Source of the DNA: Tubiluchus corallicola
Lineage: Eukaryota; Priapulida; Priapulimorpha; Priapulimorphida; Tubiluchidae
Reading direction: 5' to 3'
NCBI GenBank assembly: GCA_030141605.1
Contig: JAQGDQ010000056.1
Location: forward strand, 62,001-126,000
DNA length: 64,000 bases
Shown here piece after piece: positions 1 through 64,000 of this stretch. The number at the start of each line of letters is the position of its first letter. Position 1 is the first letter of the stretch. Both the position numbers and the translations under genes were made by a program. Under the pieces are notes generated by a model that searched no databases, was not told the origin of the DNA, and worked only from the letters and a program-made list of their open reading frames with translations.

Positions 1-297
1 GACGTAAAGTGGTAGAGATGTTGCGTGTGTGATTTGCTTGTCACAATTCTGTGCAATCAATTTTGCATCCTTTTTGAACAAAGCCGGTAAACAGGTTCTA
101 ATCGTGTTAAAATTAAAAATAGGGTCTACGTTACGACAAGCCGAGTAGTGTGTCTGCAAACAAGTGCTAGCGGTTATGTCATCTAGCTCGAAATAGCGTA
201 TTTCATCTTTTGTAGCCGATAAATATTTTGTAAACAATTTAAATGAGAAATAAGAAAGCTGCGTAAGATTTGTAATTTGTATAATTCAAAAACGCAG

Positions 298-600
298 AGT
301 GAGCTTTCTCTGCTTGCGAAACTTACCGAGAAAGTTCTGGTTTCGAGGCTCTGAAAGAATAGCATCAAGAAATTTTAATAGTCGTTCATTGATGATTGAA
401 TTAAAAACTTTGCCAAGACATGAAGTTACTGAGAATTTTTAGGATAATCTAGTGTTCCTCTTAAATATGGTATTCATAATGCTCTTAGACCAGTTCTCTG
501 GACATTTGCCCTTTTCTAATACTGAATTCATCCATTTAATTAATGGCCTGGCAAGTATATCTATTGCAGTATTAACATTTTCAGATTCCAAGTTTTTTCG
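298..600 (-). mobile_element. LINE reverse-transcriptase remnant (fragment)
   Basis: Read on the minus strand from about 590 down to 298, one frame carries recognisable N-terminal blocks of a non-LTR retrotransposon reverse transcriptase. First comes a stretch with CPENWSKSIMNTIFKR (the usual 'P..W....I.PIFKKG' block). Next comes SVTSCLGKVFNSIINERLLK, matching the 'S...GK.FE.I...RL' block, then a decayed 'Q.GFR' block. The frame is broken by an in-frame stop (near 441-443) and a second near 298, so it is dead. No catalytic YxDD box is present and both ends of the element are missing. The family (L2/CR1/Rex-like versus other) cannot be set from this piece. Confidence 0.7.
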
Positions 601-2200
601 TTTAGAACATATGGCATTTAAACTCTAGTGACTTTTATGTTATTATATATTGTACCCTATTTGTGCATTTGTGTAAGAGACTTAGTTACAAATTGCTGTA
701 ATGAAACCCTATTACGTATGTAATTTTGGGAGTTTATATATTATATGAAGAATGTTTATCGTCAATTTTTTGTTGACTCCTATATCAAATATTTGTTGTT
801 TAGCAAAGTAACTAGAATTTCTGCTTTCAATTTCAGAAAGCAATTGTAAAGCAGTTTAAGTAAGTAATTGTTGCCATATGTGTTATAATGCTTTTAACAT
901 TTACCCAATTGTTACTTCTACATAAGTTTACTATAACTGTCACGAGCTCTATATTTTAACCTTTCATTTCACGTTTATTATAGCGCTTTGTCACATGGCG
1001 AACTTTATTGCAAGTTTATGTTACTGGTTGAATCTTTGATGAACATATATTGTTTTTGTATTATTGGAAGAATAAAATGTTTATAATACATGTATTAGCG
1101 CTAATGGGAATGATAACATTTTGTGCAATGTTTTGAAGTCCAAAGATTTTTTGGAAAACTTAGATTTTCAGTGTAAATATACGATTCGTTTTAAGACCTG
1201 AATTGAGCACAAAGGTCAATGTGGTCCAGTAATCAGAACTTATCAGATCGTTCGAATGTAAATAATAACTACAGGAGGCAATATACATATTAAAACAATG
1301 CAGAAAGCGGTTCATCACAGAACAGTGACAAGTATATTGACACAAGATAATAATAGATAAATGAAAATAAGTCATTATTCATTTTGTGCCTTGGCGTTTA
1401 ATGGGCTAACTAGGTTAATTATGTTCATTTTTTCAACATACGATATGAAGTTCAACCATACCGAGTAAAAATTGTAGGAAAGTTATTAGTGTATCTAAAA
1501 TGTTTAAACCAAATCATATTGAATTTGTTTCGCTGCTAATACTTCTGGTGATTATTGCGAATAATTTTCAACTATAATAAATATTATTTACAGGGAAAAA
1601 GTAAAATTAAATAATGTGATTAATAATTATAACAATAATTATGCGGTCTATATTCTTCTCACATAACAATCTTCACAATTCACAAGCTCGTGTAGTAGAT
1701 GTCTGCTACATAGTTTGTTATAAAAATTCCTTCTTGTTCCAAATGGCAGTATTGTCAAAAGTGCGACAGGCACATATTATGCCTAATAATTATCCAAACC
1801 TGTTAAAACGAAGAAAAATTAAAAATAAAACTGCTGAACAAAATTTACAAGAAAACAAGTGTTTGTATTGAGCAGATAGTTTGCGTTTCTGTAGCTAATC
1901 GCATTACTTGAGATATGTGCGGGAAGCGACTGGCACAAAGCGCAAACGTTAATTTGTTTTATTGAGCTGCTTTTATTGTCAATTGATTACATGATGAGAA
2001 CGTATATTCGGGTTCAAACGAATTTAATAATAAAACTTTTGTACAACCAGACACTGTTCACGTTGGACAACAATACTGGAGTGCGATGAATAATCGAGTT
2101 ACGTAGTTGTGTATGCTTGGCAGGTGAGGCTAGGCAATGCGGGCTTGTTCGGTGAATGGATAGGTGACTGTCAGTACTTGTTCTAGGTGGTTTCATCTGC
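601..2200. other. Non-coding stretch, nothing recognised
   Basis: AT-rich sequence with only short, stop-rich frames whose translations show no domain or sensible composition. I see no exon with matched splice sites, no RNA gene and no clear element ends. Confidence 0.45.
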
Positions 2201-2221
2201 CATACTGTCAGGGCATTGTTT

Positions 2222-2575
2222 ACTGGATCTCAGCTTGCAGAATGCTAAGCCTCAAGGAGGGAAAATGTATAAACAATAATAATGATCCAAATATAATGAT
2301 ACCACGGGCGATCATTTGTCTATATAAGATTATGGATATTAATGAAATATGTCCCGTCCTGCTTGCGACCACCACCATCATCAAGTAGGCCAAGCCAATC
2401 ACAGCGAGAGAAAATGTATATGCTTCTAAATGTTATAATTATACCACTGGCGATCCTTTGCTTATAGAGGATTATGAATAATAATAAGATATGTCCAATC
2501 CTGCTGCGACCATCATCATCAAATGGGCCAGGCTACTTTTTGCTGGAACCCACCTTGCAGATGCCAAGCTCAGTT
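2222..2575. repeat. Partial tandem duplication with CAT-rich core
   Basis: Two related units lie next to each other. About 2297-2400 (ATGATACCACGGGCGATCAT, then GATATTAATGAAATATGTCC and a CACCACCATCATCA run) is echoed at about 2437-2545 (TACCACTGGCGATCCTTTG, GATATGTCCAATCCTGCTGC, CATCATCATCAAATG). The flanking phrase CTTGCAGAATGCTAAGC at about 2233 also returns as CTTGCAGATGCCAAGC at about 2563. The units are roughly 75-80% alike, so the duplication is old. It encodes nothing visible. Confidence 0.55.
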
Positions 2576-2732
2576 CTTCTAAGTAAAAGACGAAAGCAAA
2601 ATTTTAAAAGAATAAAGTTCCTGTATTATCTTGTATTCTCAAGAGCTTTACAGTAACGACTCTACAAAGCATTGTAACATACAGCTCTGATAAGATTATA
2701 ACTTATAATTTTATTTCATGTTTTAGCTGCCT

Positions 2733-2939
2733 TCAAAATGACGTAATAGCACTAAAGTATTTAATGCAAGGACTTGTAACAACACCAAACATAACTAAAG
2801 CACCATTGCTGTAAATATCCACTTTATCACCATAATTCATAAAGCAGCACTTGGATTTTCCATGTAGTGTATATCTTAGAAAAGTGGACTCATCTGCATA
2901 TACCAAGACAGTTCTGTGTTTAAGCATTACCCTTTTCAA
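2733..2939 (-). mobile_element. Possible Tc1/IS630-type transposase scrap
   Basis: A 68-residue minus-strand frame contains VLVYADESTF followed about 30 residues later by NGALVMFGVVTS. This resembles the second catalytic aspartate region (the 'DES' motif followed by the G-x-vmvWG strand) of Tc1/mariner/IS630-like DDE transposases. No first or third catalytic block was found nearby, and there are no terminal repeats. The reading rests on motif resemblance only and could be chance. Confidence 0.25.
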
Positions 2940-5087
2940 TTATTTGCACAACACAGTGATTTTGAAAGAAAACAGAAAAGAACAAAAATGCTCTGTGTAA
3001 ATACAAGAAAATTGCAAGAGAAGTACATCAAGTACAAGCTCTAAATGACTAACAAATATAACCTTGCATGTGAAAAATAGTAAAATGAATACAAACACTG
3101 CCCCCCCCCCCGACACACACACACACAAAGCCAGGAGTAAGCTGCATTTAGACACAGAAGAAGACTGTTTCAAATTGTTTGCTCTTATCCATTGATAGAA
3201 ACTCACCATGGAATATACACAAAGTGCATTAAACTTTTTGCACTTCAAATTAAATTGGCTACTTAAGACAGAAAATGGCAATATAGAATACATGTAAACT
3301 ATCCCAGGTGTCTTTTTACTGCAGCTATATACAAAAACAGAATACCTCAAAGTGAAGTTTTCTGCAAGTTGACAGCGTTTCCAGAAGAGAAGGTTAGAGC
3401 AGAGTTTTATTCAGTTGAAAGGTTTAACGTTTTTCCATGTTACGACTTTTTCACAGTTCAGATAAAGAAGATTGTTCAGGACACAGTCTATACTGCAGAG
3501 TGCTAGTGTCACCATCTACTAAAGTTAATTCTGAATTAAGGAAAGCCGGTGTGCCTTTAAATGTAGAAAGCTACAATCAAGTAATACACAACTAATACAC
3601 ATATGTACACAACTAAAACGCGAAAGTCAACATTACAGAAATTAAGATATAAATTACTGTACACTTTAGCTAAAATAACAAAATACATAAAACAATGGAG
3701 TGCATATCATTGGAGCTAACAATGGCATAATACATCATTTGAACATCCATTTCTGCATTGCAGTATTTATCAAAACTACACTTTTAGGGCATTGCATATA
3801 GAAAACATAAACTAAACATGTAATTCAATTCAGTATAACTCTTATAACTACTCATTACATTTTACAGAGAAGGTGGTATATCCTGTGTAAGGTGTTTAAC
3901 TATATATGGTGTATACATACTTAGCAACTTAAATAGATTAAAAATACTTTTAAAACTAACCCCTTATATTTGTATATAATCCATTAAAGAGTTTTACCTG
4001 CAGGCTGCAATACAGCAATTCCGTTTTAAGCATACTGCAGTTACTACCTATCTCTTAATTTTACAGTTCAGTACCAATTGTGAAAATTATTCAAGCACAG
4101 CTCTTCAAAACAAATTCAAAATGAGCATTAAAATAAAAAATGCAAAATTCAGAAAACGGCTTTTTTTCCAAACAGCCTAAGTTTAGGTAGACTAAGCCAC
4201 GTGAAAGCTAGTAAAAGTCACACATGAACTTAAATTTATTAGAAAAATATAACTGTCTCAATTCCAAGACTCAGACACATGAGAAAGAGCAGATGATGAG
4301 ACTGGGCCAATGTTTACAGAATCAGTCCATTATTATTTAACCTAGCTGAAAAAGCTAATTCCCAACAATAAGTTAGCGTTAACGTAAATGTAATTGACTC
4401 CCATTTTACAGAAAGTTGTATAAGTTAATTAATGTATCTAACGTAATTAGCTAGTTAATTACTTCTGGCAAACAAACAATGTAACAACACAATATAATGC
4501 ACAGATAATAATGGAAAACAGATATCTTATTCATTATCAAATGAACTAATATAATATTTCATGAAAGAATAAAAATTTAACAATTGAAATCTCAGCATCA
4601 AACTAGCAGCAAAAAAAGTCGTACTTACTCAATAATAGGAAATAAAGATGAGAGTGTCATACAACAATATTTAAAATAGCATTACATGAGGTGACAAAAA
4701 CACTTAAAAATACCAAGGATAGACAATTACGCCTAACACTGATTCTGTGTAGTTTTAAAGTGTCGTGAAAATAATATCTATACACTAATTGTTCTATAGC
4801 ATAGTCATATATACCATTATCTGGTTAAGTCACAAGATGTAAATTTGAGCACTACTCTTGTACTTTACTGTAGCATATATGGTAAAAAGTGTTGCTAAAG
4901 TGCTGTATATCAACAGGCATACATAAAATAAATACAATTAAATATGCATTTGAAGCCAATATACATATATAACAAAACACTCAAAACTCAACTTAAGTAG
5001 CTGCCAAAAAGCATTCTCACCTACTAAATTACAAACACACTAATTTCAGACTCAACAAACAAGGAATGCAAAAAAAATAAATTTGCC
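2940..5087 (-). other. 3' flank of the phosphatase gene, probably including its 3' UTR
   Basis: No coding sequence. On the minus strand AATAAA hexamers occur at 4240-4235 and 3411-3406, either of which could end the phosphatase transcript. The true cleavage site cannot be chosen without transcript data. No transposon or RNA gene is evident apart from the C/AC microsatellite. Confidence 0.4.
3101..3127. repeat. Poly-C run joined to (AC)n microsatellite
   Basis: Eleven consecutive C followed by G and a run of alternating AC. It lies downstream of the phosphatase stop codon and explains the low-complexity peptide predicted on the minus strand here. Confidence 0.9.
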
Positions 5088-7781
5088 TTATTTTTTAAAA
5101 TCTTCTGTTACTGTTACCATTTTGTCATTGTAAACTCGCAGGATAGCCTCACACACAAACTTATATTGGCCACTGGTCTGTATTAGCATGGGCCTTTGAT
5201 CACGCATTGACATGACAATATCAAGGGGATATATAGGTTCATTTGTTTCAATCAAGCACATTGCTGTTTCCATGGTAATTAGCACACCTGTCCGTCCAAT
5301 ACCTGCGCTGCAATGAACAACAGTAGGCTCCACCATACCAAGCCTGTTTTTGCGAACCTTTTTAACAAATTCAATAAAGTCATAGCTATCACCAGGGACG
5401 CCATGATCAGGCCACGATATATACTGCATCTGTACGATGTGCCTTTCTTCGCCGCTTTTCTCTAAATGAACAAGGGCAAACTCACGGAAAGCAAACGAAG
5501 GTGTTTCTTCTTCCTTTAAACACGTTACTTGCAAGAGGCCATAGTCGACCGTTTCATATAAATCTGGCCAATACTGATGACACTTCACCCGCCCTCTTTC
5601 CACAGTGGCTGTTAACATAACTATTAGTGAACTTTGCTGCTCCCACACCATTTGCCAGAAATCTGAGCAAGTGTTGGGCAATGGTCCCTGTGCCGCAATA
5701 TATCTGTTAACAATACCAGATATTGGTATTTCCATATTGACAAAACTAGCATTAATGTAGCTGCTGGTAGATGTTTTTTGTAAGCAAACTCTGGTCTGGT
5801 CGTATGGTGACACATCCCTGTAACGATTTTTAGTCACATTGTCACCAGTCATTGCGTCATTCATTGCCAAGCCAGGCTTTCGCCGATAAAGTTGATCAAA
5901 CTGCTTTAAAGCAATGCCATTTTCTAAAGTTTCAGATAAAATTCTTAATGACTGCGGAAGGCGATCCCACAAAGGCACATTTTTTGGCACACGGCGTATC
6001 TCTGGAACAGCGTGCACTAAGTCTGCATTATCATCTTCTCCTAAATATACATTTGGTCTAACTGTCAGAACCAATCCAGTAGGATGGCTAGCTGAAGAGC
6101 GGATAAAGGAAACCACTTGGTCATGGCCCATATCTGTGATTTCTCTCCCGTTTATCATCAAGACTTGGTCACCTTCATTAAGTCGTGGCAAACAGATGTC
6201 AGCAGGCATATTCGGCGCAACTCGAGATACTATTACAGGCATACTTTGATCACATCCACCTTTGACATTAAAACCAAACCTACCCCTATCATCTGGCTTC
6301 ATGTGGATGATAACTAAGTTTTCAGTGCCATTCACAGTGTTTGTATCCACATAGCCTCGATCACTTGTACATGATTTATGATCTGTAAAAGGATCACGGA
6401 CTCCTAAGCCAATAGAGTTAGGTCTTGGTAGTTTTTTTGCTTGTTCTTTAGCAAACTCTTGGTGGTCTAATCTGTGCCCATTATCTGTGCTCCATGCTTT
6501 TTTTGGACGAATATAACTATTTACACCAGCTAGCGATATTTTGTTATTATAACTTTCGTATGGACGGATAAAAGCAGCAGTGTTCCTTCCGTTGGTTGGA
6601 ACTAGTCTATCCTTATTTGCTGGTATATTGTTACAGCCATCAGATGTTTTTTCCTCTATTATAACATCTGTTGTATGACCACCAACTGTTCTACGGGCAT
6701 AACGTTTACTCGGGGCTCTGTCAAATGGTCGCTCTGCTGCACGCATACCATCATTTAGAGCTTGCAACTCCGTTTTTCCACTGTACCGTAATTGCGATCC
6801 AAAATACGGCATAAGTCGACGAGTTGGCGGTTTTGGCACGTGCAATCTAAAGAAAGTGTGATGTTCAACACAGGCTTTCCATAGCTCTTTGCAAGACCTA
6901 CAATTCACAATATTGAACACAATCAAACAGGCTGTTACCTCACCCACGTCTTTCCGCAACTGAATAAAAAACTGTTTGCGTTTAAATGAAATTTTAATGA
7001 TTTTTGACCAAGAGAACGTATTAATCTTCACGTTATTTTGAAACACAACCAATCCAACAGCAGTTACACCAAGTTTGACCTCAGTGCCACTATTTTCTCG
7101 TGCTTGATGCAGTTCTACACCATACATATCCAAAAGCTTGGCTTGGTCCAAATAATTGAACTCTGCATCTGCTGGCATTTGGCCTACATGTTGCTTGTGA
7201 AGGAGCTCAACTTCACGTTCAAATTCTTCTGTTTGATTAGGGACAAACCGGAATTCAGACAGATAACCAGAACCATGATCCTCAATATTGTAGTCACCCA
7301 ATTCACTCTGAACAGCATAGCTGGCAAGAAGCACAGCCATGCTATGCGAAACTACTAATCGACCTTCCAAAATGTCCTTCTTCAGCTGCAAAAAGAAGAA
7401 GTAACGTGTGTATTCTTCTTGAAGTTTGCTAGGCTCAGAGACGTAGAATTTTACTCTGAAATAAAACCAGTATGGCTCGCGACATTTAACTTGCTTAGCA
7501 ATTTTTTTATCAGCACTGAGCCATCGTACCGAATCGGGAGCTGGGCAATCGATATACTGTAAACCAAAGTAATCTCTTTCGATTAAATCCAAGTGCTGAA
7601 AAACACTGTCCAGAAGAGTTTGACCTTTCGCACTTCTTTCTATTTGGAATGTATGCTGCGTGTTATCTAAGAAACACACACTACATGTGAGGGTCCGGTC
7701 TGGCCGTTGGTAATGCCGTGCCAATTCTGACTCTCGGACATTATACGTGCCACTTGAAGCTCGTAGCCGAGTCAGTGACAT
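5088..7781 (-). CDS. PTPN4: FERM-PDZ tyrosine phosphatase (PTPN3/PTPN4 type), complete
   Basis: 897 residues, close to the 913-926 of the vertebrate proteins. Domain order by residue: FERM about 30-312, FERM-adjacent region 325-360 (FGSQLRYSGKTE), low-complexity linker, PDZ 487-577 with the carboxylate loop GRFGFNVKGG, and phosphatase 625-885. All catalytic parts are intact: pTyr loop KNRYRD (651-656), WPD loop WPDHGVP with Asp792, P-loop HCSAGIGRTG with Cys824 and Arg830, and Q-loop QTSGQ (868-872). It should be an active cytosolic, membrane-cortex enzyme. The FERM domain binds membrane or receptor tails and the PDZ recruits partners. The ATG is preceded by an in-frame TAA 9 bases upstream, fixing the start. 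Oddity: the whole CDS is one exon. PTPN3 versus PTPN4 cannot be separated outside vertebrates; resemblance is strongest to PTPN4. Confidence 0.95.
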   Translation of the reverse strand: MSLTRLRASSGTYNVRESELARHYQRPDRTLTCSVCFLDNTQHTFQIERSAKGQTLLDSVFQHLDLIERDYFGLQYIDCPAPDSVRWLSADKKIAKQVKCREPYWFYFRVKFYVSEPSKLQEEYTRYFFFLQLKKDILEGRLVVSHSMAVLLASYAVQSELGDYNIEDHGSGYLSEFRFVPNQTEEFEREVELLHKQHVGQMPADAEFNYLDQAKLLDMYGVELHQARENSGTEVKLGVTAVGLVVFQNNVKINTFSWSKIIKISFKRKQFFIQLRKDVGEVTACLIVFNIVNCRSCKELWKACVEHHTFFRLHVPKPPTRRLMPYFGSQLRYSGKTELQALNDGMRAAERPFDRAPSKRYARRTVGGHTTDVIIEEKTSDGCNNIPANKDRLVPTNGRNTAAFIRPYESYNNKISLAGVNSYIRPKKAWSTDNGHRLDHQEFAKEQAKKLPRPNSIGLGVRDPFTDHKSCTSDRGYVDTNTVNGTENLVIIHMKPDDRGRFGFNVKGGCDQSMPVIVSRVAPNMPADICLPRLNEGDQVLMINGREITDMGHDQVVSFIRSSASHPTGLVLTVRPNVYLGEDDNADLVHAVPEIRRVPKNVPLWDRLPQSLRILSETLENGIALKQFDQLYRRKPGLAMNDAMTGDNVTKNRYRDVSPYDQTRVCLQKTSTSSYINASFVNMEIPISGIVNRYIAAQGPLPNTCSDFWQMVWEQQSSLIVMLTATVERGRVKCHQYWPDLYETVDYGLLQVTCLKEEETPSFAFREFALVHLEKSGEERHIVQMQYISWPDHGVPGDSYDFIEFVKKVRKNRLGMVEPTVVHCSAGIGRTGVLITMETAMCLIETNEPIYPLDIVMSMRDQRPMLIQTSGQYKFVCEAILRVYNDKMVTVTEDFKK

Positions 7782-7822
7782 TTTGCTAAGTTAGTCACTA
7801 TGGATAAATAGCATTGCATCAC

Positions 7823-9493
7823 CTGCAAACAAAATATTTTTATGCTGTTAATTATTACTTTTTAAGAACTTGTATTTATGGAGTTTCTGGTACTGAAAAT
7901 GCAAAATATTGATATTGTACCTGCCATCTGCCTTTTTTACAAAATCCAGGGAAATAAAACTACAAAACACAGAAATGCAGTAAAGAGCATTTCTGATCAC
8001 CTTTCAGCTAGGTTGATGCTTAAAAATGAATACTGCTGTCAAATTCTAACCGACAAGACACTGAAAATGAATCCTGAGCACAGCCTAAAAAAAATATTGT
8101 TAAGTCGACAATTTTTACCGCACACCTGGGAATTTTATAATTTTTTGGTACATTCATATGTACCTGACGTTCATATAAAAGCAAATATTTTTAAATTTAA
8201 AACGTAAAACACAATCACTGTTTCAGCAAGGATGCAGTCTTATTTTTCTACGGCTAACTCACGCATTTTGCCATAGTTCTAAAAAGAAGTGTGCGCTTCT
8301 TTGTTTTGCAAAACGGGCTACCTAACTTTTTCCATAAATGTATGTTTTTACTGAAAACAAGCTCTTGCCGCCGAGGGCTCTCAGTCTTAACTATATCTAA
8401 CTGGGATTTTGAGACATGTTTCAAACTGAATTGACAATAATTGATCAGTCTACTAAATACAAGTCTTACAGTGATCATACAAAATGCCCATGGTTTTCCA
8501 TAATCTACATTTTCCTGAATTGTCCTATTAAAGGAAAACCGGACGATTGTGTAGATGTTACTTCAAAATAAAGTATGCTTTAAAATACCGAGAATTACAA
8601 CAGCTTTTCTTAAATAAAAGCTTTCATTAAATAATAATTACTCAGGTGTTAAATTTTGTTAAACTTTCAAAGTCACACGTGGCTCAGCAAGACTGGCAAT
8701 GGCGCCTTTTTGTCATATTTGCGTGGCTGACAAATAGGCATGGTACTGTGATAAGCATGATCACGAACTGCCATGTTCGTCTGTGACTGTAGAGCTCATT
8801 TTCCTGACATCACAACAGCTTACGCAAAAGTACTTGACGTGCAGGGAAAATGCTTACCATTGCAGAAACTGTGGTTAGTTTGTGAAATAAGCAATAGCTG
8901 AGTTCGGTTGCCCTTAATTAACTTTCCAAGGTAATTATTCAAATATCAGAAACAATTGCTAACTTTTATAGGCAAGAAAACGTATATTTTGGACAGTAAA
9001 TTAAATGAGTCTAATCAATCATCTGGTTTTCCCTTAGTTTTGTCAAAAACGATTTGCTTTAGTTACATCTGTAATGTTGTAACAATGAGGTATTTCTCTT
9101 CCTTATTTTACTGACATAATAATTTCACGTTTAATATTTTTCATCTAATAGTGACATTTAAAACAAATACAGCAAGCATTTTTTCACATAACGATGGAAT
9201 GAATAGCTTTTCATTAGTCAGTTTTGGTTCGCATTTTAAGATTTATATTGGCTGGACGGCTTAGCCTTTAAGTTTTTTGCGTCAAAAAGTAGGTGGTATG
9301 AAATTGTAATAGCGCCAGGGGGCTTAATGTTTACAATTGACTTTCGGTTATATGTATTAGTTAATAATGGGGCAAATTCCCACCAAACACAACCAAACTG
9401 ACAATGTAATAAATTATAATTTTGCAATCTGTCAAGTGGGTAACGGCAACATCCTAAGACTAGTCGGAAAGAGAAGAAAAACTCATAACTTAC
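7823..9493 (-). other. Intron in the 5' UTR of the phosphatase gene
   Basis: On the minus strand a textbook donor (TCAG|GTAAGT, exon end at 9494) and a pyrimidine-rich acceptor (TTTTGTTTGCAG, exon restart at 7822) bracket 1671 bases. The second exon gives 41 bases of 5' UTR before the ATG at 7781. The intron holds no convincing ORF. A short phrase near 8527 (AAAGGAAAACCGGACGATT) matches the start of a dispersed repeat copy at about 55016. Confidence 0.65.
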
Positions 9494-9700
9494 CTGACAT
9501 TCGAGTTATCGAGAAAAACTATAAAAGTTTTACTAAAATGTAAAAATGCATATAATGGAGTTAATACTACACCAGCGTAGTGTCCACTCCATAGACGGTC
9601 CAGTCGTTCAGTTCACTTCCTCCACGCAAAATCTCAAAACCTGACAACCGAAAACAATAGTTTAAGAAATTCCGCTAGGTGCGCTAAGTTTCATTGTATC
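9494..9700 (-). promoter_or_regulatory. Probable first (non-coding) exon and promoter zone of the phosphatase gene
   Basis: This block ends at the strong CAG|GTAAGT donor at 9494 and is slightly richer in GC than its surroundings. I infer that the transcription start lies within or just above it. No TATA box is evident on the minus strand at a sensible distance, so the start itself is not placed. Confidence 0.4.
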
Positions 9701-10153
9701 ACAGGCACTCTCACAGCATACAAGTAGTAAGCACTAATAGTCACTAATAGTCTAATATGTAACAAAAATAATCAGTTCTTCGGTATTTAATAGGTAGATC
9801 GGCACTAGGGCCTACATCTCGGAAACGCATTACACAAAAAAAAAACAGGTGTTGTACAGCTCAGTTCAGACATGACGTAGTGCTCGAGAGCTCATGCTTG
9901 AACAGAGCGGTAAATTTGAATTTAAACAGAAAATTTGCCGAGTTTTTCTATATCATACTGAATTTACACTGTACTAAAGTTTTCGCTTTCACAAATACCT
10001 GTAACACACTTACAGAATGTTTGTGGTCTTGAAAATTATGTTCATTTGTGATGTCATGATTGTCTTTACCCAAGTCATGCTCGACTACCATTAATTAAGT
10101 TTCTAACTGATTAATTAATTATCAGAAATTCTTTGGCATTATTATAGGTGTTA

Positions 10154-10188
<35 letters not shown>
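10154..10188. repeat. (TA)n microsatellite
   Basis: About 13 uninterrupted TA units followed by a shifted ATATAT stretch. Confidence 0.9.
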
Positions 10189-10189
<1 letters not shown>

Positions 10190-10599
10190 TTTATTTATTT
10201 AATGTTTAAAGTAGGGTATGATATGAGAATTCCACCTTACAACTGTGTTTCAAAATAAGTTACATAGTACATAATTAAATTACTTACTAAAGAAAGGTTC
10301 TCCTCTTCATCAATAAATTGTGTTGGCACATTAATTTTCCATTTTGCCATCTGCGATGATGATGATCACCATCACCACCAAATGCCCCTCAGTTACGTCT
10401 ACTGGATGTTTAAACAAAACAGCAAAAACTAGCTATATCTATGATCTATTACAGCATACATAAAGTTGGATATTACCTTATAGCTCGCTTAATACATAAT
10501 AGCTGCACAAGGTTAATACTGATGGAAGTGTTAGCTGCAATAAATAGCCGATAGAGAAAAATGTGGAAGCGTTCACTCTGCATGCATTGTTGTGAGACG

Positions 10600-10935
10600 A
10601 AAATAGATTATTTTCCTCTCTAGCATGGCCCTCGTGTGTGGGGGCCAATTGGGAGAAATTGGTTATATTGGCTTTAAGACCGCCCCGGACGCAGGCTATC
10701 CATGCATTTTTTCAGATATTTATATTATATATTAGTTTTTCATTGCTGAATTATGCAACATTTAACTGTGATTTTTGTACCAGTATACTACATCTTAATA
10801 TTTATCTATAAAAGTAACTTTGCATAAAGCCTATTATGAATTTTTTTTGGTTTATGTAGTATTTGACATGTATATTATATTGCTTTGCCAATGTACATTG
10901 TATGTATTTGTGAAAATAAAATCAAATTGAAATAT
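10600..10935 (+). mobile_element. Possible LINE 3' end
   Basis: A locally GC-richer block (CCTCGTGTGTGGGGGCCAA, then ACCGCCCCGGACGCAGGC) is followed by about 200 AT-rich bases ending GAAAATAAAATCAAATTGAA. The ending resembles the A-rich tails of L2/CR1/Jockey-type LINEs. No ORF is preserved. This is inferred from composition and tail only. Confidence 0.25.
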
Positions 10936-11326
10936 ACATGCATACAGAAAAATCACTTTATACAACCTACTTACGGACTGCAGAAAAATTGGTGTTAGGT
11001 ATTGGTATTATAACGAGATGTGTTATGATGCAAATACAAGTGCATAGACAATTTGTTTTGCTAAAAATTTGACGATTTTTGTCTGTGTTTTCTAAAATGT
11101 TCATTGCATCAGTATAGCGATGCAATACCTAAAATTCTATAGCTGATAATAAAATCATACCTACGTCTTGGTTTTAAATAGAAAGACTTGACATATAAAG
11201 GTTTAACATATATATTTTTACTCTCTTACATAAATTTCCACAGTCAAAGTAAAACGAACAAGTGGCACAGTACAATGGTAGATTATTACAATATTTGTAA
11301 TGGCAACCTGTCATCAGGGTGATCAG

Positions 11327-12145
11327 CAGGGGTGAGCATCGAAAGTTCGAGAACATTCGAAACAAACGTTCAAGTTCAAACTTCAATGGTTGTATTCGAA
11401 GGAGTTTTTTTGAATTCGATTCTACCCTTAAATTGTGAATTCAAATCATTCAAAGCCACAGTTACCTTTGTTCTTTGTCATTAAAACATTTGAAATATCA
11501 ATACACTACTTTTTAACCAAATTTCATGATTATTAGTTTTTGCCATAGAAGAAAAGCAATAGCCATGATCATTGTGAGCTGCTGTAAACTGAAACGAAAA
11601 GATTTTGTGAGCTCGAGTGGCAATTATTTGGTCCATATTGGCAATGGTCAGCACTAAAGACCTGCAGTCTACATTGCGGGTCATACTGTTGCAATTTAGA
11701 AAATCCATAGTTTTTCTGTCTGTTAGCAAAATCATATACTTATTTGGTATTACTTAAGTTTAGTGTGTCATCAGAAGCAACTTGCAAGAGGTGCAGCAAA
11801 ACATACAATTTAAGACATTTGTCAACTAATTTCAAACATGTACATTGATCACTTAAAAATAGTAAGCGTCACTAGGTAGCTGTGCGCCAAACTATTTTTA
11901 GTGCGATCTTTAATTGTAGCCACACAAACCAATCAATATAGTCTTAATGGCATAGAGACCACGCTACATGCACGTACAGTCTCCGACCGTTATCTGAGAA
12001 CTAAACTGAGTTTTTTGCACACATTATTATTTTTATTACTGATTCTAAACTTATTCAAATTGACATTATATGCGGATTGAAAATTCGATACAATTTGAGT
12101 TTGAATACCAAAAATCTGTTTCTTTGGTAGTATTTGCTCTCTAGT
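11327..12145. mobile_element. hAT-like non-autonomous element, near-intact ends
   Basis: The left end reads CAGGGGTGAGCATCGAAAG and the interior near both ends is rich in TTCGAA/ATTCGA phrases. The right end reads TTTGCTCTCTA. Flanking 8-mers are GTGATCAG (11319-11326) and GTGTTCAG (12146-12153), identical at 7 of 8 positions, as expected for an aged 8-bp hAT target-site duplication. Total length 819 bases, no transposase frame. A relative with the same GGGGTGAGCAT start lies at 52948. Confidence 0.45.
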
Positions 12146-12152
12146 GTTCAGT

Positions 12153-12178
12153 GTGTGTGTGTGTGTGTGTGCGTGTGT
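12153..12178. repeat. (TG)n microsatellite
   Basis: Thirteen TG/CG units with a single C interruption, just beyond the right end of the hAT-like element. Confidence 0.9.
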
Positions 12179-12599
12179 TACTCAATTATCCCATTGCAAT
12201 GGTGTGCCTTCGTGTACAGAGCACAAGGCAAGTGAGCAGTAAATCAGGAAAATTCATAATACATATATTATGTGGTCAAAATTTCAAGCAGGATTTTTAA
12301 GAGAATTTTTAAAATTTTTCAACTTTATTAGTTCTGGATAATGACAATTACAGTATCAAGGCAATTATAATTCCTTTATATGAAGTACATCAGCTGCTAG
12401 AGAAATAACAGTTACAGAAAAGTTGCTTATGCTTTGCAACTTACAAACCAATTATAAAATTATTGTTTCAAGATATAAATAATAAGTTGTAAGACATCTT
12501 GTTACAAGTTAGTCTCTGTCACAGGCTACAGCAGACTTCGTGCTACTAATTTTTGAACTATGAATTTTATTTTCACACATCAAAATACAATGTTGTACA

Positions 12600-13825
12600 C
12601 ATAAATAAACAATAAATAAAATGATTTGAGTAGAGTGAGGTGAGTGTACGACCATACGGTCATAAACACACTCACCTTACTTAAATGAAAAAATTATTGA
12701 AGTTATGCGTGCTTTTGTAGACGACTTAATGAAATTGATGTAATAAAGTAAATTATATTTTATATTGTTTGGTAGCTATTTGTAAAGAAGGAGAGGAAAT
12801 GATTGTATTGGGTACACTATTCCACAATATAACTCCACTGTGCTGTAAGGTATTTAAGCCATACGCTGTGTTAAATCGTGTTTGAAAATAGAGTCCCATA
12901 CTGGAAGACCTAGTATAGTGAGAGTGAACATCTTTGATTAATGTAAAGTAGTTAGTATATAATTCAGGCAACTGCCGGTTATTATACTTATACATGAATT
13001 TAAATAATTCAAGATTATAAATATCTTCTATTTTCAATAAACTAAGGTGTATGTACGATGGTGCTGCATGGTCTCTGCAATTGGAGAAAGTCATGTATTT
13101 AACTATTTTATTCTGAACTGTTATTAGTGGTTGTAATAAGTATTTTTTTTTGTTTGCCACCATGACAACACACAATTATGTCGCCAATTTTAAGTTCGAA
13201 AGTGGAAGAGTCTTGTTGTGAAAGGTTCCTACTGATTAACATATACTTAGTTTTAGTGTAATTAACAGTTAATTTATTTGCTTTCATCCAGTCATCAATC
13301 TTTTTTAGTTCGTTGTTAGTGCGATGTTGTAAAGTTGAAAGGTTAGTAGATGTGAGGAAGAGACTTGTATCATCAGCGAAAAGACGAGTGTTAAAATTAG
13401 TAGCAAGAGGTAGATCATTGATATAGATCAGAAAAAGCAGCAGCCCAAGAGTTGATCCTTGAGGTACACCACAGTTTATATCTAGCAAATCAGAGCATGT
13501 ATTGTTAATAGTGGTGAACTGTTGTCGGTTAGTTAAATAAGATTTAAGGAGTTCCAAGACAGGACCTCTGATGCCATAATAATGTAATTTATGTAGTAGA
13601 ATATCATGCTGGACTGTGTCAAAAGCTTTAGATAAATCTAAGAATATTGCACATGTGAAAAGTTTTTTGTCTAAATTTAGAAGCATATTTTCAACAAATT
13701 CGGAAGTAGCTAACTAAGTTTTGCGTAAACCAAACTGAAATTTTGTTAGTATATTACATGAAGTGAGAAAATTGTTAATGCGATTACAAATAATATTTTG
13801 AATTATTTGATGAATTATTTTTCAC
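12600..13825 (-). mobile_element. 5'-truncated, frameshifted LINE (Jockey/CR1-like reverse transcriptase)
   Basis: Minus-strand frames hold reverse-transcriptase blocks in order: FQFGLRK (about 13733-13753), FLDLSKAFDTVQHD, CGVPQGSTLG, LLFLIYINDLP, then LFADDTSLF, where the catalytic motif is FADD. After these comes the typical C-terminal tail with HYTRSSSMG and LWNSVP. An in-frame stop follows the QFGLRK block, and the frame shifts at a run of T at 13143-13151, so it is dead. The 5' half (endonuclease) is missing. The 3' UTR (12600-12752) contains a strong stem-loop at 12635-12680. Confidence 0.85.
12635..12680. repeat. Stem-loop in the LINE 3' region
   Basis: Left arm GTGAGGTGAGTGT (12635-12647) pairs with ACACTCACCTTAC (12668-12680) with one mismatch over 13 bases. 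A nested 4-bp stem (GACC/GGTC) lies inside the loop. Being at the 3' end of a LINE, it could be the RNA structure its reverse transcriptase bound. Confidence 0.6.
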
Positions 13826-14630
13826 GTTAAAACAAAAACAAACATGTGAATTGTAAACACTTTCATGCACTGATAATGAATTGACAAAAACAATGTAAAG
13901 TACAGTTATTTCATTAATTATCATTCATGTTTTTGTAATCAAACTACAAGTAATAGTAAAACTACAAACTGATAGTATCGCTATCACGTACCACGACCTA
14001 TAATTCGTCTATAGTATGTAGCAGCGATGACTACACGGTGGCTTAAGTTAACGTAACTCGTAGTTCGTACTAACGCTGAGATCCACAAAAAACATTGAAT
14101 TTGTGAAACTGTTTACTATACAGTTTCATATAATCGCTACTAAATATCCAAATCATTTCAAGTTTTAAGATAAACGACTGAGTGATAGATCGAATTATCA
14201 ATTATGACAGACAATCGGCAGGTTGGCTGTAAATTTCACTGCTGTTTGGGTACTGCGCTAAAAACGTAAGCACACAAAGCCGTTGAATCCCTCTGCGACT
14301 ACTAACCGCTGCAATCACGGAGATCAACATCGATTCTCACAAAACTCTGAAAAACAGTGAAAGCGGACTCAAGATTCAAAGATGGATGTCTCTTACACAA
14401 AAGTTCACACGTCACACTCACGTGATCTTCGGAGTGCAATTACACTTGGTTTGGTTTTATACGCTGCTACGCATCATTAAATTTTTTGCGCACGATTCTC
14501 TTACACTTTGCACACGACACGTTTCCACTCGGCGAGCGAAATTGGCTATTTGGCAGTTAGCTGTGTGAAGTGTGTTGTTGATTGCTTTGACTTGTCTTCG
14601 TTTTTCATGTGTTACCATTGTTACGCGGTT
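13826..14630. other. Intergenic, CpG-richer upstream half of a probable promoter
   Basis: No ORF of interest. From about 13980 CpG dinucleotides become visibly more frequent than in the surrounding AT-rich DNA, leading up to the NRF1-type site at 14631. Nothing else recognised. Confidence 0.35.
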
Positions 14631-14642
14631 TGCGCGTGCGCA
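14631..14642. promoter_or_regulatory. NRF1-type site; candidate promoter of the zinc-finger gene
   Basis: TGCGCGTGCGCA is, on its reverse strand, a full match to the NRF1 consensus YGCGCAYGCGCR, a motif typical of TATA-less animal promoters. About 160 bases downstream are two usable donors on the plus strand (AAAG|GTACGT at 14800/14801 and ATGG|GTAAGG at 14815/14816). A 5' non-coding exon here could splice to the acceptor at 18417. The link to the zinc-finger gene is inference. Confidence 0.35.
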
Positions 14643-14949
14643 AGGTGTTTAATGGGATTATGAATAAATTGACTTTTATGCTTTATAATTAAATGAATAA
14701 TTCATTTACTGTGCTAGAGTTATGGTCAAATGATCGAGTTGACAAGTGACAAATTTTCATTCAAGATTTACAATTAAGATTGCGTACACCAAAACCAAAG
14801 GTACGTGAATTATGGGTAAGGCAAAGTCAAAGTCAAAGCAGTGAAGTGATGTATTGGAAATACTCACTTCCCTGTTTCATGCCTAGCCACAATGTGTAAC
14901 AGTATGAACAGAGATGATAATGGTTACCTGTTAGGTCACTCTTTTTTAT

Positions 14950-15441
14950 TTCCTGTTTTGTTAGTGAGAGTACTATGACTTGAATTGTGCAAACTCGCCA
15001 ACAGTTGTCTCACATTGGTTACATCCTACTTGTGACGCTGGCATTACTTTTATTACTGTTAGCCTCCACCCTATCTGGGCTTCCCTGTCGGAGTCAGCTG
15101 TCAGGTTATCACCTTAGGCTGATGAGTCTGTTGCTATGAAACTCCTATACTGTTTTAAGTAATGGTTTATTTTGGCTAAATCCGTGCAATTCCTGGGTTT
15201 CCTATTACTATTAGTTTTCCTTTTACACGTTAGCTACCGACCTTAACTAATTTTGTTGCTTCCTTGTCGGAGTCAGTTGTAACGTTATCACCTTAGGCTG
15301 ATAAGTCTGTTGCTATGAAACTCCTGTACTGTTTTAAGCAATGGTTTATTTTGGCTAAATCCATGCAATTCTCAGGTTTCCTATTAGTTTTCCTATTACA
15401 CGTTAGCTACCGACCTTAACTAATTTTGTTGGTGTTCTGGC
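14950..15441. repeat. Tandem pair of about 175-bp units (with a third copy at 16640-16920)
   Basis: Units at about 15085-15263 and 15264-15441 are nearly identical (shared phrases: TGTCGGAGTCAG, ATCACCTTAGGCTGAT, AATGGTTTATTTTGGCTAAA, ACACGTTAGCTACCGACC). The segment before them (14955-15040) and the unit itself recur in a more diverged form at 16640-16920. The original repeat is therefore at least 300 bases and was later tandemly duplicated. Confidence 0.7.
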
Positions 15442-15829
15442 TGGTAGTCAGGCCATTGTCATGGTTCAGTACCACAGTATAAATACATTTTATTATTTCT
15501 TCGTATGCTACTAGTTACACTGCATTCAAAACTTCAAAGTTTTTTTGCATAGCTAGACATGGGTCATGTGGGTTTAGGATAATTTTTCACTAGGGGCTAA
15601 AAGCTCAAAACGAAAAGTTGGGGGTTGGGTCAGACACAGATATTGTTCCAGTGTTCAGCAACAGTGGCTTGTAGTGTATCAAATGAAGTTCTAGATAACG
15701 CAAATTTAATTAAATTGGCTGTCTCTCTAACATAGGTCATCGTGATTTCATTTAAACAATTCTAATTTCCTAGGTACTCAAGCATGATGACGAAAGTAAT
15801 TTTATGACCTTGAGGACTCTAAGCTTAAA

Positions 15830-16450
15830 CGAAAACAGAATGATTTTTCATATACTACCCCATTTTCAAGACTAATAAAAAGTATACATTTTAACACAAT
15901 ACTGCAAAACCATTTCTGATAATTAAATAATAGATTAAAAACTTAATTAACAGTGGACAAGCCCAACTATTGATAGCGTCACAAACTAACATAATTTTCA
16001 ACAGCAAAAATATTCCACAAGCGTGTTGCACGTGTTTGCTAAAACTAAAATTGAAGTACAGTGCTACTGCAAGCTATTCAGTGTATTGTACTAAAACTAG
16101 GCATGTTTTAAGATAAAAATTCAAATTTCAAATGAGCTGACGAACGCGCGTTGTTTGTCACAAACTAACACATCTGAACTGAGAGGTACAGGACCTATTT
16201 TTGTGCAATCCGTTTCCGAAATGCAGGCAAACTAGCAAATGGCGAAATGCGTGTAACAGCGAAAAACTAGTAGCGTGAATATGAAATTGTGTTAGTGTGA
16301 TAATAATTCTTTCACGTAAGTCATTTTTGAAAAAAATAGTATGTTACCTTTCAATATTGTAAAGAGCAGATTGTTTTGACCTACAGTTTAAGATGGGGTC
16401 TGGTTTTGCTTTAAGGACGCTTTCATCTCAAGGTGAACAATTTTACATTG
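15830..16450 (+). repeat. Dispersed repeat, copy A (partner at 55015-55480)
   Basis: Collinear with 55015-55480 on the same strand over about 450-600 bases. Shared phrases include ACCCCATTTTCAAG, AAAAAGTATACATTTTAACA, AATAATAGATTAAAAACTTA and AACTGAGAGGTACAG, and both share the flanking phrase near 16366/55441. No coding capacity or terminal repeats were recognised. Confidence 0.75.
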
Positions 16451-16639
16451 GTAACTATTTCACATTCACGCTATGGTCACCTTCTTACGGGCATATTAAG
16501 ACATTACAATACCCTAGGCTGGCAGTCATCAGTCTGTTCCATCCCCGATACCATTGTTTGTATATGAGACACAGCTTACAGTTACTTCTGCTGTATTAAT
16601 AACGCTATTGCGTAGAACTTATGTGGTTATGGTTAAGTA

Positions 16640-16920
16640 CATGCAATTGGCATGCATTTACCAAGTGGTTGTATTGATGCATGTAAGAGCACTATGGCTT
16701 CAATTGTGTCGGCACTCCCCACATTGGTTACATACTACTTACAAGGTAAACATTACTATTAATTCTGTTAAGCTTGGTCCAATCTAGGCTTCCTGGTTGA
16801 AGTCATTTGTAACGCTACTATTTTCCAAACTATTGAGTCAGCTGCTATAAAACTTCTGTGCTGTTTTAAATAAAATGGTTTATTTTGGCTAATTTCATGC
16901 AGTTCCTGTGTTTCATGTAG
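16640..16920 (+). repeat. Diverged third copy of the 14.95-15.44 kb repeat
   Basis: CACATTGGTTACAT, TAGGCTTCCTGG, GAGTCAGCTGCTAT and ATGGTTTATTTTGGCTAA occur in the same order and spacing as in 14955-15260, with more substitutions. Confidence 0.65.
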
Positions 16921-17400
16921 TGATTTTACATGCAGGCTGTGCAACTGCGTGTGGCATAGTACCTTTTATGTATTAATATGTAACAATCACTGTCTGCTTT
17001 TGATGCTCATCTGCTTTTCACAGGGGCACTACCAACTCCTTTTCACAGATGAAACATTGTCATCACCAACTGCAGCTCAAGGGCCTCAAGCACTAGGCAA
17101 CTAGATGTTATGCATGAATATGTGCTCCATACAGTAACAGATTTTCAACATTTTAACGAGTATGAGAATTTCATGAACCACGTTTTTGTGCAGAAAAGAA
17201 GCAACCGATTTTCCTCGAATTTTTATAATTTACAGTGGCAATGATCAGATTTGTCCAATTCTTTTGTTTTTTTATTTGCTTATATAAATTAGTTTTCTTA
17301 AATGATTCGACATTAATTTGTTTCTAAAATTCATTTGAGCCTTTGCGATGAATACTAAGGTGATGAGTGATGACTCATACAGTCATACTTCTATAGTAGT

Positions 17401-17500
17401 AATGCTACACCGTCGGCTAATAGATTCAATTAGTTAATTGGGTCAAAACACTTTCTGAAAGTGAGTCTATTTAAGCAGCACCTACTTCAGTATAGTATAA
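17401..17500 (+). repeat. Short dispersed repeat (partner at 41277-41375)
   Basis: GGCTAATAGATTC, GTTAATTGG, AACACTT, AAAGTGAGTCT and GCACCTACT follow in the same order in both places. This gives about 100 bases of clear homology on the same strand. In the second copy a 58-bp palindrome follows directly. Confidence 0.6.
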
Positions 17501-18417
17501 AATTGTGCAGACAATACTTGTTCGTTATGCAGTATTTATGTAAAATCTGACTCGGCAGTTGAATGTGGGGTGTTAGGACTACTTGTATTCTAAGTGTAAT
17601 CTGGAGATTAATTGCATTTACCACTGTCTCCATTTTTTTTGCAATCTGCAAGAAAATAAAGTAGAAAACCTGTTTGGTTTATTCACCATCAATCATGACT
17701 TTCAATCATATATTTTAACAGACCTACGGGAACATACTACGTTACTAATATTAATTGTTTTCCGATCTACACTGCAGTTTATGAGACTGCTATAGTAGTT
17801 GTTCTTATAACATCCCTAAAAAGTCACATATTAATAAAAATTGAAATCGTTTATGCACTTGAAGTAAATACTGTAACGAAGCCACTAACTTATTGAATTC
17901 CTACCTCTTAAAATGTAAGATTAACAGCTCGATCAAGTAAATTTAAATTAGGTCAGTTGACCCAATAGCCATTTTAGTGTTAACTTCTGTATTAATTAAG
18001 TAGTGTGTTATGTCCTTTCAATAACCTTAATAGTTCTAGACTGAAGTTGTGTTATTTAGTTTAACGAATCGTGCAGATTAGCACTTTAAATGAAATTTGC
18101 AAGAGTTCACATTTTCCAAGAAGTACAATAATAGACCAATTTTAACACTTTGCCATTAAAAATCTGGCTTCCTCAAATTTTGGCACCCTATTTTACAGCC
18201 AAGTTAGTTTAATGATTAATATGGCCCTGGCCACAAACTTTTTTAATGCCTGGAATAGCCCACCATTGTACAATTACTGTTCCTGTTGGTTTGCAGTTCA
18301 TTTATTGTTCTTGGTGCAGTTCATGTGATCTTGCATTTGGAGTTTTTGATTTAGTTGTACATAGCAGACTAATTTCGATTTATTTTTATTTTAATTATAT
18401 TTTGTTTGCATTTTTAG
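17501..18417 (+). other. Intergenic or 5' intron of the zinc-finger gene
   Basis: No exon recognised. The last bases are a good 3' splice site (TTTGTTTGCATTTTTAG, AG at 18416-18417). This sequence is therefore probably the end of an intron that begins at an unidentified 5' non-coding exon. Confidence 0.5.
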
Positions 18418-18422
18418 GTCAG

Positions 18423-21400
18423 ATGTCAAGATTTTTCAGAAGGCCAAAGAATGCTGGTCGCCAGTGTGCTTACCCCTCTGTGATTACTGACAGATTGCAT
18501 CATAGAAAAACCTGCGGGGACTTCAGTGATCTGTCACATAATTACTCATATTGCTCATCAACTGCATTTGACTACAGTCCTCATCGGAATGAAACTCAGA
18601 ACTATGTGCCAGACCATTCACGTTTCACAGCATTTTCTAGTGACAGGGAATACAGTTATCCTAGTAGTTCTGAACAATATTTCTCTGCTGAACGTAGTTC
18701 TACTGGTACATTTAGCTGTAATCATAGCCAAGAAAAATTATACGCGTCTCGGTTCTCCAATGACACGAACAGGTCGCATGAATGGTCTTCTGACAGACAA
18801 AAGTACAGGTGCATGAATCGATACAATGTTGGACAGCAATATAAGCAACGTGAACAAATATATACAGGAGGCAGATCTTTTTACAAGTCCAGGGGGAGAA
18901 AATCTGTCGCTAGCTATGCCAGATATCAAGTTTTTCATGAACCTCAAAGTGCGACAAAATATACCCGGCACAAGGAGACATTTAATACTGACAGACAAGC
19001 ATATAAGAGAGCTGCTAGACTTGCCACAAGGAGTAGTTTTGACAAAAGTGGCCATAAAAATAGGAATTATTCTCCTTTCATTTCAAGCAGAACTTATCAT
19101 AGAAATAATTGTAGAAATAATGGTAATTGTGGAAGCTATCAAACCCCATATTATTCTGAAGGTAATTTCACAAATGAACGAAACACTGATCGCAAAGAAG
19201 ATAATGGGAAATATTCAGCCATGATAAGCTGGACGGAAGGTGATAGAAAACTAGGTACCTATTTGCAAAAAAGCTTACATAAATTTGTTGGAACTGAAAT
19301 TTCCAGCAAAACACATCAAGTTAGTTCATGTTCTAAGGTGCGTCAGTTAAAACCTTGTGAAAAAGTTAGGTGGAACAGCAGAAAATATGAGACTAGAAGG
19401 AGGAGTCAGTCATTTGAAATGAATCTCATAAATTCAAATGTAAAATATCAGTCACAAATGTTCAAAACAGGAGCCCCAGATCACTTATTTCAAAAAACTG
19501 TGGCAGTGTCGCCTGAAACAACCGTGCATGAAAGTGTAATCAAAACTGTCAATGACTGTGAAACCGACACCGAAATAATGAATACTGAAACAAAAATCGG
19601 TGAAGATTCCAAAGGTGAGAAGAGTCAGTCTGAAGATTCTGATTGTAATAACATTGTTAAAATAAACCTAAATACATACAAAATAGTGTCTCAACTGAAT
19701 ACATCAGATTTATCTGATGGTGAAATAATGTCAGATTCTGTGGATGTAGAATCGGATCCCTCAGATAAAGAACTTGTAGATCCATGTGAAAAGAACATTA
19801 ATGAAGTAGCTGAAAAGACAGTTGTAGATATGAAGCTTTACAAAAGAAAAACAGAGGCTAGTGATGCAAAGTCAATTTCTAAATCCGCAAACTGTACTAG
19901 CACGTGTAAAGCAGTGTCTAAAATAGATTCACAAAATTTATCTAATGGTGAAGTACTTGATTTTATAGAAGTCACTATTTCAGATAAAGAACTTACAGAG
20001 GTATTGGCAACAGATGCAGATGAATTTGATTTGGCAGAAGGAAAGGCACCTTGTTCTGCATTTTCTGATGTACAATCAAACATGGACTTATGTGTTACTC
20101 ATGGCCTAAAGGATCAAGGAGTTTCTGTCCTAAATGTTTCTGATTTATCAGATGGTGAGATAATATCAGATTCAGCAGATGCGGAACCCACAATTTCAGA
20201 CGATGAACTTACAGATGTACGCATAAAAAATGTATGTGAAACAACTTTGCCACAAACAGAACATTACACAAATTTGGATACACAGGTCAATGAGAAAAAA
20301 TGCAACAGCATTGCAAAAGTAAAGTCTGGAGTAGATGTATCAAATTTATCTGTTTGTGAATTGATGTCAGATTCTGTAGCTGTAACTTCTAATAGTAAGC
20401 ATTCGAATGCGTGTGCAGATTACGATGTTGAAGTGACATTAGGTAAAAGACAGACAGCCTGTTTCAAAAACTGTGATGTGCAAGCCAAAATGCCAAAAAT
20501 TGTTAGAAAATCAAAAATGAAAAACATTGCGAAGTGTTTGAAATCAAGCCTAACTCATGATGCAGTATCAAATTGTGGAAATGGTCTATTTCCAGAAAGA
20601 AAATGTTTAGTTAAAACGCCGATTAAACATAACCAAAAGTCTGATAACCATAAAGAAGTTTCTGGGTTGTTGTTGTCAAGCAGTGTACATGTTACTAAAG
20701 CACATGAAAAAGAAAACTCTTCCAATTTGATGCAGAGTGAAATTGTGTTAGATTCTGTGAGCGACAGTCCACTGAATAATGAATATGCTATTACTTCTAT
20801 GACATGCGTTGACAAAATTTGCACTAAACAAGGAAACTTATCTTTAACTAACAGCAAGCCATTTTTGCCTGAATTGTCTGATGGTGAAATATTGTCAGAT
20901 TCTGTGAGTCCTGCCTATGACACCAATTCTGATGAAGAACTTTCTGATGCACAAACTAAAAAGGAATCAGATTTATTTACCAGTTCAAAACAGCAAAAAA
21001 ATAAACCCATGATCTCATGTGTGGTAACTCCAGTAGTAGCAGCAAAACTAGATAATTTCTCTAATTTACAAGAGAATTCAAATGAAGACTATCAAGTGCA
21101 TTTTTCTGAACTGAATAAAAATGAATGTGACATTTCCTCTAGAAAGAGTGAGCTGACAGCAGACATTATTACCGTTCAGCAGGACTTGAAAAAAAATTAT
21201 CATTTGCATCGTAGTAAAGAGGACGGAAGTAGTAAAAGTTTATTTAACTGTCAGAAAAGTACTGCCTTTATTTCACATGCCAAAGAAGATCAGAAGAATA
21301 TCTCAGAGAATATTATTACCACTCTCAAAGAAGAAAAGACATTAAGTCCTAATGACATTGAACTTGGTAGACAAGACAACACTACAAATTTTGAACATGG

Positions 21401-24400
21401 GTCAGCAATATGTGATAAGCTATCAAATATCAAATGTAAACTGAAAGGCGAAGCTGTCGTAGAAATTGAAGAGAAGGGCATGATTACAGAAATAGCTAAC
21501 AGAAAAATAGGTAAGCTTGACTCTTTTTCGCAAATGGAGGAGTTTTCAACAGACAAGAAAGTAGAAGATGCAGCAGAGAAAACACCGAACCAGCCGGTTG
21601 ATGTACAAGACGGTACTACAAATTTTGAACGCACATCAGCAACATATGATAAGCAGTTGAATAATGAGTATAGTGTAAGATGCGGAGCTGTTGTGGAAAG
21701 CGAAGAGAAGAAAACGGATACAAAAATGAGTGAAGCTACTTCAGCTGTAGCTAACAACATCTATAAAAAAAGCACTGAGTCATCAAAACAATCTGATAAT
21801 CAAGGCACTGTTGCAAACTTCAGTATTACCAAAAGAAAATTTGAAAGCAGCATTGATGATGAAAATGTCAGCAATGAACAGGCTAGATGGTCTCAGCCAA
21901 ACGACACCTGCATGGTTGTTTCTGCTTGCCAAAAGAAGCGTGTGCCAAAGGCCAGAAAAAGTTTTCCTCCCACATTTGCAAATAAAATGGCAAACTGTTC
22001 AACTTCACCATCTTGTATTTCTCCTAACGTTGTTCCTTCCTCAGCTTTGCAGTCCAATAAACATCAATTAGCACATCCATCAGCAATATTGAAAAGCCAT
22101 GCCAGTATTCCAGCAAACGGTAGTCTTCATGTAAGAAAGAATGCTCAATTCTGTAAGCAACCATTATCAACAAAAGTCGATGATAAACAAGTTTCAGCAG
22201 ATGAAGGGGCTTCCAATGAGCCAGGAATTTTTATAGTAGAGGGAAGTCAAGGCAGTCTGTCAGCTGTTACTAAAATGGGTGAAACAGGCACAGAAAAGAA
22301 GGGCGCCTTCATGGTGAACAATGCTTCTCAAGGAGGGCCTGACAAGGACATAATATATGGTTTAACTAGTGATGAGTTCAACATGGAAGGACAAATATTT
22401 GATGATAATACTGTTGCTGATGAATCGATGAAAGCTTCAACCAACAGCAGTCATTGGTTACAGTCTTTGCAGAAGTGGAAAAAAGGTGCAGATTCTAGAA
22501 CTTCTGAAATATGCCACCACTGTAAGAAAACCATTGGATCCGATCATAGTTTTCTTATCTTTCATTCTTTTACTGAACATCCTCAATGTGAGGTACCTTC
22601 CCAGTTTCCGTCAAACGGGCAAGTAAAGTATTCACCAGATGCTCGTCTTCAGTTCTCCTGCCGATATTGCAAGATGGTATATAGGAATATTAACAAGTTT
22701 TTCTTGCATTGTAGATCCCATACTGGTGAATATAAATTTGTGTGCTTGATTTGCAATTTTCCTGCTATGTATAGAGATGAAATGATTCATCATTTTAAAG
22801 AAAAACATAAAGGAGAAAATTTTCAAGAAAAATCTTTTAAAGATGTTTTTGAGTATCAGGGAACTAAGGGACCTGAGTTGATAGGTTATCAATGTGGTGG
22901 CTGTGGTGTAGTCAAGCTTAACTTTGATAATATGAATGAGCACGTTAATGTTCACCACAAGGAAGTTCAACCAGTAGAGCGGGTAAATATGAATAGAAAT
23001 ATTAATATTCCTGCAGTTGCGGGATCAGCTTCTTTATTGCCTGTCCAACCATCGATAAACGCAACTGCAAAGTCTGTTACAGTTTCAACGTTTGAGTTTG
23101 TAGCCACAAGCGTGCCAAAAGAAACCAGTCGATTATCATGTCCAAGGGTTGACTCTAGCAGACTTACTAGGTCAGATTTGAAAGCCAAGTTATTAACAAA
23201 CAGTGTGAAGCGAGAGATTTCAAAGGAGATACCAGACAATGTTTTTGCCAGCAGAAATACAGTGAAGAGCAATCCCAGTCTAAATAAACTTCATCAAAAA
23301 CCTGCTGGTGGTCTTGCTTCAGAAAATGATGTACCAATATTTACCACAAGCACTCTTCAAGAATCGGCTACAAGTTTGCTTTCAGAGAAGAGTATTGAAT
23401 CAGACCAGTTTGCGGGAAGTGCCCGTCTGGGAATTGTTAATGTGGCTTCAAAAAATAGTGTGCCGTCATCTGTGACAAAAATTTGCCACCAGTCAGAGAG
23501 TTTGTCTTCAGAAAATGTTTCTCAGCCAGCCCGATTTACAGAGTGTACTCACCAAGAAATCATAAGTGTGTCTTCAGGAAGTGTGCCTGCATCTTCAAAA
23601 AATATTCCGGAATCAACTGCTAAACAAATCACTGCTATGCTTCCACATGCTAAAGTGTCATCTCCTGCTACGAGCGTTCACCTGGGATTATCATCTTTGT
23701 CGTCTGAAAAAGTACATACAGTTACAAACGTAAATATCCACTCAGCTGTGCAGAAAAGTTTTCCCTGTGGTCTGTGTTTAAATTTTGATGCAGTTGGTGA
23801 GCATAACTTTAAGCTTCACCTTCTTTACTGTCATGGGTCAGTCCAATATTTTAACTGTGCTTTGTGCAGTGCTAAATTCCAGGGAGTCGGCAAACTAACA
23901 AATCACATGTTGGCTAGGCATGAAGCTCTATTATTTAAAAAGTCCGACCAACCCAGGTTAATTGAAGATATTTCTTCTCCTTCGAGGGATGAAAAGGAAA
24001 AACCTTTGTTGACTGTCTCAGATTCATCTAATCTGGAAAAACCAAGTGCAGTAGATCTTTATCCCTCTTTAATTATACAGGAAGAAAAGAGTTCAAGTGA
24101 AATAACTAGTCCAACAACCACATCAAGGGGAGAAGCCGCTCCTCCGAATTCAAGTAAAGAAATTACTTCGTTCGGCAATATTGGTGTTAAAGCTTCAACA
24201 ACAGAACAAGTAAATGGCAAATTTAGTTGTCTTCCTTCTGATATATCGAAAAATGAAGAGTTTATAGCAAAATCCAAATTGAGACTCCAAAGCCTTATTC
24301 AGCGTGTACAGCAGTCAGCTAATGCTAACGTGGAAGAATCGGTCTGTAGTTCTGCAAGCTGTGATAATGAAGATATTTACAAAAATCAAAATATCACACA

Positions 24401-27400
24401 GAGCAGAAAATCCATTGATAGTGAATGTAAGTCACGAGAATTTGATGCTACCTGTCACACAGAATGCTTAATCAGAACTGACTCGAAGCGTCCACTTAAA
24501 GAATCTGGATTTGTTAAAACTGTAGGAGGCAATATTGCTTCAGAAAACTCAGCGCATTTTCCAGTTCGAAATCATAATTTGAATAACACCATAGTAACTG
24601 ACAAAGATGTCAAAACTTCCACTGGTGCTGAGTTTAATGCAATGTATGCAAACAAATATCGTCTGGACGTTAAAATGTTAAAAAATGGCAGCGAGATACT
24701 AAATTCTTCAAATAATTCTGTCTTTTCAGCTCATACCACCACCTTGTCTACAGTTACATCGAAAATTTCTGGTAAATCACTACCTCAGACAGAAGAAAGC
24801 CCATGTTTAACTACAACAATTTGTAGACCAGGAAATTCCATTTCTGACTGTACATTAACATGCAACTTTCCCACAACAACAGCTCATTGTGAACTGGTGT
24901 CATCATGTAGTGAACCAGCAAATTCAATGCCAGCTTTAAGACATAACTTTTCCTCAACAACAGCACAGTGTGAACTGGTCTCACCTAAAAGTAAACCAGC
25001 AGAAGCAATTCCAACAGAAACAGCAACAGTGTCATGTAAGCAAGATATGTTCACTTTTAAAGAGAATCAATCAAATGGCTTGATTGTTGCCAGTACATCT
25101 GGGCTGCTACCTATCGCTTTGGTTCCTGCAACAACAATTACCAAGGATAACGTAAGAAATCAGTTAACTGCATTTGTTCCCACTGTGGTAACTTCTGCTG
25201 GAAATTGTAATGCTTTATCTGTGGCACCAAAGTGGCCTACCAATAGTACAGAAAAAAAAGTAGAACACGTTAGTGCCACAGATCCTTCCACAATATCATC
25301 TTTGAATGAACGTGATAAAGCATGTAAACTTTCGGAAGTGCGTGAATTGTGGAAGCGCATTTCTAGACGAAGTTCACCGTGCAAGGTTGAAGGTACATTT
25401 TTCAAGTGTATTCTGTGCCCTTTTGAGACAAATGAAGATGTTAAATATCGATCTCACCTCACAAGAGCTCATCCAAACAAAGCTCAAACTGAGTACTGTT
25501 GTCCGTATTGTTACTTTGTAGCAAAAACTGTAGATGTATTAACTAACCACATTGTTGATATTCATGCTACAGCTTTATGGTTTTGTAAGCAATGTGAAGT
25601 TGGATTTCAAAGTGATGAAGAAGCAGTCCTTCACTTTATTCAAGTACATAAGAAACGACCCAATCAAAGCGATATATTGTTTCCTCGCTCAAATATTTGT
25701 CATGTTATAGTGAACTATTTTGGTAACTTGCGTGCTATGTTCCTTGCACCATTAGAGTGCTGTTCAAGCACTTTTTGGTCAGTGATAAGTTTTTGTGATC
25801 ATTTAAGACGCTGTCATCCTACGGCATCTTTTCTGTGTGACAGATGTCCAAAGAATACAACAGTATATCCTGGTGATGACTATGTAGACCATTTATATTC
25901 CCAGCATTGCATTGGAGAGCATCAGTGTTTTTATTGCAAATATGCAGCTAAAGTGAGGAATACTATGATACGACATCTAAAGATCTCTCACCCAAGAAAA
26001 CCTCTAATATTTTACACTCGAGGTTATTCAGTCAATGAATCATTCGTTTGTGTGCCTAAGTCATTTGCTGTGTTTGCAAACCTTAAACTTGGAGAAAGAC
26101 ATGACAACATTGGTTTAGTTACCTTGCACCAAGAGACTGCTATGACTACATCTGCAATAACAGCCGTTAGCCCTTCACTGTCTTTACCTAAACCTGTTAC
26201 CACAACAATCATGGCAATGTCAGCATGTTCAAGTCCTTGCGAAGTTTCAACCTTGATTTGTCCCAAGCCAGCTGCTGTTCAACAACATGCCACATTGAGA
26301 AACATCCTGAAACTACCAGCAAAGCCATTTATGCCAACTGCAAGTGCACAGCAAATACAGCCAAGTGGAACAGTCACAATGAGATTACCAGCTAATGATG
26401 TAGGAAAGGGACTGCAAATGCCTGCCACCAAACTCGATGGCAATAGTGGTTATAAAATGTTATCAAATGGAAAGTTGTTTAGCCTTGTATCAACAGGTGA
26501 ACCACTAAGGCTAATGGCTGTTCCAGTTACTGAAACACAGGAACACGCTTTTCCTGTACAACAAATGCTGGCTGCATCACTGAATAACCCAATTGTACAA
26601 AATCGTCTAGCTATTCCAGGACAGCAAAAAATCTGTACCAACATTTCTGTACCTGTAGCAAGTTTTGTAAACAATATTAAATCTGATAGCAAACTATCGT
26701 TTTACACAACTGGTCTGGTTTCACAAGTTATACCACAATCTGTAGCATTGAGAACATGGAACAGTGGGACGAAAACATGCAGTGCAACAAGCGATGCATG
26801 TGGAATTAAAGTTGTTGATGTATTCTCTGTAAACAGGTCACCACCTAGCAGCAGTGCTAATTCTAAACAGCCGGCATCTACATTATCTTTAACGAATTCG
26901 ACCATGAAAGCACGATTTGCATCCAGTAAACTTGCAACATTGCTTGGACCTGCATCGGGTGCTCGCACTTATTTAACAGGTACAGTAACTGCATCTGAAA
27001 TAACAACACAAATGCAAGTTATGACACCTTCTGTAAAGATTACTGCAGCATCACACACTACCAGTACTACTTCTCTGAGCTCTAAACATCCTTCTCCTAC
27101 TGTCACTTCTATGCCTGTAGCATTAGCATCCAATGGAGCCACTAGTAGTACATCGAGCAGATTTTTTGAAAGATCAGCTGTGTCATCTTTTCCATGCCAA
27201 AATTCACTGGAACCTACATCTTGTGCAAGCAAGCCTATAAAAGTAGAATGTCCATTGGAACCACTTTCTACAGAGCAAATCAAAACAGAGCAGCTATCTC
27301 CAAGTGGGTGTGACATTAATAGTACCAACGTTCGCGAAACTAGAAAAAGTGTGAAATGTCCAAATGATGTTAGTAAGATGATGAGCGAAATTGAAGTGCT

Positions 27401-29305
27401 TCGTAAAAAGTATAATGTGAATATCTATGCAACTGATGACAAAGGAAATCCAGTTATGGGAGTGTGTGCAAGAGACCCGGCTGAACCAGCAATTGATTAT
27501 CAAAAACCATTAAATGTTCCTGATGAATATAGCAGTGTGCATTCTTATAAATCTCAGCAACATGCGCCCGAGAACATTACCGACTTTGCTTCAAATAGTA
27601 TTTTCCCTTGTGGCTTTATTGGCTGTTGGTTTAGCGCATTGAAACTTTCTGAACTTGCCACACACACCAAAAAGCACCACAATGACAGTATTTCATACCC
27701 TTGTGGCATATGTGACAAGGAATTTTCTAGCGTGATAAGCTTGAATCATCACCATGCTAAAACACACAAGCACAGATTATGTGAATGGCCACTTTGTTTT
27801 GAGACTTTTGTTAATTCAAGTGCAATGGCTAGTCATCACAGTCTAGCACATGAAAATGTACTAGCTGGTTCTGAAAAGCATGTCGGTAATTCCTCAAACG
27901 CAAAATATTCAGACTCAAGGAAGTCATCATTGGCTATGTTAACAGACCTAACTCCTAGTTTTAAAACAAAAGGAATGGCATTTCCGCAACAAAAAGTGAT
28001 TCCACAACAAAAACAAGTTGATGCACCAAGTTTAGCTCCTATTAAGTTTAAATCTTGGGATAGCGCCCTTTTTAAATCTAAGAAAGGATTTCTTTCTTCA
28101 GATAAGAAAATGACTAACATATGTGCACAGGCTAAGGCGGCTGTGTGTGTGGGTAAGCAGAAATCCGATCTTAGCCCAGAAAAAATGAAAAATATTACGG
28201 CTGAAAAGCCATTGCCTAAACTGATATGTGCTAATTTAAAGAGTACACAGATGGATTATGCGATGTATGGTATCCCGAACTTGCATATATTTAAGCAAGT
28301 AATTAAATGCTTGTTATGCAATGACTACTACACTAAGACGCGCCTGAATTTAATAAGACATTTGAAGAATAGCCATCCTAATTCTGCTGTTTCTGTCAAG
28401 GAAGTATGCCGAATGCCGCCAGATACAAAACGATTGGTTAGAAAGGCTACTTCAGCAGATAGCAAAACTAATGAAATAAATGTGGATACAGTTTCAAGCA
28501 GTGATCATTCAGTATGTGCTGTTCCAGAACAATGCCTGAAAGCTGCCTCGGAGAAACCTTCGGTTAGTCAATCATTGTGTGATGTTATCACTTCCAAAAG
28601 TGTTTCAGTATCTACAGCATATAGCAGTATAGAAGCTGCCAAAGATTCTTGTGCAGTCACGAAGATTCTTTCTTCTGTTTGTGAAACGGCTTTTAAAAGT
28701 AGCAAAGAAAAGGGCAAAGGAATTGCCACAGATAATAGTGGTACTAATGAAGAAGACAAAGCAGTTGTCAGAGGTGGTGATGGTAAAGAAAAATTGTTTG
28801 ATAACGTTGCTCAGCCTGTTAGTTTTACTACCACCACAACATCTGAAGCACAAAACCATTCCTGGCATAGCTTGACCAGCAAAGATGTAGATTTTTTTGC
28901 TTCGAGTGGTAATGTTTTCTCAGGGGCATCTCGTAAGATGCGCGCAAGGACTGCAACTGTTTCTTCAAGTCTTAGCAAATGCTCTTCTGCTGTATCAACA
29001 TGCTGTGTCAGCCCACTGAAAAAACTTGCACTCAACTCAACTAAGAAAGCAGTTAAGCAAAAGAAAGTGCAGGGAGTCAAACAGAAGGCTAACATGTTGA
29101 AGAAGAAGATACACATGCCACCTAAAGCATCAGACGTCGCAGATCCTAATTTCGTCACTAGAAAATACGGGATTCCTTACATTTATGTGGCAAATATGGA
29201 ATATCATTGCTTGATTGGCGGATGTCCATTTGTTGCAGATGATGGGAAAGTGTTGCAACTTCATGTGAGGCATGTTCACCCAGGTGCTACAGAACTTCCT
29301 TGCAA
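18423..29305 (+). CDS. Zinc-finger gene, coding exon 1 (10.9 kb)
   Basis: One uninterrupted exon encoding residues 1-3627 plus two bases of the next codon. The start MSRFFRRP is chosen at 18423. The frame is open upstream to 18246, but a strong acceptor ends at 18417 and the upstream translation is hydrophobic and intron-like. The exon ends at TGCAA|GTAAGC, so the apparent stop at 29307 is intronic. Confidence 0.88.
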
Positions 29306-32300
29306 GTAAGCATTGTTGTAGTAATACATAGTTATTTTCTTACTGTTTGTATTCAGTATTAATTTTTTTATTTTTGCCTTAAGAAAATTCATAAAAATTA
29401 TAAATGTAATTTCACGCACAAAGTTGAATGTAGCATTATTGTGATCACTTGAAATGAGAGGACTTTGCCTGTATCACACCTTCTTGTAATGTCATTAAAT
29501 CTAGCTTTCTCACCTCATGTGGAGTAGTTTACATATTATCACCACGATTTTCCTTCTGGTTTGATATCTGTTTGTTTTGTGCTAGATACTTAACCTCTCT
29601 GTGATCCTTTTGTGAAATCCTGTTCATCATCATCCACTGTTTTCTCTGCACTACCACCATACTGTCTTGATTTGCTGATTTGCCATTTTATTTGACCTGT
29701 TAACCTTAACTTGTTCTTCGTTGCCGTCATCCAAAGTGAATTAGTGAATGGTCTATGGTTGACCTTATTACTTGGCCCGTTATTGTGATCTTACCATTAT
29801 CAGCTTTCTCGACATATTTACTTTTGCCTTCACTCAAGTTCCTTTAAAGTTTAAACAAGCACTATTTTTAATGTTTTTATTGATGCACAGTTAAGTTTTG
29901 TCCTGGTAATTTTGGTCCGAGGAAATTTTGTTACCGGGAAAATTTGTTACTAGGAATTTTTTGGTATAGGGGAATTTTAGTTATGGGAAAATTGGGTACA
30001 GGGAAAATGTCGTACTGGTAAATACAGTATTGGCGAAGTATTATCAAGCATTTTGGCACAAGGTGAAAAATTTACGGAACATAATTGGCGCTAGAAAAGT
30101 TTAGTATTGGAAAAGTTTATTGAGTAGTAAAGTTTGATACAGAGAAAGTTTGGTGCTATGTAAATACCTTATATATGACCTACTTGAAAAAGTTATAGAA
30201 TTTATTTTGCTGCATTTGTTTTTATTTGATTGTTTGTTTGTCTGTTTTTGTTACTTCGTTCAGTGTTGTTGTTGTTTGTTTGTTTCTTGTTCGCTCCTTT
30301 GCTGTGATCATCACCGTCGTTATCATCATCATCGTCATTGCTGTCATCATTGTTGCTCTTCTTGTTTTGTTGTTGTTATTGTATATGTTATCTTCGTTGT
30401 TGCTGCTGTTGTCATTGCCCTTGTTGGTGTTCTTTGTTTGTTTCTGCTTGATGTAGTTGTTGTCAACATCATTGCTGTCATCATTGTTGCATTTATTCTT
30501 TCGTTGCTGTAGTTGCTGTTGCAGTTATTTTGTAATGAGATATAGAAATGCTCTTCTGTTTTGTAACAAATTTTCCAGTATTAAACTTTGCTGGTGTGAA
30601 ATTTTTCCTGTTCCTACCATATCTTCTTAGTACCAAAATTCCCTTGTGCCACGCTTTCTTAGTACTAAACATCCCGGGTACCATATTTTCCTTCTACCAA
30701 ACATTCCTTATAGTAGATTTTCCTAGTGCCAAAATTTCACAATTTCCCATGCACTAAAAATTCCTTGTACACCAAATTTTTCGAGACACGTTACGGTACC
30801 CAACTTACTTGAACCAAATTTCCTACATCGTTATAGATTTCATAAGACTTTGGATTTTTTTGGGGGGTCTTACTGAACACCAATAAACCCTGGTAGTATA
30901 AAGTTTTTAAAAATGTGAAAAAAAATGCTCTTTTGAACAGTTGATTTTTGAGTACGTTCAGCTAGATCTCACAGCCAAGTAGCATGATCAGATTTTTAAT
31001 TGAGTTCTAATAAGTTGTTATCTCGACTTTGCATGTAGGTTGAATTCGTGACGTAGTGCATCTGAAAATAGTTCTTAGTGATTCATTGATTTTATAGATA
31101 CTGTGACGAAGTGTGTGGATCTGCAAGTGACTTAATTAAACATCTTGGTCTTCATGGACGTAAACTTTCAAAATGTGGTTACTGCAGGTAAATAGTATCT
31201 ATTTCCGTTATTGTAATTTGATACCTTACTTTATGTGATAAAATTGACAGTGTGTGTTTATGAAATTAGAATATTTTTCCTACTGTACTATTTGGTCTTA
31301 TTTGTAGGTTCTGTGCTGACTCTCCGTTTAAAGTACAGTGCCACTGCAATACAGTGCATGCGAATAAAAGACCTGAGATCATTGTACTCAGGAATTTGCC
31401 TGGTAGTGTACTGCAATTACAGCTGCCTAGTAAATATGTGTCTGTTCCTCAATACCGGCAGCCATTCACATATACAATCAAAGTGGATATGTGCAGTAAC
31501 GATCAAGCTAAAACACCAGATGGATCCAAATCTGTAGATGTAGCCAAGCAATCGCGGGACATTAAAGATGCCCAGCGTCCAGAAAATAAACATGTTATAC
31601 ATAAAAGTGTAATGGCTAAAGCTATGTCCAACAAAATAAAGCTTGAGAACGAAGATATTGCAGGTTGCAAGGTTTCAAAAGATATAGTATCAAAGAAAGC
31701 TGTAAATAAAGCCAATGTGGCTGATAAAACAGTTGATATATCTCCGTCACTTAACTGCAAGGTAGTTGTCTTAAAAACTGTAAGTGAAAACACTTCTCTT
31801 GTAAAAGAAGTTACGTCGCCTATTAAAGAAATTCCCGAATTGACTCGTTCTAAATGTGTTTTATCAGTTGACCAAATTTTGGCAAATTCTGATTTGTATT
31901 ACTGTTGGCTTTGTAAGCGTGCATATCAAAGTTCGCGAATGAGGCGACATATGATGCAAAGTCACTACCACTATAAGCCTTACCAGTGTGGTTACTGTGA
32001 CTTTGATGGTTACAATAAAGTGACTGTTGTTAGTCATTGCAGCAGTCATCATCCAAAAAATGCTCTGCTTATCATCAGTGACCTGCATGAGAGCAAAGAT
32101 TTTAAAAAGCAGCTAATGTTAAACGACATTGCTGCAGACATGAAGAAGGCGAAATGTCTTTGGTACAACAAATGTGATGAAGAAAAAAGAAAACTTGTGG
32201 CAGAGGCTAGGGAAAAAACTCCAGGATACTTTCGAGGAAGTTTGAAGACAGATCAGCTGGCAGTTGTGGAAAAAAAAGGTTGCAACAGGGATACGAAGAT

Positions 32301-34951
32301 AAACAGTTCTAGTAACAAACGTGATGAAAGTGGCCACAAGGTGCAGTCATACAATGATCAGGTGACAGCTCCAAAAAAGAAAAACGAAGAGGCAATAAAA
32401 CTAAAGCATTGTCAAGAAAAGGGTGAGTAATTCACAGCAAAACAAATAGTATTTATCTCTTTGTAAAACTACTCATTAAAAGCTCAAATTTTTGTTTCAT
32501 AAGCGGAAAAATTGTGATGCAAGTTTACTGTGAGCTTTAATTTTGGGGCAGCCCAGGTATTGCATCGTTGTCCAGCAGGCTATTCTGAAATGAACTTAAT
32601 TTTTTAGAATAAAGATATCTTTTCTCATTAATTTATAAGCAATAGTTGCACTAATTTGCAGTTATTAAGCAGTATATGCATGGGTATCTCGCTGTTTATA
32701 AAAAAACTGCTTTTTAAAATTCAACGCGATAAATTGTTTTCACACAAAAGTAGCTGATTTTCATTAGTAGTATAACTAGTCTATATAAGTTGCTTTACTA
32801 TCTGCTAATTGATTAACACACTGCATACAGTATGTAGTGTATTACTTTTTATTTTAAAGCCTTGCAAAATTACTGATTAATGAATTGCAAAAAAGTCAGG
32901 GCTTTATACTCACATTAAATTTTTTGAGTAGGTGAACTAATGTTTATTGTCAGTCAAGAAAAAACTGGAGCAATGGATCTGAAAAAAGTATGCACGTAAT
33001 TACACATGGTCTTAAGAAAAAGAAATAAAAAAAGAGTAAAAATGTCCAATGTTTTTATTGGTTTTCATATATTAATTAAGACATGCACGTACATAGTCTA
33101 TCAAGAACCAGAACACTCTTCATTTACCATCAGAAATTAAGCTGTGACAGACCTGTAACCTTCATATCATATGATCTCATACCAGTACGTTTTGCGCAAT
33201 TGTCCAAAAATATATTGCTACTGTGTTGTGTCGACTGTGGAATCAGCTGTGTTCTTAAAAATGCTTCTGACTCATTTTGTGAGCATGGCATATGTGAAAC
33301 TTAAACCTATCATATTTCGAAGTACAGCAGTAATATATATATGCTAATAGCATCTTCGCATGCTGTACATTTGTATGCCTCTATTTTGTATTAAAGTAAA
33401 TTGAATTCATTTTTAGAACTTTCCATATCATCACAATGCAAAACATCAACGTCTGCCATAGGGGTTAAGCGAAAAAATTTAGCACCGTGTGAACCGCTTA
33501 GCAAGAAGAAGAAGCAAGAAGAGTTAAACACTTTCAAGAAGAAGTCCAAAGGTACGCAAGGAATATTTTCAATTTTACAGCAAAAATCAAAACTTTAAAT
33601 TTTGAAATAGTTTTTTATTTACTGTCGAGCTTATCCTAGTTCCTAGCTGAGTTGTAATCGGTTGATTTCATCTTACTCTTTCTATTTAGAAATTTAGTTA
33701 ATCACTTTTATGTACCGAACTACAGGACATTGACTGATGTTTTCCTGCAACCAGAATGCTAGGTGTTAATGGAAAATGTCAATTCCTGTACAGAGTTGTG
33801 AAATTGTTTTTTTTAATTATAGTGCAATAAAATTAGTTGGAACTGCCTTGCCATAAAACTTGTACAGTACATGATCAGTTTAAAAGACTGACTTAAGCAA
33901 TATAGGTTTAAGCTACATAAGTTAATAACCCCAAATAAACTTTGCAGATAATAATTAATCATGATGATGATGATAATGAATATTTAGTCATGCGATATAT
34001 ACGTGCAAGGCTTCTATTTGCAGACCACGTTTTTGAGCTATAGCATGATAAACGTGTAGTCTATGTATATGTCACAAGTGTATGGGTACCACGCAATTAA
34101 GAATAAAACATTTCAGCAAATAGGTATAATAAATAAGAGATCTGCTTGTTCAACCTTAACAAACGTCAATGTGATTTTATGCTATAGAGTAGTATTTGGC
34201 AATTTCTTGTGACAGCATAAAAACTTAAATTAAAAAAATAGGAAACTAATTACCTTGTGACAGACAGACAGGGTTTTTATTATTTTAAAAGTGTTCAGCT
34301 CATGTTGTGTCCCAAGCTGGGAGAGATTTAATCCATGCAGCAAGTTTTTTAAATTTTTTTTAATTGGAGAAAACATAAGTCTGGTTCTATCTAACCTTGC
34401 CAGACACTGTACATCTGCATTATTGTTACGTAAGCACAATGTTTCATCACTACAATGTCTCTGTTTTGCTGCTAAATGAGTTTTAGTTGCAGGAATCTTG
34501 CATGGCTGAAAAAATGAAAACAATGATACTCCATTGATGTTAACTCTCACAGTACCCCTACATTCTCTGTGGCTGTTTGAAAGTTGCTTTTGTTATACAG
34601 CAGCCAGTAAGACAAAAGGAGACTGATTGGCCATTTTCAGGTGGACCGTCGCTGGTTGATTGATGTTTACCCATCCTTGTATAGTTATAGTTATTGTTCA
34701 AATGAAAGTTTTTGTGTATCTTCTTTTTTCAGATAAATTCATAATTTACTGTGCTGAATTTTTGAAACAATATAAACCATTTTGTTATTTCAGAATGGTC
34801 GACCTATGGATGCCCATCATCACCAATTGATTTAGAGCAAGTGTATTGCTTCCCTGACAAAAAATCTAAAGTTAAATTGTCGGTGGCACAGCTGAAAATG
34901 GAGACTAATTTGGATCCTAAAGTTTGTTTGTTAATGACACCTAGTGAATAA
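18423..34951 (+). CDS. Giant multi-C2H2 zinc-finger protein, five coding exons, 4126 residues
   Basis: Exons 18423-29305, 31098-31187, 31308-32422, 33417-33551 and 34794-34951 join in phase to 4127 codons including TAA. About 20 C2H2 fingers occur in scattered clusters: first at residue 1364, a canonical TGE-linked pair from 1413, triplets near 25.4, 25.8 and 27.6 kb, and two more whose Cys and His halves are rebuilt across splice joins. The rest is long disordered sequence: an N-terminal Tyr/Arg/Ser-rich tract (residues 1-330), six acidic LSDGEI-type motifs (429-830), Ser/Thr-rich spacers, tandem sumoylation motifs (2940 and 2954) and Lys-rich tails. It is most likely a nuclear DNA- or chromatin-binding regulator. 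I do not recognise an orthologue; the architecture recalls large ZNF462-like proteins, but that is a guess. Convergent with paxillin. Confidence 0.88.
29896..30835. mobile_element. Foldback element with arms of about 20-bp sub-repeats, in intron 1
   Basis: The left arm (29896-30165) is a degenerate array of the unit GGGAAAATTTGGTACTA in many variants (TTACCGGGAAAATTTG, ACTAGGAATTTT and so on). The right arm (30560-30835) is the reverse complement of the same unit (AGTACCAAAATTCCC, TACCATATTTTCC, ACCAAATTTCC). Between them is a low-complexity GTT/ATC-rich spacer (30230-30520). The arms can therefore fold back on each other. There is no coding capacity; the predicted peptides are repeat translations. 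Confidence 0.75.
30230..30520. repeat. GTT/ATC-rich low-complexity spacer
   Basis: Runs of TTGTTGTTGTT, ATCATCATCATCGTC and TGTTGCTGCTGTTG, separated by short variants. It forms the loop of the surrounding foldback element. Confidence 0.8.
31098..31187 (+). CDS. Zinc-finger gene, coding exon 2
   Basis: Ninety bases between acceptor GATTTTATAG and donor CAG|GTAAAT. Joined to exon 1 it completes a finger with exact C-x2-C-x12-H-x3-H spacing (CKYC...HLGLH), independent proof of the splice. It begins a second finger, CGYC, which exon 3 completes. Confidence 0.9.
31308..32422 (+). CDS. Zinc-finger gene, coding exon 3
   Basis: Acceptor CTTATTTGTAG, donor AAAAGG|GTGAGT. The exon starts by completing the finger begun in exon 2 (HCNTVH). 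It carries a basic Ser/Lys-rich spacer, then two fingers (CWLC...HMMQSH and CGYC...HCSSHH), and ends in a Lys-rich charged region. Intron 2 is only 120 bases. Confidence 0.9.
33417..33551 (+). CDS. Zinc-finger gene, coding exon 4
   Basis: Acceptor CATTTTTAG, donor CAAAG|GTACGC, 135 bases, phase preserved on both sides. It encodes a Ser/Lys-rich segment with a KKKK run, a plausible nuclear localisation signal. Confidence 0.75.
34794..34951 (+). CDS. Zinc-finger gene, last coding exon with stop
   Basis: Acceptor TTGTTATTTCAG, in phase with exon 4. It encodes 52 residues starting at WSTYGCPSSP and ending LLMTPSE before TAA at 34949-34951. There is no finger in this exon. Confidence 0.75.
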
Positions 34952-37900
34952 GACCAATAGAAAAATTTTTAATTGTCTTGAAACCAATAAGTTTGCCATT
35001 ATTCCTCTCGTTACATAATAAGACTAGTGTGATTATGGACTATTGTTACATGTGTTTTGAAAGATATTGCTGCATTAATGACAGTAATGATATGAAAAGA
35101 CATACTACTGGGTTTAATTTTACACAGATGCATTACATTCAGTTTTGTTTATTTTGCTAAGTTTATACGGTGTTTTAGAGATAAATGGTATTGTAGTTTT
35201 GCTTAAAAAGTCATGATTTTCTTTTCCGGCCAAAGAAAATGTTGTAAGCATAATTTTAGTTTCATGGTGGCATAGTTTGTCATAAATCTAGTCTAAAACA
35301 GAATAAAATGACAAACTCTGCTTCATTCTGCTATTTTCAGTGCATTAGTTTTTACTGAAATGACATAAAAATGTGCAGAATTTGTGATGTTATAGTGCTC
35401 TTACAACACAAGTGTAGGAATACCAATTGTGCTATAAATTGATTTTCATCATTTGGTTAGTTTTTTGTGGCTTTTGTTCTTTAATGAGTTTAAGCAGTCA
35501 AAGGTTTGATGACTATTTGCTTACACATTTGTGATTACCTGTAAATACAACGGGCATTACTGGACGACTAACTGATGAAAGGCCTACATAAAAACTACCT
35601 CAGCTGTTTTTAGCTATATTGCATATACTGTGCAAGTAATTTATATTCTCATGTGGATGTGAATGCTCTTTATATGATTGCATACTCTGCTGTTGATAAA
35701 TTTAGTTTAATTTTAATATTTTAATATCTTGTTTTTCAAGTTACATTTAGCAGCAAGAGATTATGCAGTTATTCAGTTGAAATAAATCGACAACAATTTT
35801 GTGTGGTTATTTTGTGGCAGAAAAATTGTTTCAAACTGTATTCTTTGCATGCTTCTTTTGTTTTTGGGAGGTAATCATGTTTTAATTGCTATGACATCGT
35901 GTCGTGTCCTGGGAAACAAGCATGTTTCGAACATTGTATTTCCAAAGAAACATGTCAGTTGTAAGTCACAAATAATATGGTCTGCCCATAAGCAACAGTA
36001 TTTAGAACAAGGAATAATGAAATGTATCCACCATATCATCTAGTAGTATGTATTTATATAAACTGCAATCGATGTAAATTTTTTTGTCGTAGTTTTGTAA
36101 ATTATTTTGTGCAAGGATTGCTTAGAATATGTTAGTGCATTTTTTACGTACCTATTCTGGGTACAATACGCCCAATTGTCTTAGGCTATTCTGTTTTACT
36201 CATCAACTGTTGTGTCTTTATTGTACAACACTTAGTTGTCAGTGTAAATACGGGTTATTGGTTTGTTATTATTGTATTGTATCATCAGCCAATTAAAAAT
36301 TATGATGAAGTTTTGTAAAAATAGATTTTGATTCCATATTCTCATGCTTTCTGAATACTATGATGTGATTTAACTATTCAAATAGTGTACATTTCACTTC
36401 CCTTAGGAAACATGAACAGCTAATCAAACTGCATATTTATAAAATTACAAAGATAAAGATACGTTGCTGAAAATATTCCAATGCACAAATTAAGCTGTTT
36501 ATCTGCAAAACAGATTTATAAGCAATTCTTCCACAGCTGGCAACAAAGCTGTGGCAGTATATAACTTGGGCTCTTCAGATTTATCAATGTCACATTCCAT
36601 TGAATAAACTTCGTTTTTCTTTTTATGCCCGTGTTATTTACACCCTGTAGATGTAGTTTTGTAACACACAGCTGATGAAGCTTGAGGAAAGCCTACCCAG
36701 CTCGAATAAATACCAGCACTTATTATTAATGAGTTACAACTGCTAGAAAAATTAAAAAAAGTTGAATGTGTATAATATTAATGTTTTAGCTGTAAATGAA
36801 TTTATGTATACTAGTTCCTTAAATAATAGTTACAAGTATTTTCCAACAGCTGCAAAATGAAAGTCAGAACTAATGTAGCACCTTACTTCATTATTTTTAT
36901 TCCACGTCTTGACTGTGGTCATTTACAGCAGTACATGTACAATAATATCACTAATTTTTGGAATTTGTGAGGCTAAAAAGCTTAATTTCCATTTCTGACT
37001 ACTAAGTTTAAGCAAAGTGCAAAATACAAATCTACTACTATTCACTTTTCTGTAGTCAGAGTTTAACTTAAAAATCCCAATTTTTTACAAAAAAATAAAT
37101 TAAGCATGTTAACTGCAATGGTCTAAAAACCTACTTGACTAGACATTTAATTGCCTGAGAAAAATACATTACAATCACTAACACTTGAGAATATTATGCA
37201 TACCGGCCAGGTATAGTGGGGCTCACCGAGTGCTCTGATGCAATACGGGTGGATTAACGTATTACAGTAAATATTCACGGCAAGCACACTGTACTTTGAC
37301 TGTGTCAATTAATGATGTCAATGCATTTAAAATACATACATAAATATCTACTTAAATTATAGAGCAGCACATCTCGATGTAGGCAGTTAAAAAATGTAGG
37401 TCAGATGAGATCACTTAAATTCGATGATACTATATATGATTGTGGTAGTTTGATAAACAATAATATGAATTAATATATTCACAATTTTTGTTGTAAAAAG
37501 TTTGTAAATCAACTAGATGTTTTACAAGTTGTTCACAGGATTAGTAACAAATTTACCAACAAAAGCTTGACTTATATTCTTATACAAACGACTTATGAAC
37601 AACTGCAACGTAGAGCATATCATCACAGATACATATGACTACACAGCTGAAGACAATAATATGGCCCACAGGCCCTATTAATATGGCTAATGTTTATTGA
37701 GAACCTATAGTATCTATATTTTATAAAGATATAGAATGCAAAGTAACTATATTTTAAAAAGTAACAAATTCCATTTAGAAACAATTGTTATTGTGTGATT
37801 ATCTTGGCTCCTTTTAAAATGTTGTAAGTCAATTGCGCTTGGATTATCTAGAAGTAGGTTACTGCATTTACATTTCATGACCAAATTTCTGCTTCAATAA

Positions 37901-38372
37901 TCAGCAGACTTTGTTAAAGAAGGCAGTATGACAAAAAGAAGACACTAAGGAGAGCACTACAGCAAATGTAATACAAAGTTGTACAAACACATTGTGCATG
38001 CTGACAGGTTCACGATTCTTAGTTATCATAAAAAAGCTTGACATAGTCTATGGATTTCATAGAATGAGTTTAATCGATAATTACGGGTAAACTAAATAGT
38101 AGGTATGATTAAATTTGCAAATACAGTCCTGCTGCTCAATATTCCTTAATAGTTTTCCAATCATAAATTTCTGATAAACTTATTACAAGATAGAGAAGAA
38201 AAACTGGCTCAACGAAAATGTTTTACTAGCTTAGAGTTTCTGAAAAACATAAACTGCAAGAAATGCAAAATTTTCTATAACGTTCAGCTAGTAAACTTAA
38301 TAGAAGTTGTTAATGATCTCTTTTCAATAATAATTTACATATCCTACCAATTCCAGAACTTTGAAGCTTCTA
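34952..38372. other. Convergent intergenic region with the two 3' UTRs
   Basis: No coding sequence. It holds plus-strand AATAAA hexamers at 35302, 35781 and 36603 for the zinc-finger gene. Minus-strand hexamers at 37697-37692 and 36901-36896 could serve paxillin. The two transcripts might overlap if the distal sites are used. No transposon ends were recognised. Confidence 0.45.
35302..35307 (+). terminator. Candidate polyadenylation signal of the zinc-finger gene
   Basis: AATAAA 351 bases after the stop codon. Further hexamers lie at 35781 and 36603. The first is the simplest choice, but without transcripts this is not decided. Confidence 0.4.
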
Positions 38373-38496
38373 CTAAGTTTGAAAAATCTTGTTGTGACAG
38401 GTATGACAGTACGGCTTCTCGTTTTGTTCCTTAAATGTTCCCTTATTTAATTGCTTCAGGCAGAATGCACAGACAAAATGTTCAGGATGGAATTTC
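38373..38496 (-). CDS. PXN: Paxillin last exon, LIM4 and stop
   Basis: Acceptor CTTTTTTTTCTAG. It encodes [19 protein letters not shown], then [14 protein letters not shown] and TAG at 38375-38373. The end differs from the vertebrate KLFC tail but has the same length. Confidence 0.93.
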
Positions 38497-38716
38497 CTAG
38501 AAAAAAAAGTAAGAATTGATATTTTTTAAGATCTCATTTTAAACACAAACCCACATTATATAACTGCAACCAGTGCAAGTATACTAATGAATGAATATCC
38601 GAGTTCGTTATCTTGAACAGTATTCCATGCCCGACTCTCACACTCATTCTCTTTCTCTCTCCTCTATTTATTATTATTATTATTATTAATAAGCGATAAT
38701 AATAATGCGCTTAATT

Positions 38717-38754
<38 letters not shown>

Positions 38755-41700
38755 CTCTCTCTCACTCTCACACATTCCCCATCCACAATCTTACTTTTTC
38801 TAGTCTCTCTTAATAATATAGATTATATATAGTAATTTAATTAAACTCTGTTTTTTAATCAAACAGTTTCAGCATTATGTATATTGATATGATAATAACT
38901 AAATGGAATTAAAAATGCACACAAATGCTGGAAGTTGCAATGTATTAACAAAGAAGTCACTGAATAAAATTGACATATTCTGGTAACATATAAAACAAAA
39001 CAATTTTTAATAGGCACCCGTTAATTTAAAGTAGATAAGATTTTGACATATTTTGGCCACAATTTAGGCATAAAGTAGAGGCACTCAAATGCAAATTTTT
39101 GTTATTGCCACAGCAAAATTAAGATAAAAAGTTAGTTATAAAAATTGTACCAAACAAATTGTTATACAAATCAAGCAAAAAGATGAAACAAAACCTCCAG
39201 AAACACACTAAATAAATAGACACAAACGGTGTCCTAGCAAACATACTTATGCATGGCAGTAATACATCTTCCTGTTATCGGTTTTCCACAACCAGCACAT
39301 AATGAACCTCGCTTTGCATGGTAATGTGTTTCACAATATGGCATGCCTTCATGGTCAAAAAATGATCCACCGACAAATGCACTCTGACATTCCTATCAAG
39401 ATGTTAGCGTTGTGTTAGAACAATCAATCAAATTATAATTGATAGCTAAAAATACTAGAAGCATTTCATTTCATTGCTCCTAAATGGATTTTATTATGGA
39501 AACGAATGAAGTCAACAAAAAAGGGTAAACAGAATCTAGATTTGTATAAACTTTTACAAGCTCTAGTAGCTACTAATCGGAGTCTTCACTTTTTAGTCAC
39601 ACTGTTTGAAATAGCTACTAAGGCAAGTTAACACACTACAATCAATAATTCCAATTATTTGTGATCAACAAGACACTGGCAAAACAATCAACAATACTCA
39701 ACTAGTACTATAGAAAAGCTTCAACTTCAGTAACTGGTGTAAGGTCTTAAATAGCATAGTGCAATGCAGAATTTTAAGGCTAGTGTCACTGTATTTCTCC
39801 ATATTGTTTACACCATGAAAATGGAAGTGCTAATCTACAATCAGAAAAGAAAAATAAGCAAACTATATTCTTCTTTATTGTGCTTTTACTTGGCCCTTCA
39901 TATGTATTTATTGTCTTAGAGTTCTTTATATTACAGAGCGCTTAAATTAGCAAAATAACCATTACAAATGACATGTCTAAGATCGTCAATGATTCCTAAT
40001 TCTTGTCATCAATGACATCTAAGATTCCTGGCGCATGTATTTTTCAAGTAATTAGTTGAAAAGCTCGAATGTAAGTTTATTGACGAATAACAAAAATACA
40101 ACGTACAATACAATATACATAACAAATCACAAATCACACAAATGCATCCCAACACTTGGGTATAATCATAACACTGAAACAGTAAAAGAAACAACAGAGG
40201 TTAAACAGTTTACAATATTGTGAATTAGCTATAGTCCAAAACTATATTAAAAGCAAACTGTATCAATGTGATGTTGCTTACCATGCACACAAAACATTCT
40301 GGATGCCACTGCGTACTAAGTGCTGAAATATAGTTTTCAGTTATAGGAGATCCGCATGCTGCACACTTAGCAGCAAATAGTTCGAAGTAGTCAGTCCTAC
40401 AATAGGGTTTACCATCCCGTTCATGAAATCCATCTTCGCCAAATTCACAGCCACATTTTTTACATACAAAACAATGGGGATGCCAGGTACAATCCAAGGC
40501 AGTCACACAATTCTGCAATTATACACACTGAGGTTATATGACTACAAACAAAAGTCCATATAATGTATAATGTACATATATTAAAATAAAATATGGATAT
40601 ATTTAAAGAATATAATATATATTCATAGAATTAGTCACCTAACTGAGTCAAAAACGTCTGGTATGGGCCACTCCTGTTCAAATGCATATAATAAAAATTG
40701 TTGGCAATTGACCCAAAAAGCTCAGCATATTTGACTCAATTTTTTGCTGCAGTTAGTTAAAATAAGACACTTGTGTGTCATCAAAGCACTTTTACTACTT
40801 TATGTCATCTTTACTATGCTTTTGTGCACTGTAGCTGTACATAATAACACATCATATTATAAGTAGAAACAATTACGTTAAATACTGTTTTGTTTGAAAG
40901 CAGGTACGTTTATCATGCGACTAATACACTAGCTAGCGGTTTTGTTTTGAACCTGTCACCAGCTCGTCTGCTGCAATTAACCTCATTGCCCAAGAATTTC
41001 TGGAAGCTAAACTTTCAATCACATGCCTAGCAACTTCCTTGTGAAGCTCTTGCTGCTTTTCACAGAATGTTTAAGCAGTTAACTATTGGTGTTATGCCAC
41101 CGATGGAGCGACAGTAATCTGTCAGTATTTTTTGCGACTTTTGCAAGCTTAAACACATAGAGCAACTAAAAGCATAGAATTAATTTTGACAAATAACTTA
41201 GCATGAGCATAAACAGTTAATATTTAAAGCTCTTGCAGCCTTTGTAGTGCATACTAAGCTGCAAAATGATAACTTGTACTGCTACACTACACCGGCTAAT
41301 AGATTCTGTCTGTTAATTGGATCAGAACACTTCCATCTCAAAGTGAGTCTGTTAAGTGGCACCTACTGTCTACATACTGTCTATATATATAAGCTGTCAT
41401 TATATTGTATTATATATATATATATATAATACAATATATTGACAGCTTCAACTTGCTAGATGCATGACATGCAGGCTAAATGCTAAACACAAACAGCAAT
41501 CCTGCATTTCAATTACAGGTGTATAAATTGCCCTAACTGTTCAGCATAGCTTTGTAAGTTTGCAAATCTATAGTGAAAACATGTAAACAGGTGTAGTTTG
41601 GCTGACAAATTTTATCTACATATTGCAGAGAAGATGAACATGAGCAGCCGTGGTACTTTTAACTGAAACTCGTAAAAAGTGAGGCAGGTGTAAGTAATTC

Positions 41701-44700
41701 CACTAATTCCAGAACAAAAAATATCATGGTACAACTACTGGTGCTGCAATATGCGGGTCTATCGACCCACTTCAAGAATTTCAATAAGTTAATCAGTACT
41801 TAAGCTTCACAGCAATAAACAAACTCTTACAAAGTAATGGCATTATTACTTCCAGGACAAACCCTGTGTTTGCTCAGTATTTCTCAGAGATCACTATCCC
41901 GGTTTTTACCAATCTTACACAGCTGGTGTGGTCTGAACTCTGAATGTAGAATAAAAAAGTTGCCATGGTGATGAAGGTTGCCTATCAGTGGTCAGATTGC
42001 TCCTAAAATTGGTACTTTTCTAAGTCTAAAATCTATCTCCTCCAAAAATGCTGAGGTAGTGAAAATACAACTCAGTACTGAGGTACCTCAGATAATCATC
42101 TAAAAGGCGTTAGAGCCAAAGTTCAGAATTTTAAAATATGGTCGCCACTGTGACATAATCCTTATTTCCGGGTTAAGCTGAGCTGCTCGATCCACCGAAT
42201 GCACTAGCAGCCGACCGGCTTACTTATATGCAAAACGATGCAATAAAGTTGTACCAACATGAATCACCCTTATTGTGCCTTGAATGAGAAATGAACTTTT
42301 GGAAAAACTCACTCGCTAAAGCCAGCAGACAATATACAGTAAACTACGTACAACTCGGCCTGGTATAACTCAAATCTTGCATTTCTTGAACAGACCTCGT
42401 AGAACGGATTTTCCTTTTCATTTTTCTCTTTACCAAACATTGCATGATTCTAACTCTGTAGCTCGAATTATTGCGTAACTCAAACCGAATTCCTGTTACA
42501 ATTTATAAGAACCTAACTGAAATTAATCCTGCCTATCTCGAACTCGAGTTTCGAGCAGCATCCCAAGTGAGAAATCTACACAAAAGTATGCACCACATTA
42601 CGATTTTAACTGCTAGTTTCAGAAAAATTGCTAAGATTTCTTGTATTAACCTAACAGATGCTGCACACAACATGGCTTAATGATAATAACTAGATCACAA
42701 TATTAATTTTGAAATTTTCTATTACCCATGCTACCCAGACTACATTAGAGGTGGACCACTCACTTTATTTTCGATTACTCAAAAAAATTGTTGTTCGATA
42801 TTTGATTAAGGGCTCAGTTTGTCATTTTCACAAGCTGTAGTGTACTGCCTGACCTTGATGAGCGACTCAATCTTGTTTTCTTACAAACATCGTCTAACTC
42901 GTATTATCGCTCAACTTGAACAAATTTTCTGGGCCTGAGGAGTTTGAGTTACACGTAGAATAAAACACTTATACTTACATCAGTGATAGCTTCATTACAT
43001 GACTGGCACTTTGGTGAAAACAGTCTATGGTAGTCGCTCTCACAGTAAGGATTGTTTTCTCGCTCAAAGAAACTTTGATTACCAAGTGGAATCTTACAAT
43101 GCATGCATGTAAAGTGATCAATATGCCAAGTTCTGCCCAGTGCTGTAACGACCTGCAAAGCAGTAAAAGTCTCACTAAACACAGCAACATGTAATACAGT
43201 ACTAACGTATTTAAGATGCATCTCAACACTAAGCTATACAGCACTCCAAATAAGAAGCATCACTATGCACCCGCAGACCCTGCAATGCAGAGGTCCATGT
43301 GTTAAAAGGGGGCTTGGACATAAAGAAGAGCCATCAAGGGCACCAAAGAATAATGTAATTACGTTTATCAGACACTTTTGCCCGAAATGAAGAAAAATTT
43401 AATACAAGTTGTGACAGTTTCATAACTGATTTTAAAAATCGTGGTAAATCTATTGGCTGTAAAAGTTTTATCTCTGAGTGATAACGGCCTACTGGATTAT
43501 TTGCATAGGGCTGCAGAAGTATAGTTCCCCACTGCTCAAAACAACGGGTAAATTGTTTGCATGATGTTAGTGCCCCCTTAAATAAAAAGGTATTCACTTT
43601 CTTAAGCAAAAAATGTGGCCCTGTCTATTTTTGATGTCGAACAGCGAAACAAGTGTCATGACTCATGTAAAAATAATCATGTCGTTGTCTAAATAGACAC
43701 TTTAGTTACATGCACTATTATATGTAATGCAAAAATAATACGAAAAACTACACAAACTTACTTGACCAACTATGGCTTTTCCGCATGCTGCGCAGTGTCC
43801 TTTAGCAGTTGTTTTCACACCTTGTCTATTCAGATCTGACTGTAGTGAGCCAAGCATATTATCTAAAGGATTTTCACAAACATCGGATGGCTGCGGAGAA
43901 GCTACCTTTACAACACAGTGGAACAAATATAGATTTCACACAGAATGTCAATGAATGCTAATGAATTCTGTTTACGTATAAAATGCAAAGTACAGGCACT
44001 GTCCTTAGGTTTTACTGACACTTCATAAGTGAAAAATCCTCATATTTGTAATTTATGACTTGAGCTTTTAGATAGTTCCAAGATTTTTTGTTCGAGTATG
44101 ATCTTGCAGTTTATTTATAAAATATGTTACACCATTTTTTCATTTATCAATACTTCGAGACTTTTCTATCTACACATTATAAGTTTTAGTTTGAAACTAC
44201 AAGAAGTAACAGTTAATAATTAATTGCTTATGTGTGGGCTGCATAACTGCTGCAAAATTAACCTCACCCATCAGTTGGCATCTGTCATATAGTAAAGAAA
44301 AGTTATGTGTTTGCTTGGAGAACAAGACTTTCGCTGATTTAATCCACCAACTTTCCTCATATTTTTGTTAAAAAAATAAAGTGAAATGATTCCAAGAATA
44401 TTTTAAAGTCACGAAAAGAAAAACAAATGTCACTGCATGTAGTACACATGAAATGCTTTCACTAGGAACTTTTTCTGTGACTTCAAAGTCATGAAACACC
44501 ACAGTAAACTGAAACAGTGCTTCCAACACAGAAGCTAAAACACTGCAAATGCTAAGATAAACCATTAAACAAAGGTTCAGTTTCACAAAACCATCACTAA
44601 CTTAATGGCATCATGTAATAATGATGCTGTTAACAAGGCGACCATTTTGTGAAACCTGCCCCAGATCCTACATAAAAATTGAAAAAACAATGACACTCAG

Positions 44701-47700
44701 AACAAGTCACAAGAGAGTAGCACAAAAGGCACAAAAAATCACGCAAGAGATTTACATAAGAAATTTAAAGAACAGCAAACTAAAATGAAGTCAAGTGAGA
44801 TTCTCTTAAAAAATAGCAACTTTTTAGAGGAAAAATACAAACAAAAGTTTAATAAATATGTTTTGATAAACAACTTTGAGTAAAATTTACAAATGAAGTT
44901 TCTATAGTCAGTAGTTGGTAATAAATATGTTTTGATAAACAACTTTGAGTAAAATTTACAAATGAAGTTTCTATAGCCAGTAGTTGGTTATAACGACATT
45001 AAGCAACAACTGCGTTAGTGATTACAGGAAATGCATGAAACAAAGTACAGAAAGGTCATGAAATTACAGTCAAATGTGTGAAAAACTTATGATGCAATAC
45101 ATCAGGCAACAAAACTTAAAATAACTTCAATAAAAGACAAATGGTCTAAACGTTTTTTCTTCTGTTTGCCTAACCGATAAAAATGCTTTATGATGCCTCA
45201 CAGAGTAGTCTAAAGTAAGTATGAAAGAAAGTTCAAACCTACCCAAAAAAGAGGGCAGGTAGACACATGCATTACCTGTGGATGCCGCACCTGTTTTCGA
45301 CAAGGTTGTGCATACTGTAGTTCGCTAATAGGGGCATCATCAGGGCAAGGTATTGCATTTTCCTTTAAATCGTCACTGGTTCTGTTCGACGATGACTGAG
45401 AATCACCGCTAGTGCTCTTTTCTGATTTGTCTTGTGACGAGAGTGAACAGACAGATGAGTCAAGATAAGATTTTACCTAATGAACAGCCAAAAAATCTAC
45501 TAAACAAATACTAGTTTAATGCATGGATTACAGTAAAGGGAAATATAAAATTCAAATTTTGAATTTTTGTGTTGTGTAGCAAAGAAATTTTTCATGTGCT
45601 GCAAAGCATCATTAAAAGCTTTTCCAGTGTGAATTCAGACTGAATTGTGCCAAAAGCAAGAATAGAAAATTGCATCTTGAATGTGTGTACTGGCTAGGGG
45701 AGCAAAATTTCTTAGCTCAGCATGTTCGAAAAGCTAAATGTTGCAGAGTGCAAAGAACCACTTGCTACCAATGTAATACTTGTCGAAAAATGCTTCAACT
45801 GAGTTATCATGCTCAGAATACAGTAATAATAATGATTAATTATAGTCAAATTTATTTTAAATTTGTAAATGTGCAAGAAAATAAAAAGGGCAACAACAAG
45901 GAAAAAGGAAGCACAGTCTTGTTAAAATCCCTAAGTTCTGCACCCAAAACATATGCCCTACCTGGTATACGCTACATCCAAGTTTACTTACGCCTCTGTG
46001 CCTTTCAATCCAATTAAAGCTATTTATATTATTTAACTTTAAACAATAACAACATTTAAAAATAAAGTGAAATTATTACTATAATAACTAAAACAGACGT
46101 ATTATTCCTCTGTGCGATGGATGCAATTTACCTTGAAATTTGACAAAGAAGAGATCAAGTCATCTAATTCCTTTGTAGCAGTAGAAGTTTTCTCTGGTAT
46201 ACTAAAAATAAAGAGACTCAATTAGTAGACTAAGATTCTGAGTGTGTGCTACTTGGCTCTACATATTTTGGCAGCTCCAACAACCCGATCATTTTTGACC
46301 ACTTTTCCTTTGAACGAAATGTCTGGAGCTAACATGGTCTTACTGATGACTTACTTTTTGAATCAAGAACCAGTAAAAGAAAAGGAAAACCTTCTCATTT
46401 TCGGGACTTTTCCTTTGTTTTTTTTGGCAAAATTAGACTTCTCGTTTTGTTCGTGGAACAGCCAGCAATAACAGGATGATATATATGATGGCGGGTGGTG
46501 CAAGCAAAGATTCCATGTTATATTTTAGATTTTATGAGCAGTTCACAGTTGATTATTTTAGGTTTGTTCATACAAATTCTAAAAATAATAATGTTCCAGT
46601 GGAGATTCGTGAAGGGTCTTGGAAACAGTGTGTTTAAGAACTACAGGTTGCACAGCTAACTGGTTACATCATTGATTATTTTCTGCCACATTGCTGCTTA
46701 ATACAACATGTCTATGCAGTCGAAGCCTGACAATACAACTTTCACATCGTATTAAGCAGGTGTGTTAATATCCATTACATGTATTTCCTTACCACTGTTG
46801 AACTACTTTCCTAATAAGCACGAGTGACTTTTAGCTGTCGCGGGTTTAAGTTTGACTTTCATTTGTTTAATAAAGCAAACAGTTCGGCCACGACAAACTT
46901 TGCAAAAAACTGTAACAGTAATCATTCTATAATCATGTAAAAAGCAAATATTTTGCATGATAATCAAGAAAGTAAATATTTATCATATTACCACAACCAA
47001 AAGTGAAGCCATTTTAGAAATTTTACAAAATAAAATTAAAAAGTCACCTGTCTTCCTTTACTGCACTTTCTAATTCATCAAGTAAGCTTTCTACTGTTGG
47101 CCTCTGTTCAGGAGTAGTCTGTCTATCACTTGAACCTGGCAAAAATCATTATACTGTTATAACTAATAGTGCATGGACTGAATTAAATTATGTGTGCATT
47201 TACATCATTACGTCAGCAATAGAAAATTTATGCTGCGCGTAAACCCCAATATATGTTAGCAAAATCACTATAAATAAATATTTAAACTAAATTATACAAA
47301 ATTCTTAACTGAACTCCTGAAACATTTTACACATGCACACTTCTGCAACATCAACCTGTTAAAAAAATTAAATGAATTGTACAACAATATTTTGAGAAGA
47401 CAAAACAGACATAATTCATTTAATTTTATAACAAGTTACTGATGCAGACTTGCTCTCTGAAAAACATGCCAGGAGTTCTATAAAGATGTTATGCTGATGA
47501 ATAGTCTTTTGGTGACGAATTCAAGAAGTTCGAAGCATATCCTGAGTTTAGACATCTAAGCATCACTCCACTTTGACCAGTCCGAAATGAAATTGGCAAC
47601 TTGAGAGAGTTATTGAGAAGTACTGAGAAGCATTGGGAAGGTGCAACAGCGCGCTAAGCTGGAAGGCAAATCTTTCAAGCAGTGCTATCCATTTTTGCGA

Positions 47701-48131
47701 AATTGCAGTGCTAAACCACACAGAACCATAGGAATAGGACCTGATGAGATTATTTTTGGAAGAAAGAAAACGAATGGACTCCTACCAATTGACAGTGCAG
47801 AATCATCAACGTTGTCTGCTCTCAATGAGAAGAACCAACTAGCAAAAGTAAAGTGACAGACGTAAACTCAATGACTGCATCAGAATATGAAAAGCAAATG
47901 TGCAAAAATTAATGGTTTAATCAGCTCTCACACATGATGATACACCACATCGCTACATGTTATAACACATATATGAAATTTAACATACATTTTGTTTTTG
48001 CTTGCTCTTGCGCTTTACTCAGGTCATCCAATAAGTTATCAAGAGCAGCTAAATTGCTACTTAGAATGGAGCTCATTTTTATGACATGATCTGTTGATGA
48101 CTGACCATCACATTTCAAGATTTGTGAAACC
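38373..48131 (-). CDS. PXN: Paxillin, LD2 to stop, nine exons (5' end missing)
   Basis: Exons (minus strand) 48131-47989, 47135-47048, 46201-46132, 45476-45276, 43905-43762, 43152-42979, 40512-40282, 39392-39247 and 38496-38373 join in phase into 439 residues. Order: LD2 ([16 protein letters not shown]), LD3 ([13 protein letters not shown]), LD4 ([14 protein letters not shown]), a Ser-rich spacer, LD5 ([14 protein letters not shown]), then four LIM domains with all zinc ligands, ending [14 protein letters not shown]. Paxillin is the focal-adhesion scaffold: LD2 and LD4 bind FAK and vinculin, and the LIM domains target adhesions. The first visible exon begins with one base of a split codon behind a strong acceptor. 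Earlier exon(s) with LD1 must therefore exist; none was found up to 64000. Hic-5 or leupaxin are alternatives only in vertebrates. Confidence 0.93.
38655..38790. repeat. (ATT)n and (CT)n microsatellites in a paxillin intron
   Basis: ATT repeats at about 38668-38690 and an uninterrupted CT run at about 38719-38751, with CT-rich flanks. On the transcribed strand this reads as GA-rich, about 160-300 bases upstream of the last-exon acceptor. Confidence 0.9.
39247..39392 (-). CDS. PXN: Paxillin exon, second half of LIM3 and start of LIM4
   Basis: Acceptor CATCTTGATAG, donor CATAA|GTATGT. It encodes [30 protein letters not shown] and [16 protein letters not shown]. Confidence 0.93.
40282..40512 (-). 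CDS. PXN: Paxillin exon, LIM2 and first half of LIM3
   Basis: Acceptor ATAATTGCAG, donor TGCATG|GTAAGC; 77 codons. It encodes [42 protein letters not shown] and [10 protein letters not shown]. All expected zinc ligands are present. Confidence 0.95.
41277..41375 (+). repeat. Short dispersed repeat (partner at 17401-17500)
   Basis: Second copy of the roughly 100-base repeat described at 17401, on the same strand, inside a paxillin intron. Confidence 0.6.
41391..41448. repeat. 58-bp near-perfect palindrome
   Basis: The 29-base half AAGCTGTCA... with a TATA-rich centre pairs with its mirror ...TGACAGCTT with a single mismatch. It has no spacer, so it could extrude as a cruciform. It lies directly after the dispersed repeat at 41277. 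Confidence 0.85.
42346..42965. mobile_element. pogo/Tigger-like MITE in a paxillin intron
   Basis: The left end CAGTAAACTACGTACAACTC and right end GAGTTACACGTAGAATAA share the inverted core CTACGTnnAACTC. AACTC/GAGTT phrases recur through the interior, as in pogo-type ends of many invertebrates. No transposase remains. Boundaries are approximate and no target duplication was verified. Confidence 0.4.
42979..43152 (-). CDS. PXN: Paxillin exon, rest of LIM1 and start of LIM2
   Basis: Acceptor GCTTTGCAG, donor ACTGAT|GTAAGT. It encodes [12 protein letters not shown], the second zinc module of LIM1 with [14 protein letters not shown], and the LIM2 opening CQSC. A pogo-like element ends about 13 bases beyond the donor. 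Confidence 0.95.
43762..43905 (-). CDS. PXN: Paxillin exon with LD5 and start of LIM1
   Basis: Acceptor TTGTAAAG, donor GGTCAA|GTAAGT. It encodes [17 protein letters not shown] (LD5), then the first Cys pair of LIM1 ([11 protein letters not shown]). Confidence 0.93.
44581..44654. mobile_element. Tiny MITE, copy 1 (about 74 bp)
   Basis: TTTCACAAAACCATCACTAA at the left mirrors GGCGACCATTTTGTGAAA at the right, leaving almost no loop. A second copy with the same ends lies at 54349-54442. Both are followed by CC(A/T)GCCCC, so the true right border may lie a few bases further. Confidence 0.65.
44851..44988. repeat. Recent 69-bp tandem duplication
   Basis: Two consecutive 69-base copies (44851-44919 and 44920-44988) differ at a single base (GTCA versus GCCA). 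The duplication is therefore very recent or the copies have been homogenised. It lies in a paxillin intron. Confidence 0.95.
45276..45476 (-). CDS. PXN: Paxillin exon, Ser-rich spacer between LD4 and LD5
   Basis: Acceptor ATTAG, donor CCACAG|GTAATG; 67 codons, in phase. The peptide is rich in Ser and Asp ([20 protein letters not shown]), as expected for the phosphorylated linker. It has little sequence conservation, so this exon rests on splice sites and phase. Confidence 0.75.
46132..46201 (-). CDS. PXN: Paxillin exon with LD4
   Basis: Acceptor CTTTATTTTTAG, donor TTCAAG|GTAAAT. It encodes [16 protein letters not shown], the LD4 helix (binding site of FAK and of GIT/PKL proteins). Confidence 0.9.
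47048..47135 (-). CDS. PXN: Paxillin exon with LD3
   Basis: Acceptor ATTTTTGCCAG, donor GACAG|GTGACT. It encodes [18 protein letters not shown], almost identical to the vertebrate LD3 region. Phase fits both neighbours. Confidence 0.9.
47500..47856 (+). mobile_element. Ty3/Gypsy integrase relic
   Basis: Plus-strand frames, opposite to paxillin and inside its intron, carry the C-terminal part of an integrase core. One is a stretch matching the 'F..F......H..ITPLWP..NG' block. The other is the 'F L..Y R..PH.TTG..P.E..FGRK' block, seen here as [14 protein letters not shown] and PDEIIFGRK. The conserved Trp codon is a TGA, and the frame shifts near 47640, so it is non-functional. No long terminal repeats, reverse transcriptase or gag were found beside it. 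Confidence 0.7.
47989..48131 (-). CDS. PXN: Paxillin exon with LD2
   Basis: Acceptor TTTTTTTTACAG, donor AAAAT|GTATGT. It encodes [20 protein letters not shown] and the rest of LD2, the main FAK/vinculin-binding helix. The internal ATG at 48078 is not taken as the start because the frame is open and spliced upstream. Confidence 0.85.
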
Positions 48132-50633
48132 CTGTAAAAAAAACAGAAGTACATATAATGACTTTAACACTAAAACATGTATATATATACAAAAAAAGAA
48201 TTTATAATCCTTCCAGGCTTATAATTATTTTAAGTTTGCTCTGATTGGTAATCTTTCTAAGGTGGCACCACATTGACATAATATGCATAAAATGCAAAGT
48301 GCCATGTTAGTAAAATTAGCGCATTTAATAAAGTTTTCTCAACAAGGTAGCTGACTAGATGACCAACCGGTCTTTCACTGCCCTTTTCACAATACTTTTT
48401 AAACTATCAAATGAAATGCACGACATCAATATATACGTATCATAAAAAACTATTTTTATGAGTGTGCATAAAGATAAAAATAGTGATTATGTTAACAATA
48501 AGTGTATTAAATTTTTACTTTTGGTAAGAAATGGTTCGGAAATCATATATTCACAGGTTTCTGTCTGCTTGTTTGTCTAGATGATACCTCAAAAATGTTC
48601 CACACGTTTTAATTTTATTAAGTTTACTTTATTTGTTTTCATATGAAGTGTTAATGTTTCGTATGTTCAATGAAGTGTTAATATATTTGTTATGTTTTGT
48701 TTAATAACTATACAGCAATAGTTGTTCATGATTGGTTATCTTAAACTACAAAAGGAGTGAGACATAAAATGTATACAAGGCCGGCAGGACTATTGAGAAG
48801 CTAAAATAGCAATGTTTAGCCATAGAAACTTTAATTTGCAATATTAATTTAATATTTAATTTAATGTTCCTTACATTTCAGTATTGTAAGTACGTACCCA
48901 TATAATTCCATAAAAGAACTGCATAATTACAACATTACAAATGCACTGTTCTTGAATTCTTAAAATTTTGAACACAGCTTTTACAACAACAAAATATTTT
49001 TATGTATGCTGAGATGACAGCTGGTTCATCAAAATTGAAAATTGCCATGACAGCAGAATGGTGTAGAGAGTCAACGTTCATAGTAAAGTTGCGTACAGGT
49101 TGATTCAGTTGCTGCTATCTATTAAGCAAGCAACTGCCTATTATGAACACGAATTAGCGCAAAGACTGATTCATGTGTTTAATTTGTTTATAAATTTTGA
49201 CTTGGTTATTATACCACACCTCATTAAAATCGTAGTAAAGTATTAAAAGATTGAATGTTTGGTGCTTATTCCGAAGTTACCATGTGTGACACCAATAAAG
49301 TAATTCTTTCATAAGAGTAGCATCATTGAGACATCCAAAAACTGTGAAGAGGATGAGCAATCAAGTAACAAGTGATAAAAACATCAATTTGCCAGGAAAT
49401 TTTGTTTTTGATAGGAAATTTGCTAGGAATTTTTTAAAAAATAAACTGTTCTACTTTGCAAAAAAATGCTCAGTGACTTTGCTAAGTTTTTTTATTAGTG
49501 GGCGTTTTCCACCCATGCAGAACTAACTACTTTCACAGAGGTTTGTACAGGCATTTAAATGATCATACCCATGCAAAACGCATGCAGTTGTCAACAGCAG
49601 AATGATTCACAGCAGTAGATTAGAAAAGCAACTTGCGGGTGGTTTTATGCAGAAAATTACTGCTTGGATAATGCTGCCTTTAATCTGTAAATAACTGAGT
49701 TTTTCACAGTGACATTCATTAAGGAACTTGTAGACCAGGCTCAAAAGAACTAATTTAAGAATTTTCACCATTACATCATATTCACTTTATAGGATTCATT
49801 TCTGTCTAGCACACACACACACACTTAAACAACTGTCACATCTCAGCTATAATAAGTCCCCTCAAACTACTTATAACCAGATTACACTGTAATTTTATTT
49901 GAGTGATGGGTAATGTGGGCACTCCACATGACATACTTTAACTGGTGTATGAAAACACTACATAGGGGATGTTCCTGCTTGCCTGGCATCCCTAGTGCAC
50001 TATAGGGCCGTGTGTTGCAGTATACGGCGAGGTGGTACATAACACCATGGTACAACGCGATGTGTAACAATACCATATCCTAATTAGTTTAATAAACATT
50101 ATCTCGTTACACAAGCATTGCCTGGTTGCAGATTCTTATATCAAATTGTATCATTTGTATGCATAACATTTTCGTTCTGTGATTTTATTATATTTTTAAC
50201 TGTGTAAAGCTGACGAGTCATTAGGAGAAGTGAGGATAATAAATAATATTATATTATTATTATTGTTATTATTACAATTAATATACTTTATTTTTTATTT
50301 AATTATTAAATGCAGTTCTCAGTTTTAGAAATCAGACTCAGAATAAATGACTAATTGCAACAAAACGTTACTGGCCGAGTTTACCAGTTACGTGTTATGC
50401 ATTTATTAAAACACGTGCTTTACTTGAAGTTTTAGCTACAGTACTATGTTTGAACCATTTCTTCTGCTGCTTCAAAAATATTAGGGATATTGTCAATATA
50501 CAGGCATTACATAGAAACTATAATAAAGATTTTATTTCTACTTCTCTTTAGTGCTGAACTATCACATTTTTATATCCCTGAAGTTAAATGAGTATATGTA
50601 GTACATTTAAATGGTTGTCAGAACTGTTAGGCA
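48132..50633. other. Upstream of the first visible paxillin exon; no exon recognised
   Basis: Likely paxillin intron. No LD1-like reading (LDxLLxxL) with splice sites was found. At 49388-49430 two or three units of AGGAAATTTTG/AGGAAATTTGC resemble the sub-repeat of the foldback element at 29896. An ATT-rich microsatellite lies at about 50245-50275. Confidence 0.4.
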
Positions 50634-51328
50634 AAACTTAAGCTAGGACTCCGCATGCCCATAATGCGTGATCTGTAATGGGTATACATACAACAGTTTA
50701 TATTTAAACACATGGAAGTGTGTCCATGTGTACCTAATATGCAATTCGTAATGCGTTATCCAAATTAGCTTGAACGTGACTGCCATCGTCCCAACATGCA
50801 TTACGCAGCAATATGGAGAGGGGAAACCACCATTACCCAGGTGAGTTAGCGAGATTTCAAGTTTCCAGTGACGATTTTCACTAATTGGAAATTCTGGTTA
50901 GGCGACTTTTGGTCACATCAGTATGTACACACAATAATATTTCTTCTATATGAGTTTTTGAGAGGTGGAAGAAGCGTACAATTATGTGTTGTGCATCTAG
51001 TTGCAGTTCTTTCAATGAATGGTCAAACATGCTGCATTGCTTACCCCTGCAAAATGTTGTATACCCAAAACCTGTACTTCCTCTGCCATCAAATAGTACA
51101 ATAGTATGCGAATGCTGCAGGTGTAATTATAAAATTTCGACAACAGTGATCAAATTCCGATGAAATTTCGACAAAGACATGGCTTTGAAAAATTATTACT
51201 TCTAATTTTCAGGAACAAGTAAACAAAATGACAGAAAGAGCACCGGGGGCTTTGTTAACATGCATAGTGTTCACGGATGCATAGAAACACTCAACATGCA
51301 TTACATGCACATAAAGTCCTAACTTTAG
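50634..51328. mobile_element. MITE with about 30-bp imperfect terminal inverted repeats
   Basis: AACTTAAGCTAGGACT at the left (about 50636) matches the inverted right end AGTCCTAACTTTAGTT (about 51316-51331) at 14 of 16 positions. The similarity continues inward through TGCAT/ATGCA-rich sequence (CATAATGCG against TGCATTACATG). About 690 bases, no transposase. Confidence 0.5.
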
Positions 51329-52239
51329 TTAGCATACATCAAAAACTGAGAAAAGGTCTAATCGTCATACACAGTACAGCTTGCTTCACTACAATTTTCC
51401 AAATTTAAATATTTATTATACCTTGCAGCATACTTAATCCAGGCAAAAAGTAACAGGAATAAAACATAGAAAGAAAAGAAATAACCATAACCCTAACAGT
51501 AATCCTAGCCAAAATTAATTGCGACTTTTGTGCTGTGACATTACTGGTCACCTTTAAATTATGCGCATTGTAGGAAAATAACCGTTGGCTAATGCTGCTC
51601 TTTGGTAAAGGTTCTAGAATAAATAAAACTTTTAATACTACTACTGCAGCTTCATAATTACTTCTAATTAGACTTTGTTGTTCATGCAATCAATTATTAT
51701 TTATTATTAGAAATAATCGGCTTCAATTAACTACAAAAATTTGCGGAATTACATAGCTTTTACCTTATTAGTAATAGTACTTAAGTTTGCTATTTAACAA
51801 ACACTGAATAACAAATTTATTGTATGTGTTATATTGAAATGACTATAGCCGAAAATTACAGATTTAGAATACTATATGGCTATTATAAGTATTAAATTAT
51901 TTCCGAATCTAGCTCCAGTTTTCGTTCTTTCTTTACCTTGATGAAAAATCAAAACAGGATATCTTTGGATTTACATTAGAAGCTCACTATGGTTCCAACA
52001 GGAACTCATAGATTTAAATACCATTAGTAACTGTTACTAACTGGCAACAGTGGCAAGTAACTGCCAGATTTAAATGCCAGACGCGTGGAAAAAGTGAGGC
52101 AACATTGGACGCCATATTTTTAATACAAATTTTGTGGTCTGTTGTATAAATAGGTCATAAAAAATTGATTATAAAAAACTAATGTTTCACAATTTAATAA
52201 ATTCAAGGAGTCTAGGGATAGCCGAAGGGCAATGAAGGG

Positions 52240-52865
52240 GTAAAAAAGAAATAAAAAGCAGTTGGACAAAATCATTAAATGGTTGGAAAAGCAGTATGAC
52301 TTGGAAGTGCGAAGTTACTTTAAGTTAAAAAGTCAGCATGGAAAAAACAAGTTAAAGAAAAACTATAAAAAGAAATGCCATAGAAGAGATAAGTCAAAGA
52401 TAAAGTTGAGGTTTTTATATTGTATAGAGGACAGACCAAAATTAACAAACTGACACAAGACGAGGTGAATGCAGCAGTAGAAATTAAATTAAATATGTTG
52501 TTAATCAAGAAAAATTACAAAAGTAAACTGAAAGAAGACTAGAGGTGTCCTGTATGCAAAAAGGAAGATCTGAACATCTGCTGGAATGCGAGGTAATAAA
52601 AAGTAGTCACCAAACCAAGAAAAAATTTTCAAGAAATAATGGATCCATAAAAAGCGTAAACGTTAAGGAAATTGCTAGAAAGTTTTCATATGGCAATGGA
52701 TATGAGAAAAATAAGGGGTTTGGAGATAATATTACGAAAAGAAGAACAAAGGAAAACAGAAGGACAGTGCTGGTTAAAAAGTTATTTGTGTCTCACACAT
52801 GGACAGAGTCTTAGTGCCTATCCAGATCAGACAGTGTGGACACAGTGGAACAACGATAGATAGTA
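52240..52865 (+). mobile_element. Degenerate retrotransposon 3' fragment (probable LINE)
   Basis: Overlapping broken plus-strand frames contain CPVCKKED and, after a frameshift, SEHLLECEVI. This is the Cys/His motif (CxxC...H.L..C) common at the C-terminus of many non-LTR reverse transcriptases, embedded in Lys-rich sequence. No catalytic block was found. Family assignment is not possible. Confidence 0.35.
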
Positions 52866-52947
52866 ATCATAGATATAATATCCTCTATAAGATACAATCG
52901 TTAGAATTGTTGAAGCCTGTGCTCTGCTTCCTGTGATTCCTCATAAT

Positions 52948-53335
52948 TAGGGGTGAGCATTCTCTACCAGAAACTGAATTCGAATCGAATTTGTGACTTT
53001 CGAATTCGAATCAAACTGAATTTCAGTATTTCGAATATGGATTCGAATTTAGTTTGAAAGATTTTCGAACCAGTTTTCGAACCACTAGTAAAAAGTGGTC
53101 TTACAAAGATCATGCATAATACTTGATTTTGTTTTTCAGTAAAATCGGCGTTAGTTTGTTAAAAGTTTTGCACAGAAACTGCAGCTAAATTGTGTTAAGT
53201 GCATACTTTTTCAAACATTTTAATGAGAAAGAACGTGTGTGGCTGGAATACTGAATTATTCAAATCTATGATTTCAGGTTCGAATCGAATTCGAACTTAA
53301 AAAGCTCGTTCGAATCGAATTCGGGTTAACTGTCC
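52948..53335. mobile_element. TTCGAA-rich hAT-like fragment
   Basis: It begins TAGGGGTGAGCATTC, the same start as the element at 11327. It contains many GAATTCGAATCGAATT phrases at both ends, typical of hAT sub-terminal repeats. No matching 8-bp target duplication could be seen, so the right end is uncertain. Confidence 0.45.
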
Positions 53336-54348
53336 ACTGTATCAGGATATTACGATTTTTAAGCATATCTCAACGTAGTTGCACATTTTGTGCAGTACTT
53401 AAGTATCGTATATCGTCATTTTCCACATCTTTTATCGACACACCTGATTCATTATTATTATACCAGTTTCTAATGGTTTCACCTTCAAATAAATTTTCTG
53501 TCTTGTCATCATTTAGATCAAGTGACTGCTCGAGAGTCGATGCTGGATACTATCGTGGTTGCGTACGAACAGCGAAATCAGAAGTTCGCGAAATTGTACA
53601 AAAAAGATCTCCCGTCACTTATTTAATTTTTTGTTGGGCGTTATTTAGCGCTTTGGCCGCTTACCGCACACTTACGTAGTGCATTGCTTTATTAATTATT
53701 AGTGAGTACTTGGCCCAACTCGTGGTCTAGTGAATATACGCGCAATTTGGGCTGGCCCATAATAGCGTGCGTCCAGAGGGGCCATGGGCTGCCTAAATAC
53801 TGCAGAAAAAGAACCTGTGCCATACTAAAAGCTTTTAAAACGCGTGGAGCTTGATGATATAATCATAGTTTTCCTTTTTATTTAGTAATGACAAATATTA
53901 AAATACTACAAAATTTCAGTTTTAAATTTAATAATTGTTATAACAATTTGAGCAATCAGGATTAGCAATTGGTTTCCAATGCATAGTAAATGCATACTTC
54001 TTACGCTTGAAAAGGCCTGAAAGACCTAATTATAGGTGGTAATAAATATTAATAATTATCCTTTGTTTAGCATCTCATTTGAATTTTGCTGCATATGAGA
54101 CACATGCATGTGGACAAGTGAGATGTTTATCTCTTTATTAAAATACTTTTTCTCTGCAGTATGTGTATGGGACTAATGAGCCATTTACCTCTTAATCAGT
54201 GTTTTGTAATGCAAGTGTTGCTCTTTAGCCAATTCTGCCAACTTTTGCCACTAAATTATAATTACTATGCTCTGTTATTATACTGTAGCATCTGTACAGG
54301 TTAATTATTGGTAATGTCTGTAATTGCATTTTCTAAACCTGAACCCAA
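53336..54348. other. Non-coding; a CpG-richer patch at 53500-53830
   Basis: No gene recognised. The patch 53500-53830 has more CpG (CGAGAGTCGATG, GTTCGCGAAATTG, GCGTGCGTCC) than its surroundings and could be a promoter or an old element. No supporting motif was found. Confidence 0.3.
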
Positions 54349-54442
54349 TTTCACAAAGCCGTCATTAACTTAACGACGCCTTTATTAATAGTATAAATGA
54401 ATATAATAACGACGTTGTTAACTTATTGACGGCTTTGTGAAA
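54349..54442. mobile_element. Tiny MITE, copy 2 (94 bp)
   Basis: TTTCACAAAGCCGTCATTAA at the left and TTGACGGCTTTGTGAAA at the right are inverted repeats. The pairing continues through AACTTAACGACG/CGACGTTGTTAAC. Same family as 44581. Confidence 0.8.
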
Positions 54443-55014
54443 CCAGCCCCTGATTTCACCCCCAGAGACGGACAAAACCTGTTAGTTGAGATTATATTTA
54501 TCTCACAGTGTCTTGCACATATGATTGTGACCCAAGCATGAATAAATGTGCATGATACGCATAGTATACTTTGTAGATGGCTTAACTGCCTACCAATTAA
54601 TGCACTTTTGTACAGTTTTCGTTTCTCTATAGTTGACAATATATATACAAGCATACGCGGAGTATTTTTACTCATAAACAGCTTTACTCAAAGTTGCCTT
54701 TAAATTGGGGCCTACAGTACATTGTTAGATCGCAGTTTTGATTTTGACAGCAATTAAAAGTGCCATTACAATGAAATAGGCCTAGCTATTTTATTTCATT
54801 ATAATTTATCCCTTGTTAATAAAAGTATTGCATCATTGTGATTATCATAGACGTTAATAAGATAAATAATTCAAGTTCTTTGGTTATTAAATTGATCACT
54901 GAATTCTATAATGCACGCATAACAGATAAAACAGCATTAAATGCAGTTTCTGCAAACTCCGCAACTCTTTACACGAAATGAGTGAGAAATAAAAAAGTTC
55001 GCTTAAAATTTTGA

Positions 55015-55480
55015 TTAAAGGAAGACCGGATGATTCTTCATATGCTACCCCATTTTCAAGTCCGATAAAAAGTATACATTTTAACACAGTTAATACTGCA
55101 AAAGCATTGCTGATAATTAAATAATAGATTAAAAACTTAATTAATGGCGGGTGGGCCTCTGCAACTATTGATCACATCACAAACTAGCATAAACGTCATA
55201 AACATGTACTCACGCATGAGCTGTCGAATGTGCGTAGTTCGTCACAATCTAACACAACTGAACTGAGAGGTACAGCACTTGTTTTTGTACAATGCTTTTC
55301 TGAAATGCTGGCGCTAGTGTCTGTCTAACTAACGAATGGCGAAATGCATGTAACATCGAAGAACCAATGGCGCGAAAGTGAAAATTTTAATTATGTTTGT
55401 GTGGTAATAATTCTTTCAATGTTTCCTTTCAATATTTCAAAGAGTAGATTGTATTAAGCTGCAGTTTAAGACTGAGTCCA
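55015..55480 (+). repeat. Dispersed repeat, copy B (partner at 15830-16450)
   Basis: See the entry at 15830. This copy starts with TTAAAGGAAGACCGGATGAT, a phrase also found near 8527, which suggests the family end lies here. Confidence 0.75.
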
Positions 55481-56440
55481 CTTTTGCCTTTATAATTAAT
55501 TTTCACGAATGAATGAAACCAGAAAATACATACCACTACGGTTGAAAAAGTGCGGTACATCGGTAACTACACTTGTTTTCCATAGTTTGCACATGCGTAA
55601 TAGTGCAAGTGCGGTATATGGGCTAATGTACTAAACGGCGCCCAACAGTCGCTGCTTGGCGGAACTCATACATTTTATAAAAAAAACATAAATAAAATTT
55701 GCAATAGACACTACGATAGAGATTAGATTGCATTAGGCAGTAATCCTTCGAATGACTTTGGCTTGCAACTGTGCAAAAGGTGAAGAATTTATGTTTCCCG
55801 GAATTATTTTAAGTAAGTTGCTTAATAATTATTTAGGTCATAAAATTTACTTAGTCAGTGTTAGGTCCAGTCTCACGGCCGGCTGTACCATGAACAAACT
55901 AGGCATTGTAGAAGAAATTTGTACTTTCAAGGCCTGAAAAATTTATGTGCTCCCCTGTTTAAAATTTGAGCTGGAGCTTTGCAATTCAGTATAATATTAA
56001 CAGTATTCCCGCAACGAAATTATTTCTAAAGTAATGGTAGTTAAATAAAGTAGTTTCTACTTTCGTTCTACCTGGTCCATTTGGGGTACCAGTTGGTGGG
56101 TGAGAGGGTGCGCTAAAATGTATATGCTTAGGGTGTCAAATTACCTAGAGCCGGACAAACTTGTTTGTAAAGTATAGACTATAGTAATTTTAAATGATAC
56201 AGATATTGGGCTTAATAATTCAAAATTTTTTGTACGCATTCTGGTCCGCTATCATGCCTTTATCATAGGTTTTGTGCATTTCCACACACTGCACGCTTAT
56301 TCCCTTACTCAAATGCAGGGCCTACTCATCAAGATATTTGTGGCATGACTGGAATCTGGATCACTGGATAGGGCAGGATATCCTTCTAAAATGAACAAAT
56401 GGCATATCAAAAAATATCTGACTTACGGCCACGTTCTGAT

Positions 56441-57256
56441 TAGGGACAGCACTATGTTTCATTACCCAGGAACTTCGGGTTCGGATACCCAGTTTTACTT
56501 TAACTGCTTTGTATCCGATTCTGGTTTGGAAAAACCATTCATAATTCGTGTCTACTCAGTTTAAGGAGCAAATCAGTGCCCTAAAATTTATGTAATTTCC
56601 TTTCTTACCGGTTTAACCTTTAATAATTTAAGTTAAATTTTGCGATGTGCGTTTCGCCTTGTTGACACTTTTAGTGTAATCGCAAAGTTCCATAAATGTT
56701 ACGAGCTACATAAATTATTCGTCAAGTGAATGTCCGACCAGTGCTATTTTCAACAGTGATGCATCATATGCAAGATTTCGGGTATTGTGCTTCTAAACAC
56801 TGACAGCATTTTACCACTCATTGTGTTTAATTTCCTTTTAGTACTTTCTAAAGTTTAGAAAGTGCAATCGTAAAATACACGAAAATTTTTCTGAGTTCTT
56901 TGTACATAGTAGCATGCACATTTTACTTAGTAATAGCATTATTTTCTAGATGGCAGTAAACAAAGATGAAAACAAGTTGAACGTGAACTAAGGCAAAAAC
57001 TAAAAATATGAATTAAAATCTTAACTGTGTTTAGCAAGACTATTATGTTTAAACAAAACATCCATTGTTTCTAAGATTCTAAAATGAAAAACCTAACTGG
57101 CATTAATTTACAAGATATGGATTCAATCTGATATTAAAAATTTAAAGCAAATTAAAGATTCGGATTCGGTTCAGATTCGCTTCGGTTTTGGAAATGTAGC
57201 AAAAATGAGCTTCTTATTCTATTTCTTTTGGTAAATTAAGCTGCGTGCCACCTCTA
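56441..57256. mobile_element. hAT-like non-autonomous element with perfect 8-bp target duplication
   Basis: The flanking 8-mers GTTCTGAT (56433-56440 and 57257-57264) are identical. The ends TAGGGACAGCAC and GTGCCACCTCTA are imperfect inverted repeats (8 of 12) of the hAT type. Sub-terminal CGGGTTCGGATACC and ATTCGGATTCGGTTC phrases are typical of hAT elements. 816 bases, no transposase frame. Confidence 0.75.
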
Positions 57257-57805
57257 GTTCTGATGTATGCATCCTCCCACTACGAGTTAAAGGTTTATGA
57301 ATGATTAGGGGGAGATCGGCGTGAGTTTTGTATACTTAAGTTTTACAATGACTACATAACACTCGCATTAATAAATTAATGCTGCGCCTATGTTAAGTGA
57401 CAGTAAACTGAGGTACTTCGCTGTAGCTAGTCTTCATTTAATATTACCAAATAAAATTACTTTTGAAGAAATGGGTCAATATGCCCAACTTTTTTATAAC
57501 CATATTTTTAATGGCAAAAATAAATAACCTTTGGCCACAATTAGTATTGGTACAAAGGCCTTAGGAAGAAGAAATGGCATACAGTACAGGTAATGCAGCT
57601 AATATAAGTGAACGGACATATAGTTAATGTTACTGTGTTATGTACTATTAAGCAAAAGCATCTGTACAATCTGTGCTACCTTAATGAAGGAAGATCAGTT
57701 TGTATTTTTTATGAATGTCTGAACAATATCAAATATAATTATATTTTTGTCACGGTTTAAAAGGGTACTACCATTTAAGAGAAGACTCATTACAGATTCA
57801 GTATC

Positions 57806-57921
57806 CAAGAGAATAACGTTAAATGAAAAAATATTACTCACAAGAGAATACTGTTACATGGAATAAGAAAAATATTATTTATTCACAAGAGAATAATGTT
57901 AAATGGAATAATATTATCTAA
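57806..57921. repeat. Short tandem repeat, about 3 units of 35-47 bp
   Basis: AAGAGAATAACGTTAAATG, CAAGAGAATACTGTTACATG and CAAGAGAATAATGTTAAATG recur, each followed by an AATATTAT stretch. Confidence 0.7.
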
Positions 57922-58102
57922 CTACCAATTGGATACGTTGCATATAAGTTGCTGTCTGCTTACAGCATGTAGAGGGCATTCGAGCAAATAATGGGTAACA
58001 GTTTCAGTATGATAACTCATGAACTTTTTTACCAATAATATTACAACTAGAGTCTTTTCAGCTATGCATATTTAAATGACAATTAAGCCGAGGAAAACCT
58101 AT

Positions 58103-58414
58103 TATAGGTTTTACACGTCAAATGTAGACACAGGAAAGTTCAAATGTGACTTAGGTAAGTCAAATGTAGACATAGGAATTTCGAATGTGTTTTGGTAACT
58201 CGAATGTGACTTAGGTAAGTCAAATGTAGACATAGGAAATTTGACTTGACATGTGTCTACATTTGACTTTCCAAAAACGCTTAAGAATTCTTGAAAACCA
58301 TTGTTAACACATCTGAACTACCTAAGTCTACATTTGAGTTACCACGACACATTTGAATTACCTAAATCTACATTTGAGTTAACGTAGGTCTACATTTGGC
58401 ATGTAAAACCTATA
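58103..58414. mobile_element. Foldback element with sub-repeat arms
   Basis: The ends TATAGGTTTTACA (58103-58115) and TGTAAAACCTATA (58402-58414) are perfect inverted repeats. Each arm is a short array of a roughly 20-bp unit: left AAGTCAAATGTAGACATAGG and variants, right the reverse complement CTAAGTCTACATTTGAGTT. About 312 bases, non-coding. Just outside, AAAACCTA (58094-58101) mirrors the left end again. Confidence 0.8.
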
Positions 58415-58814
58415 TTAAGTGAGCATGGTATACATAGTTGGGAATTGTACCATGAGCTCAATGTTTAGGTCTGTTTACGAAATCAATGTAATAACGTTTA
58501 AAGTTACAGATAAGGTTGGTAATTGTACATAAGAAGAAAGCTTATTCTATTTGGACACAGCCAAAAGGAAAGAGAACGTAATCAAAATGAGCACAAACAA
58601 ACTAAGGTTATTATGATTTTTTAACAAATAAGCAGATGATTCTGTATCAGTAGGGAGCAGTATAATTCATACAGAAAAAGTAGACACAAGTCTGTTGACA
58701 ATTTTGTAAAAATATATAAAGTTTATGAAAAAGTCTTCTTTAGGTAGCATTTCAAAAATGCCCAACATACCCTAGTCACTGAAGGAGTTGGGCTACCATC
58801 TTTCGTTTGGTATC

Positions 58815-59113
58815 GTAGCCCATCTCACCTAGGCTAGGCCTAGGTTGAGTTCAGCATATTGACTATTCCCTGAGTAGTTGCTGCTTAACATTTTCAGTGA
58901 CTGTACTGCTTTATAAAACTTACTGGAAAAAGTGGTCATGTGAAAAAGTTGGAGAACATGTTGTATCTGAATCAGGGCTAGGGACCTCTCGCTTACAACG
59001 TGAGCACCAGTGATCATGACTGGCCTTAATTCAATCTTTATAGCTGCCTCTGCCTATATTTGCTTTTTTGCAAAATGAAATTAGTATCCTAGGCCGTGCG
59101 TGAGATGGGCTAC
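58815..59113. mobile_element. MITE with 14-bp perfect terminal inverted repeats
   Basis: GTAGCCCATCTCAC at 58815-58828 and GTGAGATGGGCTAC at 59100-59113 are exact inverted repeats, with CCTAGG phrases just inside both. The two short minus-strand frames in and beside it show no known domain. No target duplication verified. Confidence 0.5.
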
Positions 59114-61684
59114 AATTTTCAACTCCTCGGTTAGATGACAGCTTTATAGCGACTAGGTACCCATTGTCTTTACGCACAGAAAGTGGACTATGTGACTTAA
59201 GACAGCAGACTTGAAGAACAGTTGGTTCACTGCAAAGCCAGCTTCTTTCACCCCTTTGTATTATTATTGTCAATTTGTCAAGCTCATTAGCATTTTTCAA
59301 TTAAATGTATTCAACTATTCATCACTAGCGGTCTAAGCCGGCCTTTGTCCACGTATTGTGATAAACATGTTGTAAAGGAGTTCAGCTAGCTAATATTGTT
59401 CTGCAAGAACAGTATTGACTGAATGAGGTGAGTTGGGGCTGCTAGCCACAATGTTTTTTCTAATCATTTTTAGTATCATGTAATTATGTATAATTTAGAG
59501 CACAAGAAAACCCTCAACTTACATAAAGCTTAAAAATTCGTCTTGAAATACCACTTATGCACTGCCTTTTCGCATAATTGATTTGCGTCAGTAATAATGC
59601 TGTATAAAACGTATAAATTTAAACTCCCGCAATGATCATTAAATGCATCCATTTTGGTGATAAGTCATTTGAAACAAGTTTAGATAACATTCTGTATGTA
59701 AAGTTTGAAAAAATAATCAGAGCATTTGCAACACACACGTCACTAACGAAGTAAAGTTTAAAATTACTGTATCTTGTCAATAAGATTAAAAATATATTTT
59801 TGGTTAGTAAGTGATGCACCTTAGAGGGTGAGTCAGCGACATTTTACCAATTGGTGAAAGCATTTTAAATAATTAATAATTTTCTTTTCTAGTTACATAC
59901 ATCTTTCAAGCAGGTAAGCGAAATGCTAAGTAATATAATTTTGCGTGAAAAGTTTTTTGAGACATAGTTTAACATCTAGTTTTCTTCCTCTGATTTACAT
60001 ATTTATAAGTGACGTCATGTAATGGCGCTGTCGGAACAGTGTTGCGGGAAGCCTAAAATAAAACAAACAAAAAATCCTTTCAACGCGAGTGCGACATACG
60101 CATAAAATTGCTATAAAGTAATATAATCTCTTAAGGTGATTTTTCTGAAACCTACTTTAGATACCCCTTTTCTTGTACCTTTAGAAACATTGAATTAGAG
60201 TGAATGTAAATGAATTAGTGTTGAGGCACAGTAACTAAAAATTTTGTATACTGTAGGCTATAAAACCACACTTGCAGTACAAAACTTGTAACCAAGCATA
60301 GCACTACAGTTACTATGAAACCTTTACAGTGTAATTGTAACAATTGTTTTAAATGTGTGTACAGTTCTTTTAGCAATGACTCGTATCTGATAACAGAATG
60401 CAATCTTTTATCAATTATAGAAATATAGCTTCTTAAAGAATACTAGATAAGTTTTATAGGCCTTCTGACAAATTATAAGGACTTAACTACATGAAGCTTA
60501 AAGACACCTCCCAATTATTGGAGGATTTCAATATATTTCTTGCTGCATTTAAGCCTTTCTTTACAAAAGTCCCATGTTCATTTCTGTACAATTCTTGCCG
60601 ACATTTCTGTTTATTTCAGTACATTTGTGAAGAACAGATTCCATTCCTAGATTCCCAAGCTGCGAATGGCACTTGATTGTTTTCTGGTTTCATGATATTT
60701 TCTTTATTTTGCCGAATCTGTTGGTTCATGCCATCTTGTGTAAATGTCAAGTGTCCTGTTTTATGCCCAATTTACGTTTTCCAATCAGTCTTTTTTATGG
60801 GGTTGAAGCTTTTTGTGTGTAAAATTCCACCTTTTACTGGCAGTTGGAAAACCACAGACAATTTAAGAATGTGTAGGTAGTTTGCACATCATTTATATTG
60901 CTTCGCTTGGCGGATTTAGTGGTCTCTCTTGTTAGTGACTCGTTTCAGTAGCTGACTTTGAAATGCTATGGTCAGACTGTTAAGCTGTTTTAACATCCAG
61001 ATAATGCTTGCCAAAAACATATCATTAACATTAATATTAGCACTTTGGCAATTTTGCATTAAACAATTTTGTATTTATCGTAGTTTGTTGTTTTAAAAGC
61101 TAGCATTAGTGTAAAATCTAAGCCAAATACGGCTGAATAAAAATATTAGTGACAAATATACGTGTATTACCAAGTCATTTGGGTAATCTTTGTAGCATTT
61201 TATTGGCTTGTTTCTATATTCTACAGCCGCTTAATAACGGCAATATATACGTGTAGCAATGAATAGTGAATTTTCCATTTTCCCAGAACACATAAAATCA
61301 ACTATAAAATAATAGACGACAAAAGCTGAATAAAATAGCTGAATAATGAAACCTGTTTGGATTTAGATCTGCCTATACAGGCAGCACCATTAGAATTTGT
61401 AACTTTTGGGAAACTATAGATGTTCTCAAATGTAAAGAAAAGCTGAACTGATGTAAACTGACAGCTGAAGCTGCAGAGCAGCAATTTCAAATTCAAAACT
61501 AAAGTAACGTTAATCATTTTGTCAAAAATGAGCTAATATTTGTACATAAAAAACAAATAAATAAAGAGCAAAATATAGATCTAGCTTAATTATACAGATG
61601 TTCTGCAATTGTGATATCTTATTTTAAAACCCAAGATTATATCACAGCCACTGAGATTAAGACATCCTCAGGTGACCAGTTGGT
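59114..61684. other. Non-coding stretch, nothing recognised
   Basis: Only short frames without domain character. A CRE-like TGACGTCA occurs at 60010-60017 without other promoter features. No exon or element ends recognised. Confidence 0.4.
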
Positions 61685-61947
61685 GATCACACGGTTTAGT
61701 CTAGTGGTAACACGTCCGCTTTCCATCTGGGAGGTTGTGAGTTCAATACAGCGGCTGGGTCGTACTAAAGACTTTAAAAATTGCACGTGCTGTTGCCCTG
61801 CATGGTATTTAGGGTAAAAGTGGGTAATAATAGTTTCTGTTATGTAGTTGTAGATTGTTATTTACAGTCGGCCCAAAAGTTCTTTGGAGCTTGTTTTAAC
61901 TGCTAATCCTAAAAGCCGACTTTAAACAAAGATTATTATTATTATTA
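61685..61947 (+). mobile_element. tRNA-derived SINE with (ATT)n tail
   Basis: The head has perfect RNA polymerase III promoter boxes: A box TAGTCTAGTGG (61697-61707) and B box GTTCAATAC (61741-61749), 44 bases apart, within a tRNA-like sequence. A tRNA-unrelated body follows, ending in an ATT run at 61931-61947. The acceptor stem is not intact, so this is not a functional tRNA gene. Confidence 0.7.
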
Positions 61948-64000
61948 GGTTCGCAACTTTGTTCCATCTTGCAAGTAAACATCCATTCTGCAAATATTTT
62001 TCAATTCCCTTCGCAATTTCATATATATTTCCTGGACAATATTTTGCTGGACACCTGATACACACAGTTTTATCCTAGATAATATAAAATTAAAAGTGCT
62101 TCATGTTGGTTTCCTTTGGGAACTTGAAAATGGAATATGTGTTGCATGTTCACTAATACAGTACTAGTACTTAATACTTGACTTATCAAGCTTAACATAC
62201 GCAACTTACTAATCGAAATGTGCCAAATGTGTGCAAGTTACTCGTACTAGCACTGCTAGTCTGGCTCTGTTGGCAACTTAGAAAATAAATTGTAGTTGAA
62301 TGGCTGTTGTTGCTTAATTTAATTCGCACAAACTAAATTGCATAACATCGGCAACCCTATTTCAACAATCTGCTCTTATATTCCCCTATTTGATGTCTTT
62401 CAGAAATTTTCATTTACTTATTGTCTGTGGATTTTGTGACTAATATAACTTGGCATATGTCACTGGTGGCATCCTTCTTGCTGTTGATCACATTGTGAAT
62501 GTTGACTGACACCAACTACATGCCAATAATTACAGTAAGAATCCCTGGAGTCGTCAATCAAGTTTTGCCATCAGTGTTCAGTGAACTCTGGGTGTTGAGG
62601 AATTATTATTTATCAACATGGGTTTATTATTTGCAGCTGAAATTGTTGATTTAATTTGTAAATTCGTTTTTCTGATGTGTCCTATTCTCGTCATTTCTAA
62701 ATGACATGAGTTCCTGCTCTGAAATGAGTGACTAGAGGAATGATGGTTAAGTGTTATTTACTTGCTTGGCATTTCTTAAGTTGGCCTCTCTTTTACATAA
62801 TACATAGAAATAGCATTTCCGTTGATTTTTATAGTTCATCTGTTTTCTAGTTTTTTCAAATCTTATTGTTATTTCAAATCTTAGTAGTTGACCATTTTTC
62901 ATTTTCTCTGAAATTTTTGACTCTGCCCTAGTCGAAAATTTACGTAGAACAATTTTTGCATGCTTAAGAGTGGTGTCTGCACTGTTATTATGTTTTGTTT
63001 TAGGCATTTGGTAATTTTTGATGGTTGAGTATGCTGTTTGTTTTCTCCAGTTCTTTCAAGGACCTTGCTTTGACTTATCTGAGAAGATAATGAGATAACG
63101 GCTAACTCGCCTTTGAGCTTTGGGTCGTTTCTGTTAATTAAACCAATTGTAGGTTTCCTCTAAGCTCAAGGGGCACTTTATTCCTAATGAGAAGCTTTGA
63201 CACTAATGCAGCTGATGTATGCAAGTATCATCATTGAAGGATGTTACCATTTGCCAAATGTTGTTCATTCTGACAGTGCTTCATAACTTAACTGGATCAT
63301 CCACTTTTATCTGTTTTATGAACTGTTGCTGGCTGCACATTCTGCAGTGAGGTTAATTAATAACCCAAATCTGCGATAATTTAGTGATAATTCTGTGATA
63401 ATTTAGCAGTTGGCACTGCTGCCTGGCTCAAGTTCACTTTTAAGGACTCAGACTCAGTTGTTAGAGACTTGGCTACACTGAATTTGAACTGCTGGCGTCA
63501 TTATCATCATCATCATCACCATCACGTCACCACTATCATTATCATCATTTAAACTGCTTTTATGTATCCTGCTTTTTACCTAATGTTATACTATATTTTA
63601 ATGTAGCAGTTTGCTCATTGACTTTGCTATAATGTAATCTAATGGAAATCTATTCTTAGCGATTCCATTGTGTTGCTTGCGCATAGACTATCTGTAATAA
63701 AAAATATAATTCCAACAACTAAATATAGTGTTACAAAAACCGTTTATTACAACTTTGAGCGCTTTTCGCTTATTTTGGGAGGTTTAATATTTCTTTCAGT
63801 TGCACCTGCATTTATTAAGCTGTGTCTGAGATTAACTTGAACAGTATGTCCTACTCAGCAGCTGCTGCCATTTGCTTGGCTACCTCCATTTACCATACTG
63901 ATTATTAAATTCAGAACCACATCTAGTTCTGGATTTCATGGCTTCTAACTCAAAACGACAGTGCGTCTTATATTTGCTGTACTTATTATTGTTTACTATG
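61948..64000. other. Non-coding stretch with a CAT-rich microsatellite
   Basis: No exon recognised. An (ATC/ATT)n-type microsatellite occupies about 63498-63550. The short minus-strand frame at 62747-63007 is Lys-rich and has no domain. Confidence 0.4.

What the first reader, a model, noticed from the sequence alone, without database searches (positions are those of the whole stretch)
29896..30835. Foldback element built from inverted arrays of about 20-bp units in intron 1 of the zinc-finger gene
Each arm is itself a degenerate tandem array, the two arms are reverse complements, and the loop is microsatellite-like. Transcribed within the pre-mRNA it could form a hairpin of about 250 bp and be a substrate for RNA editing or small-RNA production. 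The sub-repeat unit also appears at 49388-49430.
Basis: partly seen in the sequence, partly recalled or inferred. Interest (0 to 1): 0.6.

Follow-up and report, generated by a model that had tools for sequence, protein, structure and literature searches.

The report
Old foldback transposon in an intron
This is a worn copy of a non-coding jumping-gene family whose two ends are mirror-image stacks of 16-letter units; it sits in an intron by chance, and nothing in the sequence suggests that the gene uses the RNA hairpin it could form.

Summary
The inverted arms are real. They belong to one copy (window 29882-30830, 949 bp) of a dispersed non-autonomous foldback transposon family in this 343.5-Mb animal genome. 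The arms are degenerate arrays of a 16-bp unit, not about 20 bp, and flank a low-complexity loop that other copies share.

Mobility evidence: asymmetric tips (5' GGTGCGCAG, 3' CCTACATTC) occur at 152 and 173 places (controls 2 and 4). Of 33 tip pairs, 16 have 9-bp target-site duplications matching at 7 or more positions (178 matches in all; shuffled pairs 87.5±8). One insertion lies in another repeat, of which about 37 paralogues run uninterrupted through the site.

The 9-bp duplication and asymmetric tips resemble Mutator/Foldback elements, Tm1 above all. No transposase was linked, so the superfamily is inferred.

The copy lies in a genuine intron (29306-31097) of a C2H2 zinc-finger gene. The RNA can form a hairpin of 154 mismatched arm-to-arm pairs, but its arms pair no better with each other than with other copies' arms (-132.5 against -135.5±21 kcal/mol). 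Hairpin-specific maintenance is unsupported. The 49388-49430 'unit' is chance-level (E = 1.8). A new member of a known kind.

The parts
29882..30830 (+). whole foldback element copy (949 bp), same strand as the zinc-finger gene
   Evidence: tip alignment with other copies; profile hits
29882..29890 (+). 5' tip GATGCACAG (family form GGTGCGCAG)
29891..30165 (+). left arm: degenerate tandem array of the 16-bp unit (AAATTTTGGTACNAGG-like)
30166..30550 (+). low-complexity GTT/ATC-rich loop (middle domain), present in other copies
30551..30821 (-). right arm: inverted array of the same 16-bp unit
30822..30830 (+). 3' tip CCTACATCG (family form CCTACATTC)
29873..29881 (+). expected 5' target-site copy GTTTTTATT; decayed, 5 of 9 against 30831-30839 TTATAGATT, not significant in this copy alone
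   Evidence: sequence; family-level test
29306..31097 (+). host intron (gtaagc...tatag) of the C2H2 zinc-finger gene; the element fills about 53% of it

Best explanation
An old, partly decayed copy, lacking the interior of the longest copies, of a non-autonomous foldback-type DNA transposon family. Shown: related copies (more than 150 recognisable tips) are dispersed, with left-arm and right-arm arrays of a 16-bp unit around a non-coding middle, fixed asymmetric tips and 9-bp target-site duplications; paralogous empty sites exist. Inferred: copies were moved by cut and paste by a transposase supplied in trans, probably of the Mutator (MULE) type, for which the repeated arm units would be binding sites; the copy in this intron inserted by chance and is spliced out with no dedicated function, and its RNA hairpin is a passive consequence of the arms.
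For: Dispersed arm matches. Shared anatomy in copies of about 0.9 to 1.8 kb. Tips at 152 and 173 places, controls 2 and 4. 9-bp duplications: 16 of 33 tip pairs at 7/9 or better, total 178 against 87.5±8, and the signal collapses when the register is shifted by 1 to 3 bp; perfect examples L031 GTTATAGCC and L014 ACTCTCACC. Empty site: the joined flanks of L061 align through the junction in L032 and in about 37 further paralogues. No coding capacity beyond low-complexity frames was recognised (by inspection). Own-arm and foreign-arm pairing are equal.
Against: No transposase was linked to the family: seven MULE-domain matches in the assembly, none flanked by its arms. The window copy's own target-site duplication is not recognisable (5 of 9). 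The genome's species is unknown, so no orthologous empty site could be examined. Matches between copies are mostly 70-83% identical, so no recent activity is seen.
Confidence: 0.93

Rival explanations
1. The hairpin in the pre-mRNA is functional: an ADAR editing or small-RNA substrate kept for the zinc-finger gene.
For: Sense-strand position within an intron with clean splice sites; MFE z -2.3 with arm-to-arm pairing.
Against: Own-arm pairing is not better than pairing with foreign arms; this copy has the lowest own arm-to-arm identity of 20 copies (0.611); the longest uninterrupted helix is 19 bp and the rest are 10 bp or less; other copies such as L031 form longer helices (32 bp).
Confidence: 0.04
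2. A foldback element of another transposase superfamily (P element as for Galileo, Merlin, hAT), not Mutator.
For: No MULE transposase is linked to the arms; foldback anatomy has arisen in more than one superfamily (PMC3573991, PMC4079207).
Against: The 9-bp duplication and asymmetric tips fit Tm1-type Mutator/Foldback elements (PMC3169594); Galileo-type and hAT elements duplicate 7-8 bp (own knowledge).
Confidence: 0.3
3. A local chance inverted duplication of a minisatellite, not a mobile element.
For: The arms of this copy are degenerate (61% identical over 247 columns).
Against: Many dispersed copies with the same ends, 9-bp duplications and empty sites.
Confidence: 0.01

Closest known systems
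Tm1 Mutator/Foldback elements of root-knot nematodes (PMC3169594)
   Same: Asymmetric outer tip motifs just inside 9-bp target-site duplications; arms made of a variable number of short tandem units; non-coding middle in most copies.
   Different: Other tip motifs (CGGTTAA/CCTACCC), 13-15-bp unit of other sequence; Tm1 arms average 93% identical within an element, here about 70%; Tm1 has a transposase-coding form, none found here.
Tetris, foldback transposon of Drosophila virilis (PMC4079207)
   Same: Non-autonomous, tandem repeats within the arms, 8-10-bp duplications, repeats amplified into satellite arrays (here C1650: about 54 copies of a 32-bp dimer).
   Different: No sequence comparison was made; arms up to 1.7 kb there, about 0.3 kb here.
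Galileo (P superfamily) of Drosophila (PMC3573991, PMC3688188)
   Same: Long internally repetitive inverted arms; multiple transposase-binding sites in the arms are a precedent for the function proposed for the units.
   Different: P-type transposase and 7-bp duplications (own knowledge); here 9 bp.
TU elements of sea urchin (Liebermann 1983, cited in PMC4079207)
   Same: Long inverted ends with an outer domain of short tandem repeats (own knowledge).
   Different: Duplication length recalled as 8 bp; sequences not compared.

Membership tests
Foldback-type DNA transposon (structural class) | Long inverted ends built of short tandem units around a variable middle | tested here: met
Foldback-type DNA transposon (structural class) | Dispersed copies with fixed ends, target-site duplications and empty sites | tested here: met
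Mutator (MULE) superfamily | Target-site duplication of about 9 bp (8-11) | tested here: met
Mutator (MULE) superfamily | MULE transposase in an autonomous copy with the same ends | tested here: inconclusive
   Seven MULE matches in the assembly, none flanked by the arms; two of them examined with 7 kb of context; absence is not shown
Tm1 | Asymmetric tip motifs inside the duplications | tested here: met
   GGTGCGCAG and CCTACATTC
Tm1 | Tm1 tip and unit sequences (CGGTTAA, CCTACCC, CGATTCAGTATCCGC) | tested here: not met
   Tips and unit read here differ from those printed in PMC3169594

The most novel reading that the evidence does not exclude
The intronic hairpin of this copy is transcribed and edited or diced, and so affects expression of the zinc-finger gene.
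Probability: 0.05. Interest if true: 0.45.

Novelty: new member of a known kind. Interest (0 to 1): 0.27.

Why it matters
It gives a well-bounded foldback family (tips, 9-bp duplications, empty sites) with the same plan as nematode Tm1, and shows that its left and right arms are distinct lineages with no sign of homogenisation within copies. Knowing this prevents a common mistake: reading an intronic transposon hairpin as a regulatory RNA. The arm unit also makes up at least one local satellite array, as reported for Tetris.

Tried and rejected
(1) Unit at 49388-49430: right-arm profile E = 1.8, rejected. (2) Autonomous partner: MULE matches carry no family arms nearby; L096 has inverted flanks of its own that are unrelated; L077 encodes an IS256-like protein and looks bacterial. 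The longest tip-to-tip copy (L064, 2661 bp) has only low-complexity open frames. (3) Species identification through COX1 failed: no match in the assembly. (4) The window gave no Rfam match. (5) Text search for the unit sequences in papers gave nothing. Only 5 of 19 copies found by arm similarity keep a recognisable 5' tip, which suggests very roughly 600 arm-bearing copies.

Full report
Observation. The two arms are there and are inverted. Local alignment of 29883-30165 with the reverse complement of 30553-30830 scores 45, against 15.5±2.5 (maximum 27) for 500 dinucleotide shuffles of both arms. Tandem Repeats Finder gives a 16-bp period in the left arm, and both the direct repeats and the inverted repeats are listed. 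Profiles built from the arms of other copies, with the window copy left out, hit the left arm at E = 4e-40 and the right arm at E = 9e-28; each also hits the opposite arm on the other strand, at E = 1.8e-15 and 9e-18. The supposed extra unit at 49388-49430 has E = 1.8 and is not a member.

Host gene. The large open frame (18216-29309) ends in ...LPCK at a gtaagc donor (intron from 29306), and an acceptor tatag ends at 31097. The join reads CKYCDEVCGSASDLIKHLGLH, a complete C2H2 finger (sequence, frame; the join was read by eye). Pfam gave no match for the long frame itself, so 'zinc-finger gene' rests on these patterns. The element lies in the sense direction and fills about 53% of the 1,792-bp intron.

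A dispersed family. Each arm finds about 40 places in the 343.5-Mb assembly; only 40 candidates are scored, so these are lower bounds. Alignment of whole loci shows the same order in many copies: left arm, low-complexity loop, in longer copies a further non-repetitive stretch, then right arm. Bounded copies measured tip to tip run from 390 to 2,661 bp, most between about 0.95 and 1.8 kb. The window copy, like L002 and L003, lacks the non-repetitive interior.

Ends and insertion. Copies begin GGTGCGCAGTAAGTTTGGTAC and end GTACCAAACTTTCCTACATTC; the two outer motifs are not inverted repeats of each other. Within 3 mismatches these 21-mers occur 152 and 173 times, with 2 and 4 matches for the reversed controls. 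In 33 copies with both tips, the 9 bp on either side agree at 178 of 297 positions, against 87.5±8 when partners are shuffled (maximum 118 in 2,000 shuffles). Shifting the register by one to three bases removes the signal, and 16 of 33 copies agree at 7 or more of 9 positions. L031 (GTTATAGCC) and L014 (ACTCTCACC) are perfect. Copy L061 lies in another dispersed repeat: its joined flanks align through the junction in L032 and in about 37 further places, which are paralogous empty sites. The window copy's own duplication has decayed (GTTTTTATT against TTATAGATT, 5 of 9).

Classification. A 9-bp duplication with asymmetric tips and arms of short tandem units is the plan of Tm1, a Mutator/Foldback family with a MULE transposase (PMC3169594), and resembles Tetris (PMC4079207). 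The tips and unit sequence differ from Tm1, and no transposase was linked to the family here. I therefore call it a foldback transposon, probably of the Mutator type, without filing it as Tm1. The Galileo precedent of multiple transposase-binding sites in such arms (PMC3688188, title and start of abstract) makes binding the likely role of the units; this step is inferred.

Is the hairpin used? The RNA of the window copy folds at -217.3 kcal/mol, against -201.4±6.9 for 20 shuffles (z -2.3), with 154 arm-to-arm pairs and helices of at most 19 bp. If pairing were maintained locally, a copy's two arms should fit each other better than arms of other copies. They do not: mean duplex energies are -151.0 (own) and -150.1 (foreign) over 20 copies, one-sided p = 0.48; for the window copy -132.5 against -135.5±21, rank 23 of 38. 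In sequence, left arms resemble left arms (0.75) and right arms right arms (0.74) more than own left resembles own right (0.70, equal to foreign left-right 0.70); the window copy has the lowest own value, 0.61. The arms were thus probably already distinct before the family spread. The hairpin is best read as a by-product. Editing and small RNAs cannot be tested with sequence alone.

Arm unit as satellite. C1650:61180-62921 holds about 54 copies of a 32-bp unit that is a dimer of the arm's 16-bp unit, comparable to what was reported for Tetris. Which came first was not tested.

Noticed in passing
window 58099-58417: A second, unrelated and much younger foldback family: about 306 bp plus flanking TAT/ATA, arms of about 20-bp units (TCAAATGTAGACATAGGAAG), ends AGGTTTTACACG...GTAAAACCT, probably a TA-type target. 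The best 40 copies are 91-96% identical and 955 first-look candidates exist.
   Followed up: partly
L094 (C1650) 1680-3422: Satellite-like array of about 54 copies of a 32-bp dimer of the arm unit, close to another array of 32 copies of a 27-bp unit.
   Followed up: partly
L012, L009, L007, L017, L018: One-armed derivatives: the left arm without tip, joined to another repeat (TGTAAGTGTTTACAGCATGTAAATAAATG) and a different interior.
   Followed up: partly
window 5088-7790 (-): Single open frame of 900 codons for a FERM-PDZ-tyrosine phosphatase (PTPN3/4-like), intronless: retrocopy or single-exon gene.
   Followed up: no
window 12753-13713 (-): Fragment of a LINE-type reverse transcriptase in two overlapping frames.
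   Followed up: no
L077 (C1597:147786-148019): Open IS256-type transposase frame of 400 codons that looks bacterial: a possible contaminant or symbiont contig in the assembly.
   Followed up: no
window 15079-15431 and 44850-44993: Two-copy tandem duplications of 179 bp (90%) and 69 bp (97%).
   Followed up: no
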